NCBI GenBank assembly: GCA_949358305.1
Contig: OX442315.1
Span: 36,916,427 to 36,980,426 of the forward strand
Direction of reading: 5' to 3'
Length of the DNA: 64,000 bases
Source of the DNA: Strigamia acuminata
Taxonomy: Eukaryota > Arthropoda > Chilopoda > Geophilomorpha > Linotaeniidae
Of the stretch, positions 1 through 64,000 are shown in pieces. The notes under the pieces are model-generated. The model saw only the letters and a list, made by a program, of their open reading frames with translations, made no database searches and was not told where the DNA came from. Numbering within the stretch: the first letter of the stretch is position 1; each line of letters begins with the position of its first letter. The translations under genes and the position numbers were made by a program.

Positions 1-1
1 A

Positions 2-1513
2 AAGACAAGTTTGCTGGAAGAGAAGATGCGACGAGGAGAAGTTCTTACAAATAGCGAGTGGACGGAAATGCAAATGCAAATGCGAATGCGAATACAAACG
101 CAGATGATGCAGATGATGCAAGCGATGCAGAGAAAATCGGAGGTACCAAAAAAGACGATGAAGAACGAGCCAAAAGAAGTAAAAAACGCGCCAAAATTAC
201 CGCGTGTTAAGAAGATTGCGAACAAAAAGAGGGCCGCATCAGAAGCAGTTTTAGCGAAGATCCGACGTGGAGAACTTCCAACCGAGGCGGAATGGAACAA
301 CGGATGGTTGGAGTTGAAGATCCGAGATGTCAAGCCATTGTTACAAATCCGTAACATTGTGCCAGCAAAATCGACATATGAGATGAAAAGTCAATTACGA
401 CGAGCGGTGCGTGCAGAAGCAGGAATCGGCGAAGGCGAAGGCGAAGACGAAGTCGAAGAAAGCGACGAAGAAGATGACGAAGACGACGTAGAAGAAACGG
501 TCGAGACGGTCCAAAACGAAGATGAAGTCGCGGCGGATCGTAACGAAGATACGACCAAGACGGATCAAAGCGAAGATGAAATTGCGGCGAAGCCAGTAAC
601 GGTAATCAACAACAGACCGAGGGAAATCGCGATGAACGAGGTCGACACAAAAGCACGAGTAGCTGCCGAAGAAATCAACTCGGGCAAGTCGGTGACAGCG
701 GAAGAAACGGGGATCGTGTTGGCGATAATTCACGACGAAGACGCAATCGAGACGATCCCAGACGAAGCGACGATTGAAGCAGATCAAAAGGGAGATGCGA
801 TTAGGACGATTCGAAGCGAAGATGAGATCGCGACGGATCGCAACGACGATAAAATTGCAAAGAGACCGGAAGAAGCGATCAAAGAACTGAACGAAGAAGC
901 GGGCGATAAATTGGACGGCGACGGTGATGTAGTTGAGGACGATCTTGGTGAAGAAAACGAAGGGAATCGAGATGCGGACGAAGAGAATCGAGATGCGGTT
1001 AATGCGAGTCCAGACGATGCGAGGTCAGAGGAATTGGATGCGCAACCAGACGAAATTACCGTGGAAAAGTGGGAGTTTTGTGCGAATCTGACTCGAGTTG
1101 AAGAAGCGAACGAACTGCAAGGCGAATTTGTCGCGGGACTGGATGGACTCGAAGAGGGCGGAGTTGGACTTGGCGACAGATCGGAAGAACTCGACGGGAA
1201 CGACGCGTCGGACGAGCTTCTGCCGGGCAGAGAAGCACGACACGTGACATTCGAGGGCGGCAGAGATGGATGTGATTTCCGAGCCGAAGAAAACAAGACA
1301 AATCGGAATTGGCGTACGAGACTCAAATCAAGTGATCGAACGAGGGAATGGAGGTTCAAAGACGACGCAATGTCGGGAGCAGAGGACGAGGCGTCGGCGA
1401 GGACGCCGACGTTTAGTCGGATGACCGAGTGTGGAGTTTTTCGGGTTCGAGACCGAGGACGGGCGACAACGGTCGCCAGGGGGCGGGCAGACATACGCAA
1501 ATATGTCCAGTAG
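2..1513 (+). CDS. Acidic, low-complexity open reading frame, open at the left edge (unidentified; probably retroelement-associated)
   Basis: The frame is open from the window edge to a TAG at 1511-1513; the first ATG is at 25, so the true start may lie outside. The first part carries two similar short motifs (RRGEVLTNSEW near residue 10 and RRGELPTEAEW near residue 88). The second leads into LELKIRDVKPLLQIRNI and a basic helix, which resembles a SAP-type helix-loop-helix; I cannot confirm this. The rest is rich in Glu and Asp, with loose repeats around DRNED and SEDEIA. No Gag, protease, RT or integrase motif is visible. A CCAAT/TATA/AATAAA cluster follows directly, as in an LTR, so I suspect a retroelement ORF. 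A host nuclear acidic protein cannot be excluded. The long minus-strand frame over the same bases is a shadow. Confidence 0.4.
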   Translation, partial: KTSLLEEKMRRGEVLTNSEWTEMQMQMRMRIQTQMMQMMQAMQRKSEVPKKTMKNEPKEVKNAPKLPRVKKIANKKRAASEAVLAKIRRGELPTEAEWNNGWLELKIRDVKPLLQIRNIVPAKSTYEMKSQLRRAVRAEAGIGEGEGEDEVEESDEEDDEDDVEETVETVQNEDEVAADRNEDTTKTDQSEDEIAAKPVTVINNRPREIAMNEVDTKARVAAEEINSGKSVTAEETGIVLAIIHDEDAIETIPDEATIEADQKGDAIRTIRSEDEIATDRNDDKIAKRPEEAIKELNEEAGDKLDGDGDVVEDDLGEENEGNRDADEENRDAVNASPDDARSEELDAQPDEITVEKWEFCANLTRVEEANELQGEFVAGLDGLEEGGVGLGDRSEELDGNDASDELLPGREARHVTFEGGRDGCDFRAEENKTNRNWRTRLKSSDRTREWRFKDDAMSGAEDEASARTPTFSRMTECGVFRVRDRGRATTVARGRADIRKYVQ

Positions 1514-1527
1514 ACGTTTTGGGGTAA

Positions 1528-1612
1528 AACAGCCAATCGGGGCTGTTCGTTTCTGGTCAGCCAATCAGAGCTGACCAATGAGATATATAAAGAAGAATTG
1601 TTTGTTAATAAA
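1528..1612 (+). promoter_or_regulatory. CCAAT-TATA-AATAAA cluster with two tandem hairpins (LTR-like promoter/polyA module)
   Basis: Two perfect 7-bp stems lie in tandem: AACAGCC/GGCTGTT (1528-1547) and GGTCAGC/GCTGACC (1555-1576). Each includes a CCAAT box (1533, 1561), and a third CCAAT follows at 1575. TATATAA is at 1584-1590 and AATAAA at 1607-1612. A core promoter and a polyadenylation signal this close together are typical of the U3/R part of a retroelement LTR. No matching second LTR is in the window. Confidence 0.4.
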
Positions 1613-3885
1613 ATTACTTGAAGTTAACTAGAGCTTGTAGTTGTGTCTTGGTAATTTCGGGTCAGCTAGTCTCAGCTTTGAGATAGTTTACATGGTAAAC
1701 AACGCCAATTTATGCAACAGAGTCGTTGCTTGGTTTGAATCTCACATCCGGGGCCAGCAGCCGCCCATCCTGCACCAACAGTTGGTGCATGTCAGAATCG
1801 CTCCGAAAGACCCACAGATGTTATTCGAGATGGGTTTTGGGAATGATGCGGGTGCGAAACTTATTAAACAAGTTTGGATCCACATCAATCCTGGCTTCCA
1901 ATCTGGACCATGCGCTAGAAGACCGTTATGTAACGTCAACGAGCGTAAAGATCCAAATGACGTCACCACTAACTTGCTGCCACTGTTGTCGCCCACTTTT
2001 TAAGTAAATGAAGAAGTAAATATAATTTGTTTGTACTTTTGTTTGTTCTTTTTTTAAGAATAATTATTCTTTCTTAAAAGGGGGTGAAGTGTGGTAACCT
2101 CAAAAGTATATCTTTGTGTGTCCACCATGTTTCCAGCAGTCTAGTAAGGGAGTAAAATATTATTTTTGTAAATTACATTTTATTTCTTCTTTTGGTTTAT
2201 TTTAAGTAAGAAAATACCCTTTAGCATAGTACAAAGTGGTTTCACCCTTTGTGCTGTGAAGCACATCTTTTGATGGCGCAACTTGGTGCAAATTGTGAGA
2301 GAAGTTTTCCTCCCCTCCACTTGTGCCTGCCTTAAGGTTTGCATGCAGCACAGCTTTTTTGAGCAGAATCTAGGGTGGGCCAAACCGTTTTGGCGCACTC
2401 TGGACACTCTTGATCTTGCTTCGAACTACACCACATCATGCTCAAACTTATGCTCAAATATTGTTAAGTGTGATCCGTGGTACTGGAAGAATCGAGACTC
2501 CATGCAAATCTGTGTTCATTTTACAGAGTAGCTTCGCGTGCCTTATTTTGATTTCTGAGGGGATTGCTGTGTCGAGGTTGCTCCACAGAAATCTGTGCTC
2601 AAGTGTCGCCACCGTAGGACATCAACCGTGAGTGTATGGTGTTTAATTTTCATAATTTCATTTGTATCATTTACTCATTTTGTGACCCTGTAATTAAACG
2701 ATTAAAACATTTGTCATTTCCTTTTTAAATTGTGTTAGTTTTTTTATTCCCCTAGACCAACTCAGGCCGTTGAGTAAAAGACCCAACTGGCATCTCACCG
2801 GCTCGGCGAATATTCCTAGTTTAGCGTTAAATTAGAGATAAATACCCGGATCACTTGCAATTGCTAAAGGATAAATGAAATAGTGTTCAATAGTTGTTTT
2901 TTTAGGAGGATTTAATTCTTTTCTTTTTATTTCTATTGCTTTTTCTTTGGCTTTATTTTATCTCTGTCTCCATCTCTCTCTGTCAATGTGAGTGAATGAA
3001 AACATTGGCATTTTCAATTAAAAAGTGAACTTTGTTAATATTAATTTATTTTGATTATAATAAAATGTTGAGGAGATCTGTTCTTGACATTTGGAGAGGT
3101 AGATTAGGTGTTATTGAAAGTGTTACATGCAGGTATACGGTAATTCATATTAGCGCTTCTTTTCCAATCAAAGATGGTAAAGAAGAAAATATAGCTTTTG
3201 TAGTTCCTAGTTTGGGTTCGGCATTTTGATGCCGAAATCAAATAGACACACACAAATACAAGAAATACATGATTCTAGGTGATGAGCACAATTCAAAAGA
3301 CAATTTTAGATCTTTGTAAATGGCATTTCGTGTTTGAATTTGGCATCAAGACACCCGACAATCTTACCTGTTTAGAAGTAAGTTTCAAATTGAATTTACA
3401 GTTTAATGATGGTGAAATTGGTGATGGTTATTGCTGCATGTTACTTCTTTCTTCGACGCTGAAATTTCTCCATTACACTGATACTGTTGACTTAGACTAA
3501 TGAGTTTGTGGTTCATTGTGCAATCCACTACACCGGTGCTTAAACAGTGGGGATTACGAAGTTCAATTGACTTTGGTTTTCGTTTTGGAAATTCAAGTGG
3601 CATTATGCAAGATAAAGGAGAAAAATCTAACCGGATTACAGACTTTATTTTGATTTTATGATGGTTATTTTATTTACTTTATAGTGGAATCAGTTTGTGA
3701 CAAAATGTTATAACTTTTTCTTAATTTTTATTTGCTTGAAATTACAATAGATTTATTAACGTTTGATATTTTAATTGCTGTGCATGGAATGGACAATTTA
3801 TATATAACGTATATATATATACATAGGATATGTATTTACAGGGGATTTCAAACAGCTAAATTGGAAAGAAAGAAAAAAATCGATT
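1613..3885. other. Intergenic stretch, no gene recognised; one polypurine-tract/LTR-start-like site
   Basis: Short open frames near 1641-2007 lack any recognisable domain. At 2077-2089 a purine run (AAAAGGGGGTGAAG) is followed at 2090 by TGTGGTAACC, the look of a polypurine tract joined to the start of a plus-strand LTR. The partner LTR and its end cannot be found here. From 2,600 on I see AT-rich sequence with nothing identifiable. Confidence 0.35.
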
Positions 3886-3891
3886 TTTATT
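3886..3891 (-). terminator. Candidate polyadenylation signal of the dmrt99B-like gene
   Basis: TTTATT on the plus strand reads AATAAA on the minus strand, about 420 bases downstream of the stop codon at 4310-4312. Position and orientation fit, but other AT-rich hexamers are nearby. Confidence 0.35.
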
Positions 3892-4309
3892 AGACGTAAG
3901 GCGTCGTGTGGAGCGCGCCATAGCTGATCACAAAATGCAATTTCTTATTTCTTTATCACATGTATGACATCAAAAATGGAAATGGTCTAATGAATTTATA
4001 ATACTTAAATTTAGAAATATTTTATGACGAATGCCTTTCAACTTCAAATTACCTTCCTTCCCTGACATTTCTTTTATCGCATCATTAAAATAAAAACAAC
4101 ATACGATAGCAGATGTTCGCAGTTTCAACTTGAGAATTGTACGGAAGCTTGAACAGCTTGTGTCTAACGGTGGAATTATGTAGCAATCCGTTGAAATACG
4201 TCTCAAGTTCAAACTGCAAGATTTAGTAATATATAGTAAGTAATTGTCGATTAATGCGAATGCTATTAAACATAGTAGACGACATAGTAGATGCCCGTGG
4301 AGCAGAGAG

Positions 4310-7300
4310 TCAATCGCTACAACATCCACTACCTCCCGACTTGTCACCTTTTCCATCACAACAAGTACAGTTGCTTTCGAAATGTCCGGCCGAATGTTGA
4401 GTCTTGGAAGCAGGAGGAAGAGTGCCTATTGCCAACCCCCCGTAAGCAGCCGCCGCATAGTCCGGGCGAAGTAGTCCTGGGATGAAGCCGGCCGAATAGG
4501 GCATTGCTAGGAAGCCGCCTCGAGATTGGTGCGAAGGATATCCCAAGCGCACGTGGCCAAGAGCTGCAACGGAGGCAATGGGAGAAAAGGCCGAAGAGCG
4601 CATAGCGGGAGAAGTAACGTATGGTCCCGGTCGTTGAACTAAAGCTAGCGGAGAAGAATTGGGTGGGGGTGACGGTGTAGAAGTGATGGGCATGGATGGG
4701 TGCTCTTTGGGAGAAATTCTGGAAGATTCTTCGGCAGCTAGTTTGGAGTTGAGGACATGTTCTATGGCCTGAACAACATCTCCCTGGCAGGTGTTGAGGA
4801 TTGCGTGCAAGAAATTTTTCTTGTGGCTCGGGAATACACGAGCCAGTATATCTATAGGATTTCTTCGGGGTACGCTGGGATTGCCTCCGCTGCCTCCCCT
4901 GCTGCTTCCGCCGTGACCGGAATCGATGCTGTCTGGAGTGGATGGATCACTAAAATCACTTCCTGGCCTTTCGTTGGTGCAAACTGTTTCAGTAGCATCT
5001 GAAACGGAAACTGCGTCTGACTGATTTGCAGATTGTTGACGGGACATCGGACTACGCTTGTCAGAGTTCTTGTCTTCGTTGGGGCCGGCTCCGGGACTGC
5101 TAGAGCCGCGGCTCAAACTTCTGGGTTCATCATCGCTGTCTAAACGTTGTCGTTTCGCATCTGCAACGAATGAATTATGCTTAAGAAAATATCTCTAGAA
5201 TTCTTTCTATTGGGCAAAATGAAGCTGAAAAATGAATTTGGAATCAGGATACCAGGCGCAGACTGTGCTATACACTTTACTGGAAATCTAAAAGCATATG
5301 ACAGCACAGTATCGACATAAACTAGCTTTTAGAATGTCTGGAGATAATTAACTGAGGTGGCAATTTAGGAATTTTCTTTTAATATGTGGGCGTGAGTGTG
5401 GGAGCCCAATCTATTAAATGATCCCTCGGGCTCCTATTCATGATGACACATACAGTATAATTTGAGCCTGTGGTTTAAAGGGAACGAGTCACTTTGTTGG
5501 GCAAAAATCAATACAGAAGGGGAGAGAGAGAGAGAAATGAAAATGATTAGTGGTATAACATACTTGTGCTCAAACAATTATAGGACCGACAGCTTCACAG
5601 CTACTATGAATTATGAAGATAAACTTCTTAAATTGATTTAATAGAACAAAAACAAAAAATTAAAAAGTTATGAATAGTGAAAGGACTATAACCAGGAGTT
5701 TTATTGAATTAACCCAAGTCTTTCGCAGACCTATGCTATTATATTCTATTAAGTGGCGACACAATGTCAATAGTTTTTTTGTTTTTCGAGGGATAATACT
5801 GGATACATAAACAAGGTTTTTTTTATTTTTTAAATATATGAAATGACATTATTCACACAACAACTTGACTATTCCACGAGCTTATGTCGAGGGTTGGTGT
5901 GTTGTTGGCACCAGAGTGGGAGGGCTGAGTGCATCATGTATGGAAATGCGGACGAATATAATTGAGTCTAAATTAATAGGGTCGTTTTTCGTCGGGGGTG
6001 GATAGGCGATGCGCGGGTTGTGGATAATTGCCTCCCCTCGCCTCACCCCCGCAATAGAAGAGTGGATCACGTGACTGAGTCCCTGCCACGTCACGTCAGC
6101 AACATGAGTTTAGGAGAATAGAAAAGGGGGTTGATGAACAATATCCACTTTGCACGATGATGGCAGAGCAAGTTCATAATTTTCCGTCTTAAATTGGAAT
6201 CAATATTCAAATAGCTGAGTTGAGCTGATGAGTCGCAGGTGGGGGCTAAAAATTCCAGACATTCCATCCCGTGATTCATTAAGAAAGTGCATGCCAAACA
6301 TGATATCCAGCTCATATGAGGAAGAGTGCGTTGGGGGTTAGGGATAGGGAGGGTGGGGATGGGAAGGGGAAGTGGAATCCTTTAGGTAACGACCAATAGA
6401 AAGGAAGAAAAAGTTTCCTTTCTTTGTGGTTGGTTGTTGGAGTGACAGTGACGAGGGCACATGTATCCTGCTCTCTTGATTCTGAATGGATCAGTTTGCA
6501 TTAAGAGTTAAGCCTAAAGGTGGGGAGGAGTGAAAAGAGGGCATATGAAAATGGTTGGTGGTGGAGGAGAATAAAGTTTCCTCCTTGATAGTTTTCTAAG
6601 GGCATAGTTGTATTTTTCTATAATATTGTGTGTGTTGTTGTATAAACCTGTAGACAACACAATGGCATTCATGTGAGGAGGAAACTTGATCAAGACTCTT
6701 CTTTTAGACAGTTCTTTGTAGATATTTGATAGTTGAGTGACCAAGTACTAAAGGAAGAGCCCAATAGTGGGGGGGGGGAAGTAAACCATGTTCAACATAT
6801 TAGCAATTGCAACCACTTATAGGGTTGTGGGCTCTTTGTTGTTGGGTTTATAAAACTTGAGATTGTGGCTTGTGATAGAAGGGTGACAATGTTGTCTAGG
6901 TCTTTGATGTGTGTTCAAGTGGGGGAACTAAGTGTAACATATCAAAGCAGATTTTTCTTTTAGAAAAACGGTGTTAAACATTTAATTGAACAGCGAGGAC
7001 AAGAAATAAATTCCATTTCTGCCAAGTACTATTGTTTTTTGTGGGCCTCATGAAGCAGAAATTTTCAACTAGGGCACTTTTTCCTGTCAATCAATAAACG
7101 TTTCCTTCAGAAAATGTTATAGTAAGTTAGCATAGTAGCTACTAGTGGTTAGACTTCATTCCGTTGTGTCTTTATTTCTGTGTTTTGTGCGCGTGTTTGA
7201 AAGTGCGATTGCTCGGTTTGGCCGTCCCGCCATTAGGGATCCCTGCCAAATTTGGCGAGGTATTGCCAATCGCGAACCTTTGGCAAGTAACCTCAACTAG

Positions 7301-10300
7301 TTAGTGGATGCGTGCTACCATTATTCTTCTTCATTTTTATAAATTCTAAGAACCCGTGCAATTAATTCGTGATTTGATCATGTAAATAATAATATTAAAG
7401 GTAGAAACAAAGTTTAACGGATCAACGATACGGTCATAATGGTCTTCCAATTGTACGCGAAGAACGAATTTTGCTCTTTGCACATATCGTTGGGCTTGAT
7501 CGACAAATCCCTTTTCACAGAAATTCATTGAGGAAATAAAGAAAATCAAAATTACAAATCAGCAAATGAGACTACTTTGTATAACTGCCTCTTTAAGCGC
7601 ACTCAGAAGCCATAAACAAACTCATCTAATATCCTTCCTCGGAGGGATTTGCTCTGTTGCCAACATGTTGAAAATATCAAGAGATAAATTAAAGCAATTA
7701 TTTCCCCCCCTCTCACTCCCACTCCCCTATCACTTCCTACTCGTACACATGCTATTTTATATCTATCCCTTTCTGCTTGAGACAGTTGATACATCTCTCT
7801 TCGCCCAAGTGAGATGAATGCCCCACAAATTATACCTTGATTATGCCTCTTCACACAAACCCAATTAGGGCTCCTAAGTTGGCTACACTGTATCTTGACA
7901 CAATCTGACCACCCCTGACTCCAAAGGGGCCATTTTTCTCCCTCCTTTTTACCTCCTTTTTAGCAGTGGTGACGGGTTGCCAACCTTCTGGCAAGTGTGT
8001 ATCCACTGTAGCTTTATGTGGGCGTCGAAGGGAAGTGCAACAGTCAGGCGACTATTGTAGCCATCATCTGATATGGTGAGTAGAGTGGGATTTGAAGGTG
8101 GGGGGTGGGAAGTGACCCCACCCCCATAATCCTCCTTTCACCTGGGAAACCCTAGACACCAGGTGCGGGGCGTCGTTGGCGCCAGGGATGTTTCACGGGT
8201 CATGGAGGACACTGACCAGTGCTAACTACAACGTGAGGGGAGAGTTTGTCGTGTTTGCCAAGTGAGGCAAGATGGAAACAAAGATGGCTGAATCCTTAGA
8301 TAAATAGGAGGGGAAATGAAGGCAAGAAACAGTAGAAATCGAGTATTTTTGATTGCGAGGTTAATGAAGCGTTGTTGGGGTTACGAATGAAGGAAACCTT
8401 TGAATGCTTCTCTCTGCGTAATTTGTTTCATTTTGCACAGCACTTGGTATAAAAGAAAGGGGAAGGGAGGGGAAAAAATTGAATGCTTGTTTTGTGAGAA
8501 ATGTAATTAAGTTTGCCATTTGAAAACATATAGACCTAAATTTGCTTTTTTTTAAAAAAAATTTTAAGAGATTTTATTTATTTATTTATTTAGGTTTTTG
8601 GCATTTTAGGACTAGTAAATATCACAATTAGGTATTTGCAGTGTTGGAAAGCCAAGATTGCCGAGCTGCTTCTACTATTTTTTTCTAAGAGAAAATTTCT
8701 ACAATAAAACGCAGATTATCTCAACTAATTGGCAGACGTATAAGTTATTCATGAAACCAATTTGTTCGCGTAATCGGACATTAGGTTTACGTACATAATG
8801 TACTGAAAATTAAAAATCGATAAAAATTATTAAAAGGCGTTAAAAATAGACATAAATTTTTAAAGGTCATTAAAAGTAGATGAAAATCGTTATAAGTCGC
8901 AAAAAATCTATAAAAACCTTTAAAAGTCATTTTAAATCGATAAAAATCGTTGAAATTCGTTAAAAACTATAAAAATCGATTTTAAAAAGCGATAAAAATG
9001 GATTGAACATTGATCACTGCTGTTCGCATAACCCGCGTTCTTATAATCAAAGTTTGCCTGTCATTTATAGATTTGCCTTTAACAGAAGTGAATTTTGCAT
9101 GTCACTTTGACGCACATTTTCGTGCCAACATGTATTATGTTGCGAGTAAGGTTTCATTTAACGGTACGAAAACCTTCACTAATATGTGTGCGTGCACGTG
9201 TTTCCAGGCCCCACCTTCTATAGCAATTTTGCGAGGCCCCCTGGACGTAAGACTATTTCAAATTAAGTAACAAGCCTATAAGTTACGGTATTGCTTATAA
9301 CATTACAAATAACACCAAAGCAACTGCAACGGCTTAATCTTTTTTTGAAATGTGGAAAACAAGGCAAGTCGTAAATATTTGACTACGGTATTTTTCTAAA
9401 TATAAACCAGTCGATTCGAGAGTCTTGTTCCCAGAATGGTAGATAAAGAATAGAAGAAGACACTTTTTCTCACCTCGATTCCCCCACTACGTACTAGTCG
9501 ACGTAATCTGAAACTCTTCTCAAGGAGCCACACACACACACAAGTGTTACATTGTCATGGCCACCATGACAGCTCATAAGGGGTGGTCTCTGCTCAATGT
9601 GAAGAGGTGCGAATTCGAGTCGGACAAGCTACTGTGTGAAAAGACAAGACAGTTGCTCCTCCACCCGCCTCGTCTTACCATTCGGATTCAAACGTGTTCT
9701 CCACCCACGACTCACACGTGCAACGAAAAGCAAGTAAATGCAACCCCCAACTTAGTTCGGAACGGCTATGCCCCCCACAAACCTCCGCTAATTGGACTCC
9801 GGGGGGCTAACAACATCATCGGTGGCCCTGAGCGCGTCTCTGGCCCGTCGCTTCGCGTTCTCCTCCCCCGTTTCACGTGCAAGTTCCCATGAGGAGTGAG
9901 TTGGGGTTCACCTGGTGGAGGTCCCCTCCTGGCCGGCTAATTAGGAAGGTGGGGGTCTTTGTCCGCTATCATTTTGTATTTTTATTATAGTAATACAGTA
10001 ATTGGATCTCGTTATATGTGAAATGTTGTGTGGTGGGCATTGAGTATAAATGGATACCTGTTGATTCATTCAATGAGTCGGGACGCTTGAGGTGCGGTTC
10101 CGCGAGTCAAAGAAAGGAGCTCACCAGCTATACAGTACTTGTTGTTAATAAAATGTACACAAATGATTGAAATGGGAAATAAAATGAATGAATAGAAATA
10201 GATTGTAAGTTGTAAAATTAAGTTAAAAGGAGTTTTGTTGTGTTGTCTAAGCTTAACTTACCCGCAGTTCCTTTAGCGAAGTCGCCGTCCGCGGAGAAGT

Positions 10301-10769
10301 TGAGCGGTTGAGGTGCTTCGGGGCCCATGTCAACAACGTTGTGCTGGGGCTTGGAGCCGAGCGCGTGCTGCATGGCGGAGAGGGCCAGCAGACCGGCGTC
10401 GTGCGTTCCGTACAGGAGTCCTAATTCCCTGGCTTCATTCTCCTCTTGGGCCTGTTGACGTCTAAGTGCCACTTGGGCTGCCATGACACGCTGTCTTTCC
10501 GCTATCAGAGTGCATTTCGGACAGACGCAGTCTCGCCATCGACAGTACCGCTTGTGACCCTTGAGCGCTGACACAACTCCGTGGTTCCGACATCGGGCGC
10601 ATTTCGGCGTCCGCTGGTACCGTTCGTTGGCCCGTAAGAAGATTGCGGGAGGCAGGCTGCCGAGTGCGGATGCTCCGCTGGCCGCGTGATGCTGATGGGC
10701 ATCGACGAGGCCCTCCATCCCCGTGGGGAGAGACATCATGAGTGGTATCGGGTGTGTTGCCGAGACCAT
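4310..10769 (-). CDS. dmrt99B: Doublesex/Mab-3-related transcription factor with DM and DMA domains (DMRTA / dmrt99B type)
   Basis: Two coding exons are joined by consensus splice sites. Exon 1 is 10769-10262 (ATG at 10769; donor GTAAGT; phase 1). Exon 2 is 5160-4310 (acceptor CAG; stop TGA at 4312-4310). The junction is in frame and predicts 452 residues. The DM domain spans about residues 53-107. Its intertwined zinc ligands are C57, C60, H63, H72, C76, C81, C83 and C86, followed by the basic recognition helix ([20 protein letters not shown]). The DMA (CUE-like) domain lies near residues 268-309, around [19 protein letters not shown] plus DMA, and the near-invariant DM sequence, define the DMRTA/dmrt99B class; dmrt93B is the other DMA-bearing possibility. 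Members bind DNA in the nucleus and act in neural and gonadal development. The tail ends in a Cys-rich segment ([18 protein letters not shown]). Codons are GC-richer than the surrounding DNA. Confidence 0.93.
5161..10261 (-). other. Single large intron of the dmrt99B-like gene
   Basis: The donor is GTAAGT (read on the minus strand at 10261) and the acceptor CAG at 5163-5161. At 5.1 kb it is far longer than most introns in this window. It holds no recognised coding exon. It does hold GC-richer islands in otherwise AT-rich DNA: about 6,000-6,090 (with CACGTG and CACGTCACGTCA), about 7,960-8,260, and about 9,540-9,960 (with a CTAATTAGG homeodomain-type core). These are candidates for regulatory elements. 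A (TTTA)n tract lies near 8,576-8,596. A plus-strand open frame at 9557-9892 has no recognisable domain. Confidence 0.7.
8806..9000. repeat. Degenerate ~20-bp A/T-rich tandem repeat
   Basis: About nine imperfect copies of a unit like GTTAAAAATCGATAAAAATC follow one another inside the dmrt intron. The copies are strongly diverged, unlike the homogeneous 18-kb minisatellite. Confidence 0.6.
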
Positions 10770-12034
10770 ATAAAGTAGTCAAATGGGATTTTGTGCGAGC
10801 AGAAGAGAGGAGAGGAGAGGAACGGAGAGGAACGAGTGCAAACCTCTCTCTCTTTCTCTCTCTCTTTTGAAACGAGGTGTGCTTCTCTCCGATTGGTTGG
10901 CTGTGTAGCGAGCTGGTTATTGGTTCACAGATAAGGGGATGAGTGGGAAATGAAGACGCGCTTGATACTCACTGAGACCTTGTTGTTTGTTATTAATGGA
11001 AAGAGAATTCAGTTGAGTTGGTAAAAATTTCACTTTTTTTCTTCTTTTTTTTTCTTTTTTTTTCGTTTTATTTTGAAATTGATTTAGTTTTGGGAATGAA
11101 TTTTAAAAAAAATTTAAGTCTGGTTTAGTCTTAAAACTATTTGAAGAAAAGGAAAGGTTTTTTGATTGAAAAAGAAGAAATTTTTAATTCTGTCGTTTAT
11201 TTTTGTAAATCTCTGGAAATTTTTTTATGCATTTTTTTTTTTTTTTTTTTGGAAATTTTGCTAAAATTTTGAAAATTTCTCACAATTGTGAACAATTTTT
11301 GCAGAAATTCCAAAAATTGGGATTAATTATTATACATTTTTTGAAACTGTGATCAATTTTCGCCTTATCTCGACCCAAGCCCCCTTATTGTGTCAACTAG
11401 TTGTACTAATACCGGGATGCGTAATTCTTGTAAAAAATTCCGAAATACATAACATTTCTTCTAAAGCAAAATAAAAAGATTTCTCCCATCAATGGAGCCG
11501 TGGGACACCCTGCCCTAAGCTAATAAAAAGGTTATTAACACAGTTTGATTGGTGTTATTTGGCTACGGTTTCTTTCTCCTTATCCCATTTCACCTTGGAG
11601 AATGTTTCAAGACAGTCGTGTTGGCGCCTCGAGCCCTTCAAGTGGCGTCATCGGAGACCCGAAGACACTCGTCCCCACCCTCACTTGAAACTCTGATCTG
11701 TGATCACTTGGTAAATCACTCGAACCGGGATCCGTGAGAACGACTCAACGCATCCAGGTGGTTTGTCATCGAAGACACAACATTTGGGGACTAAACCCCC
11801 GAACTAGAAACAAAAAATGTATATTTTCGACACATCAACGTCTATCAAATTGTTTAAATCGGATGATCAATTTAAATCGGATGATTAATGAAACCATAGA
11901 CCTAAAATGGTCTAATTTTAGACATTTTTCTACCTCGGGCTCGAGGTATTTGCCATATATGGCACATTTTTATTGGGGGATAACGGATCGTGATGATAAT
12001 GTCGATCGCGTCATCAATCAAGGGATGACTGAGT

Positions 12035-12190
12035 CACGTGCCGGTGGTTGCTAGGCAACAATGGGGCGGTGGAATGTGCGGAATGTGACGATCCGCATCA
12101 GATATTGTGACCGAGTGATGAACTAACTTGGTCCGCAATGAGTGATGCTGGAATTTCAACATTTTTCAACAGTTTTGCAGTCACGTGACT
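12035..12190. promoter_or_regulatory. X-box (RFX-type) palindrome with two CACGTG E-boxes
   Basis: GTTGCTAGGCAAC at 12047-12059 reads on the minus strand as GTTGCC-T-AGCAAC, which fits the RFX X-box consensus GTNRCC-N(0-3)-RGYAAC exactly. CACGTG occurs at 12035-12040 and again inside the 12-bp palindrome AGTCACGTGACT (12179-12190). The cluster is 1.3-1.4 kb upstream of the dmrt start codon. A regulatory role is inference. Confidence 0.35.
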
Positions 12191-12258
12191 TGGTGTATTA
12201 TATTAGATATTTAGGTGGTTTTTTTTTCTTTAATGAGAATGAAAATAAAGTGTGGGCA

Positions 12259-12285
12259 GATAGATAGATAGATAGATAGATAGAT
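12259..12285. repeat. (GATA)n microsatellite
   Basis: About 6.5 perfect GATA units upstream of the dmrt99B-like gene. Confidence 0.9.
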
Positions 12286-13022
12286 TTGGTTTCTTTTAAC
12301 CTTTGTTTATTTTTTAGGGACTTTTGTATAGTGTTGATGTTGGTTCAATATACAGAGTATACGGTCTTTGCTATGTTAAGCATAAACAAAGACTGTGTCT
12401 ATACTCAATGGCAAACGACATTAATTCGGCCGAGCCATAACGTTCATTTTATAGTGAATTTATGTTTTCGGATAAAATTGGCGATTTGAAAAATGTCTTA
12501 ATCTATCGTACAAATTACTTACAAGTTAGAAGCTGAAACTAAAATGCTTTATGATGATTTGGGGGTGGGGAGGAAAACTTGAAGTTGACTAGGTCTGAGA
12601 TTTTCATTGAAAGTTCTCTGAATGTGCAGGCTTTTGGAATACATACATGTGTGTAATGTAAAACCAATCAGGAGCTTTTTGTAAATGTCTATACGGTTTT
12701 GGAGGTTTGGCTGTATAGTACAAAAGCAGCGTTATGGTATGACTATGACCCTGGGTATAACTATCTGTTAGTTTAATGGGGGAATTTTTCTTAAGGGAAG
12801 ATGTTGCTGTCAGTAGTGATGTTCCAATTGTGTTCATTTTTGTTGAAATGAAAGTGAGGTAGTTTTCGGACATAAAGTGAACGATAAAAAAAAATTATTC
12901 TTTTGCCTAAAGCAATTTTTAGACAGAAAAATGATATTTTTGTTTAAATCTGTAATTTTAGACTTATAAAAAGCACTTATGAGCTGAGAAATGTTTTTTT
13001 AGTTTATGCACCCTTTACCTAA

Positions 13023-13195
13023 TGTGTTCTTCACTGTTATTCGAATTGATGGATGAAGATGTACAAGTAACAGTTGAGTAGTCAAAAAGCGGCCATCAGG
13101 TTAGGTTAAAATTAACATATTGAGTTTGTTTGCATAAAATTACAGGTGGCGCTGCGAGTGCGAGCGGTAAAAGCAGATGGAGTCGAAACACTCCA
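13023..13195 (-). repeat. LTR (downstream copy in element orientation) of the decayed gypsy element
   Basis: It aligns along its length with 16937-17085. Shared blocks include GTTATTCGAATTGATGGATG, TTACAGGTGGCGCTGCGA and ACACTCCA. It is 24 bp longer, mainly through a segment near 13,066-13,100 that the other copy lacks. Differences between the copies show that the insertion is old. Confidence 0.8.
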
Positions 13196-13338
13196 GCATC
13201 CCCTCCATTGTGGACCAACAAAGCTTCATTTTTCCCGCCTTTTTTATTTCCCGGAAAATGGAAAATTTTAATTCGATTTCCCAGGAATTCCCGGGAAAAT
13301 TTGGGAATTCGAAAGAAAAATTTGTAAAAACACTAAAA

Positions 13339-13385
13339 AAAATGTATTACAAAATGTATTACAAAATGTATTACAAAATGTATTA
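13339..13385. repeat. 12-bp tandem repeat (AAAATGTATTAC), four units
   Basis: Four nearly perfect units lie just inside the gypsy remnant. Confidence 0.9.
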
Positions 13386-13499
13386 GAAACTGCATCTTAC
13401 AAGTTAGTGAAACCCAATACACTGCAATATAATTTCAATGTATTTTTGAACTAAATGGGCAAAGACCAACAGTCAGCTTCATTCGCACTCCTAACTTAA

Positions 13500-13800
13500 T
13501 CGGTGGTGGTCGTCATGGCACGGGCCTCACACCACGTCGACTTAGCGTCTACTCCGAGCAGGAACATCTTGCCCAGAAATGGACCGGCGAAATCAATTGA
13601 AGTCGCCCCCACACCTCGTTCGATATCGGCCACCAGACGGTGGAAGTGTGAGGGATGTCAGGCTCGCTGGCAGGAATCGCAACCATGCACGATGTGTTCG
13701 ATGTCTGCGTCAATACTCAATAGCAGGTCACCAAACTGTGATTTTGTGCGACCAATGATGCCGTAGTGGCCTGCGTGAAGTTCTAGAAGAACTAAAGCGC
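13500..13800 (-). pseudogene. gypsy integrase fragment
   Basis: The minus strand shows the zinc-binding HHCC region (GHYGII, then HIVHGCDSCQ). A stop and a frame change follow, and then the start of the catalytic core (IDFAGPFLGKMFLLGVDAKS). Order and spacing match Ty3/gypsy integrases. The rest of the core is missing. Confidence 0.8.
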
Positions 13801-14239
13801 GCAGGCCGACCGACCAGAACTACAAACCTGTCATGTAAAAAAAGGCATTCATTAAATGTGGAAAGTGCTTTTCGGTGCTTCTAGAAGTCGTTTATGTCTG
13901 GAGTTTTCAGTTTTGTCGTCCGAACTGTGTCACGCACACTGGAGCACCTTCTGGAGTCGGGCATCAATTGAGTATGCGGTCTGCAGTAACTCCTTTGAAA
14001 CTAGAAATTCTGTAATTGAGAGAGAAAAAATGGCATTAATACCGAGTTCTAGGCCTTTCGTTGCGTCTACAAGAGGTTGAGAGTTGCGAGACAGGCCGTC
14101 CGCAATGGTGTTGTCAGTTGCCGGAAGATGCGAGATGATGTAGTCATAGCGCAGACAGATAAATCGCCCTCCTGTGCAGCCGTGCTACCACAACTTGATA
14201 ACATCCTTTCTTGTCACCAAAAATGGAAACAAGCCGAGC

Positions 14240-14410
14240 GAGAACCGTCGACCGAACAGGTAGTGGTGGAATTTTCTGATTCCATAAATTATTGCGTATC
14301 CCTCTCATTCAATCTGGGCATAGTTACGTTGAGCTGCCAAGAGCAGAGAGGAGGCGAATGCAATTGGGTGATGCTGGCCATTTTTGTTGCAGTGGAACAG
14401 GAACGCGCCA
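14240..14410 (-). pseudogene. gypsy RNase H fragment
   Basis: The minus-strand translation contains PIAFASSLL, AAQRNYAQIE, a stop codon where a Lys or Arg is expected, then EGYAIIYGIRKFHHYLFGR. This is the hallmark end of a gypsy RT-RNase H module. Further downstream DGLSRNSQPLVDATKG (about 14,110-14,060) matches the usual linker before integrase. Confidence 0.8.
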
Positions 14411-14911
14411 ACACTGACTGGAGAGGCATCCACAGTCAGAAATGTGTGGAATTATTTGAACAAAGGTTAGTCCAGACCAATTTCTATATTGTGGCAAATG
14501 TGCCAAAAACAGGCAGCCATCTTTATTCAGTGACATGCATAAGACAAGTGAACTCAAATCCTGGTTTGGAGATTACATGACATGTGTCACCTGTGTTTAC
14601 AACAATCACACACAGGTGGCTATTAAAGAACAAATCTTAATGTCAACAATGTATAAATATTAAATCAACACATAAATGAATAATAAATTATACTGCAGCA
14701 TTTAAGGACAATTTGCAATCATATTGATAACAGTTTAGGAAATAATACAAACTTATTAAACCCCATTGACCTATATAATGCCAAATGCATAGGCACATCC
14801 ACACACAGACAATGCACACTTCAAAATATCAACGCACTATTAAACAGGGATTGAAGAAAATGCATCACTCAATGTATGTGAGTGTTTGCATACACGGCGT
14901 TATGGAAACAG

Positions 14912-15329
14912 TAAGGGGTTTCATTAAATGAGCGATTGTTGTGATTAGTTGATTTTTGCAATAATCATAATTACTCAATTATTGAGGGCCCAACAAAAAT
15001 CTGATTATGTGATTATTGCTCCGATGGGCGGAATTGTTTAAATTGTAACCTAAATACGTTCTGAGCAGACTTTGTTATTTTATGACCTTGTGTAGTTGAA
15101 GCGGGTCTGGCGCCGCCATGTTGGTTTGAGTTGAGAGAGCACTTATAATCGGCCCAAGTCAGCAGAAAATCATGGTTTGGGGTGATTACTTGATTAGTTG
15201 ATTAGTTGCTTATTTGATGAAATGATTATTCTCGGGATTGGTTGAATCCAGTCACATGATACATCATGTAATCGACTAATCAAAGTAATCAAAGTAATTA
15301 ACTAATCGCTCATTTATTGAAACCCCTTA
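14912..15329. mobile_element. MITE with ~26-bp terminal inverted repeats, inserted in the gypsy remnant
   Basis: The left end TAAGGGGTTTCATTAAATGA is mirrored by the right end (read inverted, TAAGGGGTTTCAATAAATGA). One mismatch falls in the first 26 bp, and similarity continues further inward. There is no coding capacity. The outermost TA on both sides could be a Tc1/mariner-type target duplication. It separates the RT fragment from the RNase H fragment, so it inserted after the gypsy element. Confidence 0.7.
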
Positions 15330-15353
15330 GTGAAACGGTTGCCCAATAAATAG

Positions 15354-15599
15354 TCATTTATTATCAACAAGAAAAACTTGCTTGTTTTGATCGAAGTGAG
15401 CAAACGTTGATTCGGCCGAGACAGAACTTCGCACGTTAAGCCACGCAGATTTATGCACCTGCTCCCATTCCCACTTTAAATCGTCGCGGGTGAGGTGATA
15501 AAGTGGCTCGAGCAGTGTTGATAGGTTGGCGATAAAGCGACTGTAGTAGTTTACTAAACCGATGAACGACTTGAGGAATAGCAAACCAAAGGCGTTCAT
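15354..15599 (-). pseudogene. gypsy reverse transcriptase fragment (thumb/connection)
   Basis: LKSFIGLVNYYSRFIANLST followed by EPLYHLTRDDLKWEW is the conserved end of Ty3/gypsy RT. The palm with the YXDD motif is not preserved in this frame. Confidence 0.85.
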
Positions 15600-15770
15600 C
15601 CAATCACTGTCTCAGCAGCACAAAGTGGCAGCATAAACGATTGGTTATTGTACTGCACTGGGACGAGACAGACCCCAACCATCAGCAGAGTATGTCTTTC
15701 ATAGGAGAACATGTCCATCTCCAGCAGCAGTAATTGGCAACAAGAAAAATGCTTATTATAAAATTCTCAG

Positions 15771-16034
15771 CTAATAAATAATAATGGTCTTTGAAGCCTC
15801 TGTGTCGATTTCCACCCGCAGCAATGTGTTTGCTATTTGCAGTTCAAGCACCATAGGTTTGGTCAGCTTGATGCCCACGGAATTTATCGCCTTTCGTATA
15901 ACTGGAGACGCCTGGAACGTATGCTGTAGAACGTTAGTTGTCATGGTGCAGCAATGACAGCATGATGTGATGAGGAGTCGCCGACGTGGCCAACAAGCAG
16001 GCAGACTGGATGTGGCCCTCAATGCCACAGCCAT
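15771..16034 (-). pseudogene. gypsy protease-region fragment
   Basis: The segment ends in LLRVEIDTEASKTIII, a degenerate form of the retropepsin active site (family pattern V-x-V/L-D-T/S-G-A). Glu replaces the key Gly, so it is probably inactive. Cys/His-rich sequence just upstream (about 16,020-16,100, minus strand) looks like zinc-knuckle remains. Confidence 0.6.
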
Positions 16035-16224
16035 AGCACTTCGCGCGACGATTCTTGCAGTGGTCCCTGCGATGTCCTGTGCCCGACACGATCTGCACTT
16101 TCTGTCCTTGTGTTGAGCTAAAGTGCAGTCAGACTGCTTGTGTTGTTATTGTGGTGCCTCTTGAGGAGCATTTGCCACATTTTTGCTAGTTTGAGTTAGA
16201 TTTTGAATAAGGAAGTATCTTTAT

Positions 16225-16476
16225 TTATTTGGGGATTCTCGAAACTCGAGATGTCGGAACCTGCGAGCTCAGGGCTACTTTGAACGTACAAGTAAGGCCC
16301 TTTTGCAAATATAAGGTTTTCTGTACCTGGTGCATATTAAAACCCACCATGAATTGGTTGCACGTTTCGTCGTTCTGCACTTTACCAAACTCACCGAATT
16401 TGGTCATCTGCTGAAGAGCAGCGACAAATTCTCCCACGGTCTTGCCCTTATTGCACTTTGCGATTGCGGAAGCCAC
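16225..16476 (-). pseudogene. gypsy gag fragment
   Basis: KTVGEFVAALQQMTKFGEF and NQFMVGFNMHQVQKTLYLQ match the C-terminal part of the Retrotrans_gag family (pattern: FV..L..L...C.F....RD..V.GI....Q..L). The frame is short and degraded. Confidence 0.7.
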
Positions 16477-16936
16477 GATTTCTCCCTGCGCAATTGGTTT
16501 TGGCTTCTAATGTTTGTCCATCTGATCGACCAATTCCAGGTAGTTCATCTCCGTTGGGTTTTTGGGCTGCGTTAAATTCATGATTTAGGAAAAAGTCGTC
16601 ATCCCTACGCACGACAAAAGGTTTATTAACTTGTCTGTGTGTGTGTCCTCAACGACTTTGTTGCAGGCGAAAACGCGACCCATTTGTACCATGTCCATCC
16701 CTCAGTCATCTTGCAGTTGCATTGTCTGGAGCGCCAACAAGAGGCACGATGGCAAGCGGTTAAATTGTGGAAACATACGGAAAAACTCACGCAATGAAGA
16801 ACGGGCCTAACGGTCAGCAAGTGGTCGAAAACGAGTGGTCGAAGGTTGATTTTGGCATCGAAAATGGACAGAAAAAAACACAAAAAGTAGTAATAAGTTG
16901 GTGGATACTTTAACTCTTATTCCTCGTCGCCAATAA

Positions 16937-17085
16937 TGTGTTCTTTCACTGTTATTCGAATTGATGGATGCAGATGTAAGGTTAAAATTAACACACTGAG
17001 TTTATTTGCATCAAATTACAGGTGGCGCTGCGAATACGAGCGCGAATAAAATAACGATAAAAGAAGATGGAGTCGGAACACTCCA
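16937..17085 (-). repeat. LTR (upstream copy in element orientation) of the decayed gypsy element
   Basis: Partner of 13023-13195. It lacks the ~24-bp segment present there but has about 15 extra bases (AATAAAATAACGATA) near 17,045. The likely primer-binding region adjoins it at 16,936-16,920. Confidence 0.8.
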
Positions 17086-18146
17086 CAATAGTACCACTAC
17101 CCTTGCCGAATGTCAGAATGCAAGAATAGCAGGCCATTGCAAGGTAAATGCTTTGCAGTAAAGTGCCGTTGCATGTGCGTTTTCTAGCATTGCTTTTGCT
17201 CGTGAAGCAAAAGATTGAGCAGAAAAGTCGATTCCATTGGCAGTCATGTCACAATGACCCAAACAAACTAAAAACTTTGTCCGTTTTTCAATTTTCCGTG
17301 TCAGTAACGCCCGCCTCCATCAGCGCAGCGCGCACAATAGCTGCCGGCCACTCGAATCTGGCTATCGCAGGCTTGGGAGTGGAGAAGGCGCGCGGGAGAA
17401 TTCTCGCCGCCTCGCCTCGCCTCGCCTCGCCTCGCCTCTCCTCTCGAGGCGTGCGCAATCTGCACGTGGCGGACGCGGGTCCCATAAGGAAACAATATCA
17501 GCGCCTTCCACCACCCACCCATCCTTCCTCTTTCATTTCAGCAAGATTCAACGCACCACCCATCTCTTCCTATCCTCGGGTAGCATTGATATGGAAAGAC
17601 GAGGCGCGTGCTCCTGACAGGTGCATTATCCACCCCCCCTCGCCACCTTGCTCTCCGAGGCTAATTATGAAGCGACCTCTTTAGAACAAACGTGCAGCTT
17701 GCGAGCCTCTTAACGAGGCCTTTTTACCCGTCGAAGAGATGGCCTAGCTCAGCTGCTCAGCTTTGTGTGATATAGTAAAAGGTTAATTGAGAGAACTTTT
17801 GATACGGGTGAGATTGAGGTTGGGGAATTTGTTGTAGCGAGGGCGCACTGACTGCTGCTTGACGCCTTCGAGAGATTGCTGATCCTCACGCCTTTGATGG
17901 ATACAATGGCTGCTGGTTGGAGGCCGCACGCATGCGTCTTAATTCTATTTTGGAAGCTAACAGTTGGGGTCAATTGGTGGAACGCAAGTTGACAGTGTTG
18001 CTTGAAAATAAAATATTAAGGGGGTACAATTTTTTTTTTTTTTTTGGTTTTGTATTTATTTTACTTTTATAAACAATAATAAAGGATAAATGCAATGGTT
18101 TGTAGTGACCCCGTAATGATGAGAAATTATTATTATTATTTGACAT
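17086..18146. other. GC-rich intergenic stretch, no gene recognised
   Basis: GC content rises over 17,300-17,740, with a CGCCT pentanucleotide tract at 17,406-17,438. A plus-strand frame (17,148-17,684) follows this composition and has no recognisable domain. A long T run lies near 18,030-18,047. Confidence 0.5.
17406..17438. repeat. (CGCCT)n tandem repeat
   Basis: About six consecutive CGCCT units within a GC-rich stretch. Confidence 0.9.
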
Positions 18147-19122
18147 TATGAGAAATTTTTGAAAAATTACGAGAAATTTTTGAAAAATTACGAGAAATTT
18201 TTGAAAAATTACGAGAAATTTTTGACAAATTATGAGAAATTTTTGACAAATTACGAGAAATTTTTGACAAATTACGAGAAATTTTTGACAAATTACGAGA
18301 AATTTTTGACAAATTACGAGAAATTTTTGACAAATTACGAGAAATTTTTGACAAATTACGAGAAATTTTTGACAAATTATGAGAAATTTTTGACAAATTA
18401 TGAGAAATTTTTGACAAATTATGAGAAATTTTTGACAAATTATGAGAAATTTTTGACATATTACAGAAATTTTTGAAAAATTACGAGAAATTTTTGAAAA
18501 ATTACGAGAAATTTTTGAAAAATTACGAGAAATTTTTGAAAAATTACGAGAAATTTTTGAAAAATTACGAGAAATTTTTGAAAAATTACGAGAAATTTTT
18601 GAAAAATTACGAGAAATTTTTGACAAATTACGAGAAATTTTTGACAAATTACGAGAAATTTTTGACAAATTACGAGAAATTTTTGACAAATTACGAGAAA
18701 TTTTTGACAAATTACGAGAAATTTTTGACAAATTACGAGAAATTTTTGACAAATTACGAGAAATTTTTGACATATTACAGAAATTTTTGAAAAATTACGA
18801 GAAATTTTTGAAAAATTACGAGAAATTTTTGAAAAATTACGAGAAATTTTTGAAAAATTACGAGAAATTTTTGAAAAATTACGAGAAATTTTTGAAAAAT
18901 TACGAGAAATTTTTGAAAAATTACGAGAAATTTTTGAAAAATTACGAGAATTTTTTGAAAAATTACGAGAAATTTTTGAAAAATTACGAGAAATTTTTGA
19001 AAAATTACGAGAAATTTTTGAAAAATTACGAGAAATTTTTGACAAATTACGAGAAATTTTTGACAAATTACGAGAAATTTTTGACAAATTACGAGAAATT
19101 TTTGACAAATTATGAGAAATTT
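18147..19122. repeat. 21-bp minisatellite, about 46 units, arranged in alternating variant blocks
   Basis: The unit is ATTACGAGAAATTTTTGAAAA or the variant with TTTTTGACAA. Blocks of the A variant and the C variant alternate three times: A (18,147-18,220), C (to 18,456), A (to 18,617), C (to 18,768), A (to 19,035), C (to the end). The first two C blocks end in the same shortened junction (GACATATTACAGAAATTT, near 18,457 and 18,769, about 312 bp apart). Each unit is 21 nt and stop-free in several frames, so long heptad-repeat frames appear on both strands. I do not regard these as genes. Confidence 0.95.
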
Positions 19123-21375
19123 TCCTAAAATTCTGTAAAAATTTTCAAATTTTCAAATTTTTACCTACATTTAAAATTTTTTTTTGGCTCAGGACCCCTC
19201 CTTGGCTTTGGCCTCTCGCCCTGTGGGGTACTCCACTGCTACTGTGCCCAACATTGATTATTTTCACCATTACCATCAGGGTGTCGCTATTGCTATTGCT
19301 AAACAGTGAATACACCAAACAAATTTGGTGGGGTTGAGGATATCAATGGATATCAAATTGTGGAGGATTTGGGTTCAACTCCTAGCGACACCTTTGGGGT
19401 CCGGGCGGGTATGCAGCAAAAGATGGAAGGGCCTGTTCAAATATTTTAAAATTCATATATTACATTTTTTTTAGTAACAAATTCTCAAATTTAAGTTAAA
19501 TAATAATTGTAAGTGTTCAATAAAAATGTCTAAAATTTTACAACGAATAAAGTTTAAGGGGTGGATAGGGATCTGTTGGAAATGTATGCAGGGGGGAACC
19601 CATTGATTAGTTGTTAAGCCACTGGGTAAACAAAACACAGATTAGCGTGATTGTGCCACCGGCTGTTGAAACACAAAATGGCTGTCTCGTAAACGTGTGA
19701 AAACACGGATCACTTTCGGTTTTTGATGAAACTCAAGCGGAAGTTCTAACAAATTACAGTTTAGAAAATTTACCGATGTCAAATAATACAAAATAATATG
19801 ACAATGACATTCAACAGTGTTACACCAAATTCTTACATTCCTACTTGTAAATCTAATACAATATTTGACAACTCAAGCACCACATTATACAGTCTGCACC
19901 CTGAAATTTGATGCCAATTTTAAACTGCATATTCCTTGCAAAGCATTGTGTACACACGAGAGCTTAAATTGCTCGTTGTTTTCCTGAAGAAAAAAATGTG
20001 TGCACAGAACGGAATGTGCATTTTGTCAGGATGGTAAAAAATAAAAACCAAAACATCTATTTGCTCACGTTCGGGAGGATCAATTGTTGCAAACACACAA
20101 TTAAGTCTTTTCCGACGTGAATTTTGATGCGTCTAGAACTTGTAAAAAAATCGTTAAGACGTGAGTAAAATTAGAAAAAAGTAGAATTGAGTTGACCATT
20201 TGGCTGAAAACGAAGGAATTTTAATTGCCATTTACTCGCAAATCCCAAAAGCAAAACCATAAACGGACACAAAAAGGAAATAATTGCACAAACATCGTTC
20301 TGCGTTTTTGTCTTCAACCTTACGAACACAAACTTTGAAAATAAAAAATAAAAAATAAAAAATAGCACAAATTGTGGTCTAAATAATTTGAGGCACAGTT
20401 ACGTCTCTTGTGCAATGTTTTGGAAACGCAAGAGTCTCTGGCAAGGGAGTTGAGGGTCGTCAACGAGGGTCGTGGAGGAACGGGCGGAACAAATCGTCGC
20501 TTATTGCCATATTTCACGCTCGTATGGATCCTTTGGTTGAGGGTCTCCACCCTCCACTTCTCCCCGGTCTCTGAAAAGTTCCCCTCGGACCTCGCTCTAA
20601 CGACGCGGCCAAACAAAGCCACTTGTTTACCGCTCCGTCGTAACGAGGTCCGTGTTGTTTTTAGCGGGAAACAATGGCATATACTTCCATCTTGGAATGT
20701 CGGCTTGGCGTGCAACTGAAGAAGCTGTTTGTGTCTTGTCATTTTTGATTTGTTACGTCACGTGTTCCCAGGAAGATTTTCGTCTTTTAAAGAATTTCCA
20801 TTTTTGTTGTTTATTTTGTCAGAAATAATAATATAGGCCTACATATATTTTTATTGTTGTTATTAATACACTTCGGGATTTGTTCCGTGGTTAGTTTTAA
20901 GTGACGCGGTGCAGTGTAAATGATTTGGAAGAGGCAGAAGATGAGTTGGCCATCTGCGCTAATCGCCCCCTAGTGGGAGATTGTGGAGTTCAACGAGGCA
21001 AGAGTTAACATTGGTTGCATTGGCGCCCTCGTCTGCGCATGACAGCTGAACAAAAGCGCGACCTCTGGCGGAGACCTTCCCCCCTCTCCTCACCTTTTAC
21101 TGGCAACCTCTGCAAATTACACTCCCCTCTCGATAAATTAATTTCAGATTTAGTTGACTAATTTCAACTCGTTTCAGCTTCAATCTATTTCTCTTTTTTT
21201 CCTCAACATTTATCTTTTCAAATTCGAAACAATACTCACAAGTTTTGCATCGAAATAGTGAAATTAGAAATAGTGCAACCAACCCAGTGCTTTTTCCTCA
21301 TTTACGTTAAACAACCAAAATTCAAATTTGCAATTTGCGGTTTGCAGCAATCATTTACTCAAATACTGTCTGAGC
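19123..21375. other. Intergenic stretch, no gene recognised
   Basis: The stretch is AT-rich with a GC-richer island at about 20,440-20,720. That island carries overlapping open frames on both strands (20,408-20,719 plus; 20,320-20,742 minus) without recognisable domains. A tRNA-like inverted structure (19,280-19,392) and a CTCF-like motif (20,964-20,976) are listed under findings. Confidence 0.5.
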
Positions 21376-21588
21376 CTGGGCCGGATTAAGACCTTTGGGG
21401 GCCCTGGGCACATTGCTATCCATGTTTTGTCAATAGACATCGGTGGATCGTCGTAGGATTAATAAATTATAGTTATAGAAGCCTATTGTTAACAACAAAC
21501 AACACTGCCTGTAAAAAGTAGAATATTATCTAATAAAACATGGGCCTGGGCACATTGCCCGACTTGCCCTATGGATAATCCGGCCCTG
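21376..21588. mobile_element. hAT-type MITE (213 bp) with 8-bp target duplication
   Basis: The ends are CTGGGCCGGATTAAG and, inverted, CAGGGCCGGATTATC. The flanking octamers are GTCTGAGC (21,368-21,375) and GTCTGAGG (21,589-21,596), matching at 7 of 8 positions. The interior shares GGGCCCTGGGCACATTGC-like sequence near both ends. There is no coding capacity. Eight-bp duplications and a CAGGG start are standard for hAT elements. Confidence 0.8.
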
Positions 21589-21630
21589 GTCTGAGGTCTG
21601 AGAAATTGAACCAAACCACCGTTTAGATAA

Positions 21631-22054
21631 GGGGTCGTCCATAAATTACGTAACGCCTTAGGGGGGGAGGGGTTTCAAATTTTGTTACGGGTTGTTACGA
21701 TGGGGAAGGGGGGTTTGCAATAATGTTACACAACTTATTGAAAATTTGAAAATTTAACTTAAATAATTGCTTCATGATTTTTCCTTGGGAAGATGAAGTT
21801 TAAAGTCAAAATATTCATTTTAACAATTATTAACAACAATGTAAAAGTGAAAATGTATAAAATTTTAAAAATAGTCATTTTTTAAAAAAAATTGAAGAAA
21901 GTACTAAATTTGTATTTAATATACTGTATATCAAAATTGGGGGGGGGGAGTGGTTAGTTTTGTTACGTTTGTGGATTTGTTACGACCTTGTTACAGGGGG
22001 GAGGGGAGGTCTAAAAATCCAAAAATTAGCCTTACGTAATTTATGGACGGCCCC
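21631..22054. mobile_element. Harbinger/Tourist-type MITE (424 bp) with TAA target duplication
   Basis: The left end GGGGTCGTCCATAAATTACG and the inverted right end GGGGCCGTCCATAAATTACG differ at one base. Both sides are flanked by TAA (21,628-21,630 and 22,055-22,057), the 3-bp TWA duplication typical of PIF/Harbinger. Inside both ends lie similar G-rich tracts and GTTACG motifs, giving a longer imperfect inverted repeat. No transposase frame is present. Confidence 0.8.
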
Positions 22055-23148
22055 TAACTTGAGTGGTTTTTGAAATGGCATATATACAGTGTGAACTGTG
22101 CACCCTGCTTTTGATTTTTAATAACCCAATTCAAAATTACTATCACACAAATTAGATTAGGTAAAGAAAATTCGAATTGTAATGAAAGAAGCGCGGCCGT
22201 AATTCATTGATTGGGTAAAAATAATTATATAATTGTCATTTAAAACGAAACTATAAGCTCGACACACAGACACTCACAATGACTGTAACCATGCTTTTGC
22301 CATCTGCTTTGATTGCTTTGATTGCATCTAAGTAGCTTTGAATATAGAATAGGAATATCAAAAAGCGGAATACACTAAGGGCTAATAAGGCTAAGCAAAT
22401 AAATGTAAAATCTGTGAGTACTGTACTATCATCGGATGAAATAACAAATAGAGCTACTGGAGTTCTTTTTGAGCAAATAATAATTGGTTGTAAAGTAGGG
22501 CAAGAGCATATTGTTGATTGAATGGGCTCAAGGCTCGATATTTGAAATTTGCATTGAAGACTACTTGCTGACCCTTTTTCGACGAGGAAGCCCCAGCCAG
22601 CACGAGACGAGCACTATTGATAATTCGGAGCAGATGCATCTTTCTTCTTTCCGTTGTTGCATCATCTTTTACAATATTTCCCTCTCCCTTTCCTTTATCC
22701 CCTTTGTGTCTTTTGTTTTTGTTCATCGCCATCTTGTTACCCCCTAAGGATCGGTCCTCGACGCAGCCGAGCATTTGTTAATTTGTTTTTACTTCTTCTC
22801 TTTAGCATATATTGTTGATAAAAAATGGAAACAATTGGCATCGAGTCAACGGTGACATCACTTCCGGCTCACATTTGCCAAAAATAGGCGTTGGGCGGAA
22901 GTTTGGCGATTATTTGAAGCTCGCAGGAAAAGGGTTGACTAAGAAAAGGGATGTGACTTCCGGTCGATGGTGGCGCCTGGATGTGGCTGAGGGAGACAGG
23001 AAACTGGAGCTTCACTTCATTGGGGGATGGAAACTTGTTGACATGCGACTGGTGTCAATTGTGAACAAAAAAATAAAATCTCCTCCCTCTCTCTCCATTT
23101 CTCCATTTCTCCATTTTCGGCGCAGGAGAGGAAATTGAAAAACAGATC

Positions 23149-23150
23149 TC

Positions 23151-23186
<36 letters not shown>

Positions 23187-23189
23187 TTT
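23149..23189. repeat. (TTTC)n microsatellite
   Basis: About ten TTTC units in an otherwise unassigned region. Confidence 0.9.
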
Positions 23190-24865
23190 CAAAATTCAAT
23201 ATCCACATGAAAGGAATTCACCGTCGCCTCTTCGTTTTTTTCTCCTTTTTTTCTCATTTTTTTCTCATTTTCTTCACCCCTCACCGCTCAAATTTGAATT
23301 GACTATTATTTTTAGACAAGTGTTTCTAGGACGATAACTCGGCTTATCGTGATGCACAGATTTGAAGAAAAAAAATCGTTTAAAAAAAGGATAAAGATTT
23401 TATTTTTTGCTCGAAAGGTTTTTAGAAAGACGAAAAAAAAGTGTAATAAAAAATATTTATACGATTGGTCGTGGGCTAACACCAATTTAGAGACATAAGC
23501 GTGAGAAATGTTTTATTTTTTGTTCGTAAATGTGCGTAAACTTTTTATTTTTATTATTTTTATTATCGGTAAATTGGTAAATTGTCCGTATTTCTATCTC
23601 CAGTTCCAGTAGCATCTCATCGTGTGTACTGCTTTTCGTTTTTTTTAATTAATGTACTACACCTTAGCACTTTTTCTTCAGAAAATTCCCTGCCGCGCTC
23701 ACTGAGTTTTCCTGTTTTTTACTGGCAAGTGAAAAAGAGAGGAATTCTGGGTGAGCGACTAAATATTATACTTGCAATTGAAATTGTGATTATGACGTCA
23801 TTTTGGCTTAGCAACGTTACCATGATGAATTTATTAAAAGTTTGATGCATGGTCCAGGGCTTTAATTCACCCGATGATGCTCAAGTATGCATTAAGAGTT
23901 CTGCTAATGTTTTTTGAAAGTGTTTGTCTTTTTAGATTGTTCTTTATTTTACCTTTTTGAGTATCGGTGTTTGTGTGCGCCTTATTCATTTACAAAATAC
24001 TATAAACCACTCTTAGTTATTCTTTCGTATGATTTTAAATGGTTCGAAATCATTAAACTTGCATTAAAACTGGAATAGAAAATAAAACAATCCATTGACA
24101 ACAATAAAATTAAATGTAGCTTGATTTTGGGAGCGGCATTTGAAGCGGAACAAAATGACTGCCTTCTAAATACACAATCTTCTAAAACAATCTCATTTGA
24201 AATGTTTGCATTTTGGTATTAAATCTTACAAACAAAAACACAAATACCTATAAAATACTTGCATACGACATTTTGACTGTTGGAATTTAATGTTTGGCAC
24301 GACAAATAACGTCTGAACTATTTCTTCTAGCTAGGCTTAGCTAAAACGTGGTTTTACTTGTTTTAGCAGTTACGGATTCGGAGCATTTCTCTTTTTTGTT
24401 GTTGTTGGCATAATTAGTCAACTTCTTCTCCACGCTGCGCAGTGTGAACGTGAAGATCTCGCTATTTTAAGTGTAATCTGGGTTATGCACAGTTAATTAC
24501 TTAGGATGAACTATTATAAGTTTCTTGGTTGTGCCACAAGGCGGAGTTGAGCGGCGCATAAATCGCATTGCGCGGCTTTTAATGGATGTCGGAGAGCGAC
24601 ATGGCACTTGAAACAGATGCTCGTAAATTTCTTGGCACGAGTCCGCGAACAGCAAAGAGGAGGACACGGCGTTCGCGTTTTCTCGCCTTGGAGCCTTGGC
24701 TCTCCTCCCCATCGCCTCTCCTTATGTAATTAATAAGTTGCTACGTTAGCGCCTCTGCCGGCCTCTGACTCGAACCTCGTTACAAGCACGCACATTGAAT
24801 GCAGCCGTTGGCAAATTGTCTTCGCTGCTCAATTTGCCACCTTAGCATCGACCACTTTTCACTCT

Positions 24866-24901
24866 TTGACGCTCTCGCTCTCGCTCTCGGTCTCGGTCTC
24901 G
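24866..24901. repeat. (CGCTCT)/(CGGTCT) hexamer repeat
   Basis: Roughly six consecutive hexamers: GCTCTC units followed by GGTCTC units. Confidence 0.85.
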
Positions 24902-27900
24902 GGCAAATGGGGAATGACTTACCTTCTTAACTGAGTGAATAAAGCAAGCGGCGAATTTAATGCTCCTTCACATTTACTCTTTTATAACTTTTATTCTCCA
25001 ACTTTCGATGGCTTGTAAAATACACTTACCGTTATCGCAATCCCAAAGATACAAATAAAACATCACATCATCATCAAACTTTTTCTCGTTTTTCCCTAAA
25101 CGCACCTGGCTTTTGTATATTTATTCATGAAAAAGTTTTCTACAAACTCATTTTGGGGCGGCGGACGATTCGTTTTTTCAACCATTACTAAATGTAGGAT
25201 AAATACGGTTATCAGTAATGTTGGGAGTTTATTGTCCACGGTGAATTCTGCGAGCGTTGTCAATATTTGACTGTTGCATTCGGACAATTCGTCGCATATT
25301 GCCCCCCACAAAAGTTGCTCGGAGGCGCTCGGTCATGCACGCCGCCAAACACCAATAAGCGCGACCATTGTGGCGGTTCGTGTGGTTGCCACAGTGCGAG
25401 CTTCCGCACATTTATCTCGCCCGTGATATCTAACTCTTTAATCATGGTCGCCGACGTTACAGTTATACCAATCAACTTTCCATTTGCTGCATCGTTTCCA
25501 CTCGTTTTTGTTATCCACTCGAGAGTAACGACAAAGGACGAATACCTCGTGTCGATCGCACATTTTTCATCTATTAATTCACGTTTTCATGTCTATCTGT
25601 CATTCGAAAACGAGTGCATTCAAAGTTAACAATAGCCACTAACTGGAGTTGCCACGAAAGTTCGATGCAGGTTTTTAGCGTCCAACATCAAATAAGCCTA
25701 TCGTGAGTAAAGGCAGAAGTCTAGAAGTGGGTAATAATAATTTGTTGATAATTTTAAGTGCAAAACCCAAAAACTAAACTAGAAACAGACACAAAAATGA
25801 AATGTCACACTTTGATTGTTCTGGAAAACAGAAAGTTTCGTTGCACCGAAATAAACACGACTCGAACAAAAGGTGAAAAAAATGCAACTATAGATACTTA
25901 GTTGTGAAATAAAAGGAGTAAACACCTTTATTTCTCTCGCCCAAATCATGTCACGTAAAAGATGTGACAAGAGATAAAGAGGTGGCCGTCAACTAAATAG
26001 GTTGATGTGTTTGTTTAGACTTACACCAGTGGCAGTCTTGCAATGTCGAGTGCTGACCCCCACCATAGAAGGAAGGAAGGAAAGTATGGCTATGGCTGAC
26101 TAAATATTTACTCCGTCAGACAGGCGTCAGGCTCGGCTAGAAAACACTCATCCCAACATTTTTCTACCTCACAACAATAAATAATAAAGTACCGTAAGTT
26201 ATTTATTCTTTTCTCTTCTTTTCTTTTCTTTCTTTTGCCATAACGATGAGCTTTTCAAATTCCACCTCTAGGCCCGTTAATTATGCGCCCTATATTCTCC
26301 CCTCGTGCATGTGCAGTTAATTGCAGCTTGCAACCCTCCTTTCCTTTCCGTTCCTTTCCTTCTCTAGTCATCTACCTCTTCACTTTTATCACTGGTTTCC
26401 GAAAATGAAATCGATATACACGACGCAAGCGTCTCACCCATACCATACTTGCCTTTCTCATCTTGTACTTGCTCATCATAAGCAGCTGAACTAATTTAAT
26501 TCTGCAAATTCATCCCGTTCAATATGTTGCACCCAAACTCGGCTAGGTATATTCAAGAAATGGGTTTGCATCTTATTGGCCACAAAAATAAAGAAATGAT
26601 TTGCTTCGAAAATGGAAAATGCATATTGATTGGGAAAAGTATTCCGATTTAGTTAGGTTAGAACACGTTGCCAAATACAAATGTTTCGCCTTTATTATGA
26701 TGTTGAGGAGAGCAAATTTCTCTTTTTCTTTCTCGGTGCAAGGGGTGTTTGAAAGTTGTTATAATGATTTCGGGCAGAGCAGGGTCCCGCACTTTCAAAT
26801 TTCGAAGAAAATTTGATGATTCATCAATAAAAAAAAATTCCTTTCGGGCCCCAATAATAACTTATTCCCGAGGCCCCGCAAAACCAGCAGCCCGGCGTTA
26901 GAACTCTTATTCGGCGACCACCTGTATAACGCTACCGCAACCAACCTCGAAGATTAAGGACCCGTACTGCGTCGTATTTATGCAATATTTTGAGTGAATT
27001 GAAGAAGAAAATTAAAATAGAAGGAAATTTTGTTTTCCGTTATAATTTTTCGTACAATCCCAAAATGAGATTAAATAGCATTTTATTTGTCGTTTTCTGA
27101 AAGTGAAAAACCTCTACGGGAAAACCACCTGTCACTACTTGTACATGCACTTTTTTGGCACTGCGAGTGGCCGATATAGACAAGGTTTCGCCGTCCATTC
27201 AAATGCACGAAGCTTAGCTGTTGCGGTAAAGTGATTTTTGCAGGTTTAGTCGCGCGCGATGAAACGTTCTGCTGCACGTGCGCGAATGTGGACATCGAGT
27301 GAACAGAAACGAAAATGAAATTCACATTTAATATCTCGATGATTTCTTTTAACTGTGTTTTCTTTTAACTTTATTGTTTACAATCATTTTGCCCGCACGC
27401 TGCCATTTTCGAATGGAATAAAGTGTTGTTGTCAATTGCCAAGTCGATGTGCCGAGAAGAATTTTTATAAGTTGACGAAGGCCGGCTCTGTGAAAGAACG
27501 TTGTTCGCACCTTATGACGGCGCACGCGCAATCTTCTTCTTCTTCTGCCGCGCCTCAAGTATGCGCGCAATATTGGCACCAAATATATACACGTTCTGCA
27601 AATAACTCATACACTCGCACAACTTTTTTTATATATATTTATTTTTTTTCCCTCATTCTATTACACAATAGTGCAAGAGGGAAGCGCGCGCAATCGCAGA
27701 TGATGGAGTGAGAACGGTATGTGATGGGATGGGAGATGGGACCGCTGAGGCCAGCCGCGTTCGTTTCTGATTGAAACAGTTTGTCAGGCGGCTTTTATTG
27801 GGAGTGAAGTGCGCACGCGTCGATCAGGAATTCCAAGGGCTGCCAGTCTAACAGCATTCAATGATGAAATATTTGTCACTTTGAGTGTGTGGCCGGTAGG

Positions 27901-30900
27901 AGGCATGCCTCGCGCTCGCGCTTGCTCTTCTTACGAACGTGCTCGCGCCTCCCTCCAGCCACGGTTTGCGGAACTAATAAAGCCGAGGGGAGTTTGAGGG
28001 CCCCCTCATGACGTCAAATGGAATCTTCATGTTTAGAATTTCTTTTGTGTGATTTTTCCTCGACCCTCTCTGTTAATTCTTTTTTATTATGTGGCATTTC
28101 AAGAGCTGGATCTGCCATTTTGGTTTCGATTGGAATATCTGAAGAAACGCCCGAGTACAAAAACATTCGCGAATTAATGTAGGCCTATAAACGTTATTTT
28201 AACGTAATAGATGCCTTTTCTAACGCAAAACTTCTTTTAGACATTGATGATCCCAAAATACCGTATATCACTAGAACACAAAGATTTTCTGAGTATGTTT
28301 ATTATGGCATTGAAATGTTTTCTTGATAAATGTACAGAAAATCTTCGCTACGCTTCCGCTAAAGGGCTCATCAACCTAACTCACTCACCACTGATTTTAC
28401 GTTAAAAGAGGCGTAAGTTTTAGCTTCTTGACTAGTGCTGACATCGAGTGGCTAAATATAACAACAAAAGTTGTGATCACCGCCGCCAGATGGTGGATTC
28501 AAACAATGGCGGCCGGAGGTCACTCAAAGAAGGTAAAATCCGTAGTGCTGCGGCATTTATCATCGCGAAAACTTGATTAGTCAGTTTACCGTGCCCTTAA
28601 AAAGTGGATAAACGATAATTTAGAAGTAAACCGATGGTATGTTTACGCTTACGAAGCGATCGCTGATAATGCGCGGTCTTTGTATGGCACGAAAACAAAA
28701 ACATCGAGTCGCTCGAAAATGAGGGCACACACTTGACACTCCAAACCACGAGCAGCGGGCTCAGTTCTAGAACTCAACCCGGGCTTATTAAAAACCATTC
28801 GGCGGTAAATAAAAAGCGACATCGGATGTGCGCAACTCTTGATGACACGGATGTGGGCAATTAAATAGTTAAGTTCGCATCTCAAGGATATGATAAATGG
28901 ATCCAATGATGAGAAACGAATTATGTACGTTTTAATTTGATATAAAAATTGGATTTAAAAAAAATAAATTGTTCATATGCCCTTTTTTGTCTCATGTTGA
29001 GTGGGCTTGAGCTGATAAAGTTGTGTGATGCACATGTGTGAGAGAGAGAGAGAACATGTTGAGTTCGATTGTTGAGTTTGAAAAAGGTTGAGTCATTATT
29101 TGCTGTAGTTGTCATGTTGAATGGAGTTAAAAAGTTGACAAGTCATGGTATGAAGGTAGCGAAAACATGAGTAATTATGCATGGTATATGGCTCTTCAAC
29201 AGGTGATGTAATTTTAACTTGACATTATATTTTATTTTATTTTTTCTGCTTTGTATTTTCTTCTAATTTCTATTTCCTCCTTCTTTCATTGGTGTAAATT
29301 TGTTATGTAACTTAATTGAGTTTGCATTTAAAGTTTCTGTTAAATCTGGGTTTTTGGTGTTTCTATACAAACGGCAAAGACAAAAAACGAGATCCGAATA
29401 AACATTCAGAGGGTGATTTTAGTGCGTTTAGTTTGTGGGTTATACAAGTAAATTGCAATCAATTGTTTTAACCCAATTACGGTTGACTTTTTTCACTTAC
29501 ATTTTTTGTTGGTGGATGTTTCACCGGCAAACATTATAACAATAAGTAGTTTGACCACGAGTGGGAGGGAGGGAGGGAGCCTTTTTCAATTTAGTTATAC
29601 AAACACTTGAAAATCCACTGGAGTTATTGTGCTTTTTCTTTTTCCAGTTTTTGGGGATGGTTTATGGTTATTTTTTATGTCCATTCCATTTATAGAAACA
29701 CTAAAAACAGCAAAACACAAACTTTTAGTGATCGCGAATAAAGATTAAAATAAAGATCACAGTTGTGACTTGTGAGCTCGAATTGAACTCACGCGTGACG
29801 ATGCCCTGCATGATGTCCTACTTATACAACAAATGCGGATGTTGCTTTGCTGGGTTTTGATTAAAGCTAAAATCAATGGAAAATGATTTATTATTTATTA
29901 TTTAAAATTATTAATTGTCGACGTTATAATTTGTTATAATTTGTTACAAATTGTAACAAGTAACAACCGTTTCAAATCCGATCTCGTGACTTTGCTTTAA
30001 TTTTAAATTATTTGAACTTAATAAGATTTTATTTATTTAAAAAAAAATAATTGTATGTTTTATTATCGAACGGAAATAAGAAATGTAATCATTGTGTGTG
30101 TAAGTATACGTATATGTACAGTGTACAATTTAAGGTGACCTTGGTTGATATTTTGTTAGCTCGCTACCTAGGCAACACAGGACGACATTCAATTTTCTCA
30201 GAATTGCAAATGGCGTTTGTTTATTTTATTAGCACAGTTGTGATAAAATAACAGCTTTTCATACTTTTCTATTTTCATTTCCTTTCTTAGTTTTTTTTTT
30301 TCAGATTTACGATTTGTTTTCTTAAAATTAGACAATTTGATCAATTATTACTACTGTGTATGCGAAATGTTTAATAGAATTTGGCTTACCGTTTTGATCA
30401 CTTCCTATTACCACTTGTATGGCAAAATAATAATAATCAGTACTTGATCCACGTTTAACCTTGGTTTTCTGTGAGTTTTCAACTCTTTGTGTAAATGAAA
30501 TAAAGGTTATTATGTGGTGATTTCAATGACACCATGAAAATTGATCCTTGACCTTGGAATCATGGTCAACCATTTTGTAACTTTTGAAGTGTTTGAAAAA
30601 GTATACAATTATAAAGTTGGTTTGCTTTTCAAAAAAGTTGCTTTCCAAACCAGATTTTAACTTTATTTGCTGGCTGTAGCCTGTAATTAAGGAAAATACT
30701 TGTATCTATTTCACACAACGTAATGCAGTGTAGCGTCACTGTTTCAAAAAGCGTTCAATGATTACAGAAATTAAGAAAAATAGACTTTTTAGAAATCCAA
30801 CAAGTGTTTTGATAACATCTCTGCTGTTACTGCAACACAGGCATATCGAATTTCCACTCTTAGTTCAATAACAAATGAAATAAAAATTTCCCGAGCGTGT

Positions 30901-31448
30901 GTTTTTCACAACACGTTACAACTACATAACAAAAGTACGAAGTAAAAAATTGCGCCATGTTTGATTTCCGCACACATACCAGGGAGTACGACAATCAGAA
31001 TCTGCGTGTCAGAGATTCGAATCTTTTATAGGATTTGGAGTGGATTCGGTTTTAATATAAAAAAAACTCGAAAATATTTTAACTTTTGTCCAATTTTGGA
31101 CAAAAAATTCGAAATTTTTATAAAATATGAAGATTCGGGATTCGGAGATTCGGGGATTCGGAACGGGATTCGAAAACCGATGTCAGAGATTCGGTTGAAT
31201 GTCGATCGTACCCTCTGGCACATACTCGTTTTAAAAAAAAGGAACATATAATCTGTAATGCGGATGAACTGCCGAACATGGCAGTTAAAAAATGAAAATG
31301 AAGTTTGCAAACATAAAGCAGTAGGCGTGAAGTTCCTCTTTGCGAGCCATTTGGAGTGTACATTTAAGGCTAGAGGTCACTGTACTAATAAAACTTGTAG
31401 CAAGAAAGAAATGAGTAATGTAGAGTTTTTCCTTATTTTTCTTTGTAG

Positions 31449-31601
31449 GCCCGGCTGCGGACAAGTATGCCTTCCATCAGCCAAGAACCAAGGTACACAC
31501 CTGTTCAGAGACAGGACTCCTTCAGAACAAAGTTTGGCTGTTTTGGCAAATCCAAAAAGTTGGTCGGAAATGGTTTTCGTCGCAATTTCTCCACCGTTAT
31601 G
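31449..31601 (+). CDS. Probable first coding exon of the TRPM gene
   Basis: An acceptor (TTTGTAG) ends at 31448 and a donor (GTAAGT) begins at 31602. The frame from ATG 31467 gives [19 protein letters not shown] and ends in phase 0, compatible with the next certain exon at 34999. The acceptor implies a further upstream exon, probably 5' UTR. The segment is basic and Ser/Thr-rich and not diagnostic by itself. Confidence 0.6.
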
Positions 31602-34600
31602 GTAAGTTTATCAAACAAGAAATGGTATTCTAGCATAGTTGTTGAACGAGATTTAACGTGCGAATCTTGTGTTAAATATACAAATAGCACGACTTTTGGA
31701 GGGTCGTCTCACGACCGTGCTACGAGTTTCATCGTGTTATTAGCGGGTGATTTTTTTGGACACAAGAATCTAGTGTTAATACATCTCGTTCTCGTAGCAC
31801 CAGTTACATTCAAAAACGCCATCTCATGAGAATACGTAGTGCTAATTCAATAGTGAAAAAAAATATCGTATGTTCTATTTGTTGGTGCTGCAATCTAGTA
31901 TTGGGTTCCATCAGTTTCAAATCACCAGCTTTGTTTTATCTGTGGAGAATTACTAAATTAGTGTTTTCAATACTAATGGTCACGTTACGTAATGTGAGAA
32001 CGGGGAGGGAAGGGGATTGGAGCACTATACTTTATGTAAGAACCTTATCCTATATGCTGGAACGAATCCTTTTTTTTAAATTTTATTTTATTTTTGTATC
32101 TTGTAACATTTTGCACATGAAAAGAACTTTCTGCACATTTAAATGAGTTTTTGCACATTTACATGAGTTTTTGCACATTTAAATGACTTTTTGCACATAA
32201 AAATGACTTTTTGAATACAAGAAGTACATTTATGAGTCTAAAACTTTACTTTCGGCGGTATATTACTCTTCATCTCCACGTTAAATTAAAATCTCATTAA
32301 CCCACATTTAATGCTCGCAATAAATCAATTTAAAACAATCTTGTCTGGAATCCATAAATGATATTCAATTGATCATTCTATCAATCCAAATTCCAAAGTG
32401 CACGTACAATAATTTTTAAAGGTACTTTAACCAGTTATATAAAACAAATTATCACGAACAACAACAGGAAATGAGATTAAAATAGTTCTGCGGACCTTTT
32501 TTCCCGTTAAAAACCGAGAAATTGATTACGCTTTATTTGCGTGATGACATACCGCCGTCGAGCATTTGCTCGGCCAATGCTGATCGCTGCTCAGCCGTAT
32601 CCAGCGAAACTACGAAACAGAAAGAGACAATCGATAATTATAGCTCGAAAAAAAAGTACGCACAAACAAAGTACAGAGCGACGCCCAACTATGCAACGAG
32701 TGAATTTAGTTTGATTTGAGAATGGGAATCGGGTGGCGGCCGTGGTGTCGTCGCGATGATCCGGTGACAACACCTGAAGATGCCTGGGCTGAGCAGAGAG
32801 GCACAACAGGGACTTATCGTTCCTCTAGGCCTCGTCGTGACTCTAAGCCTCGTCGTGACTCGAAGCCTCGTCGCCGGTCGACTCAACCCGGGTTGCCGCA
32901 TTTATTCATGTCATCGATATCGGGCTCGTTGGGGCTAAGCAGGGATGGAACACCTGTGAAAAGGCCAAGTTTGATTGGGAAAACTTATGTAAGTTTGTTG
33001 AAAAAATGAGTAAAATATGTTTGTTGACCCGATTAAGTCGTGATAGTGACCCGAATGTGTTGGTAATGAATTTTTAAGTGGTTTACCATACCATAATCGA
33101 TTGTAATGTAGCACGCTTTGGCTGTAGGGATTATTGATAATTTCGTGCTAGGCAGGAAAGAAAGTTTTGCTTTTGGAAGGAACGCACCAGGATAAGCTGT
33201 CGATCAGTTCAGTTTTGATTCAGCTTTGGTTTCAGTTTTAGTTTGACAAAGCGCCAACCGAATTAATTCGGATCGGTTTGTTTGACAAAAATTCAAAACG
33301 AATAAATTGTACATTTTGGTTTAATTTAATCATGAATAACGACTTGTATTACTAAATAATAGCAACATTCAGGCAAAAAAACTTGTTAAAATAGGTGCAA
33401 GTCTTAGGAGCAGCAAGTTTAGGTGGCAGTTCCTCAATATTGAGAAGTAATAAAGTGAAAATGTTACTCATGTTTTTATGGTCATTTGATGGCTACTGAG
33501 AAGCCAAGTGGAAACAATCATTAGTGAATGGTGAGCAATTGGAATTGTTAGAGAATACAGGGATATTATTGTAATTATAAACCAGATACAGCTGGTTTAG
33601 TTCAGTTGAAAACCGACTGCTTTCCTGTTGTCCAAATTGTTATTAATAATGGAATTTTACTGAATTTCGGAGGTTTACACTAGACATATAATCAATTTAT
33701 TAATTTTTCTTTTTTTTTTCTAATCACCTACCGGTATTCCCATTAGAACGCAGAAGTTCGACAGTATTGGGCATAGAGTAAAGATGGGTCTGATTAATAT
33801 GGAATAGGGACCTGCTGGGAATCCCAGTTGTTTTTCCATTTCTGTCTAATTTGTGTACTGTTCTACTGTTCCCAGTGGCGGACAGGGGACATCCTAATCT
33901 TGTATTACATTTCTACTTCATCGTGAGCAAGCTATGCCCAGTTCTTTGTGGTATGTGCCATTGTTTGGCGCCCAAGCAAAAATGAAAGAAAAGAGCCATT
34001 TGTGGCAGCAGACGTTGATTAGTTGATTAGTGATTAAAGATTACGCCCAGTAAACATACATTTAATCTATAGTAAGGACTTAAAGACTTCTGTAAATATT
34101 TGACTACTTTTTCTTACATTATGCATCTATTGTTCATTGGAGGTTTGGAAGTGAACTGTATAAATATGCGAGACATGCAATAAGTGGAGGCAAATATTGA
34201 CCAAGTTGATTATGCAACATTGTTTACGGTAGATGCGGAAACGCAACAACTTTGCATGTATCGTGTGAATTAAAGTTTTTATGGCTGAAAAATCAACAGG
34301 TTTCCTTAGAAACTCTGAACTATGAATTACAGTTAGCAGTAGTAATACCATGACGGGTGTGCTGAGAATCGATAACCGACGGGGAACTTTGCTCGTTTCA
34401 TTCGCTTTTGATGATGAAAGGGAGGAAACGTATCGAGTGTTTCCTATACTATATAATTACTAATTAATTAAGTTAATTGTTGATGGATGAGCAAAATTTG
34501 GTTTTTTTTTCTTTTCATTTAACAAAGTAGTGAAATTCATTAAGTTTTTGAGGTCAGAGATAGAGGAAATTCAATAAATTGAATTCTGTTTCGAAGGAAT

Positions 34601-37600
34601 TCTTTGTTTTTTGTTTCTCTTAACAGCGCTGCATTTTTTTATGTACAAAATGTAAAACCTTTTACGTTTGTACATTGGTTTTATTTTATTGATATTAATT
34701 TTGTGCCAGTGCTGCACAGGCACGGATGCCATTGCACCGTGGGGTTTCCTAATCACTATAATGTGCCCCTGATGATAGATAAACCAGAAACTAACTATTG
34801 GGTCATTATTGGATGTTCAGGTTATTGATTTGGATGTGGGGTCATTAGCACTTGGCGTTTGATGGGTTTTGGTTTTGTTTTTTGGTTTTTTTTTAATCAA
34901 TAAAAAGTTGGTTATTTTTTGATACTTAAAAAGTTTGAAGTTTGAATTTTTTTATTTTTTCGTCAATTGTAATGTTTTTGTTTTTGTTTTGTTTCAGCCT
35001 GCTGATAATGTTAGTGTGGTTGAAATCAATGAACTCCACAACACGTCATCAATCGATAATTTGTCAATTCTCAGTCACTCGCAACTCCCACAAGGACGGA
35101 TTTTTTTCACGAATGAAATTGATGATGATGTGAGTTAAAATATAATATATTCAAAAAACAAAGTGAAATGAGGGGACAGTTTTGAAAGGAAATGAAATAT
35201 GAAATGAAATTTAAACGCTGTTCAAATAACTGACGTCAATGTAGCGGAGCACGCTTATGACGTCATACAAACTCAAATTGGCCAAAGTGATGGCGGTCGA
35301 TTTCAAACCGAATTGCTAAAGTTGCTGTTTGATCGTTTGCCTCGTTAAAAAGCAGAAAAGCGAAAGGAAAGAGGAAGTAAATTGTTCCGGTTAACGTTTA
35401 TTGCAATTGGAATCAATTTTTGTTGGAGTATTCCCGAAATGCTTTGCACTATGTTGGTAAAATGGTGGACAAAATGTGATAAAAATTGATTTTCTATCAT
35501 TAAATCATTTATTTTTATTGTTTCAATCGTGTAGTGTATGTTCGATGCTTTTATTAGGGAGGCCGGCCGTATTGTCGTGTTTCAAATGAGACCTCAATGG
35601 ACGAAATCGGACAAATTATGGGGCACGACTGGAAATTATCTCTTCCAACTATAGTTATGGTAGTTATAAGCAGTCTTAAAGAAAATACAAATAGCAATTG
35701 GAAAAACCATAAGCAGTGGACTAACTTACAAAATGGAATCATTGAGGTATGTATTTTATTTTATTTTATTCCATTCAGTTTTAGTTTTCATATTATTCGA
35801 GTAATTTGCTTACTAGGCGGCTAATACAACTAATATGTGGATTGTGACTCACGCTGCTGACACTGGGATTCCCAAGATGATCGGTGATATAGTGCACAAG
35901 GAGAAGGAGAGGCGGCAAGCGATGAAATGTTTCAGGCATCCAAAACAAACCGGAACTTTGTTTCCTGATTTATATTTGCTGGGAATCATCAGAAGTAGTT
36001 TGATTAACTACAATTACCTCTTGGAGGACACAGTAAAGGCATCATTTCTATTTACCATTAAAATTATTAATTTTTTTTTAAAAAAATTTTATAGACTAAA
36101 ATAGAAGTACGTAACAGGGGAGAATGTGAGGATGGTAAATGCGAACTGAATCCCGACCACTCCCATTTTGTTATCATCGACGACCCGTCCAATGACACCG
36201 CCATCGCTACGGATTTTTTGGTTAATTTGGAGAAGTATATTTTGCAGAGCAATGATCTACCGGATTTTGGAAGTAAACATTTTTATTCAAAAAATTTACA
36301 ACAAAAAAAAGATTTTTAACCTTTTCTATTTCTGTTTTTGTCAGGTGAACCTGAAATTCCAAACGGAAAAACATCTACAAAGATGGAGAACCCGATAAAC
36401 GATAACTTAACGATCGGTGCCAGTGAGATACCGGTGATTGCCTTGGTGATTGGTGGGGGTTACAAATCCACATTGATGGTCTTGGAGCAATTAAAAAGTG
36501 AAATTCCGGTGGTTGTTATCAAAGGAAGTGAAGGAGCTGCTAATTTACTCGCATTCGCTTACGAGGAAATTAAAGAAAAGTGATTACAATGTTCGATGTA
36601 ACGCAGAAATTTTTATTTAAAAGTTTTGTTTGATTTGTTTAGGTCTAGGGGTGATTGGGATCCAGATTATGTTGAAAATTTCATAAAATCTGAACTGTCG
36701 AAGAAAATTGCGAGCAGTTTTCCAAGATACAGGGAGAATAATTTAGCCAGAAACAAATTCAGGGATAGCATTTTGGAATGTATAAGACATTCTCACAAGG
36801 TGAATTGATCGTTAATTTGTTAGTTTCTGCAAGAAATTTTTTCGGAAGATGATTTTTGTTTCATTTTTTTTAGGAAGACCGGCATTTTCTTACTTTTCTC
36901 GATATTTATAGTTATAAGATTAATTTAGCCGAGTTAAATCAACATCTTTTAAGGGCTTTATTTAAAGGTATTTCTTTTTTATTTTAATTGAATTTTGATG
37001 TAATTTTTTAAGAGATTTTTATTTTTTTTTGTTTTTTTTTTTTTTGTTTTAGCCACTCCGAGAACTACGGAGGACTATGCGAAACGCGAAAAACATCTTC
37101 ACAAAGACATCTACCTTACTCTGGATTGGAATAGTCCTCATATTGCATTGTCAGAAATATTTCAGAAAAAACACCTTAAATACAAGGTAAATTAAATAAC
37201 TCTTATGCGTTGTAAGGAGTTGCAAAATTACGATACTACATTGAAAAAGGTTTTTTGAAAGTGTTTGTGTTTTTAGTTTGTGTTTATTTTGTTGTTTGGT
37301 ATTTCCTGTTTTGCGTTTTGAGGAAGTGAAATGACAAAATGAAAAATCAAACACTTAAAACGTGACATTTTTGAATGCAGCTAGACTGTATTACCGTATT
37401 TTCATCTTTATTATTAATTATTATTATTATTTGCAGGTGGACAGTAAAATATTTATATCAGCTTTGCTTCGAGCCAATCGTGAATCATTTATCTCCCTTT
37501 TTTTAGACCAAGGTTTTCAAATTCATAGATATCTAACAGAAAAGAGATTCCGCAAATTATTTTTAAAGGCAGAAAGTCCGGAATTTTTTCGGACTGTGTG

Positions 37601-40600
37601 TATGGAAGGAATGCTCGGATACAGTTTTGTATGTTCACGCATTGAAGATATTCAATGAATCTTATTCAATTCATTTCTTTTCTTTTCTTTTATAGTCTGG
37701 AAAGTTGGGGAAAGAATTTATTTCAAACGATTTTAACTGGATAATTAAGCACTTGACAAAACTACGCAACTTTGTCGATGTTACGGCGTTAAACGTGTCC
37801 AATCCATCCGGTATGCTCAGCCTCGTCGAACAAAGAGTTGCGGAAAGAAACGTAGGAATAATAAATAAAATATTGAAAAAGTAGTAATAAAAATGGATTG
37901 ATTTTAGGTTCAAACGTTATTGGCCTTATGGGCTGTTCTCATGAACAGGCCGAAACTAGCGAAACTGTTTTGGGAAAGATCGGATTACCCGGTTCATTTA
38001 TCGCTTGTTATCGGTCTGATGTACTCGAAATTAGTACCGTACGTGAGGGAAACGCATTTGATTCACGAAATGGAGGAACGGAGCAAGTAAGATGATGACA
38101 ATTTATTTATTTATTTTTTTTAATTTTTGAAAATTTAATTATTAATTTTTATATTTTAAATAGGGAATTTGCAGACATGGCCGTTTGCATTTTGGACATG
38201 AGCTTTTTGCAAAATAATTGTCGCGCGTTTGATATTTTAAGCGAACAAGTGTCCGATTGGAACTTCAAAACGGCCGTTGAAATCGCTGCCGATGCACGCA
38301 ACAGGGCGTTCATTGCTCATCCCTGCTGCCAGAAATGGCTGACCAATTTGTTTTTCGGAGACATTCGGATCCGGGAGTTGAAGTGGGGAACGGTCACTTT
38401 ACCCGTTTGGATTAAAGTGGTTTTGTCGGCATTTCTTATATTTCCTATGTACATTTGGGTGCATTTTAAGACGGGACAGAAACGCTCGATTATGGGAATT
38501 TTTGATGATGGAGGTGAGAAAATTATTTTACAAATCAAATTGAATTACCGGTATGTAATTGTTTTGTTTATTTCCTAACTTAGACTCCGAAGAAGGTTCC
38601 GATGGAGATTCGGATGCGGAATCCATCAGCCAGCCGGCCCTTTCGCGAATGTGTAGTCGAGAGGCGCGCCAGTCGATAGTTGTCAATTACACGTAAGGAT
38701 TTTTATCATTTTTATCGCAATTTTACTCCGCACTTTAATACAGACTATACCGCTTAAACTGTTTATTCTTTTCGCTTTTTAAATGCAGGCCAAAGGAAAC
38801 TAACGTTGAGTAAGTCATTTATTCTATTTCTCTTTTATTTATTCCTATTTGAAACTTTTGCACATTGTAAAGCAACTTTTTCTTTTGTTATATTCACAAG
38901 ATTAGTCGAAGTTAGCCCACAGTAAGAACACGCGAGCTGTTGTAAAAAATGGCAATTTTCTTTTTTCTTTTTTCTTTATTCTTTTATATTTTTATTGCAT
39001 TTTGCATGCTTACAATTTAGATTTTTATTTATCGCACATTTTGCATGCCAGATATTTTATTTCTGTGTTATTAATTATTCTTCTTATTTTTTAGGCCATT
39101 TAACATCGATAACATTGATCCAACGTCCATAAGCAAAGGAAAAACTGCGACACCTTGGGATTGGAACGTGTTGCGAACACCTGTCAGGTTCCTACAGTAT
39201 TTCCAACCGAGACCGCAGCCGCCATTATGGAAGAAAATTTACATCATGTGGAATGCACCCGTTACAAAATTTTGGACGTACCAAGTCAGTCGGGTTTATT
39301 AAATTTTAAAAAAGAAATTGCGTCATAGAAACAGAAAAATGAAATTAATTTGTTGAAATTTGAAATTTGGCAGATCTTTTATATCATGTATTTGACGCTG
39401 TTCAGCCTGGCCGTGTTGCAGCCCGGTTGTGGCGATGTAATGCTCGACTCCGCAGTTTGGATCTGGACGGCTTTGATATTAATGGAAAACGTTCGGAAGG
39501 CTTACATTCAATACAGAGTACTTAGAATAATTCAGAGTGTCCTGTGGTAGTGATTATATATATTTTTGTATTTTTTTTTCTAGGATTACAGTAGTGTTCC
39601 TCTGTTAGCGAGTTTGATTGAAATAGTTCTGTTGTTTTTATTTTTGCTGCTGTATATGACAGTGAGAATTTTACCAAATACCAATTTGGAAGTACTTTTT
39701 CACATTCCTATTAGTTCGTATTCAGCGCGAGTTGTTTTGTGCATCGGTTTACTCTACGTTTATTATCGTTTTATTTGGATTTATTTGCCTATTAGCCCAA
39801 CTCTTGGCCCGTTACTTTTTAGGATTAAATTAATGGTAACTTTTGATAAGTGATTTCTTTACCTTTATATTTAATGCTTTTATATTTAAAGGTTACTGTC
39901 GACTTCGTTCATTTTTTACGACTCACACTCTTGTTTATAATCAGTGGAGGAATAGTGATTCATTCGGTTATTTATCCTAATTATCCTATGGATAATGAGC
40001 TTTTAAGACGAGTCTTCCACAGAGCTTGGTTCACTTTATTTATAACGCCTTTTACCGATGAATTAGAAGGTAATGTAATAGCAAATTTTGGCTTAGCGCC
40101 TATTTACATTAAATTAAATTGGTAGCTTAGACCAAACAGTGACATTTTAGACCAATGTTACGTCGATTATTGGCCTATAAGCTAAAAGCGTCGATTTTTC
40201 GGCTAGAAACATTGATTTTTGGGCTAAAGACGTTGATTTTTTGGCTTTAATTATCAATTTTCGGCTAAAAACGTTGATTTTTGGATAGTTTCTTAAACAA
40301 AAGCCAAACGTACGCTAAAGGATTAAGTAAATGGGAGACCTCACCTGAGGTGGAATTAGCCTACAGTCTATTTCCGCCTCATATAGGCTTGCAAAAAAAT
40401 GAGTTTTGTCTTATAAATAGATTTTTTCCATACTGTCTACATGTTGAAATGAGTTTTAATTTATATTTCAATTTGCAGGCCACCTGGATAGATGTAACAA
40501 ATCTGAAACAGTTTTTTTATCAAGCAAATATGACACTTGTACAGCCTTGACCGAGAACCGTAAGTTTTTAAGGAAACCATACCGTAATCAATAAAATTCT

Positions 40601-43600
40601 GCCGTATTTCCATGCATACAAAACTCGCACCTCAAAACATACCAGATAATGAAAAAATAATTATTTATATGATTTAAATGTGTGAAAATATGGTAGTTAT
40701 AAAAAAAAAAGATTAATAAATTCTAATTAACTGAATGCTGCTAGACCGATGGCAGCGTCCTGACACGATGAAAGACGGTAAGTTATTTTTCCAATTCTAA
40801 ATTGGGCAATATTGAGCATTGGAGATCCGAACTCAACCCTTTACAATTTAATTTTACATTTTTTTGATGTTGCTTCTTTTTTTTACACACTGCAGGCTAT
40901 AATCACACTTTTGCAGACACCTGTCCTAGGGGTGGTTTTTGGTCATACGTGATGGTTATTTTATATTTGGTTAATATCAAACTGATACTGCTTACATTGC
41001 TTTATGCTTTATTCAGGTAATTCACGCACTAACCGTACACTTCAGCGATTAAAAGCCGCATTCTAATTACTCTAAAGTGTGAAATTCCTGCAAATTATTG
41101 TAAATACGTGTTTTTAGTGTCGCGGCTTTTAGTCGGTGATAGATATACGGTACTTGAGGTCTGCATGGATTGATCTTGCTAGATATTTATTTCTCTGTAT
41201 TTTCTCTTTAAGTCTTAACGTTATCCCTTATCGTTATTGCGGTCTCCTTTGTCTCCTATCTGTTTTTAGTGCAAGTTTTTTTTTCTCTCGCATGTTTTGT
41301 ATTTCATTTACACCCTTTTTGCAGACTTTGATTATACTTGTCCCCGTACGGGGTTTGTACCCTACCTCATGGTCATCCAATATCTAATCATTTTGAAGTT
41401 GATCCTTGTTACCTTGCTAACTGCTCTGTACAGGTAAGAATCTCCTCTTTACACTGTGACTAACCTGTGCAATGTTTTACAGTTCCAAAATAAAAAAAAT
41501 AGGTACGTTAATTAACACTGGTTTTATAGTTTTCAATTTATAGATTGTCTGTAATTTCGGTTTGTTGTCGGACCCAGGTGAAATGTGATCTTAAAGCCTC
41601 TAAAAACTTCTACCGTTCGTAGCAGACGAAACCTTTATCCACTATCACATCCAGAGCCGGACTTGGTGTTGCGGGGCCCTTAAGCAAAAACTTTATGCCC
41701 CCCCCCCCCCTTCCATAAATGCATATGCGTCATCTTTTCGTGGGAAATGCAGATTCTTTTCGGGAATGTGGATTCTTCTCCGGCGGCCTGGGGCCCCATT
41801 GGGTGGGATGTCTTAAGCAACTGTTTATTTTGCTTTTACGTAAGTCCGGCCTTGATCACATCATAGAATACGATAGCATCATGATGCCAAATTCTAACAT
41901 TAAATTTCATTTTATGCACACGAAAACACGAAAGTTTACAATTGTTGTATACGACCTGTTATTATTTCTAAAAATCATATATTTGTTCTCTTCAGTTTAG
42001 CTGTTTTAAGTTATTATTATTTCATTATTTGCCGGTCTATTTTTTAATACTGTTGTTAGGGCAAGGTAAGAGACTGGGTCAAGATTGATGTCATTCAAAC
42101 TCAATGGATTTTTATGCTACCTGGTAGATAAAATTACAAAAGCTAAACTGAAGGGAAGTTTTTTTTGTCCACGACTGTACAATCTGTACGTGTGCGCAAA
42201 CAGGGACTTTTCCGTTTGATTTGGAATCAAGATACTGAAGGCAGGCTACATGAGCTGTTTAGGTTTTGGTTGTGCCAAAAATATGGCATTGCAAGATTAG
42301 GAGGCTCCTGAGCCAAAGAAAAGAATTATTAGGATTTATTGTAGGGGGTGCCACAACAAGTTTTAGTAGGATGAGCAGGACAAATGGATAGTGCGAATAA
42401 AATGTGTATATTCATTGACGGGTAGTGGCACTTCTGTTAATGACATTACATTGTAAAACAAAGAAATGAGTTCAATGTTTCGTGTGTTAATTATGGTCTG
42501 GCCTTGATGGCAATTGGAGACTAGGGTGTGATTAGGAAAAGTCGGCTACTGAAGTCCTTTGGTGGAACCAAATAGCAAACGGTTGTTGATAAACTACAAA
42601 TGCAGTTATGCAGTAGCGTGAAACACAAGCTAACAGTAGCTGCATTCAAAAACTAAAGTATTTTGTGTTTTACTTCAATTTTAAAACAAAAATAAAATCA
42701 TTTATTGTTTAAACCCATGTTAAAAGTTAACATACACTTAAACTAAAGTTGTTATTTTTATTTTTGAATGCAGCTAGTGTATTTTAATTGGTCTAACTTA
42801 AGCATAAAATTGAATAAATTTGAGAATAGACTTATTGCTGGTGAGAGAAGGTGAAATTTTGCATGTAAATATCATTTGTACAAAAAGATACCACACCTAT
42901 CGACGACTAGGTCAGTAATCCAGTAGAATGACATTTGGCTGCCATTCACAGCAGAGTTTACAGTTGATTGCTAATAGACAATGTCATAGTTCTAAACATC
43001 TTTATGGCTGCAAACAGTGGCTAGAATTTTATTTTAGATGCTTAATTAGTTTTAGGTCTAATAATAATAATAATAATAATTATAATAATAATAATAATAT
43101 TTAGGTATAATAACACATTACAATTTTATACGATAGTAATACTGCCCAAAGAGACGTTCGGGACACAGATGCAATTTGGAAATTTCAACGATACCATTTA
43201 GTTTTGGATTTCAATACCCGTTACCGCTTACCTGCACCCCTCAACGCCATCAGCTTTTTGCTTTCCATCGTTGAAAGGGTTTGCGCAGTATTCATGTGCC
43301 GGTACTGCCGAAAAGCGCGCGAAGTGGGTCACGAGGAGAAACAAAGACTGCTGAAACTAAAACAAAACGATCACAATTATTGGAGAGGACTTGCAGCTGA
43401 GTACAGTAGGCAAGAAAAAGTGAAAGAGGAGGAGAAAAATCTGCCAGCGAAACAAATGGAAAGGTAAATGAATATTCGTTACGATTGTGTGTTTACGCAA
43501 TAATTGTCCTTTTTCTTTTTCTTCTTTTTTTAGTGTGAGGACGTTGATGCAGGACATAGAGCATCACAGTTGGATGTTGAGGCAGATGCAAGTACGATTC

Positions 43601-45094
43601 ACTGAATTGGAGAAGATAATGTTGAATAGTAAAGTTTCACTCGAAGAGATTAAGCATGAATTGGGTGGAGAGGATGCTCGCATATTGGAGACGACCATCC
43701 ATCTCTTCTCGCGCCAGTCTCCGTATCCGGGAACGAGAGTCAAACGTTTTCCTTTGGCTGACAGATATGTGCCGTGGGAAGTTCAATTTAGCATCTATGA
43801 TCCTGTCGTCTATTCTAAACCGAGGACTGATTTCCAATCGTTTGAACGAGACTGTGTTGATGAAGACCAGTTGCAGTAAGTATTCATCATATATATTTTT
43901 CCAATAAACTATCGAGCATATGTTTCTCTTTTTCTTCTTTTCTCTTTTCTTTTGCTTGAGTGAAAATAAGGAATTTTAATTGCCGTTTACTCGTTAAACC
44001 CAACAACTAAACATATAAACAAACTTTGTTGTAATAAGTAATTTGTGGTTTGCAGGCAGCGAAGTGACAAAAGTAAATACCAGGCCCCTAATCTACAGTG
44101 GAATTTTGCATACACCAGCGGTGCTGGGATAACAACTGACAGAAGAACATGGATTACTACACCGAACGGCGACCCGCTCGTGTATAAACTGGACAGTTCC
44201 GGTTTACCAATGTATAATAGATATAAAAAAAAAATAAGAAATAAAAATGTGCTTTTTCTAATTTTGAAAATGTTACTAGGAATCCTCTGGGTCGAACGGG
44301 TCTGCGCGGTCGTGGAAGTCTTCACAGATGGGGACCTAACCACTCAATTTATTTAGTCGTTACGAAGTGGCGCTCCGTTGACGGCTTTTTGCAATCAGTT
44401 ATTGCGGCAGAAGATCACAGAGAAGTGGAGTTTCTTAGCGTGGCTAATCCTGTAGCTCCAAATTTATTAACTCTGCCCGGCGTATGTATTTAATTTAATT
44501 TCCTACTTCAGGTAATAACTAAAAAGAAAACAATTTTAGGGATTTATTATGAATTTCGATACACTCTACGAAGTAGTCCAGAACCAACTTCTTCCTGGAA
44601 TTAAGAATAGGGGGAAATGGAATGCGGAGTCGATGCAAGAGGTGGAGTGAAAGAATTGAAAGAAACAAAAAATGTTTTCAAGTTTGATCTTATGAATATT
44701 TCTTGCGCTAGTATTTTGCTCAATATGCCCGAGCTCCTGCTGGAGATTTTGTAGACATCGTCGGTGAAGATGCCGAACAAGTCAATTTTATATCGACAAT
44801 GCTGATGAAGGGTTACATGGACGATAATCAAAATACGGACAACGCTTGGGTGGAGGCGGAAGTGTGGCACTTTCATTATACGGCCAGTTTGGTAGAAGAC
44901 ATTGTTGTTCCTGTATGTATAATAACTCGTTAGAAATTACTGCCCGCTTTTGGAAATCGGATTTATTATTTGTTTGATTATTTCAGCAACAATTCCGGTG
45001 GAAAAAGATCACGTCCAATACAAGCGCCAAGTTAAAGCCGAGCCATGCGGCCATCATTTACGAGGTTCAACAACGGTTGGAAAATCTTACTTAA
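31467..45094 (+). CDS. TRPM-family cation channel with C-terminal NUDT9-like domain (TRPM2-type), whole gene
   Basis: About 30 coding exons with GT-AG borders fit one continuous frame of roughly 1,655 residues. Coding exons: 31467-31601, 34999-35130, 35558-35746, 35817-36032, 36095-36272, 36345-36579, 36643-36799, 36874-36967, 37053-37186, 37437-37628, 37696-37851, 37908-38086, 38164-38513, 38584-38692, 38789-38809, 38901-38921, 39095-39284, 39374-39517, 39584-39835, 39892-40069, 40479-40559, 40745-40777, then 40896-41016 or 41325-41433, then 43105-43463, 43534-43875, 44056-44211, 44280-44481, 44540-44641, 44712-44912 and 44987-45094. The order is TRPM homology region, six-helix channel, TRP helix, coiled coil, NUDT9-H. 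By family knowledge it is a plasma-membrane cation channel probably gated by ADP-ribose and calcium. The first exon is the least certain (ATG at 31467 after an acceptor at 31448). A one-base gap interrupts exon 43105-43463. Confidence 0.93.
32109..32213. repeat. ~22-bp tandem repeat (TTTTTGCACATTTAAATGAG type), five units
   Basis: Five slightly varying copies lie in the first large TRPM intron. Confidence 0.85.
32722..32985 (+). CDS. Possible alternative first exon of the TRPM gene
   Basis: An open frame from ATG 32722 ends at ACTTAT followed by the donor GTAAGT at 32986, in phase 0. It could therefore splice to 34999 in frame. It is GC-richer than its surroundings and contains three 18-bp repeats (CCTCGTCGTGACTCTAAG, about 32,830-32,880) encoding a basic Arg/Ser/Lys stretch. 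The last residues ([19 protein letters not shown]) look coding-like. No homology is recognised, and an alternative as non-coding DNA is open. Confidence 0.3.
34999..38513 (+). CDS. TRPM exons 2-13: N-terminal TRPM homology region (SLOG-like nucleotide-binding part and helical repeats)
   Basis: These twelve exons encode about residues 46-782. The first half matches the SLOG-in-TRPM module: [16 protein letters not shown], then [18 protein letters not shown], then HSHFVIIDD, then [14 protein letters not shown] and [18 protein letters not shown]. In TRPM2 channels this module can bind ADP-ribose. The glycine-rich GGTNTG of typical TRPMs reads HAADTG here. The second half (RRVFHRA is later) is the ankyrin-like helical region with [34 protein letters not shown] and the pre-S1 hydrophobic segment [18 protein letters not shown]. 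Introns are short (about 60-110 bp, with one of 428 bp and one of 250 bp). All junctions keep phase. Confidence 0.92.
35231..35265. promoter_or_regulatory. Two perfect CRE palindromes (TGACGTCA)
   Basis: TGACGTCA occurs at 35231-35238 and 35258-35265, with starts 27 bp apart, inside the 427-bp TRPM intron between 35130 and 35558. CREB/ATF binding is a possibility only. Confidence 0.3.
38789..38809 (+). CDS. TRPM microexon 1 (21 nt)
   Basis: It lies between acceptor TGCAG and donor GTAAGT, in phase 2 on both sides, and adds seven residues (around PKETNV). It sits in the cytosolic linker after the acidic exon 38584-38692 ([12 protein letters not shown]) and before S1. It can be skipped without changing frame. 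Confidence 0.8.
38901..38921 (+). CDS. TRPM microexon 2 (21 nt)
   Basis: It lies between acceptor ACAAG and donor GTAAGA, in phase 2 on both sides, and adds seven residues (around LVEVSP). It has the same length and phase as the preceding microexon, so either or both can be dropped. Support is splice signals plus frame only, and the acceptor lacks a good pyrimidine tract. Confidence 0.65.
39095..40777 (+). CDS. TRPM exons for S1 to the pore loop
   Basis: Six exons encode residues of about 833-1126. S1 is [16 protein letters not shown]2-S3 include [20 protein letters not shown]3-S4 include [19 protein letters not shown]5 is [16 protein letters not shown]. The pore helix follows in [20 protein letters not shown]. 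At the position of the usual TRPM filter FGQ the sequence reads FITP. The pore-to-S6 loop carries paired cysteines (DRCNKSE, YDTCTAL) as in TRPM2 relatives. The last exon (40745-40777) is only 33 nt. Confidence 0.88.
40160..40286. repeat. ~25-bp degenerate tandem repeat in a TRPM intron
   Basis: About five copies of a unit like GGCTAAAAACGTTGATTTTT lie in the intron between exons 39892-40069 and 40479-40559. Confidence 0.75.
40896..41016 (+). CDS. TRPM alternative S6 exon A
   Basis: Acceptor TGCAG, donor GTAATT; enters in phase 1 and leaves in phase 2 (121 nt). It encodes [14 protein letters not shown] followed by the S6 helix ending [14 protein letters not shown]. It is interchangeable with 41325-41433, which has the same phases. 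Using both or neither would break the frame. Confidence 0.88.
41325..41433 (+). CDS. TRPM alternative S6 exon B
   Basis: Acceptor TGCAG after a pyrimidine tract, donor GTAAGA; phase 1 in, phase 2 out (109 nt). It encodes [10 protein letters not shown] followed by an S6 helix ending [14 protein letters not shown]. Over the shared core, 21 of 33 residues equal exon A (hand alignment). It is four residues shorter before the TCPR motif. Confidence 0.88.
41652..41854. mobile_element. hAT-type MITE (203 bp) with perfect 8-bp target duplication, in a TRPM intron
   Basis: The ends CAGAGCCGGACTT and (inverted) CAAGGCCGGACTT are flanked by ATCACATC on both sides (41,644-41,651 and 41,855-41,862). A run of C (about 41,698-41,710) and mirrored GGGGCC/CTTAAGCAA blocks lie inside. 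There is no coding capacity. Confidence 0.85.
43059..43100. repeat. (TAA)n microsatellite at a TRPM splice acceptor
   Basis: About 13 TAA units run up to four bases before the acceptor AG at 43,103-43,104 and take the place of a normal pyrimidine tract. Confidence 0.9.
43105..43463 (+). CDS. TRPM exon after S6 (TRP helix), with apparent one-base frameshift
   Basis: After S6 the frame gives YNNTLQF, as expected for the TRPM motif FNNT. It then runs into a stop unless one base is added in the T run at 43,124-43,127. The second frame gives [15 protein letters not shown] (TRP helix) and [19 protein letters not shown], then basic and Lys/Glu-rich sequence to the donor at 43,464. With one extra base all later exons are in phase. 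It may be an assembly error or a real mutation. Confidence 0.8.
43534..45094 (+). CDS. TRPM C-terminal exons: coiled coil and NUDT9-like (ADP-ribose) domain
   Basis: Six exons encode the last ~370 residues. A coiled coil comes first (around [14 protein letters not shown]). The NUDT9-homology domain follows: [36 protein letters not shown] and [20 protein letters not shown] are close to human NUDT9 and TRPM2. The Nudix box (pattern G-x5-E-x7-R-E-U-x-E-E-x-G-U) should begin at LPGGF but reads [20 protein letters not shown]. The catalytic R-E and E-E residues are absent, so ADP-ribose hydrolysis is unlikely and a sensing role more likely. The stop TAA is at 45,092-45,094. Confidence 0.9.
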
Positions 45095-45686
45095 AATGTT
45101 ACTAATCCGTATACAAAAATTGATGAACTTGCAGCAGGTTTGCAAAATAATGGCTATTGAGGATTAATTTTTATGTAATTTAAGAGAGATAGTTTGATAA
45201 CAACTTATTTTTGGAGACTGGCAGGGATAGGAAAGGATCTAAGAAAGTAGCGGGCCAGTGGTTTGAACTTCATTTAATAAATGTTTCATAAATATGAAAG
45301 ACTTAACATGAATCATGTATTAGCGACGAAAAAATAAAAAAGCTTGTTAAATTTTTTTTAATTATCGAATGTATAAACACAAAACACACAAATAGTCAGT
45401 TTTGATTGCGGCCTTATGACCAATCTGCCATCAGGTTTTCCATTTCACGTTTTAGTGAAACTAGAGATGAAGCACAATGCCACGGCAAGAGGATTTGTAA
45501 AATGTTTATTTTAGACACATTGAGAAGACGTATCAATTATTTATTTATTTTTTATTCACATACAGTATGAGGAAATATTCGGCTCAGATAGAAACATAGA
45601 ATCGATTCGAGTCAAGTGACGAGCAATAAGAAGTCCGACATGTTTTATATTACAGTATGTGTTTTCCACAGTTTCAAGGTATGTAA
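45095..45686 (+). other. 3' UTR of the TRPM gene and short intergenic stretch
   Basis: A polyadenylation signal AATAAA lies at 45,276-45,281, 182 bases after the stop. Beyond it I see AT-rich sequence up to the gypsy LTR remnant. Confidence 0.6.
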
Positions 45687-45833
45687 TGTGTCCTTCAGTC
45701 TTGATTGTTGTGATGGATTTGGATGTGAAACTTGAGCGATTCAAAAAGCAGCCACTATGTAAGTTGAAATTTACACACCACGTGTGCGTACGCGTCGAAT
45801 TAACATATTGTAAACGTGGAGTCCAAACACTCC
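45687..45833 (-). repeat. Diverged gypsy LTR, same family as the LTRs at 13.0 and 16.9 kb
   Basis: It aligns with 13023-13195: TGTGTTC/TGTGTCC at one end, GATGGAT-AGATGT and CAAAAAGC-GCCA blocks in the middle, ATTAACATATTG, and GGAGTC-AAACACTCC at the other end. It lies in the same orientation as the adjacent coding remnant. Confidence 0.65.
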
Positions 45834-46027
45834 GGTGTGGTGGCCCTGTGCTCCACCTATAAATTGAAAATTGAATTCATAGATTAGTGGCCCTGAGCCG
45901 CCACCAGAAAAATGAAATTTGAATTCGAAGTTTCAATTTTCAAAATTCAAATTGGATCTCTACATCTTCCCAGAAACGTGGTGCACACTAAATTTCTTTA
46001 CATACACGCACTTGATTTTGGTTATGG

Positions 46028-46690
46028 TCAATATGGTTTAGCTTTTAAATGTCGCTTTGAACGTCGCACTCCACCGTCCCACGTGGAACCATACGCATCT
46101 TGTCTATCGGATTGATCCGGATCCTGTTCTAACACAATGTCCGGTGGCTGAGATAATCTTGTTGCTAGTTTGTTAAGGTGTTCCAAATTCCAACGTTTGG
46201 TCCACGGTAGCACCGGATCTGCAACGTTTGCTGACGTTGTTTTTCGGGGGACTGATACAGGTATGTGTTCCGGCGGTAGCCTGACAAATCGTTTTCGCAA
46301 ATGAATACGCAAATGAATTTCTTCACACCAAAGATCACCGATAAGGCCTCGCGATCCAATTGTGAGTAATTCCGCTCAGTGGAACTCATTGTTCGAGAAG
46401 CATATGCTACAGGTCGCTCTTGACCATTGATATGATGTGGCAAACCGCACCAACTCCGACGGCCAAAGTTATTTGCAGTTACGGATTAAACGGTGTTAAA
46501 ATTCTTGGTGGTGTCAACTTATACTTTATGCTTGCAAAGGCATCTTCGTGTATGCGGTTCCATTTCCAAATGGCTCCTTTCTGAAGGAGTCGATATAAAG
46601 GAGTCAATGTTGTTGCCATGCTTGGTAAGAACATTGCGTGGAATGTCACAAGACCAAGAAAGGTCCTTAACTCATGCAGGAGGAAATGCT
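46028..46690 (-). pseudogene. Ty3/gypsy remnant: RT end, RNase H and a C-terminal fragment
   Basis: On the minus strand, from 46,690 down, LRTFLGLVTFHAMFLPS and LTPLYRLLQKGAIWKW are the end of RT. ERPVAYASRTMSSTERNYSQ with LDREALSVIFGVKKF (46,420-46,310) is RNase H. At 46,310-46,028 a different frame gives a basic tail (VRRSKRHLKAK) like the end of gypsy polyproteins. The integrase core is missing, so an internal deletion is likely. Stops and frame changes show it is dead. Confidence 0.8.
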
Positions 46691-47550
46691 ACATTATCAT
46701 CTTCATACTCTGACTCATTCATTCAGGCTGGTCTGGGATCATATTTAGTGCCGGGAAATCTGGATTTACGGGCCACACTTAATAAAGTCGAGACGGGCCA
46801 CCGGAAAATTTCCGGTATCTCGCCGGGCCAGTCCAGCACTGTACTGTGGCATCATCATGCCTCACTTTTGACTATAACAAAAACGATAAAAAAACAATTA
46901 AACAATAAAAAAAATTAAGAAAAACCAACAAAAGCACATCATCAATTTACATCTTGTAGAAGCCTTGTGACAAATTAATATGGCTATAAATGCCTATTGT
47001 GCCATTATGACGGTAATTTTACTGTATTTGCTTGTAAAACTGATAAGAGTCCTGAATAAAGTTATTTATGATGTTTCAGAAGCAAAGTTGTTATATTAAT
47101 AAATATTAATTAACATTACTTCGTGATATCAAAGTATCACGGCCAAAAATACAAGATTTCGTCTGCTAAAACAGCATTCGTCAATGCGGTATGTCGCCAC
47201 TAGAAGGCGCTATCGCAAATCAGCGGTAAATTCGAAATACGGAATTAAATGAATAACACTCAATATATTAAATAAGTATTTAATATATTGGTTTAGATTA
47301 TTTAACTTGACAATAATATAAAGTTATATTATTGTATTGAAAGATTGGAAGAAAGAATTGGTCACATTCTTGGAAATGTGACCATGCGGATTAAAGGATT
47401 AAAATGTGTAACTTGGGAATGTGTCCCCGGTATCCATTTCCGGTCCTGAGTATCCAGATCCGGTTTTGCTAAAGGATTAGCATAATCTGAAGTTGCATCC
47501 CCGTATCCACTTCCTGCGGTACGAGATTGGTGGAACTTAATCCCACCAAG

Positions 47551-47557
47551 TATAAAA
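47551..47557 (+). promoter_or_regulatory. TATA box of the 5' LTR
   Basis: TATAAAA in AAGTATAAAACTCC, with an identical copy at 53,355-53,361 in the 3' LTR. It is the best core-promoter match in the LTR. Confidence 0.6.
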
Positions 47558-47639
47558 CTCCCTGACAACAGGAAGTTAGTTAGTTCTGTTTTCTGGTTAT
47601 TTGGTATGTTCCGCATGTCAAATAACCGTTTCTCACTCA

Positions 47640-48025
47640 GGGCATGGTCCTACCGGACCATGCATAGCATGGCTCTGCTGAGCCATGCAACCCCCGTCAA
47701 CTGAAGGCGAAGTTCGGACTGTTAATGTTTCCGTCAAACGGTCTTGCCGAGGAGAAAGCCTCCCGCATAAGTATCCTCGTGGTCGGACAATAGAATCACG
47801 TGTGATACCAAAGTATTTAGTAACCGTTAGTAGCACTGTTACTGAAAGAGATTGACTCCATCACTTGATGGTGCCAAAGCAGTCTGCATGCAAAACATGC
47901 AGTTACCGCCAGTAGCACTATGTGTTTGGGAAAGTTATATCTCTTCGGTGATGGTGCCAAAGCAGTCTACTTATGAGTAGTATCTCGGGTGATTAATTCT
48001 GTTGTGCAGAACTGCGGGCTATATC
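47640..48025 (+). other. Hairpin-rich segment of the LTR (likely R region of the RNA)
   Basis: Two adjacent perfect 9-bp stems with 4-nt loops are separated by ATA: GCATGGTCC/GGACCATGC and GCATGGCTC/GAGCCATGC (about 47,642-47,688). Further stems are AGTAAC/GTTACT, CCATCA/TGATGG, CTGCATG/CATGCAG and TTCTG/CAGAA. A module AGTAGCACT followed by GATGGTGCCAAAGCAGTCT occurs twice (about 47,829-47,890 and 47,913-47,970). The segment is copied at 53,444-53,829. Confidence 0.7.
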
Positions 48026-48843
48026 CCCCTGAATACCAGTGCCGTCTCTCACCGCACTGTTATTTAGGGCACGCGCGATACTGTTCTGCTCAGCAAGGCG
48101 AACTTTGACGGCAATTGTGTGTTGCGATGTTTAACCTTTATTATATTTTGTAGTTGATAAATACACCTTAATTGTTTAAACTTGGCAACAAGTTAACAAC
48201 CGAAGTAAGTCACGAGACTTATTTCACTGTATGACGAATCAAATTCGTAACAATAAATTGAATACAATTTATTGAGTTAATTTATTAAACTCACAACATC
48301 GCGAATTAAATATAATTCGCAAGCGGAACTTTGGCGAATAAATGACTTCATTTATTCATTACCAATTTCCAACCCTAGTTGTGGCGGTGCACATGAGTCA
48401 ACCGCACCTCTCGGATCGAACCAAGAAGCATTACACGGACCATTACACGATACGGACCTGGAACGCGAACGAAGCAGTTCCACGATTACGAAGCGCCGAC
48501 GGAAGCCGCGAGGACACAGCCAGCCCGGCTATCTGATGACATCTATACTCGGTCGAGCGGGCGTTTTTGCCGTTCCCGAACCCCGGATCACCAATAACCG
48601 TAATCATATTATTTTAGGGCTGTTTTACAGCCAATTCATGTATAGTTTAACTTGTATTTAACTTGCCAAATGTCGGCATTAGAATTTGTATAACTTTTAG
48701 ATTTGATTCTATTGTTTGACAACAATAAATGTAGTGTTTTGAGAAACTTGTTGTCTTTATTTTATCTCGTATTATTCACTATTTCACGCGACTTATACCC
48801 GGTACTATCATGCGATAGGAGTTGTGGTCGTCACCGTCACACG

Positions 48844-48861
48844 TGGAGGTCCCACCGAGAT
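48844..48861 (+). other. Primer-binding site complementary to tRNA-Gln
   Basis: TGGAGGTCCCACCGAGAT begins two bases after the 5' LTR. Its complement ATCTCGGTGGGACCTCCA is the 3' end of animal tRNA-Gln including CCA, matching over all 18 bases as I know that tRNA. Confidence 0.85.
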
Positions 48862-49707
48862 AGGTTGCAAAGTTTAAATTTACCGAATTTAATAGAAAGT
48901 GAAAATTGAGATAAATAAAGATTATAACATTTTGAAACGAATTATATATTTCTACTTTTGCGAAGTAGGAAAATGTCTTTAAAAACGTTGGAATTCGTAA
49001 GAAATCTAACATTAAAGGGAATGTTATGTTGTGTTATAAAACACTCCAATAATTGAAAGAATTTATTTTCTAAATTTTCACGGAAGGTCTGTAAAACAAT
49101 TTCGATGTTGGTTGAATATTTTCGAAAGAATTATCCAATCAATAACGGGATTGACCAGGCCAAAGTGCGGACGTGGTAGAAAACTACTGTAAGTAAAGGA
49201 TTAGTCTCCATTTTATCATTGGATAAAATGACTCTCCACCAATAAAATATCGAGGGATTAAAGGATTATCGATCCTCGATGCCACGCGGATCCAGACTGC
49301 AGAGGACCATTCGTATCCAGACCAGACCCGCGTACACGTGTTCCAGTAGCCATCTTGACCACGCCGTCCCGTTTAGTCCCGATTCGAAATTTCCACGCCG
49401 TAGACCAGCAAAGTTAAGTGTATTCCATTTACTATTCTAATAATAGTTTAAAGCGTATTTCTTTCCAAACGCTAGTTTACCTGTAGAAGATTTCGTTTGA
49501 TTTTATTCTAGTTTGATAATAGTTTAACGCGTATTAAACCACGCGAAGTTTAATTTTCTTTTGTTTAAAGTTTGTCGATAGTTTAACACGTTAAACCACC
49601 ACGTGGAGTTTAAACTTAACCTTATCGAAGTGTATTGTTATTTTGAAGTGTATTTTTTATAAAGTGTGTTATCGTTCTTTAGTAATAAAGAATTTAAAAC
49701 TTTTATC
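48862..49707 (+). other. Untranslated leader of the retrotransposon
   Basis: 846 bases without a long frame. Three loose copies of a motif like ATAGTTTAACGCGTATTAAACC lie at 49,440-49,610. This is the expected place for an RNA packaging signal. Confidence 0.5.
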
Positions 49708-51291
49708 ATGTCTGACGAAAACATTCATATGAATGAACGAGAAGTTGATGACGGAAACTTGGAAAATAGTTACGTCCGACTCGAAGACCAAACGGATTTA
49801 ATTCCGGACGATTTGACAGAGTATTGTCAACTCTATAATATAAATCGGGCTGATTTCAAAACAATAACCGAAGCGGTTAATCATGTACGCGTACTTGAGA
49901 AAAGAAATCAGAGAATTAGACCCGATGAAGATGAAAATTCGGAGAACGAAAGTCGGCATTCGCGGACTTCACACCGAACCCCACGAAAAACGATTCCCAC
50001 GAATCGTAAGCTGGACTTTCCCTCTCCTAAAAAGAGGTTGGGATATCAAGCCCGGATAGTGTCGACTCCACAGCCAAACGACAGAATGGTACGCGAACCA
50101 TCGTTTAGTCGATCTCGTAGTCAACAAAGTTCTGGACAAAGAACACCCAGTTCTAATAGTCCTTTAAATCTAGCCAAACCAAGGTCTAGATCGACTAGTG
50201 TTAATCGAATGATTAACAATAGTAATTCGGGTTTTATCCCCCAAACTTCAGGGAATAGACAAAATATCTCCCAAAACTCGGGACATAGACAGTATGTTAC
50301 TCCAACATCTGGAAATAGACATTATGTCCCCCCGACACCGGGGAAAGGACAGTTTGTCCCCCCAACGCAGTCAAAAAGAGTGTCAAATCGAACTCCAAGG
50401 AGATCCGATCCGATCTCACCGTCCCCCGTTATTCAAAATTTACCGGCGGGAAAGACTCGTTCAAATCAGACACCCCCAGAACGTGTACAAAATAAAAGTA
50501 GTGTTCCACATGGACAACATGTACCATCTGGCAATCATACACAGCATGAGAATTATGTTCCTCCAAGGAAAGAAATCCCCCAGGACAATCAGGTCCCTAA
50601 GGGAAATCTGCCCAATTTTGAACAAAATTCTGGTTCGGCATCCTCCGATGGTAGTTCATCTCAAGCGAGATTTTCTACCGACGACTTGGGAACCATCCTT
50701 ACCTATGTGCGAAATATTCAAACTGATTGTGCACATCAAGTACAACAATTTATGCAGAATAATGCACAGCAAAATAATAATGCAAACAATTCGAGCAAAA
50801 CCTTTTTCAAAGGTCAGGATATGCCTGTTTTCGATGGGAAACAGAAAGAAGTGGCTAAATTTCTAGCCACAGCCAAAACAGTCGCTGTCGCTAAAGGTTT
50901 AACCCTGGATGAGATGGTAAAACGCGGAATACCAACTTATTTATCTGGTATAGCCCACGAATGGCATACCGATAACATCGACAAATTTGTTGACTGGAAA
51001 ACTTTCGAAAAGTTATTTTTGGCGGAGTTTGACATGATCCCTGTCACTCGAGCCCGAAAGCTTCGAAATTTAATCCAGGGCCCAGAAGAGCCACTTTATA
51101 CATTTCTTTTGAGATTTAAACAAGCTCAAGGATCTTATTCAAAAAGAGATGAAGCCCCCACTCTTCTCGAGAATTTGAACTTAGTTAGTTACAATCGAAT
51201 AATCGATAGAGGTCTTTATGAAGAATCATTTAATGACATATTTCAATTTGTCCGGCAGAATAGGGCTCTTTTCGAAGCCCAAAAATGCTAG
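49708..51291 (+). CDS. Gag (matrix-like disordered region plus capsid) of the gag-only retrotransposon
   Basis: From ATG 49708 (ATCATGTCTG) to TAG at 51289-51291, 527 residues. The N-terminal ~345 residues are polar and disordered, rich in Ser, Asn, Pro and Arg. Near residues 171-214 there are four 10-residue repeats (SGHRQYVTPT, SGNRHYVPPT and relatives). From about residue 360 a capsid-like domain begins (MPVFDGKQKEVAKFL, IAHEWHTDNIDKFVDWKTFE, FLLRFKQAQGSY), with the W and F spacing of Ty3-type Gag. The frame stops at a TAG directly after an A5 run. The zinc knuckle continues in the +1 frame from about 51,287. Gag would form the particle that packages the element's RNA. Confidence 0.88.
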   Translation: MSDENIHMNEREVDDGNLENSYVRLEDQTDLIPDDLTEYCQLYNINRADFKTITEAVNHVRVLEKRNQRIRPDEDENSENESRHSRTSHRTPRKTIPTNRKLDFPSPKKRLGYQARIVSTPQPNDRMVREPSFSRSRSQQSSGQRTPSSNSPLNLAKPRSRSTSVNRMINNSNSGFIPQTSGNRQNISQNSGHRQYVTPTSGNRHYVPPTPGKGQFVPPTQSKRVSNRTPRRSDPISPSPVIQNLPAGKTRSNQTPPERVQNKSSVPHGQHVPSGNHTQHENYVPPRKEIPQDNQVPKGNLPNFEQNSGSASSDGSSSQARFSTDDLGTILTYVRNIQTDCAHQVQQFMQNNAQQNNNANNSSKTFFKGQDMPVFDGKQKEVAKFLATAKTVAVAKGLTLDEMVKRGIPTYLSGIAHEWHTDNIDKFVDWKTFEKLFLAEFDMIPVTRARKLRNLIQGPEEPLYTFLLRFKQAQGSYSKRDEAPTLLENLNLVSYNRIIDRGLYEESFNDIFQFVRQNRALFEAQKC

Positions 51292-51748
51292 TGTAGACAC
51301 TATTGCCAATAAAGAGGACGAAACTGCCCCGTCAAATACTCAAAAAGGTAAAGACGCCAGGAGTTCGCGCCCACTCATACGATCTACTCAGACGTTGAAC
51401 GCCGAACCAGAAGTTGTACCTATGGAATCTGACGAGACAGACAATCTTGAAAACGATGTTGGATTCAACAACATGGTATGTGCCCTATCGGAGAAAGCAA
51501 CTGGAAAATGTTTCCATTGCAATCAACCAGGACACTTTAAGAGGGAATGTCCTTTGTTACAAAAAAGGAAATTTGCTCAGGACAAACCTCAAGGTAATGG
51601 TAATAATACCAATACCAATCCCGCCTCTGATCTTTTTAAACGACAGAGACAAAATTGGGTAACAGCTGAATCTTTGGATCAAAAACTCGAAAATTTGAAT
51701 TGGGGAAATGCTGCAACAAATGAAGGTATTTACGGAATTGTGATCTAA
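51287..51748 (+). CDS. Nucleocapsid part of Gag (CCHC zinc knuckle) in the +1 frame
   Basis: The open frame (extending back to 51,218) overlaps the end of the capsid frame. It carries a classical zinc knuckle CFHCNQPGHFKREC (C-x2-C-x4-H-x4-C) at about 51,510-51,551, followed by a Lys/Asn-rich tail and a stop at 51,746-51,748. It has no separate strong start. It probably reaches expression by a +1 frameshift near 51,280-51,287, or the two frames were one before a single-base change in the A run. No protease follows. Confidence 0.8.
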   Translation, partial: ASVDTIANKEDETAPSNTQKGKDARSSRPLIRSTQTLNAEPEVVPMESDETDNLENDVGFNNMVCALSEKATGKCFHCNQPGHFKRECPLLQKRKFAQDKPQGNGNNTNTNPASDLFKRQRQNWVTAESLDQKLENLNWGNAATNEGIYGIVI

Positions 51749-52769
51749 ATATTCATTCATTCGAAAAATTGAAAAGATTTCAACAAACATCTCGTTATTA
51801 GAGATAAGGGGGACAAATTATTAAAATTAATAATCAAAAAACACGTCCTTCGTAAATAAGAATTAGAGAATTTTTCTCGTGGCAAAATTAAAGGATTTTA
51901 ACGAATTTGTATTTGTTAAAAAATTTGTTAAAAAAGGGGGAAATGGATGTTATTAAACAATTATAACTATACTTTTTCACTCGAAAAATGGAATTTAACC
52001 CCGGAAAATGTAAAACTGGATCAAATCACTTTTTTCCTATCGGAAATAAAAAATACACAATGTTGAAAGTTGAAAACTTTATTAAAAACTGTGGTTGGTA
52101 ATGATATTACAAACAAACAGAATATGTAAAGGAAAAATATTTTTTTGAAGAAAAATTATTTAATTATTTAAATTGGTAAAAAAGACCAAATTCCAAGAAG
52201 TACGGACTTAGTAGAGAACTACTAATTAAGGTGAAACGTTGATTACAAACCAATGTTTGCAATCGGCACATGCACACCGAAATGTTCGAATGCCAACTCC
52301 AAACCCAGGTTTGCAGTCGCTAGAAACACGACATAAGTTCCACTATACATCACCGTGTAACTGTCCAAGAAAAAAGGGCCAAAAATCGTTAAAGCGAGCT
52401 TTGAAAGCTCGGGAATTCGCAATTGTGCGATACGATGTCTTTTCTAAAGAATTGACTATAGTCATGACAATTAAGGGGGACGTGATGATACTTAATTGTC
52501 AATATTATCGGTAGAAAGTTTTATTGTCTATTAATAAACTTAACTAAAATACGTAGAACCAATTCAAATTTGTACTATTGGAAGAAATGTATCAATAAAG
52601 TTTAGCAAGAAAATCCTGAACTTAGGCAATCTAATTGAGTTAAACAACTAAATTCAGAATTGGAAGTCACAGCATCTCCCAAGATATATCAAGCCTCACA
52701 AAGGCATTTATATCCATTAGAATAGAAATAAGTGAAAGTGCAAACACTTCCAATTATTTAAGGGGGATT
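51749..52769 (+). other. Interior of the retrotransposon downstream of Gag, no pol
   Basis: About 1 kb. A frame at 52,239-52,514 has no recognisable domain. I looked for YXDD, the retropepsin DTG, the HHCC and DDE signatures and RNase H motifs and found none. The polypurine tract ends it. Confidence 0.7.
52760..52767 (+). other. Polypurine tract of the retrotransposon
   Basis: AAGGGGGA lies two bases before the 3' LTR, the normal site for plus-strand priming. Confidence 0.8.
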
Positions 52770-54645
52770 TGTGACAAATTAATATGGCTATAAATGCCTA
52801 TTGTGCCATTATGACGGTAATTTTACTGTATTTGCTTGTAAAACTGATAAGAGTCCTGAATAAAGTTATTTATGATGTTTCAGAAGCAAAGTTGTTATAT
52901 TAATAAATATTAATTAACATTACTTCGTGATATCAAAGTATCACGGCCAAAAATACAAGATTTCGTCTGCTAAAACAGCATTCGTCAATGCGGTATGTCG
53001 CCACTAGAAGGCGCTATCGCAAATCAGCGGTAAATTCGAAATACGGAATTAAATGAATAACACTCAATATATTAAATAAGTATTTAATATATTGGTTTAG
53101 ATTATTTAACTTGACAATAATATAAAGTTATATTATTGTATTGAAAGATTGGAAGAAAGAATTGGTCACATTCTTGGAAATGTGACCATGCGGATTAAAG
53201 GATTAAAATGTGTAACTTGGGAATGTGTCCCCGGTATCCATTTCCGGTCCTGAGTATCCAGATCCGGTTTTGCTAAAGGATTAGCATAATCTGAAGTTGC
53301 ATCCCCGTATCCACTTCCTGCGGTACGAGATTGGTGGAACTTAATCCCACCAAGTATAAAACTCCCTGACAACAGGAAGTTAGTTAGTTCTGTTTTCTGG
53401 TTATTTGGTATGTTCCGCATGTCAAATAACCGTTTCTCACTCAGGGCATGGTCCTACCGGACCATGCATAGCATGGCTCTGCTGAGCCATGCAACCCCCG
53501 TCAACTGAAGGCGAAGTTCGGACTGTTAATGTTTCCGTCAAACGGTCTTGCCGAGGAGAAAGCCTCCCGCATAAGTATCCTCGTGGTCGGACAATAGAAT
53601 CACGTGTGATACCAAAGTATTTAGTAACCGTTAGTAGCACTGTTACTGAAAGAGATTGACTCCATCACTTGATGGTGCCAAAGCAGTCTGCATGCAAAAC
53701 ATGCAGTTACCGCCAGTAGCACTATGTGTTTGGGAAAGTTATATCTCTTCGGTGATGGTGCCAAAGCAGTCTACTTATGAGTAGTATCTCGGGTGATTAA
53801 TTCTGTTGTGCAGAACTGCGGGCTATATCCCCCTGAATACCAGTGCCGTCTCTCACCGCACTGTTATTTAGGGCACGCGCGATACTGTTCTGCTCAGCAA
53901 GGCGAACTTTGACGGCAATTGTGTGTTGCGATGTTTAACCTTTATTATATTTTGTAGTTGATAAATACACCTTAATTGTTTAAACTTGGCAACAAGTTAA
54001 CAACCGAAGTAAGTCACGAGACTTATTTCACTGTATGACGAATCAAATTCGTAACAATAAATTGAATACAATTTATTGAGTTAATTTATTAAACTCACAA
54101 CATCGCGAATTAAATATAATTCGCAAGCGGAACTTTGACGAATAAATGACTTCATTTATTCATTACCAATTTCCAACCCTAGTTGTGGCGGTGCACATGA
54201 GTCAACCGCACCTCTCGGATCGAACCAAGAAGCATTACACGGACCATTACACGATACGGACCTGGAACGCGAACGAAGCAGTTCCACGATTACGAAGCGC
54301 CGACGGAAGCCGCGAGGACACAGCCAGCCCGGCTATCTGATGACATCTATACTCGGTCGAGCGGGCGTTTTTGCCGTTCCCGAACCCCGGATCACCAATA
54401 ACCGTAATCATATTATTTTAGGGCTGTTTTACAGCCAATTCATGTATAGTTTAACTTGTATTTAACTTGCCAAATGTCGGCATTAGAATTTGTATAACTT
54501 TTAGATTTGATTCTATTGTTTGACAACAATAAATGTAGTGTTTTGAGAAACTTGTTGTCTTTATTTTATCTCGTATTATTCACTATTTCACGCGACTTAT
54601 ACCCGGTACTATCATGCGATAGGAGTTGTGGTCGTCACCGTCACA
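52770..54645 (+). repeat. 3' LTR (1,876 bp)
   Basis: Copy of 46966-48841 at an offset of 5,804, with a single difference seen (54,138). Confidence 0.93.
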
Positions 54646-54649
54646 GCCT

Positions 54650-55930
54650 ATTTAATTCCGAAAGAACTGCAAAATTTGGTGTTTAAATAAATTAATGTAG
54701 TAAAATATCAATGTTCATTTAACGAGTGCATCTTACAACTCGCATCAATGATCGTTTTGATGGTTGTTAGAAAACAGATTTACTACCGATTGCATCTTTG
54801 TTTGTTAATTAGAGCTCGAATTTTAAATTAAGAGTTTTTTCCTGAAATCGCGGGGGAAAGGGAGGAATTTGATTGTGATTTCGTAGAGGATGTTCCTCGA
54901 ATAATAATGTCAACGGAAGACGAATTACTGGGTTTTAAGGAGAACTGTCTCGTGTCGCTTACAAAGTTTGCACGGTTCTTTTGAATGGTTGGTTGATATT
55001 TGATAACAGGCCAGTCATCGGTAGAATTGTCGAATTTTGTTTCCCAACCATCCGTTTTAATTTAAGAGGCGTTTAGCGCATGTGTTTTATGACTCGCGTG
55101 TTTACTGCGGATGATGCAGCCGTTCTACACGAGATTTTGACTCGGTGCTGTTGAGTGTTGTCTAATGATGAGATTACCGATTTTCATACAACTCATGTTA
55201 TCAAATAAATTGATGATATTTTGTTGTGTGTAATGGGGCCAAAGTTGAGTTTGTACCATATTATATTGCCAAGAAGACAACATCATGGTTTATATACGTT
55301 ATATATACATATATTTTTATTTTTCTGGGTAATTAATTTATAACCAAATTTTTATCAATTTTAATCAATTTTTTGTAAACTAAATCTAGTGAATAGAGTT
55401 CCTTGGCACAAGGATACACTTTTTCATAATAATAATAATAATTCAGCATCAACTTTGACTAACTCGGTTATAATTCAACAAGAACAAGAGTATTTTTAGA
55501 AACCTAACAAAATTTAAAATTAATTACGGTACCGTAATAAGATAATCACCGTTTGAAACTGTTCACAATATTACAGCAGGAAGCTCCTATTCAGACCATC
55601 ACTTGTGAACAATTTCTTTAATATTTTCTTATCAGTTGAATTTAAGACACCCCTTATTTTGCTCTTATTCTGTGGTCATCCTTGTGTTGAATGACATTTT
55701 TACTGCTGTGAGATTTTTTTTTTTGCATCTTATCTTCATGTGATGATTGTATTGGTCCACTTTGGACTTTGTCTTGTATGGTCACTACATATAAGAAGGT
55801 GGATTTTTTGAGCACTCAAATTGAACTTTGTTGACCATCTCCTGTTGACTGACTTTCTACTACCATATTTGTTTCAATTGAATTATAGTTGCAGTATGTT
55901 TTTTATTTATTCAGTTTGAAACAGATAAAG
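54650..55930 (+). other. 5' flank of the apolipophorin-like gene
   Basis: There is no coding frame of note. AT-rich tracts include TATATACGTTATATATACAT near 55,290-55,310 and (ATA)n near 55,428-55,442. The promoter and any 5' UTR exon must lie here, but I cannot place a start site. Confidence 0.4.
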
Positions 55931-58900
55931 ATGGATTTCAAAGAGTTTATTATAGTTGTCATTTACTTTGCTGTTTCTAATGGAGGTAGGCTTTATTCAG
56001 TTATTTATTCATTTATTCATTTATTTATTTATTTATTTATTTATCTGGGGTCATTTTACGTATATTTTAGGTTTGAAATGTTTATAAATACAAATATTAG
56101 AAAAATTGATCTTTTATTTTGGATTTTTTGCTGAGTGGCATCACATTTCATGTGATTTTTCATCCAGTATTTGAAATGATAAGAAAATTCAACGTCCCTC
56201 GCTTTTTTAAAATTCATTTTAGTTCAGAGAAATTATAATACCAGAAATCTATTTTTTAAGCTCATATTTTATAGTTAGGAAAGCAAGAAACAGGATCATA
56301 TTTTTAGATTATTTCCAAAGCGATTCGTTGAAAGCAGTCAATTATCTTACTTATCTATTAACTTCATCTGGACTATGTTTGGTTTCCATGAACAGATTCC
56401 AATTTCTTAGGGCAAAGATGACTACAAGTGATTTTCTGTTGAAAAATGATATTAATTGGGATCATGTTATGACCTATTGACGTTGTTATTGGAATAATTT
56501 AGCCCTAATTGCGTAGTTGTTGAAATTAATAACTATGAAATTATAAATATTAATAAACGGAGGAGATCTAGTGATTTTTCACAAAGAGATATTCAACTTT
56601 CATTCAAATCATGCGATATATGTATTGAGTTTAGTTTTAAATATTCAATTGGGCTCAATTGGGACTGCTGGCAAACTGCAGATTGCCACATACACAGAAC
56701 AGCAATTCTGCAATATAAAACTTGATATAAATAACTCGGGATGAATTAAAAACCATCTATCTCAATGCGCACTTTCTATTTGATAATAATAAAGTGAGGC
56801 CTATGGTTTGATTAATTGTTTGTAGTTCAGAGCACATGCAGTGTCATTAAAATCAATTTTTTTAAATGAATTAAAGGGTTAATTATATGTTTGTGTTTAA
56901 TTTTACACAGGTCCTACATCTAGAAGTGAATCTTGCGCTACAAGATGTCAGAAAAATGAAAAGTTTAACTATGTTGTTGGAAACACTTACATCTATGCTT
57001 ATACAGCACAAACAGAAACGAACGTGGCAGGTTCTTCAAAGGATCTGACACAATTAAAAGTGAACGCTAAAGTTCACATTACTGCGGTTTCAGCATGCAA
57101 CATGGAATTAAAGGTTGTTACAAGGAATTCTATTAGATTTGACCACATATCTGCAATGACGTTGTTTGTAATTTGCAGCTTCGTGACATCAGTGTAGTCC
57201 AGTCGAATTCCAACAATGCAAAAGTGTTAACTCCTTCAAAGCAAGCTAATTTCAAAGAAGAGTTAGAAGCTTATCCAATGATGTTTGCATTTGTGGATGG
57301 ACTTGTAGAACATATTTGTCCCCAATCTGATGACTCAGCTTGGTCGGTCAACTTCAAAAGAGGATTTCTCACAACTTTACAGAATACCATGAAAAATCTG
57401 AATAGAAATGAAAAGACAGAAGAGGTAAGCTTCTTAAACAGCTAGCAATTTTAATAAATTCTTTGTTTGCATATACTTGTAAATAACCGTTTACAGGTTG
57501 ATGTATCTGGACAATGTCTTACCGATTATGTCATAAGCAAACGCGGCTGGTCATCAATCTTCATCACAAAGACAAAAGATCTGGATAGCTGCACGAAAAG
57601 AAGTGGAACAGAAAACATCGGCATTCAATTTGCACCTCATTTCTCCAATTTGGTAAGTTAACTTAAACAGAAAGGAACGGAGCGCTTGTTCGGCAAACGG
57701 GCGAACACGGCAAACACAAGAAAGCGGGTAAAATTCCAAACCTTGCTAATACAAGTTTAAAGAGGGAGTCATTTACAAGCTCGATTGACCCGCTTTTGGC
57801 TTATCAGCTTACTGGCAAACTCGAGCTAGCTTGGTAGCTATACTCTGGTTCGACTCAAGAGTATGCCCTTCTAAGAGCCGCATCACTGGTGTAGTGATCC
57901 ATAAATGTAGACCCAAACACCATAACAAACAATAGTTTTTTATTCATATGTCCATAGAACTTTATTTCTTACAAGGAAGTAACATTTATGTATAAAAATA
58001 ATCAAAATTATATCAACTTAAATGGTAATAACAATCACAAATCATAATAAAAATAAAAACTACTTCCCCTAGTGGTAGTAATACAAACTTGAGTTAGGAG
58101 TAATGCGGCTCTTAGAAGGGCATACTCTTGAGTCGAACCAGAGTATAGCTAGAAATTCCCGCCAAAATCTCCTCCAAGAATTTCCTCACGATTTTGATTG
58201 GCTGTCAAAGTCACATGACCAAAACACCAGCAAGCTTGAAGCTGGTAAATCAAACTCAGTTTGACCGGAACAGGTGAGTACAAGCTCGCTTCAAAACAAA
58301 GCTTTGAATAAAAAGGCAAGCTTGTGTTTGCTCAAGCGGACGAGTTTTTAGCCGCTTTTTCAAGTAAAAGCAAGCTTTTAAATTTTACCCGCTCCCTTGT
58401 GTTTCCACCTTTAGAGTCCTAATTTTTAATATTTTCAACCAGAAATAAATTTGGAGGCGAGAGTAAATACCATGAATATTCCTATAATCTTATACCTTGT
58501 GCACATTATTTTCATCTCTCATTATATTCACCAAGATATAAAGCAATGCTGTAGCGGCAATTACCCATATATCTTCGGCTTTTATTAAGACTACAGCATC
58601 GATTAAAAATCTGTAATGTATAATATTTCACAGGCAGCAAAACCTTTACCGGTATTGAAAAGCGAAGCTAAATGTGACCAAGTGATTGACACTGAAAGTC
58701 ACATTCTTCTCTCGGCAAAATGCATGGAAATCTACGTGCTCAGACCCTTTTCAAATGGCGCAGCTGGTGTTGTAACAACAACGAAGCAAGAAGTTAATTT
58801 TGTTGAGAGAAAAAGTGCAGAAAACTATAAAAGTTAGTATTGTATTGAATGATCTTTACGGAATTAAGTGCAACTTATCTCCCTTTCAGCATTGCCTCAA

Positions 58901-61900
58901 ACTATGAGAACTTCACTGCTTTTTGATCACCAAAAGGAAACAACAAAATTAGATGGCCACGTTGAGGAAGTCGAGACAACATTACAAGATATGTGTGTTT
59001 CCCAGACAATCACTCTACATACACCAACATTTTTTAGAAGTCTTGTAATCAAAATGAGACGGTTGGAAGAAGCACAACTTCTCAGTGTTTACAACCACAT
59101 TAATAGGATATGTCCAGGAAATGAAATTCTTGCAAAGTAATTCGCCATTCTCTCTTTGTAGGCTTAAGTTAAGAGTAAAAAAAACAACTTCTTTTGAACT
59201 TTTGTAGAAAGTTCTTCTTGGATGCCTTACACATGACAGTCACACCAGCATCTGCTGCTTTGATAATTCGATTAATTCAAAGTGATCACATCAGCAATGA
59301 AATGAAGGACTCCTGGCTTCTCACTTCAGCTTTTATACCATCTCCAACAAAAGAATTTGTTATGAAATTTGCAGTAAGTTTATATTTTTTTGTGATTGAC
59401 CATTGTATATTGATTATAAACTTAATTCTGTACAGGTACTTCTTGACGACAAAAAACCTAGAAAAAATACACTTTTGGGTCTTTCTGCACTGATTGACAC
59501 ATACTGCCACCAACCTTCCGTAGAATGTTCAAAAGACGAGGACTTACAAACGTTTTCTCAGAAGTTTGCCAATTATCTGAAAACCGGTTGCCAAGGTGAA
59601 AAGAATACTACAGAAAAGGTAAATGGAATGGTTTTACCCAAGTGTTTCTCAAACTGTGGGGCGCGAGCGGATTTTTGGTGGGGCACAATGGTGTTCAATC
59701 ACTTTGTCGCCCACAATTTTCGTCCTCAGATTTTTTTTTTCAATTTTTGCCAATTCCAATTCCAACTTACTGCCTGTAATTGATTGCAATACACTGCAGG
59801 CTAGCAAAAGCTACAAAATCCTTTAAAATCTTCACAAAAACCTCACAAATATCACTCAAAATCTATAAAAGCCATCCAAAATTCTCCAAAAACCAGTCAA
59901 AAATCCCAAAAATGGAGGTTTGTAGCTATTGTAATTTCCCAAAGTGATGAGTTTTGTAGGCTGGGAAAATAGTAACAATCTATTTCGTAGTTCATTTTGA
60001 AAAAATTTAATGCACCGATGACGAAGTGGGTCTTAAAAATGGGTCGCAATGCCAAAAAGTATGAGAACCCCTCGTGTACCACACGCTTATTGACCATTTT
60101 TCAATTATATTTATCTGGATTTTAGCCTCACATTTAGTGGCAATATGGTAACTAAAAAATAATGTTGATCACGCTACAATTTGGTTTTTGTTTTAGATAT
60201 TAATTGCTTTGAAGGCAATTGGAAATGTAGGATTTCTAACAAAAGCTGAAGAGAAGCTGAAGAGTTGCTACGTCAATTCCAAATCTGATGTTGCTGTTCG
60301 AGTGGCTGCAATTGATGCACTGCGTCGCTGGCCTTGCGATACACAGGTTTTACCACTCATTACGCTCGACTAGATGTATTACTTAGAGTTTATTTTCTAG
60401 CACAAGTCGTTAATCAGAATTCTAAACGACTATGAAGAAGATGTCGAAGTAAGACTGGCTTCCTACTTATCGCTAATGCGCTGTCCTTCTCGAGAAACGC
60501 TCGAATCAGTCCGCCGAATGTTGGAAACCGAACAAATCAATCAAGGTTAATAAAAAAAAATAATTTATCGTATTAATTCAAGTTTACAACTCCATTTTTA
60601 TCATCAACAGTCGGATCTTTCATCTGGACGCATCTTCTCAATCTCCAAAAAACAAACATGCCCTACAAAAGCCAAACTAAATCCATCGTTCAAAGTTTCG
60701 TTTTACGACAAAAATTCTCCACCGACGCACTCAAGTTCTCACGTGCTTACGAAAAGTCCTTCCATTCAGAAGCCTATCAGAGCGGACTGCACGGACAAGC
60801 AAATCTGGTGTTCACGCCCAAGTCGTACCTCCCTCGATCTCTAACGACGAATTTAACGGTCGAGCTTTTCGGTCGTGCCATCAATTTAATCGAAATTGGG
60901 GGTCGCATGGAAGGCTTTGAAGAGTGGATCGAATCATTTTTTGGCCCGAATGGATATTTTCCAGAAAGGACAGTTCAAGATGCATTGAAAACGATGCGAG
61001 GTCAAAGAGACGTCGACGATAAGCACATGGAAGAATTACACGATCAGTTTAAAGCTCAATCCGAATTCCCAGACCCTCGCGCCTCAACGTACATTCGAAT
61101 ATTTGGTAACGATATTTTTTTCCGTCAATACCAAGGCCAGAAAAACCTCGAGCACATCTTGTCCCGGCTGATGAAAGACGAGGAAACATCAATCACCGAA
61201 AGCTTCACATTTGTCGACACATCGCTCATAATCCCGACGCAAATTGGACTGCCCCTGAACCTCACCCTGAACGGCACGGCAATTATTCAACTGTTGATGA
61301 AAGGACACACGCACATTCGACAAATATTCAATCTGGATTGCGACGTCAATGGCTACATCAAACCCAGTGCTGCCATTCAAATAACAGGCTCAATGGGAGT
61401 CAGCACGCCGCATTTAACGTTAGGAGTGCAACTCGACGCCACATTGCACACATCGACTGCAATTTCGGGCAAACTTGTGTTAAAGGGTGGGCGCCTGGCT
61501 AACGTACAAATCGATGCTCCTGAAGACAGAGTGGACGTCATCAACATCAATAGTCAGCTCTACGTTATTGAAGGCGACGACGCGCCACGAGCGACACCGG
61601 AGTTTTCGGTTTCGAGAGTCGATTTTGAAGGTTGCTCCGGAACATTGACTCGAACTGTTTTTGGTCTTGATATTTGTGCTGCAATTTCCTACCCAAACGC
61701 TTCCGAGATGACAACCGCACCGGGGTTTCCATTGACTGGTCCTGCTTTGTTTTCGATTTACGTTGAAAAATCAGATCCGCTATTGACATCGTACAACTTC
61801 GAATATCAGTGGGAAGATAATAAGGTAGTTTAAAGTTTGAGTTTTCTCCAGACCGGGCATAAGCGGGTCTGGCATTACAAGTGCCCGGTCATCAGGGAAA

Positions 61901-64000
61901 CTCCGTCTAGACCGGGTGCCCCGTTTCACTTTGAAAACTTTGAAAACGCATTTTTCTGTCAGATCATTGCATCTTTGAGCGAATAATTCGTATTTATTAC
62001 CTAAGTACCCTGTCTAGAGGAGTTTTTAGCATTACCGGACATTGGGTCGCAGAGTTTTGCCGGTCTAGAGGTCAGGGCAAGGTCTAGAGCGAGGCTACCA
62101 CATCGTGTAAGAGTTTTAATATACTTAGAATTTAACGTTTTGTTTGAAGATTGGTGATCAGTTTATAAGAACTAAGCGGGTTTACTTGGATACACCAGGA
62201 GCATCTACAGATCGTCAATTTTTAGCAGAATTGGTTCTCGATGAACCGGGACAAACCATTAAAGCGAGTTTAAGAACACCGTTTACAAAGTTTGGATTGC
62301 AAGGTAAGTGCGGGCAAATTGTGATCGCTCTTACTAGAAATATTTATTCTAATACGTTAACAGGGAAGCTAGTGAATGAGGAAAACGAGAAGAGATTAGA
62401 TGGTACGATAACTGTGGACGATGTTGAGAAAATAGTCCTGGAAGCTGAGCTCAGAAAAGAAGAATATGGAGACACTCAGAGATACTCTCCTCGATTCCAT
62501 TTGCAATTACCTTACGTCACACCCATAGACTTGAAAGGCTATTTGACTATCCAAAATGGCATGAAAATTGCCCTGGATATGTCGTTGGAGAACCTAACGC
62601 TTCGTCCCATAACTGTAATAGGTATGTATTGGATTGTTCGTTTACTAGTGATGTTTGAGTTATTTTTTTTGTTTTTATATTTTTTTTGTATCAGGTGATA
62701 TGAACATTGCTAATAATTTATGCAATATCGATGTGACTTTAAAATCGTTTTTCATAACAACAAACGTAAAAGCCAATGTTCAAAGTGGGGAAAAACACAT
62801 GACGGGCAACGTTAATACCGAGTTTAGTTTATTGGAACGTTGGCATCGGCGATATGGCCTCAGTTTCAAATACAGAGACGAATCATCGTCATCGATAAGA
62901 AAACTCTTAGCTAGTGGAGAAATCCAGGGATCGGAATTCGAGCCTTTAGCCATTGCGTGGGAATTGCAACGTAGGAAAAACTATATCGAGAACCAATTGG
63001 ATTTCAAAGCGAACAGAAAGACGTTTACCACCAAGCAAGTTTTTACATACGGAAAAGGTTCGTTAAACTCGTCATATTACTCGATGGCATTTTAATTTCG
63101 TAATTTTCATCCTAGATTCAAAGAATAATGAGAAATATACAGCAACCTTGATTGCCAATTGTCCTTCGAGCAACTTTGATTGGACTTTGGCAGCAGTGCA
63201 TCAACGAAATTTCGGTGCAATGACGTCTTCGATTGAATTATACAAAGGCAAAACTGTTGTCGGCAAAATTCAAGCAAATGCGCACGCGCATTTGATACCT
63301 CTGATGAATTTGGGAGCGGAACTAAGCGTTCAGCTGTCCGGCTACGACGTCGCAGCTGCAGCAACTGTGAAACGATTGAATGCGAATGAATACGAAGGAA
63401 AAATGTACATCCAATTACAACCCGGAGAAAAGGCCCAAATAAACGCCAGATACCAAGATTACAGCACGTCCGAAAGCAGAAGACATTCGATCAAAATCGA
63501 CGCCACGTCTCCTTGGAGCGCAAAGTTTCTGCTCGAAAGCGACTTGGACACTAAAAATGGCGGATTTTCAACGAATAATGTACTCAACGTTAACGCTAAA
63601 AAATACATGCTAATGGTCGATTACGATCCAAAAAGCGACGAAGGACATCGATTGAAAACAGCCGCATTGATCGCCGGAAAGTCGTACGGCGGCGACGCCA
63701 GTTATCGGTCCACGGACGACACGACTGCAATTCGCATCAACTTAAAACGTTTTGGTTACCACCCGTTAAGCGTCAAACTGGAATTAACTCTTAGTGACTA
63801 CGATGTAATAGGAGACGCTAGGATTATTTGGACACCGGAAGAAGAAAGTGGTGTTCGAGTGGAATACAATAAGCGTGAAAATGGTTTCCGGATCGGTTTA
63901 AAGGTCGACGGTATTCACGGCACGCACGACACCACTTTTGAATCGAGTACCGAAGGGAGCGTCACCGGTTCGTCTATTTCGCACGAGTCGATTGCGAATT
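55931..64000 (+). CDS. Apolipophorin / apolipoprotein B-like large lipid transfer protein, 5' part (runs off the right edge)
   Basis: Fourteen exons with phase-consistent borders: 55931-55985, 56911-57113, 57179-57424, 57497-57652, 58634-58832, 58890-59136, 59208-59373, 59436-59618, 60197-60346, 60401-60545, 60611-61824, 62150-62621, 62695-63057 and 63116-64000 (open at the edge). They encode about 1,560 residues. The start ATG gives a signal peptide (MDFKEFIIVVIYFAVSNG). The N-terminal lipid-transfer module (vitellogenin_N/LPD_N) follows: KFNYVVGNTYIYAYTAQTET, then cysteines arranged as in apoB (VSGQCLTDYV, LDSC, SEAKCDQ, SAKCMEIYVLRPF), then a helical domain (LRRWPCDTQ, VRLASYLSLMRCP). From exon 11 the sequence is beta-rich (IRIFGNDIFFRQYQGQ), typical of apolipophorin II/I. 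Vitellogenin is less likely given the apoB-like pattern and no polyserine tract. The role is secreted haemolymph lipid transport. Donors after 57113, 60346 and 63057 are weak (GTTGTT, GTTTTA, GTTCGT). Confidence 0.9.
56000..56045. repeat. (TTTA)/(TTCA) microsatellite in the first apolipophorin intron
   Basis: About eleven tetranucleotide units, starting 14 bp after the donor of exon 1. Confidence 0.9.
57705..58415. mobile_element. Older imperfect inverted-repeat element in an apolipophorin intron, host of a nested MITE
   Basis: The left side (AAACACAAGAAAGCGGGTAAAATT near 57,710) recurs inverted on the right (near 58,410-58,385, AAACACAAGGGAGCGGGTAAAA). Further matches include CTTGCT and AAGCTCG-like motifs. 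It is interrupted by the perfect MITE at 57835-58151. It has no coding capacity. Exact ends and target duplication are not resolved. Confidence 0.5.
57835..58151. mobile_element. MITE (317 bp) with perfect 49-bp terminal inverted repeats
   Basis: Left 57835-57883 and right 58103-58151 are exact reverse complements over 49 bases (outer end TAGCTATACTCTGGTTCGAC). The outermost TAGCTA is itself a palindrome. It may be a duplicated target, or the target may be TA as in Tc1/mariner elements. The 219-bp interior is AT-rich without a frame. Perfect ends indicate recent insertion. Confidence 0.88.
59640..60080. mobile_element. Degraded hAT-like MITE in an apolipophorin intron
   Basis: The left end near 59,642 (AAGTGTTTCTCAAACTGTGGGG) resembles the inverted right end near 60,075 (GAGGGGTTCTCATACTTTTTGG). 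The opening GTTTCTCAA-CT is common in hAT non-autonomous elements. The flanking octamers match only partly. The interior holds an A-rich degenerate tandem repeat (59,815-59,920). Confidence 0.5.
61840..62110. repeat. CTAGACCGG-rich repeat in an apolipophorin intron
   Basis: Several copies of GTCTAGA/CCGGGTCT-like motifs occur in both orientations (near 61,845, 61,905, 62,010 and 62,065). They suggest a small inverted-repeat element in the intron between 61,824 and 62,150. Ends are unclear. Confidence 0.4.

What the first reader, a model, noticed from the sequence alone, without database searches (positions are those of the whole stretch)
40896..41433. Two phase-matched alternative S6 exons in a TRPM channel gene
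Seen: exons A (40896-41016) and B (41325-41433) each have acceptor and donor sites, both enter in phase 1 and leave in phase 2, and encode related versions of the same segment (TCPR motif plus S6; 21 of 33 core residues equal). Because 121 and 109 both equal 1 modulo 3, using both or neither breaks the frame, so only one-at-a-time use works. Known: S6 lines the pore and gate of TRP channels. Inference: the animal makes two channels with different gates from one gene by mutually exclusive splicing. I know of no TRPM with a duplicated S6 exon.
Basis: partly seen in the sequence, partly recalled or inferred. Interest (0 to 1): 0.8.

Follow-up and report, generated by a model that had tools for sequence, protein, structure and literature searches.

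The report
Swappable pore-gate exons in centipede channel
A centipede ion-channel gene carries two neighbouring, interchangeable versions of the segment that forms the inner gate of the pore, so one gene can probably make two channels with different gates; switching exons this way is known in other channels, but I found no report of it for this segment in this channel family.

Summary
Exons A (40896-41016) and B (41325-41433) are homologous, share phases and have usable splice sites. Either alone keeps the frame; both or neither gives an early stop. They encode the post-filter loop plus S6. The true downstream acceptor is 43137, not 43105, as the Strigamia ortholog P0001 and intron-free P0124 show.

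The genome is from a centipede near Strigamia (81% to P0001; inference). By nearest relatives the gene is ced-11/TRPS-type, not TRPM2.

Both exons look selected: pS 0.90 against pN 0.22. Of 12 exon-encoded strongly conserved family columns, each keeps 11. Exon B is 36/36 identical in P0001.

At the position matching human TRPM2 gate residue I1045, A has Tyr (73 of 80 unique relatives: Tyr or Phe) and B has Thr (0 of 80, but in P0001 and P0124).

One-at-a-time splicing is the best explanation. Against: no RNA was available; exon A's peptide is in 0 of 125 proteins held; Pfam's Ion_trans model does not hit the protein. The kind of event is known (CaV1.2 exons 8/8a); I found no printed TRP-family S6 case in open-access searches.

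The parts
40896..41016 (+). Alternative S6 exon A (121 nt; a weak second in-frame acceptor at 40917 gives 100 nt). Peptide ...TCPRGGFWSYVMVILYLVNIKLILLTLLYALF-S; family-type gate LLYALF
41325..41433 (+). Alternative S6 exon B (109 nt). Peptide DFDYTCPRTGFVPYLMVIQYLIILKLILVTLLTALY-S; gate LLTALY
   Evidence: 36/36 identical in Strigamia P0001; LLTALY in 2 of 125 proteins, P0001 and P0124
41017..41324 (+). 308-nt intron between A and B, too long for simple steric exclusion
   Evidence: the <50 bp criterion is from a passage of PMC5740500
41032..41151 (+). Predicted hairpin just after the exon A donor (z = -3.05, 1 of 200 shuffles as good; stretch chosen after seeing the inverted repeat; whole intron z = -2.89); role unknown
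40745..40777 (+). Possible 33-nt in-frame cassette exon upstream; strong donor, very weak acceptor; absent from the Strigamia gene model
40479..40559 (+). Exon for the extracellular loop after the filter; joins A or B (or the 33-nt exon)
   Evidence: 27/27 identical in P0001
39892..40069 (+). Exon for S5 and the filter region
   Evidence: 60/60 identical in P0001
43137..43463 (+). Common downstream exon after A or B (TRP-helix region); acceptor 43137, not 43105
32722..45094 (+). Whole TRPS/ced-11-like gene, start codon to stop, read from the sequence against P0001; several 5' exon borders approximate

Best explanation
A and B are an old tandem duplication of one exon in a centipede TRPS (ced-11-like, melastatin-related) channel gene, and they are spliced in one at a time. 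Each transcript takes either A or B between the S5/filter exons and exon 43137-43463, because taking both or neither breaks the frame. The two proteins share everything except the post-filter loop and S6. Exon A gives an S6 ending LLYALF, the usual form in the relatives. Exon B gives LLTALY, with Thr at the position of the human TRPM2 lower-gate residue I1045 and Tyr for the near-invariant Phe three residues on. Swapping exons should therefore change how easily, and perhaps for what, the pore opens. Shown: homology, phases, frame logic, coding constraint, and exon B's conservation in the Strigamia gene model. Inferred: that P0124 comes from spliced RNA of a related centipede, that exon A is transcribed, that the choice is regulated, that the protein conducts ions, and that gating differs.
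For: Phase and frame tests. pS 0.90 against pN 0.22 between A and B; identity by codon position 20/27/14 of 33. Under a neutral model 82% of copies carry a stop and 0 of 20000 reach 22/33. Of 13 family columns conserved at 85% or more, A keeps 12 and B keeps 12; one of the 13 lies in the shared next exon, so 11 of 12 each within the exons (90 rows, 80 unique). Donors 7.9 and 8.5, acceptors 7.8 and 5.5, inside the range of 20 donors (1.5-9.4) and 19 acceptors (5.2-16.8) of the same gene, B's acceptor near the low end. Exon B peptide identical in the Strigamia gene model, with the junction to 43137. P0124, which begins inside exon B, has the same gate and junction. Membrane region matches solved TRPM1, TRPM3 and TRPM2 channels (best E 5e-22). 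Gate position: alignment, human numbering, gate residue from passages of PMC8145809 and PMC6602575.
Against: No RNA data. Exon A's peptide words are in 0 of 125 proteins held (120 of 136 hits were listed, plus 5), and a third search with an exon-A query scored none of 6 candidates. The Strigamia model uses B only. Among 15 pairs of intron stretches, no pairing clearly beats shuffles (best z = -1.93, 2 of 60 shuffles as good). The A-B intron is long enough for A-B splicing. The S6 tree does not group A with B, so the age and site of the duplication are open. The shared acceptor 43137 scores only 0.0. Pfam's Ion_trans model does not hit the window protein piece or P0001, and NCBIfam's trp model matches P0001 only far below its cut-off (44.6 of 498.75 bits), so conduction is not assured.
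Confidence: 0.7

Rival explanations
1. Exon A is a recently silenced duplicate: functional for most of its history, now little or not spliced, with B as the only working S6.
For: Only B is seen in relatives. A simulation with a short neutral spell (0.3 draws per site) matches the data in 407 of 4000 runs.
Against: No stop, good splice sites, 11 of 12 exon-encoded conserved family columns kept. Longer neutral spells match in 8 of 4000 (0.5), 0 of 4000 (0.8) and 0 of 4000 (1.2) runs.
Confidence: 0.13
2. Both exons are used, but not as a regulated exclusive pair: A is a minor or stage-specific choice, and double inclusion or skipping acts as an off-switch through premature stops.
For: Both and neither give early stops; the A-B intron is long enough for A-B splicing; no clear pairing device found.
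Against: Both copies are constrained as protein and differ at the gate, which suggests two useful proteins rather than an off-switch.
Confidence: 0.12
3. The similarity reflects chance or a gene-reading error, not a duplicated exon.
For: None found.
Against: tblastn E = 6e-10; saturated synonymous with few nonsynonymous changes; B matched exactly by P0001.
Confidence: 0.01

Closest known systems
CaV1.2 (CACNA1C) mutually exclusive exons 8/8a
   Same: Mutually exclusive exon pair encoding an S6 segment; changes channel properties (passages of PMC3596553)
   Different: Four-domain voltage-gated channel (recalled), so only one of four S6 helices changes. Here the channel is presumably a tetramer of like subunits, so all gate-lining S6 helices could change
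Insect TrpA1 mutually exclusive exon10a/10b
   Same: TRP channel with a mutually exclusive exon pair that changes function (passages of PMC11471635)
   Different: That pair encodes a region between the ankyrin repeats and the membrane segments, not S6
TRPM3 alpha1/alpha2 pore-loop splicing
   Same: Melastatin-family channel whose pore and ion selectivity are altered by splicing (passages of PMC7959729)
   Different: A 12-residue difference in the pore loop, not described there as a duplicated exon and not S6
TRPS / ced-11 (soromelastatin) channels
   Same: Nearest named relatives of the window protein; melastatin and NUDT9-H layout (passages of PMC13143021)
   Different: No duplicated S6 exon is mentioned in the passages I saw

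Membership tests
Mutually exclusive tandem-duplicated exons | Adjacent homologous exons with compatible phases and splice sites | tested here: met
Mutually exclusive tandem-duplicated exons | Joint inclusion or joint skipping disrupts the reading frame (common though not universal) | tested here: met
Mutually exclusive tandem-duplicated exons | Both copies under coding constraint | tested here: met
   a short recent neutral spell of A not excluded
Mutually exclusive tandem-duplicated exons | Transcripts carry one or the other exon, not both | not testable with these tools
   No RNA held; only B-type products seen in relatives
TRPS (ced-11-like, soromelastatin) | Melastatin (SLOG) N-terminus and NUDT9-H C-terminus | tested here: met
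   PF18139 (SLOG in TRPM) and PF25508 in ortholog P0001. The NUDT9-H part rests on alignment with TRPM2-type proteins; one search reported no Nudix family there
TRPS (ced-11-like, soromelastatin) | Groups with TRPS and outside TRPM alpha/beta/gamma in a phylogeny | not tested
   Best named hits are ced-11 and TRPM2-like proteins of myriapods and chelicerates; no TRPM alpha or gamma set was at hand for a rooted tree
TRPM2 (TRPM beta) | Filter sequence FGQ and S6 Asn residues (NILLLNLLIAMF) as in human TRPM2 (P0102) | tested here: not met
   Window has FITPFTDEL, and K and T where human TRPM2 has N
Ion_trans channel domain (PF00520) | Match to the Pfam model | tested here: not met
   No match for the 605-aa window piece at E <= 0.1 or for P0001 at E <= 0.001; the S1-S6 region does match solved TRPM channels by sequence

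The most novel reading that the evidence does not exclude
Centipedes evolved a splice-controlled gate swap in a melastatin-type channel. One exon keeps the aromatic lower-gate residue usual in the family; the other supplies a polar Thr gate seen here only in Strigamia and an unnamed close relative. One gene would then make two pore gates, possibly mixed within one tetramer.
Probability: 0.5. Interest if true: 0.72.

Novelty: new member of a known kind. Interest (0 to 1): 0.5.

Why it matters
If true, it is a natural experiment on a TRP-type gate. Two S6 helices shaped by selection sit in an otherwise identical protein and differ at the position that closes the pore in human TRPM2. It would also give a handle on what arthropod TRPS channels do.

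Tried and rejected
Own-genome paralogs: the genome search with the channel protein was sent 22 times and never answered, so whether a paralog shares the exon pair is unknown. The one answered search of that genome, with Pfam PF00520 (80 matches, 150 of 168 candidates scored), did not list the window gene. Competing intron pairing: 15 pairs among six intron stretches (the last intron cut in three), best z = -1.93, 2 of 60 shuffles as good. Dating A and B by tree: unresolved on 33 columns; A is as similar to horseshoe-crab P0005 (22/33) as to B (22/33). My first conservation table was biased, since its search pattern required the final Phe; it was redone from the full alignment. My first frame test used 43134 by mistake and was redone with 43137. 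The full-length query had approximate 5' borders and lacked exon 44540-44641, found later. In some searches the exon 44056-44211 was cut short at 44201. Literature searches that could have shown a TRP/TRPM/TRPS S6 duplicate gave none in their listings; several lists were capped, and the library is open access only.

Full report
What is there. The window lies in an animal genome of 237.5 Mb in 157 contigs. The best protein match to the gene is P0001, an uncharacterised Strigamia maritima protein, 81% identical over 97% of the searched region, so the animal is probably a centipede close to Strigamia. The gene runs on the + strand from a start codon at 32722 to a stop ending at 45094. Its region from before S1 into the NUDT9-H part translates openly through exons with AG/GT borders.

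The exon pair. Exon A is 40896-41016 and exon B 41325-41433. Both begin after one base of a codon and end after two, and both are 1 modulo 3 in length. The acceptor is 43137. It scores poorly (0.0), but Strigamia P0001 reads ALYSNTAQRDVRDTDAIWKFQ and P0124 reads ALYSNTAQRAAKDTDAIWKFQ across it. P0001 is a gene-model protein. P0124 begins inside exon B and is 491 residues from a contig of 1775 bases, so it reads through several intron positions and looks like a cDNA product of a related centipede; that last step is inference. A weak second in-frame acceptor, 40917, exists inside exon A. The 33-base exon 40745-40777 is optional at best: strong donor, very weak acceptor, and skipped in the Strigamia model.

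More than chance. tblastn of exon A against the window finds exon B at E = 6e-10. Over 33 codons, 22 residues and 61 of 99 bases agree, with identity by codon position 20, 27 and 14 of 33. About 21.8 of 24.2 synonymous sites differ, against 16.2 of 74.8 nonsynonymous sites. With the same number of base changes placed at random, 82% of copies gain a stop and none of 20000 reach 22 equal residues. If A alone had drifted while B stayed constrained, only a short drift (0.3 draws per site) fits, in 407 of 4000 runs; 0.5 fits in 8 of 4000, and 0.8 and 1.2 in 0 of 4000 each. So both exons were kept as coding sequence for a long time; a very recent loss of A is not excluded.

What differs. I aligned the 125 proteins held with both window isoforms. 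These are the 120 listed of 136 hits and the 5 hits. For conservation I used 90 rows (P0002-P0088, P0121-P0123; 80 unique) and left out P0001, P0089, P0124, P0125 and the 31 rows P0090-P0120, which are vertebrate-type TRPM2. Of 13 columns conserved at 85% or more, A keeps 12 (losing Gln to Leu) and B keeps 12 (losing Phe to Tyr). One of the 13 is encoded by the shared next exon, so within the exons it is 11 of 12 each. At the position aligned with human TRPM2 I1045 (numbering checked), 73 of 80 unique relatives have Tyr or Phe and none has Thr; A has Tyr and B has Thr. I1045 and Q1053 are described as the lower gate of human TRPM2 (passages of PMC8145809 and PMC6602575). The string LLTALY occurs in 2 of 125 proteins, P0001 and P0124; LLYALF in 52 of 125. 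Exon B is 36 of 36 identical in P0001. The two exons before it are 60/60 and 27/27, the next exon is 93/108, and the three earlier ones tested are 47/63, 45/48 and 79/84. Exon A also adds an NHT sequence, a possible glycosylation site, in the outer loop (sequence read directly; motif recalled).

How it most likely works. One exon is chosen per transcript, and the frame penalises other outcomes. The A-B intron of 308 bases is too long for simple steric exclusion (criterion from a passage of PMC5740500). The donors GTAATT and GTAAGA look ordinary U2-type by eye (consensus recalled). No intron pairing clearly beats shuffles in 15 pairs of stretches; the best has z = -1.93. A stable predicted hairpin lies just after the exon A donor (z = -3.05, on a stretch chosen after the inverted repeat was seen; whole intron z = -2.89); its role is a guess. 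[quoted passage not shown] The likely result is two proteins that differ only in the outer loop and S6. That exon A is transcribed, that the protein conducts, and that gating changes are not shown.

Results against this reading. Exon A's peptide words occur in 0 of 125 proteins held, and the exon-A query scored none of 6 candidates; that query could only find proteins of about 65-208 residues. The S6 tree does not place A next to B, and A is no closer to B (22/33) than to the horseshoe-crab sequence P0005 (22/33). So the duplication may be older than centipedes or the copies may have diverged fast; I cannot tell. Pfam's Ion_trans model does not hit the protein, the trp model of NCBIfam matches P0001 only far below its cut-off, and the filter is not that of TRPM2, so whether the protein conducts is open, although its membrane region matches solved TRPM channels. 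Own-genome paralogs could not be searched because the tool did not complete.

What it is called. By its closest named relatives (ced-11 and TRPM2-like proteins of chelicerates and myriapods) the gene belongs with TRPS, the sister family of TRPM. A 2026 study reports TRPS in arachnids and TRPM beta missing from the arthropods it examined (passages of PMC13143021); its main text has no hit for myriapod or centipede. I did not build a rooted tree. The filter and the S6 Asn residues of human TRPM2 are absent.

Novelty. Tandem duplicated, exclusively spliced exons are enriched in ion channels; the main text of that study has no hit for TRPM or TRPC (passages of PMC9741552; supplements not seen). 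An S6 pair is known in CaV1.2 exons 8/8a (passages of PMC3596553). TRP examples seen in passages are TrpA1 exon 10 (PMC11471635) and the TRPM3 pore-loop variant (PMC7959729). I found no S6 pair in a TRP, TRPM or TRPS gene in the listings, which cover open-access papers only and were partly capped. I therefore class it as a new member of a known kind, with an unusually pointed difference at the gate.

Noticed in passing
44280-44641 (and P0001, P0124): The NUDT9-H part shows no REXXEE Nudix box (window LPG-GFIMNFDTLYEVVQNQLL, P0124 LPGGFIMQNDSVYDVIKNQF), so this TRPS-type protein is probably not an active ADP-ribose hydrolase, unlike what is predicted for invertebrate TRPM2 (Nudix motif recalled).
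   Followed up: partly
40896-41433 (S6): A lysine in S6, where human TRPM2 has Asn, is present in 79 of 80 unique relatives (the other has Arg) and in both exons. A charged residue there seems unusual.
   Followed up: partly
10221-10778 (-) and 4313-5194 (-): DM-domain and DMRTA-motif (DMA) reading frames, probably one DMRTA-type gene.
   Followed up: no
18145-19123: Tandem array of a 21-base unit, 46.7 copies, 97% matches, open in long frames on both strands.
   Followed up: no
49663-51745 (+): Retrotransposon gag-like frame (gag match just over the cut-off) overlapped and followed by a CCHC zinc-knuckle frame.
   Followed up: no
60577-61830 (+): Vitellogenin-type large frame with Vit_open_b-sht and DUF1081 matches.
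   Followed up: no
41032-41151: Strong predicted hairpin in the A-B intron, about 15 bases after the exon A donor. Whether it is a repeated element could not be checked.
   Followed up: partly
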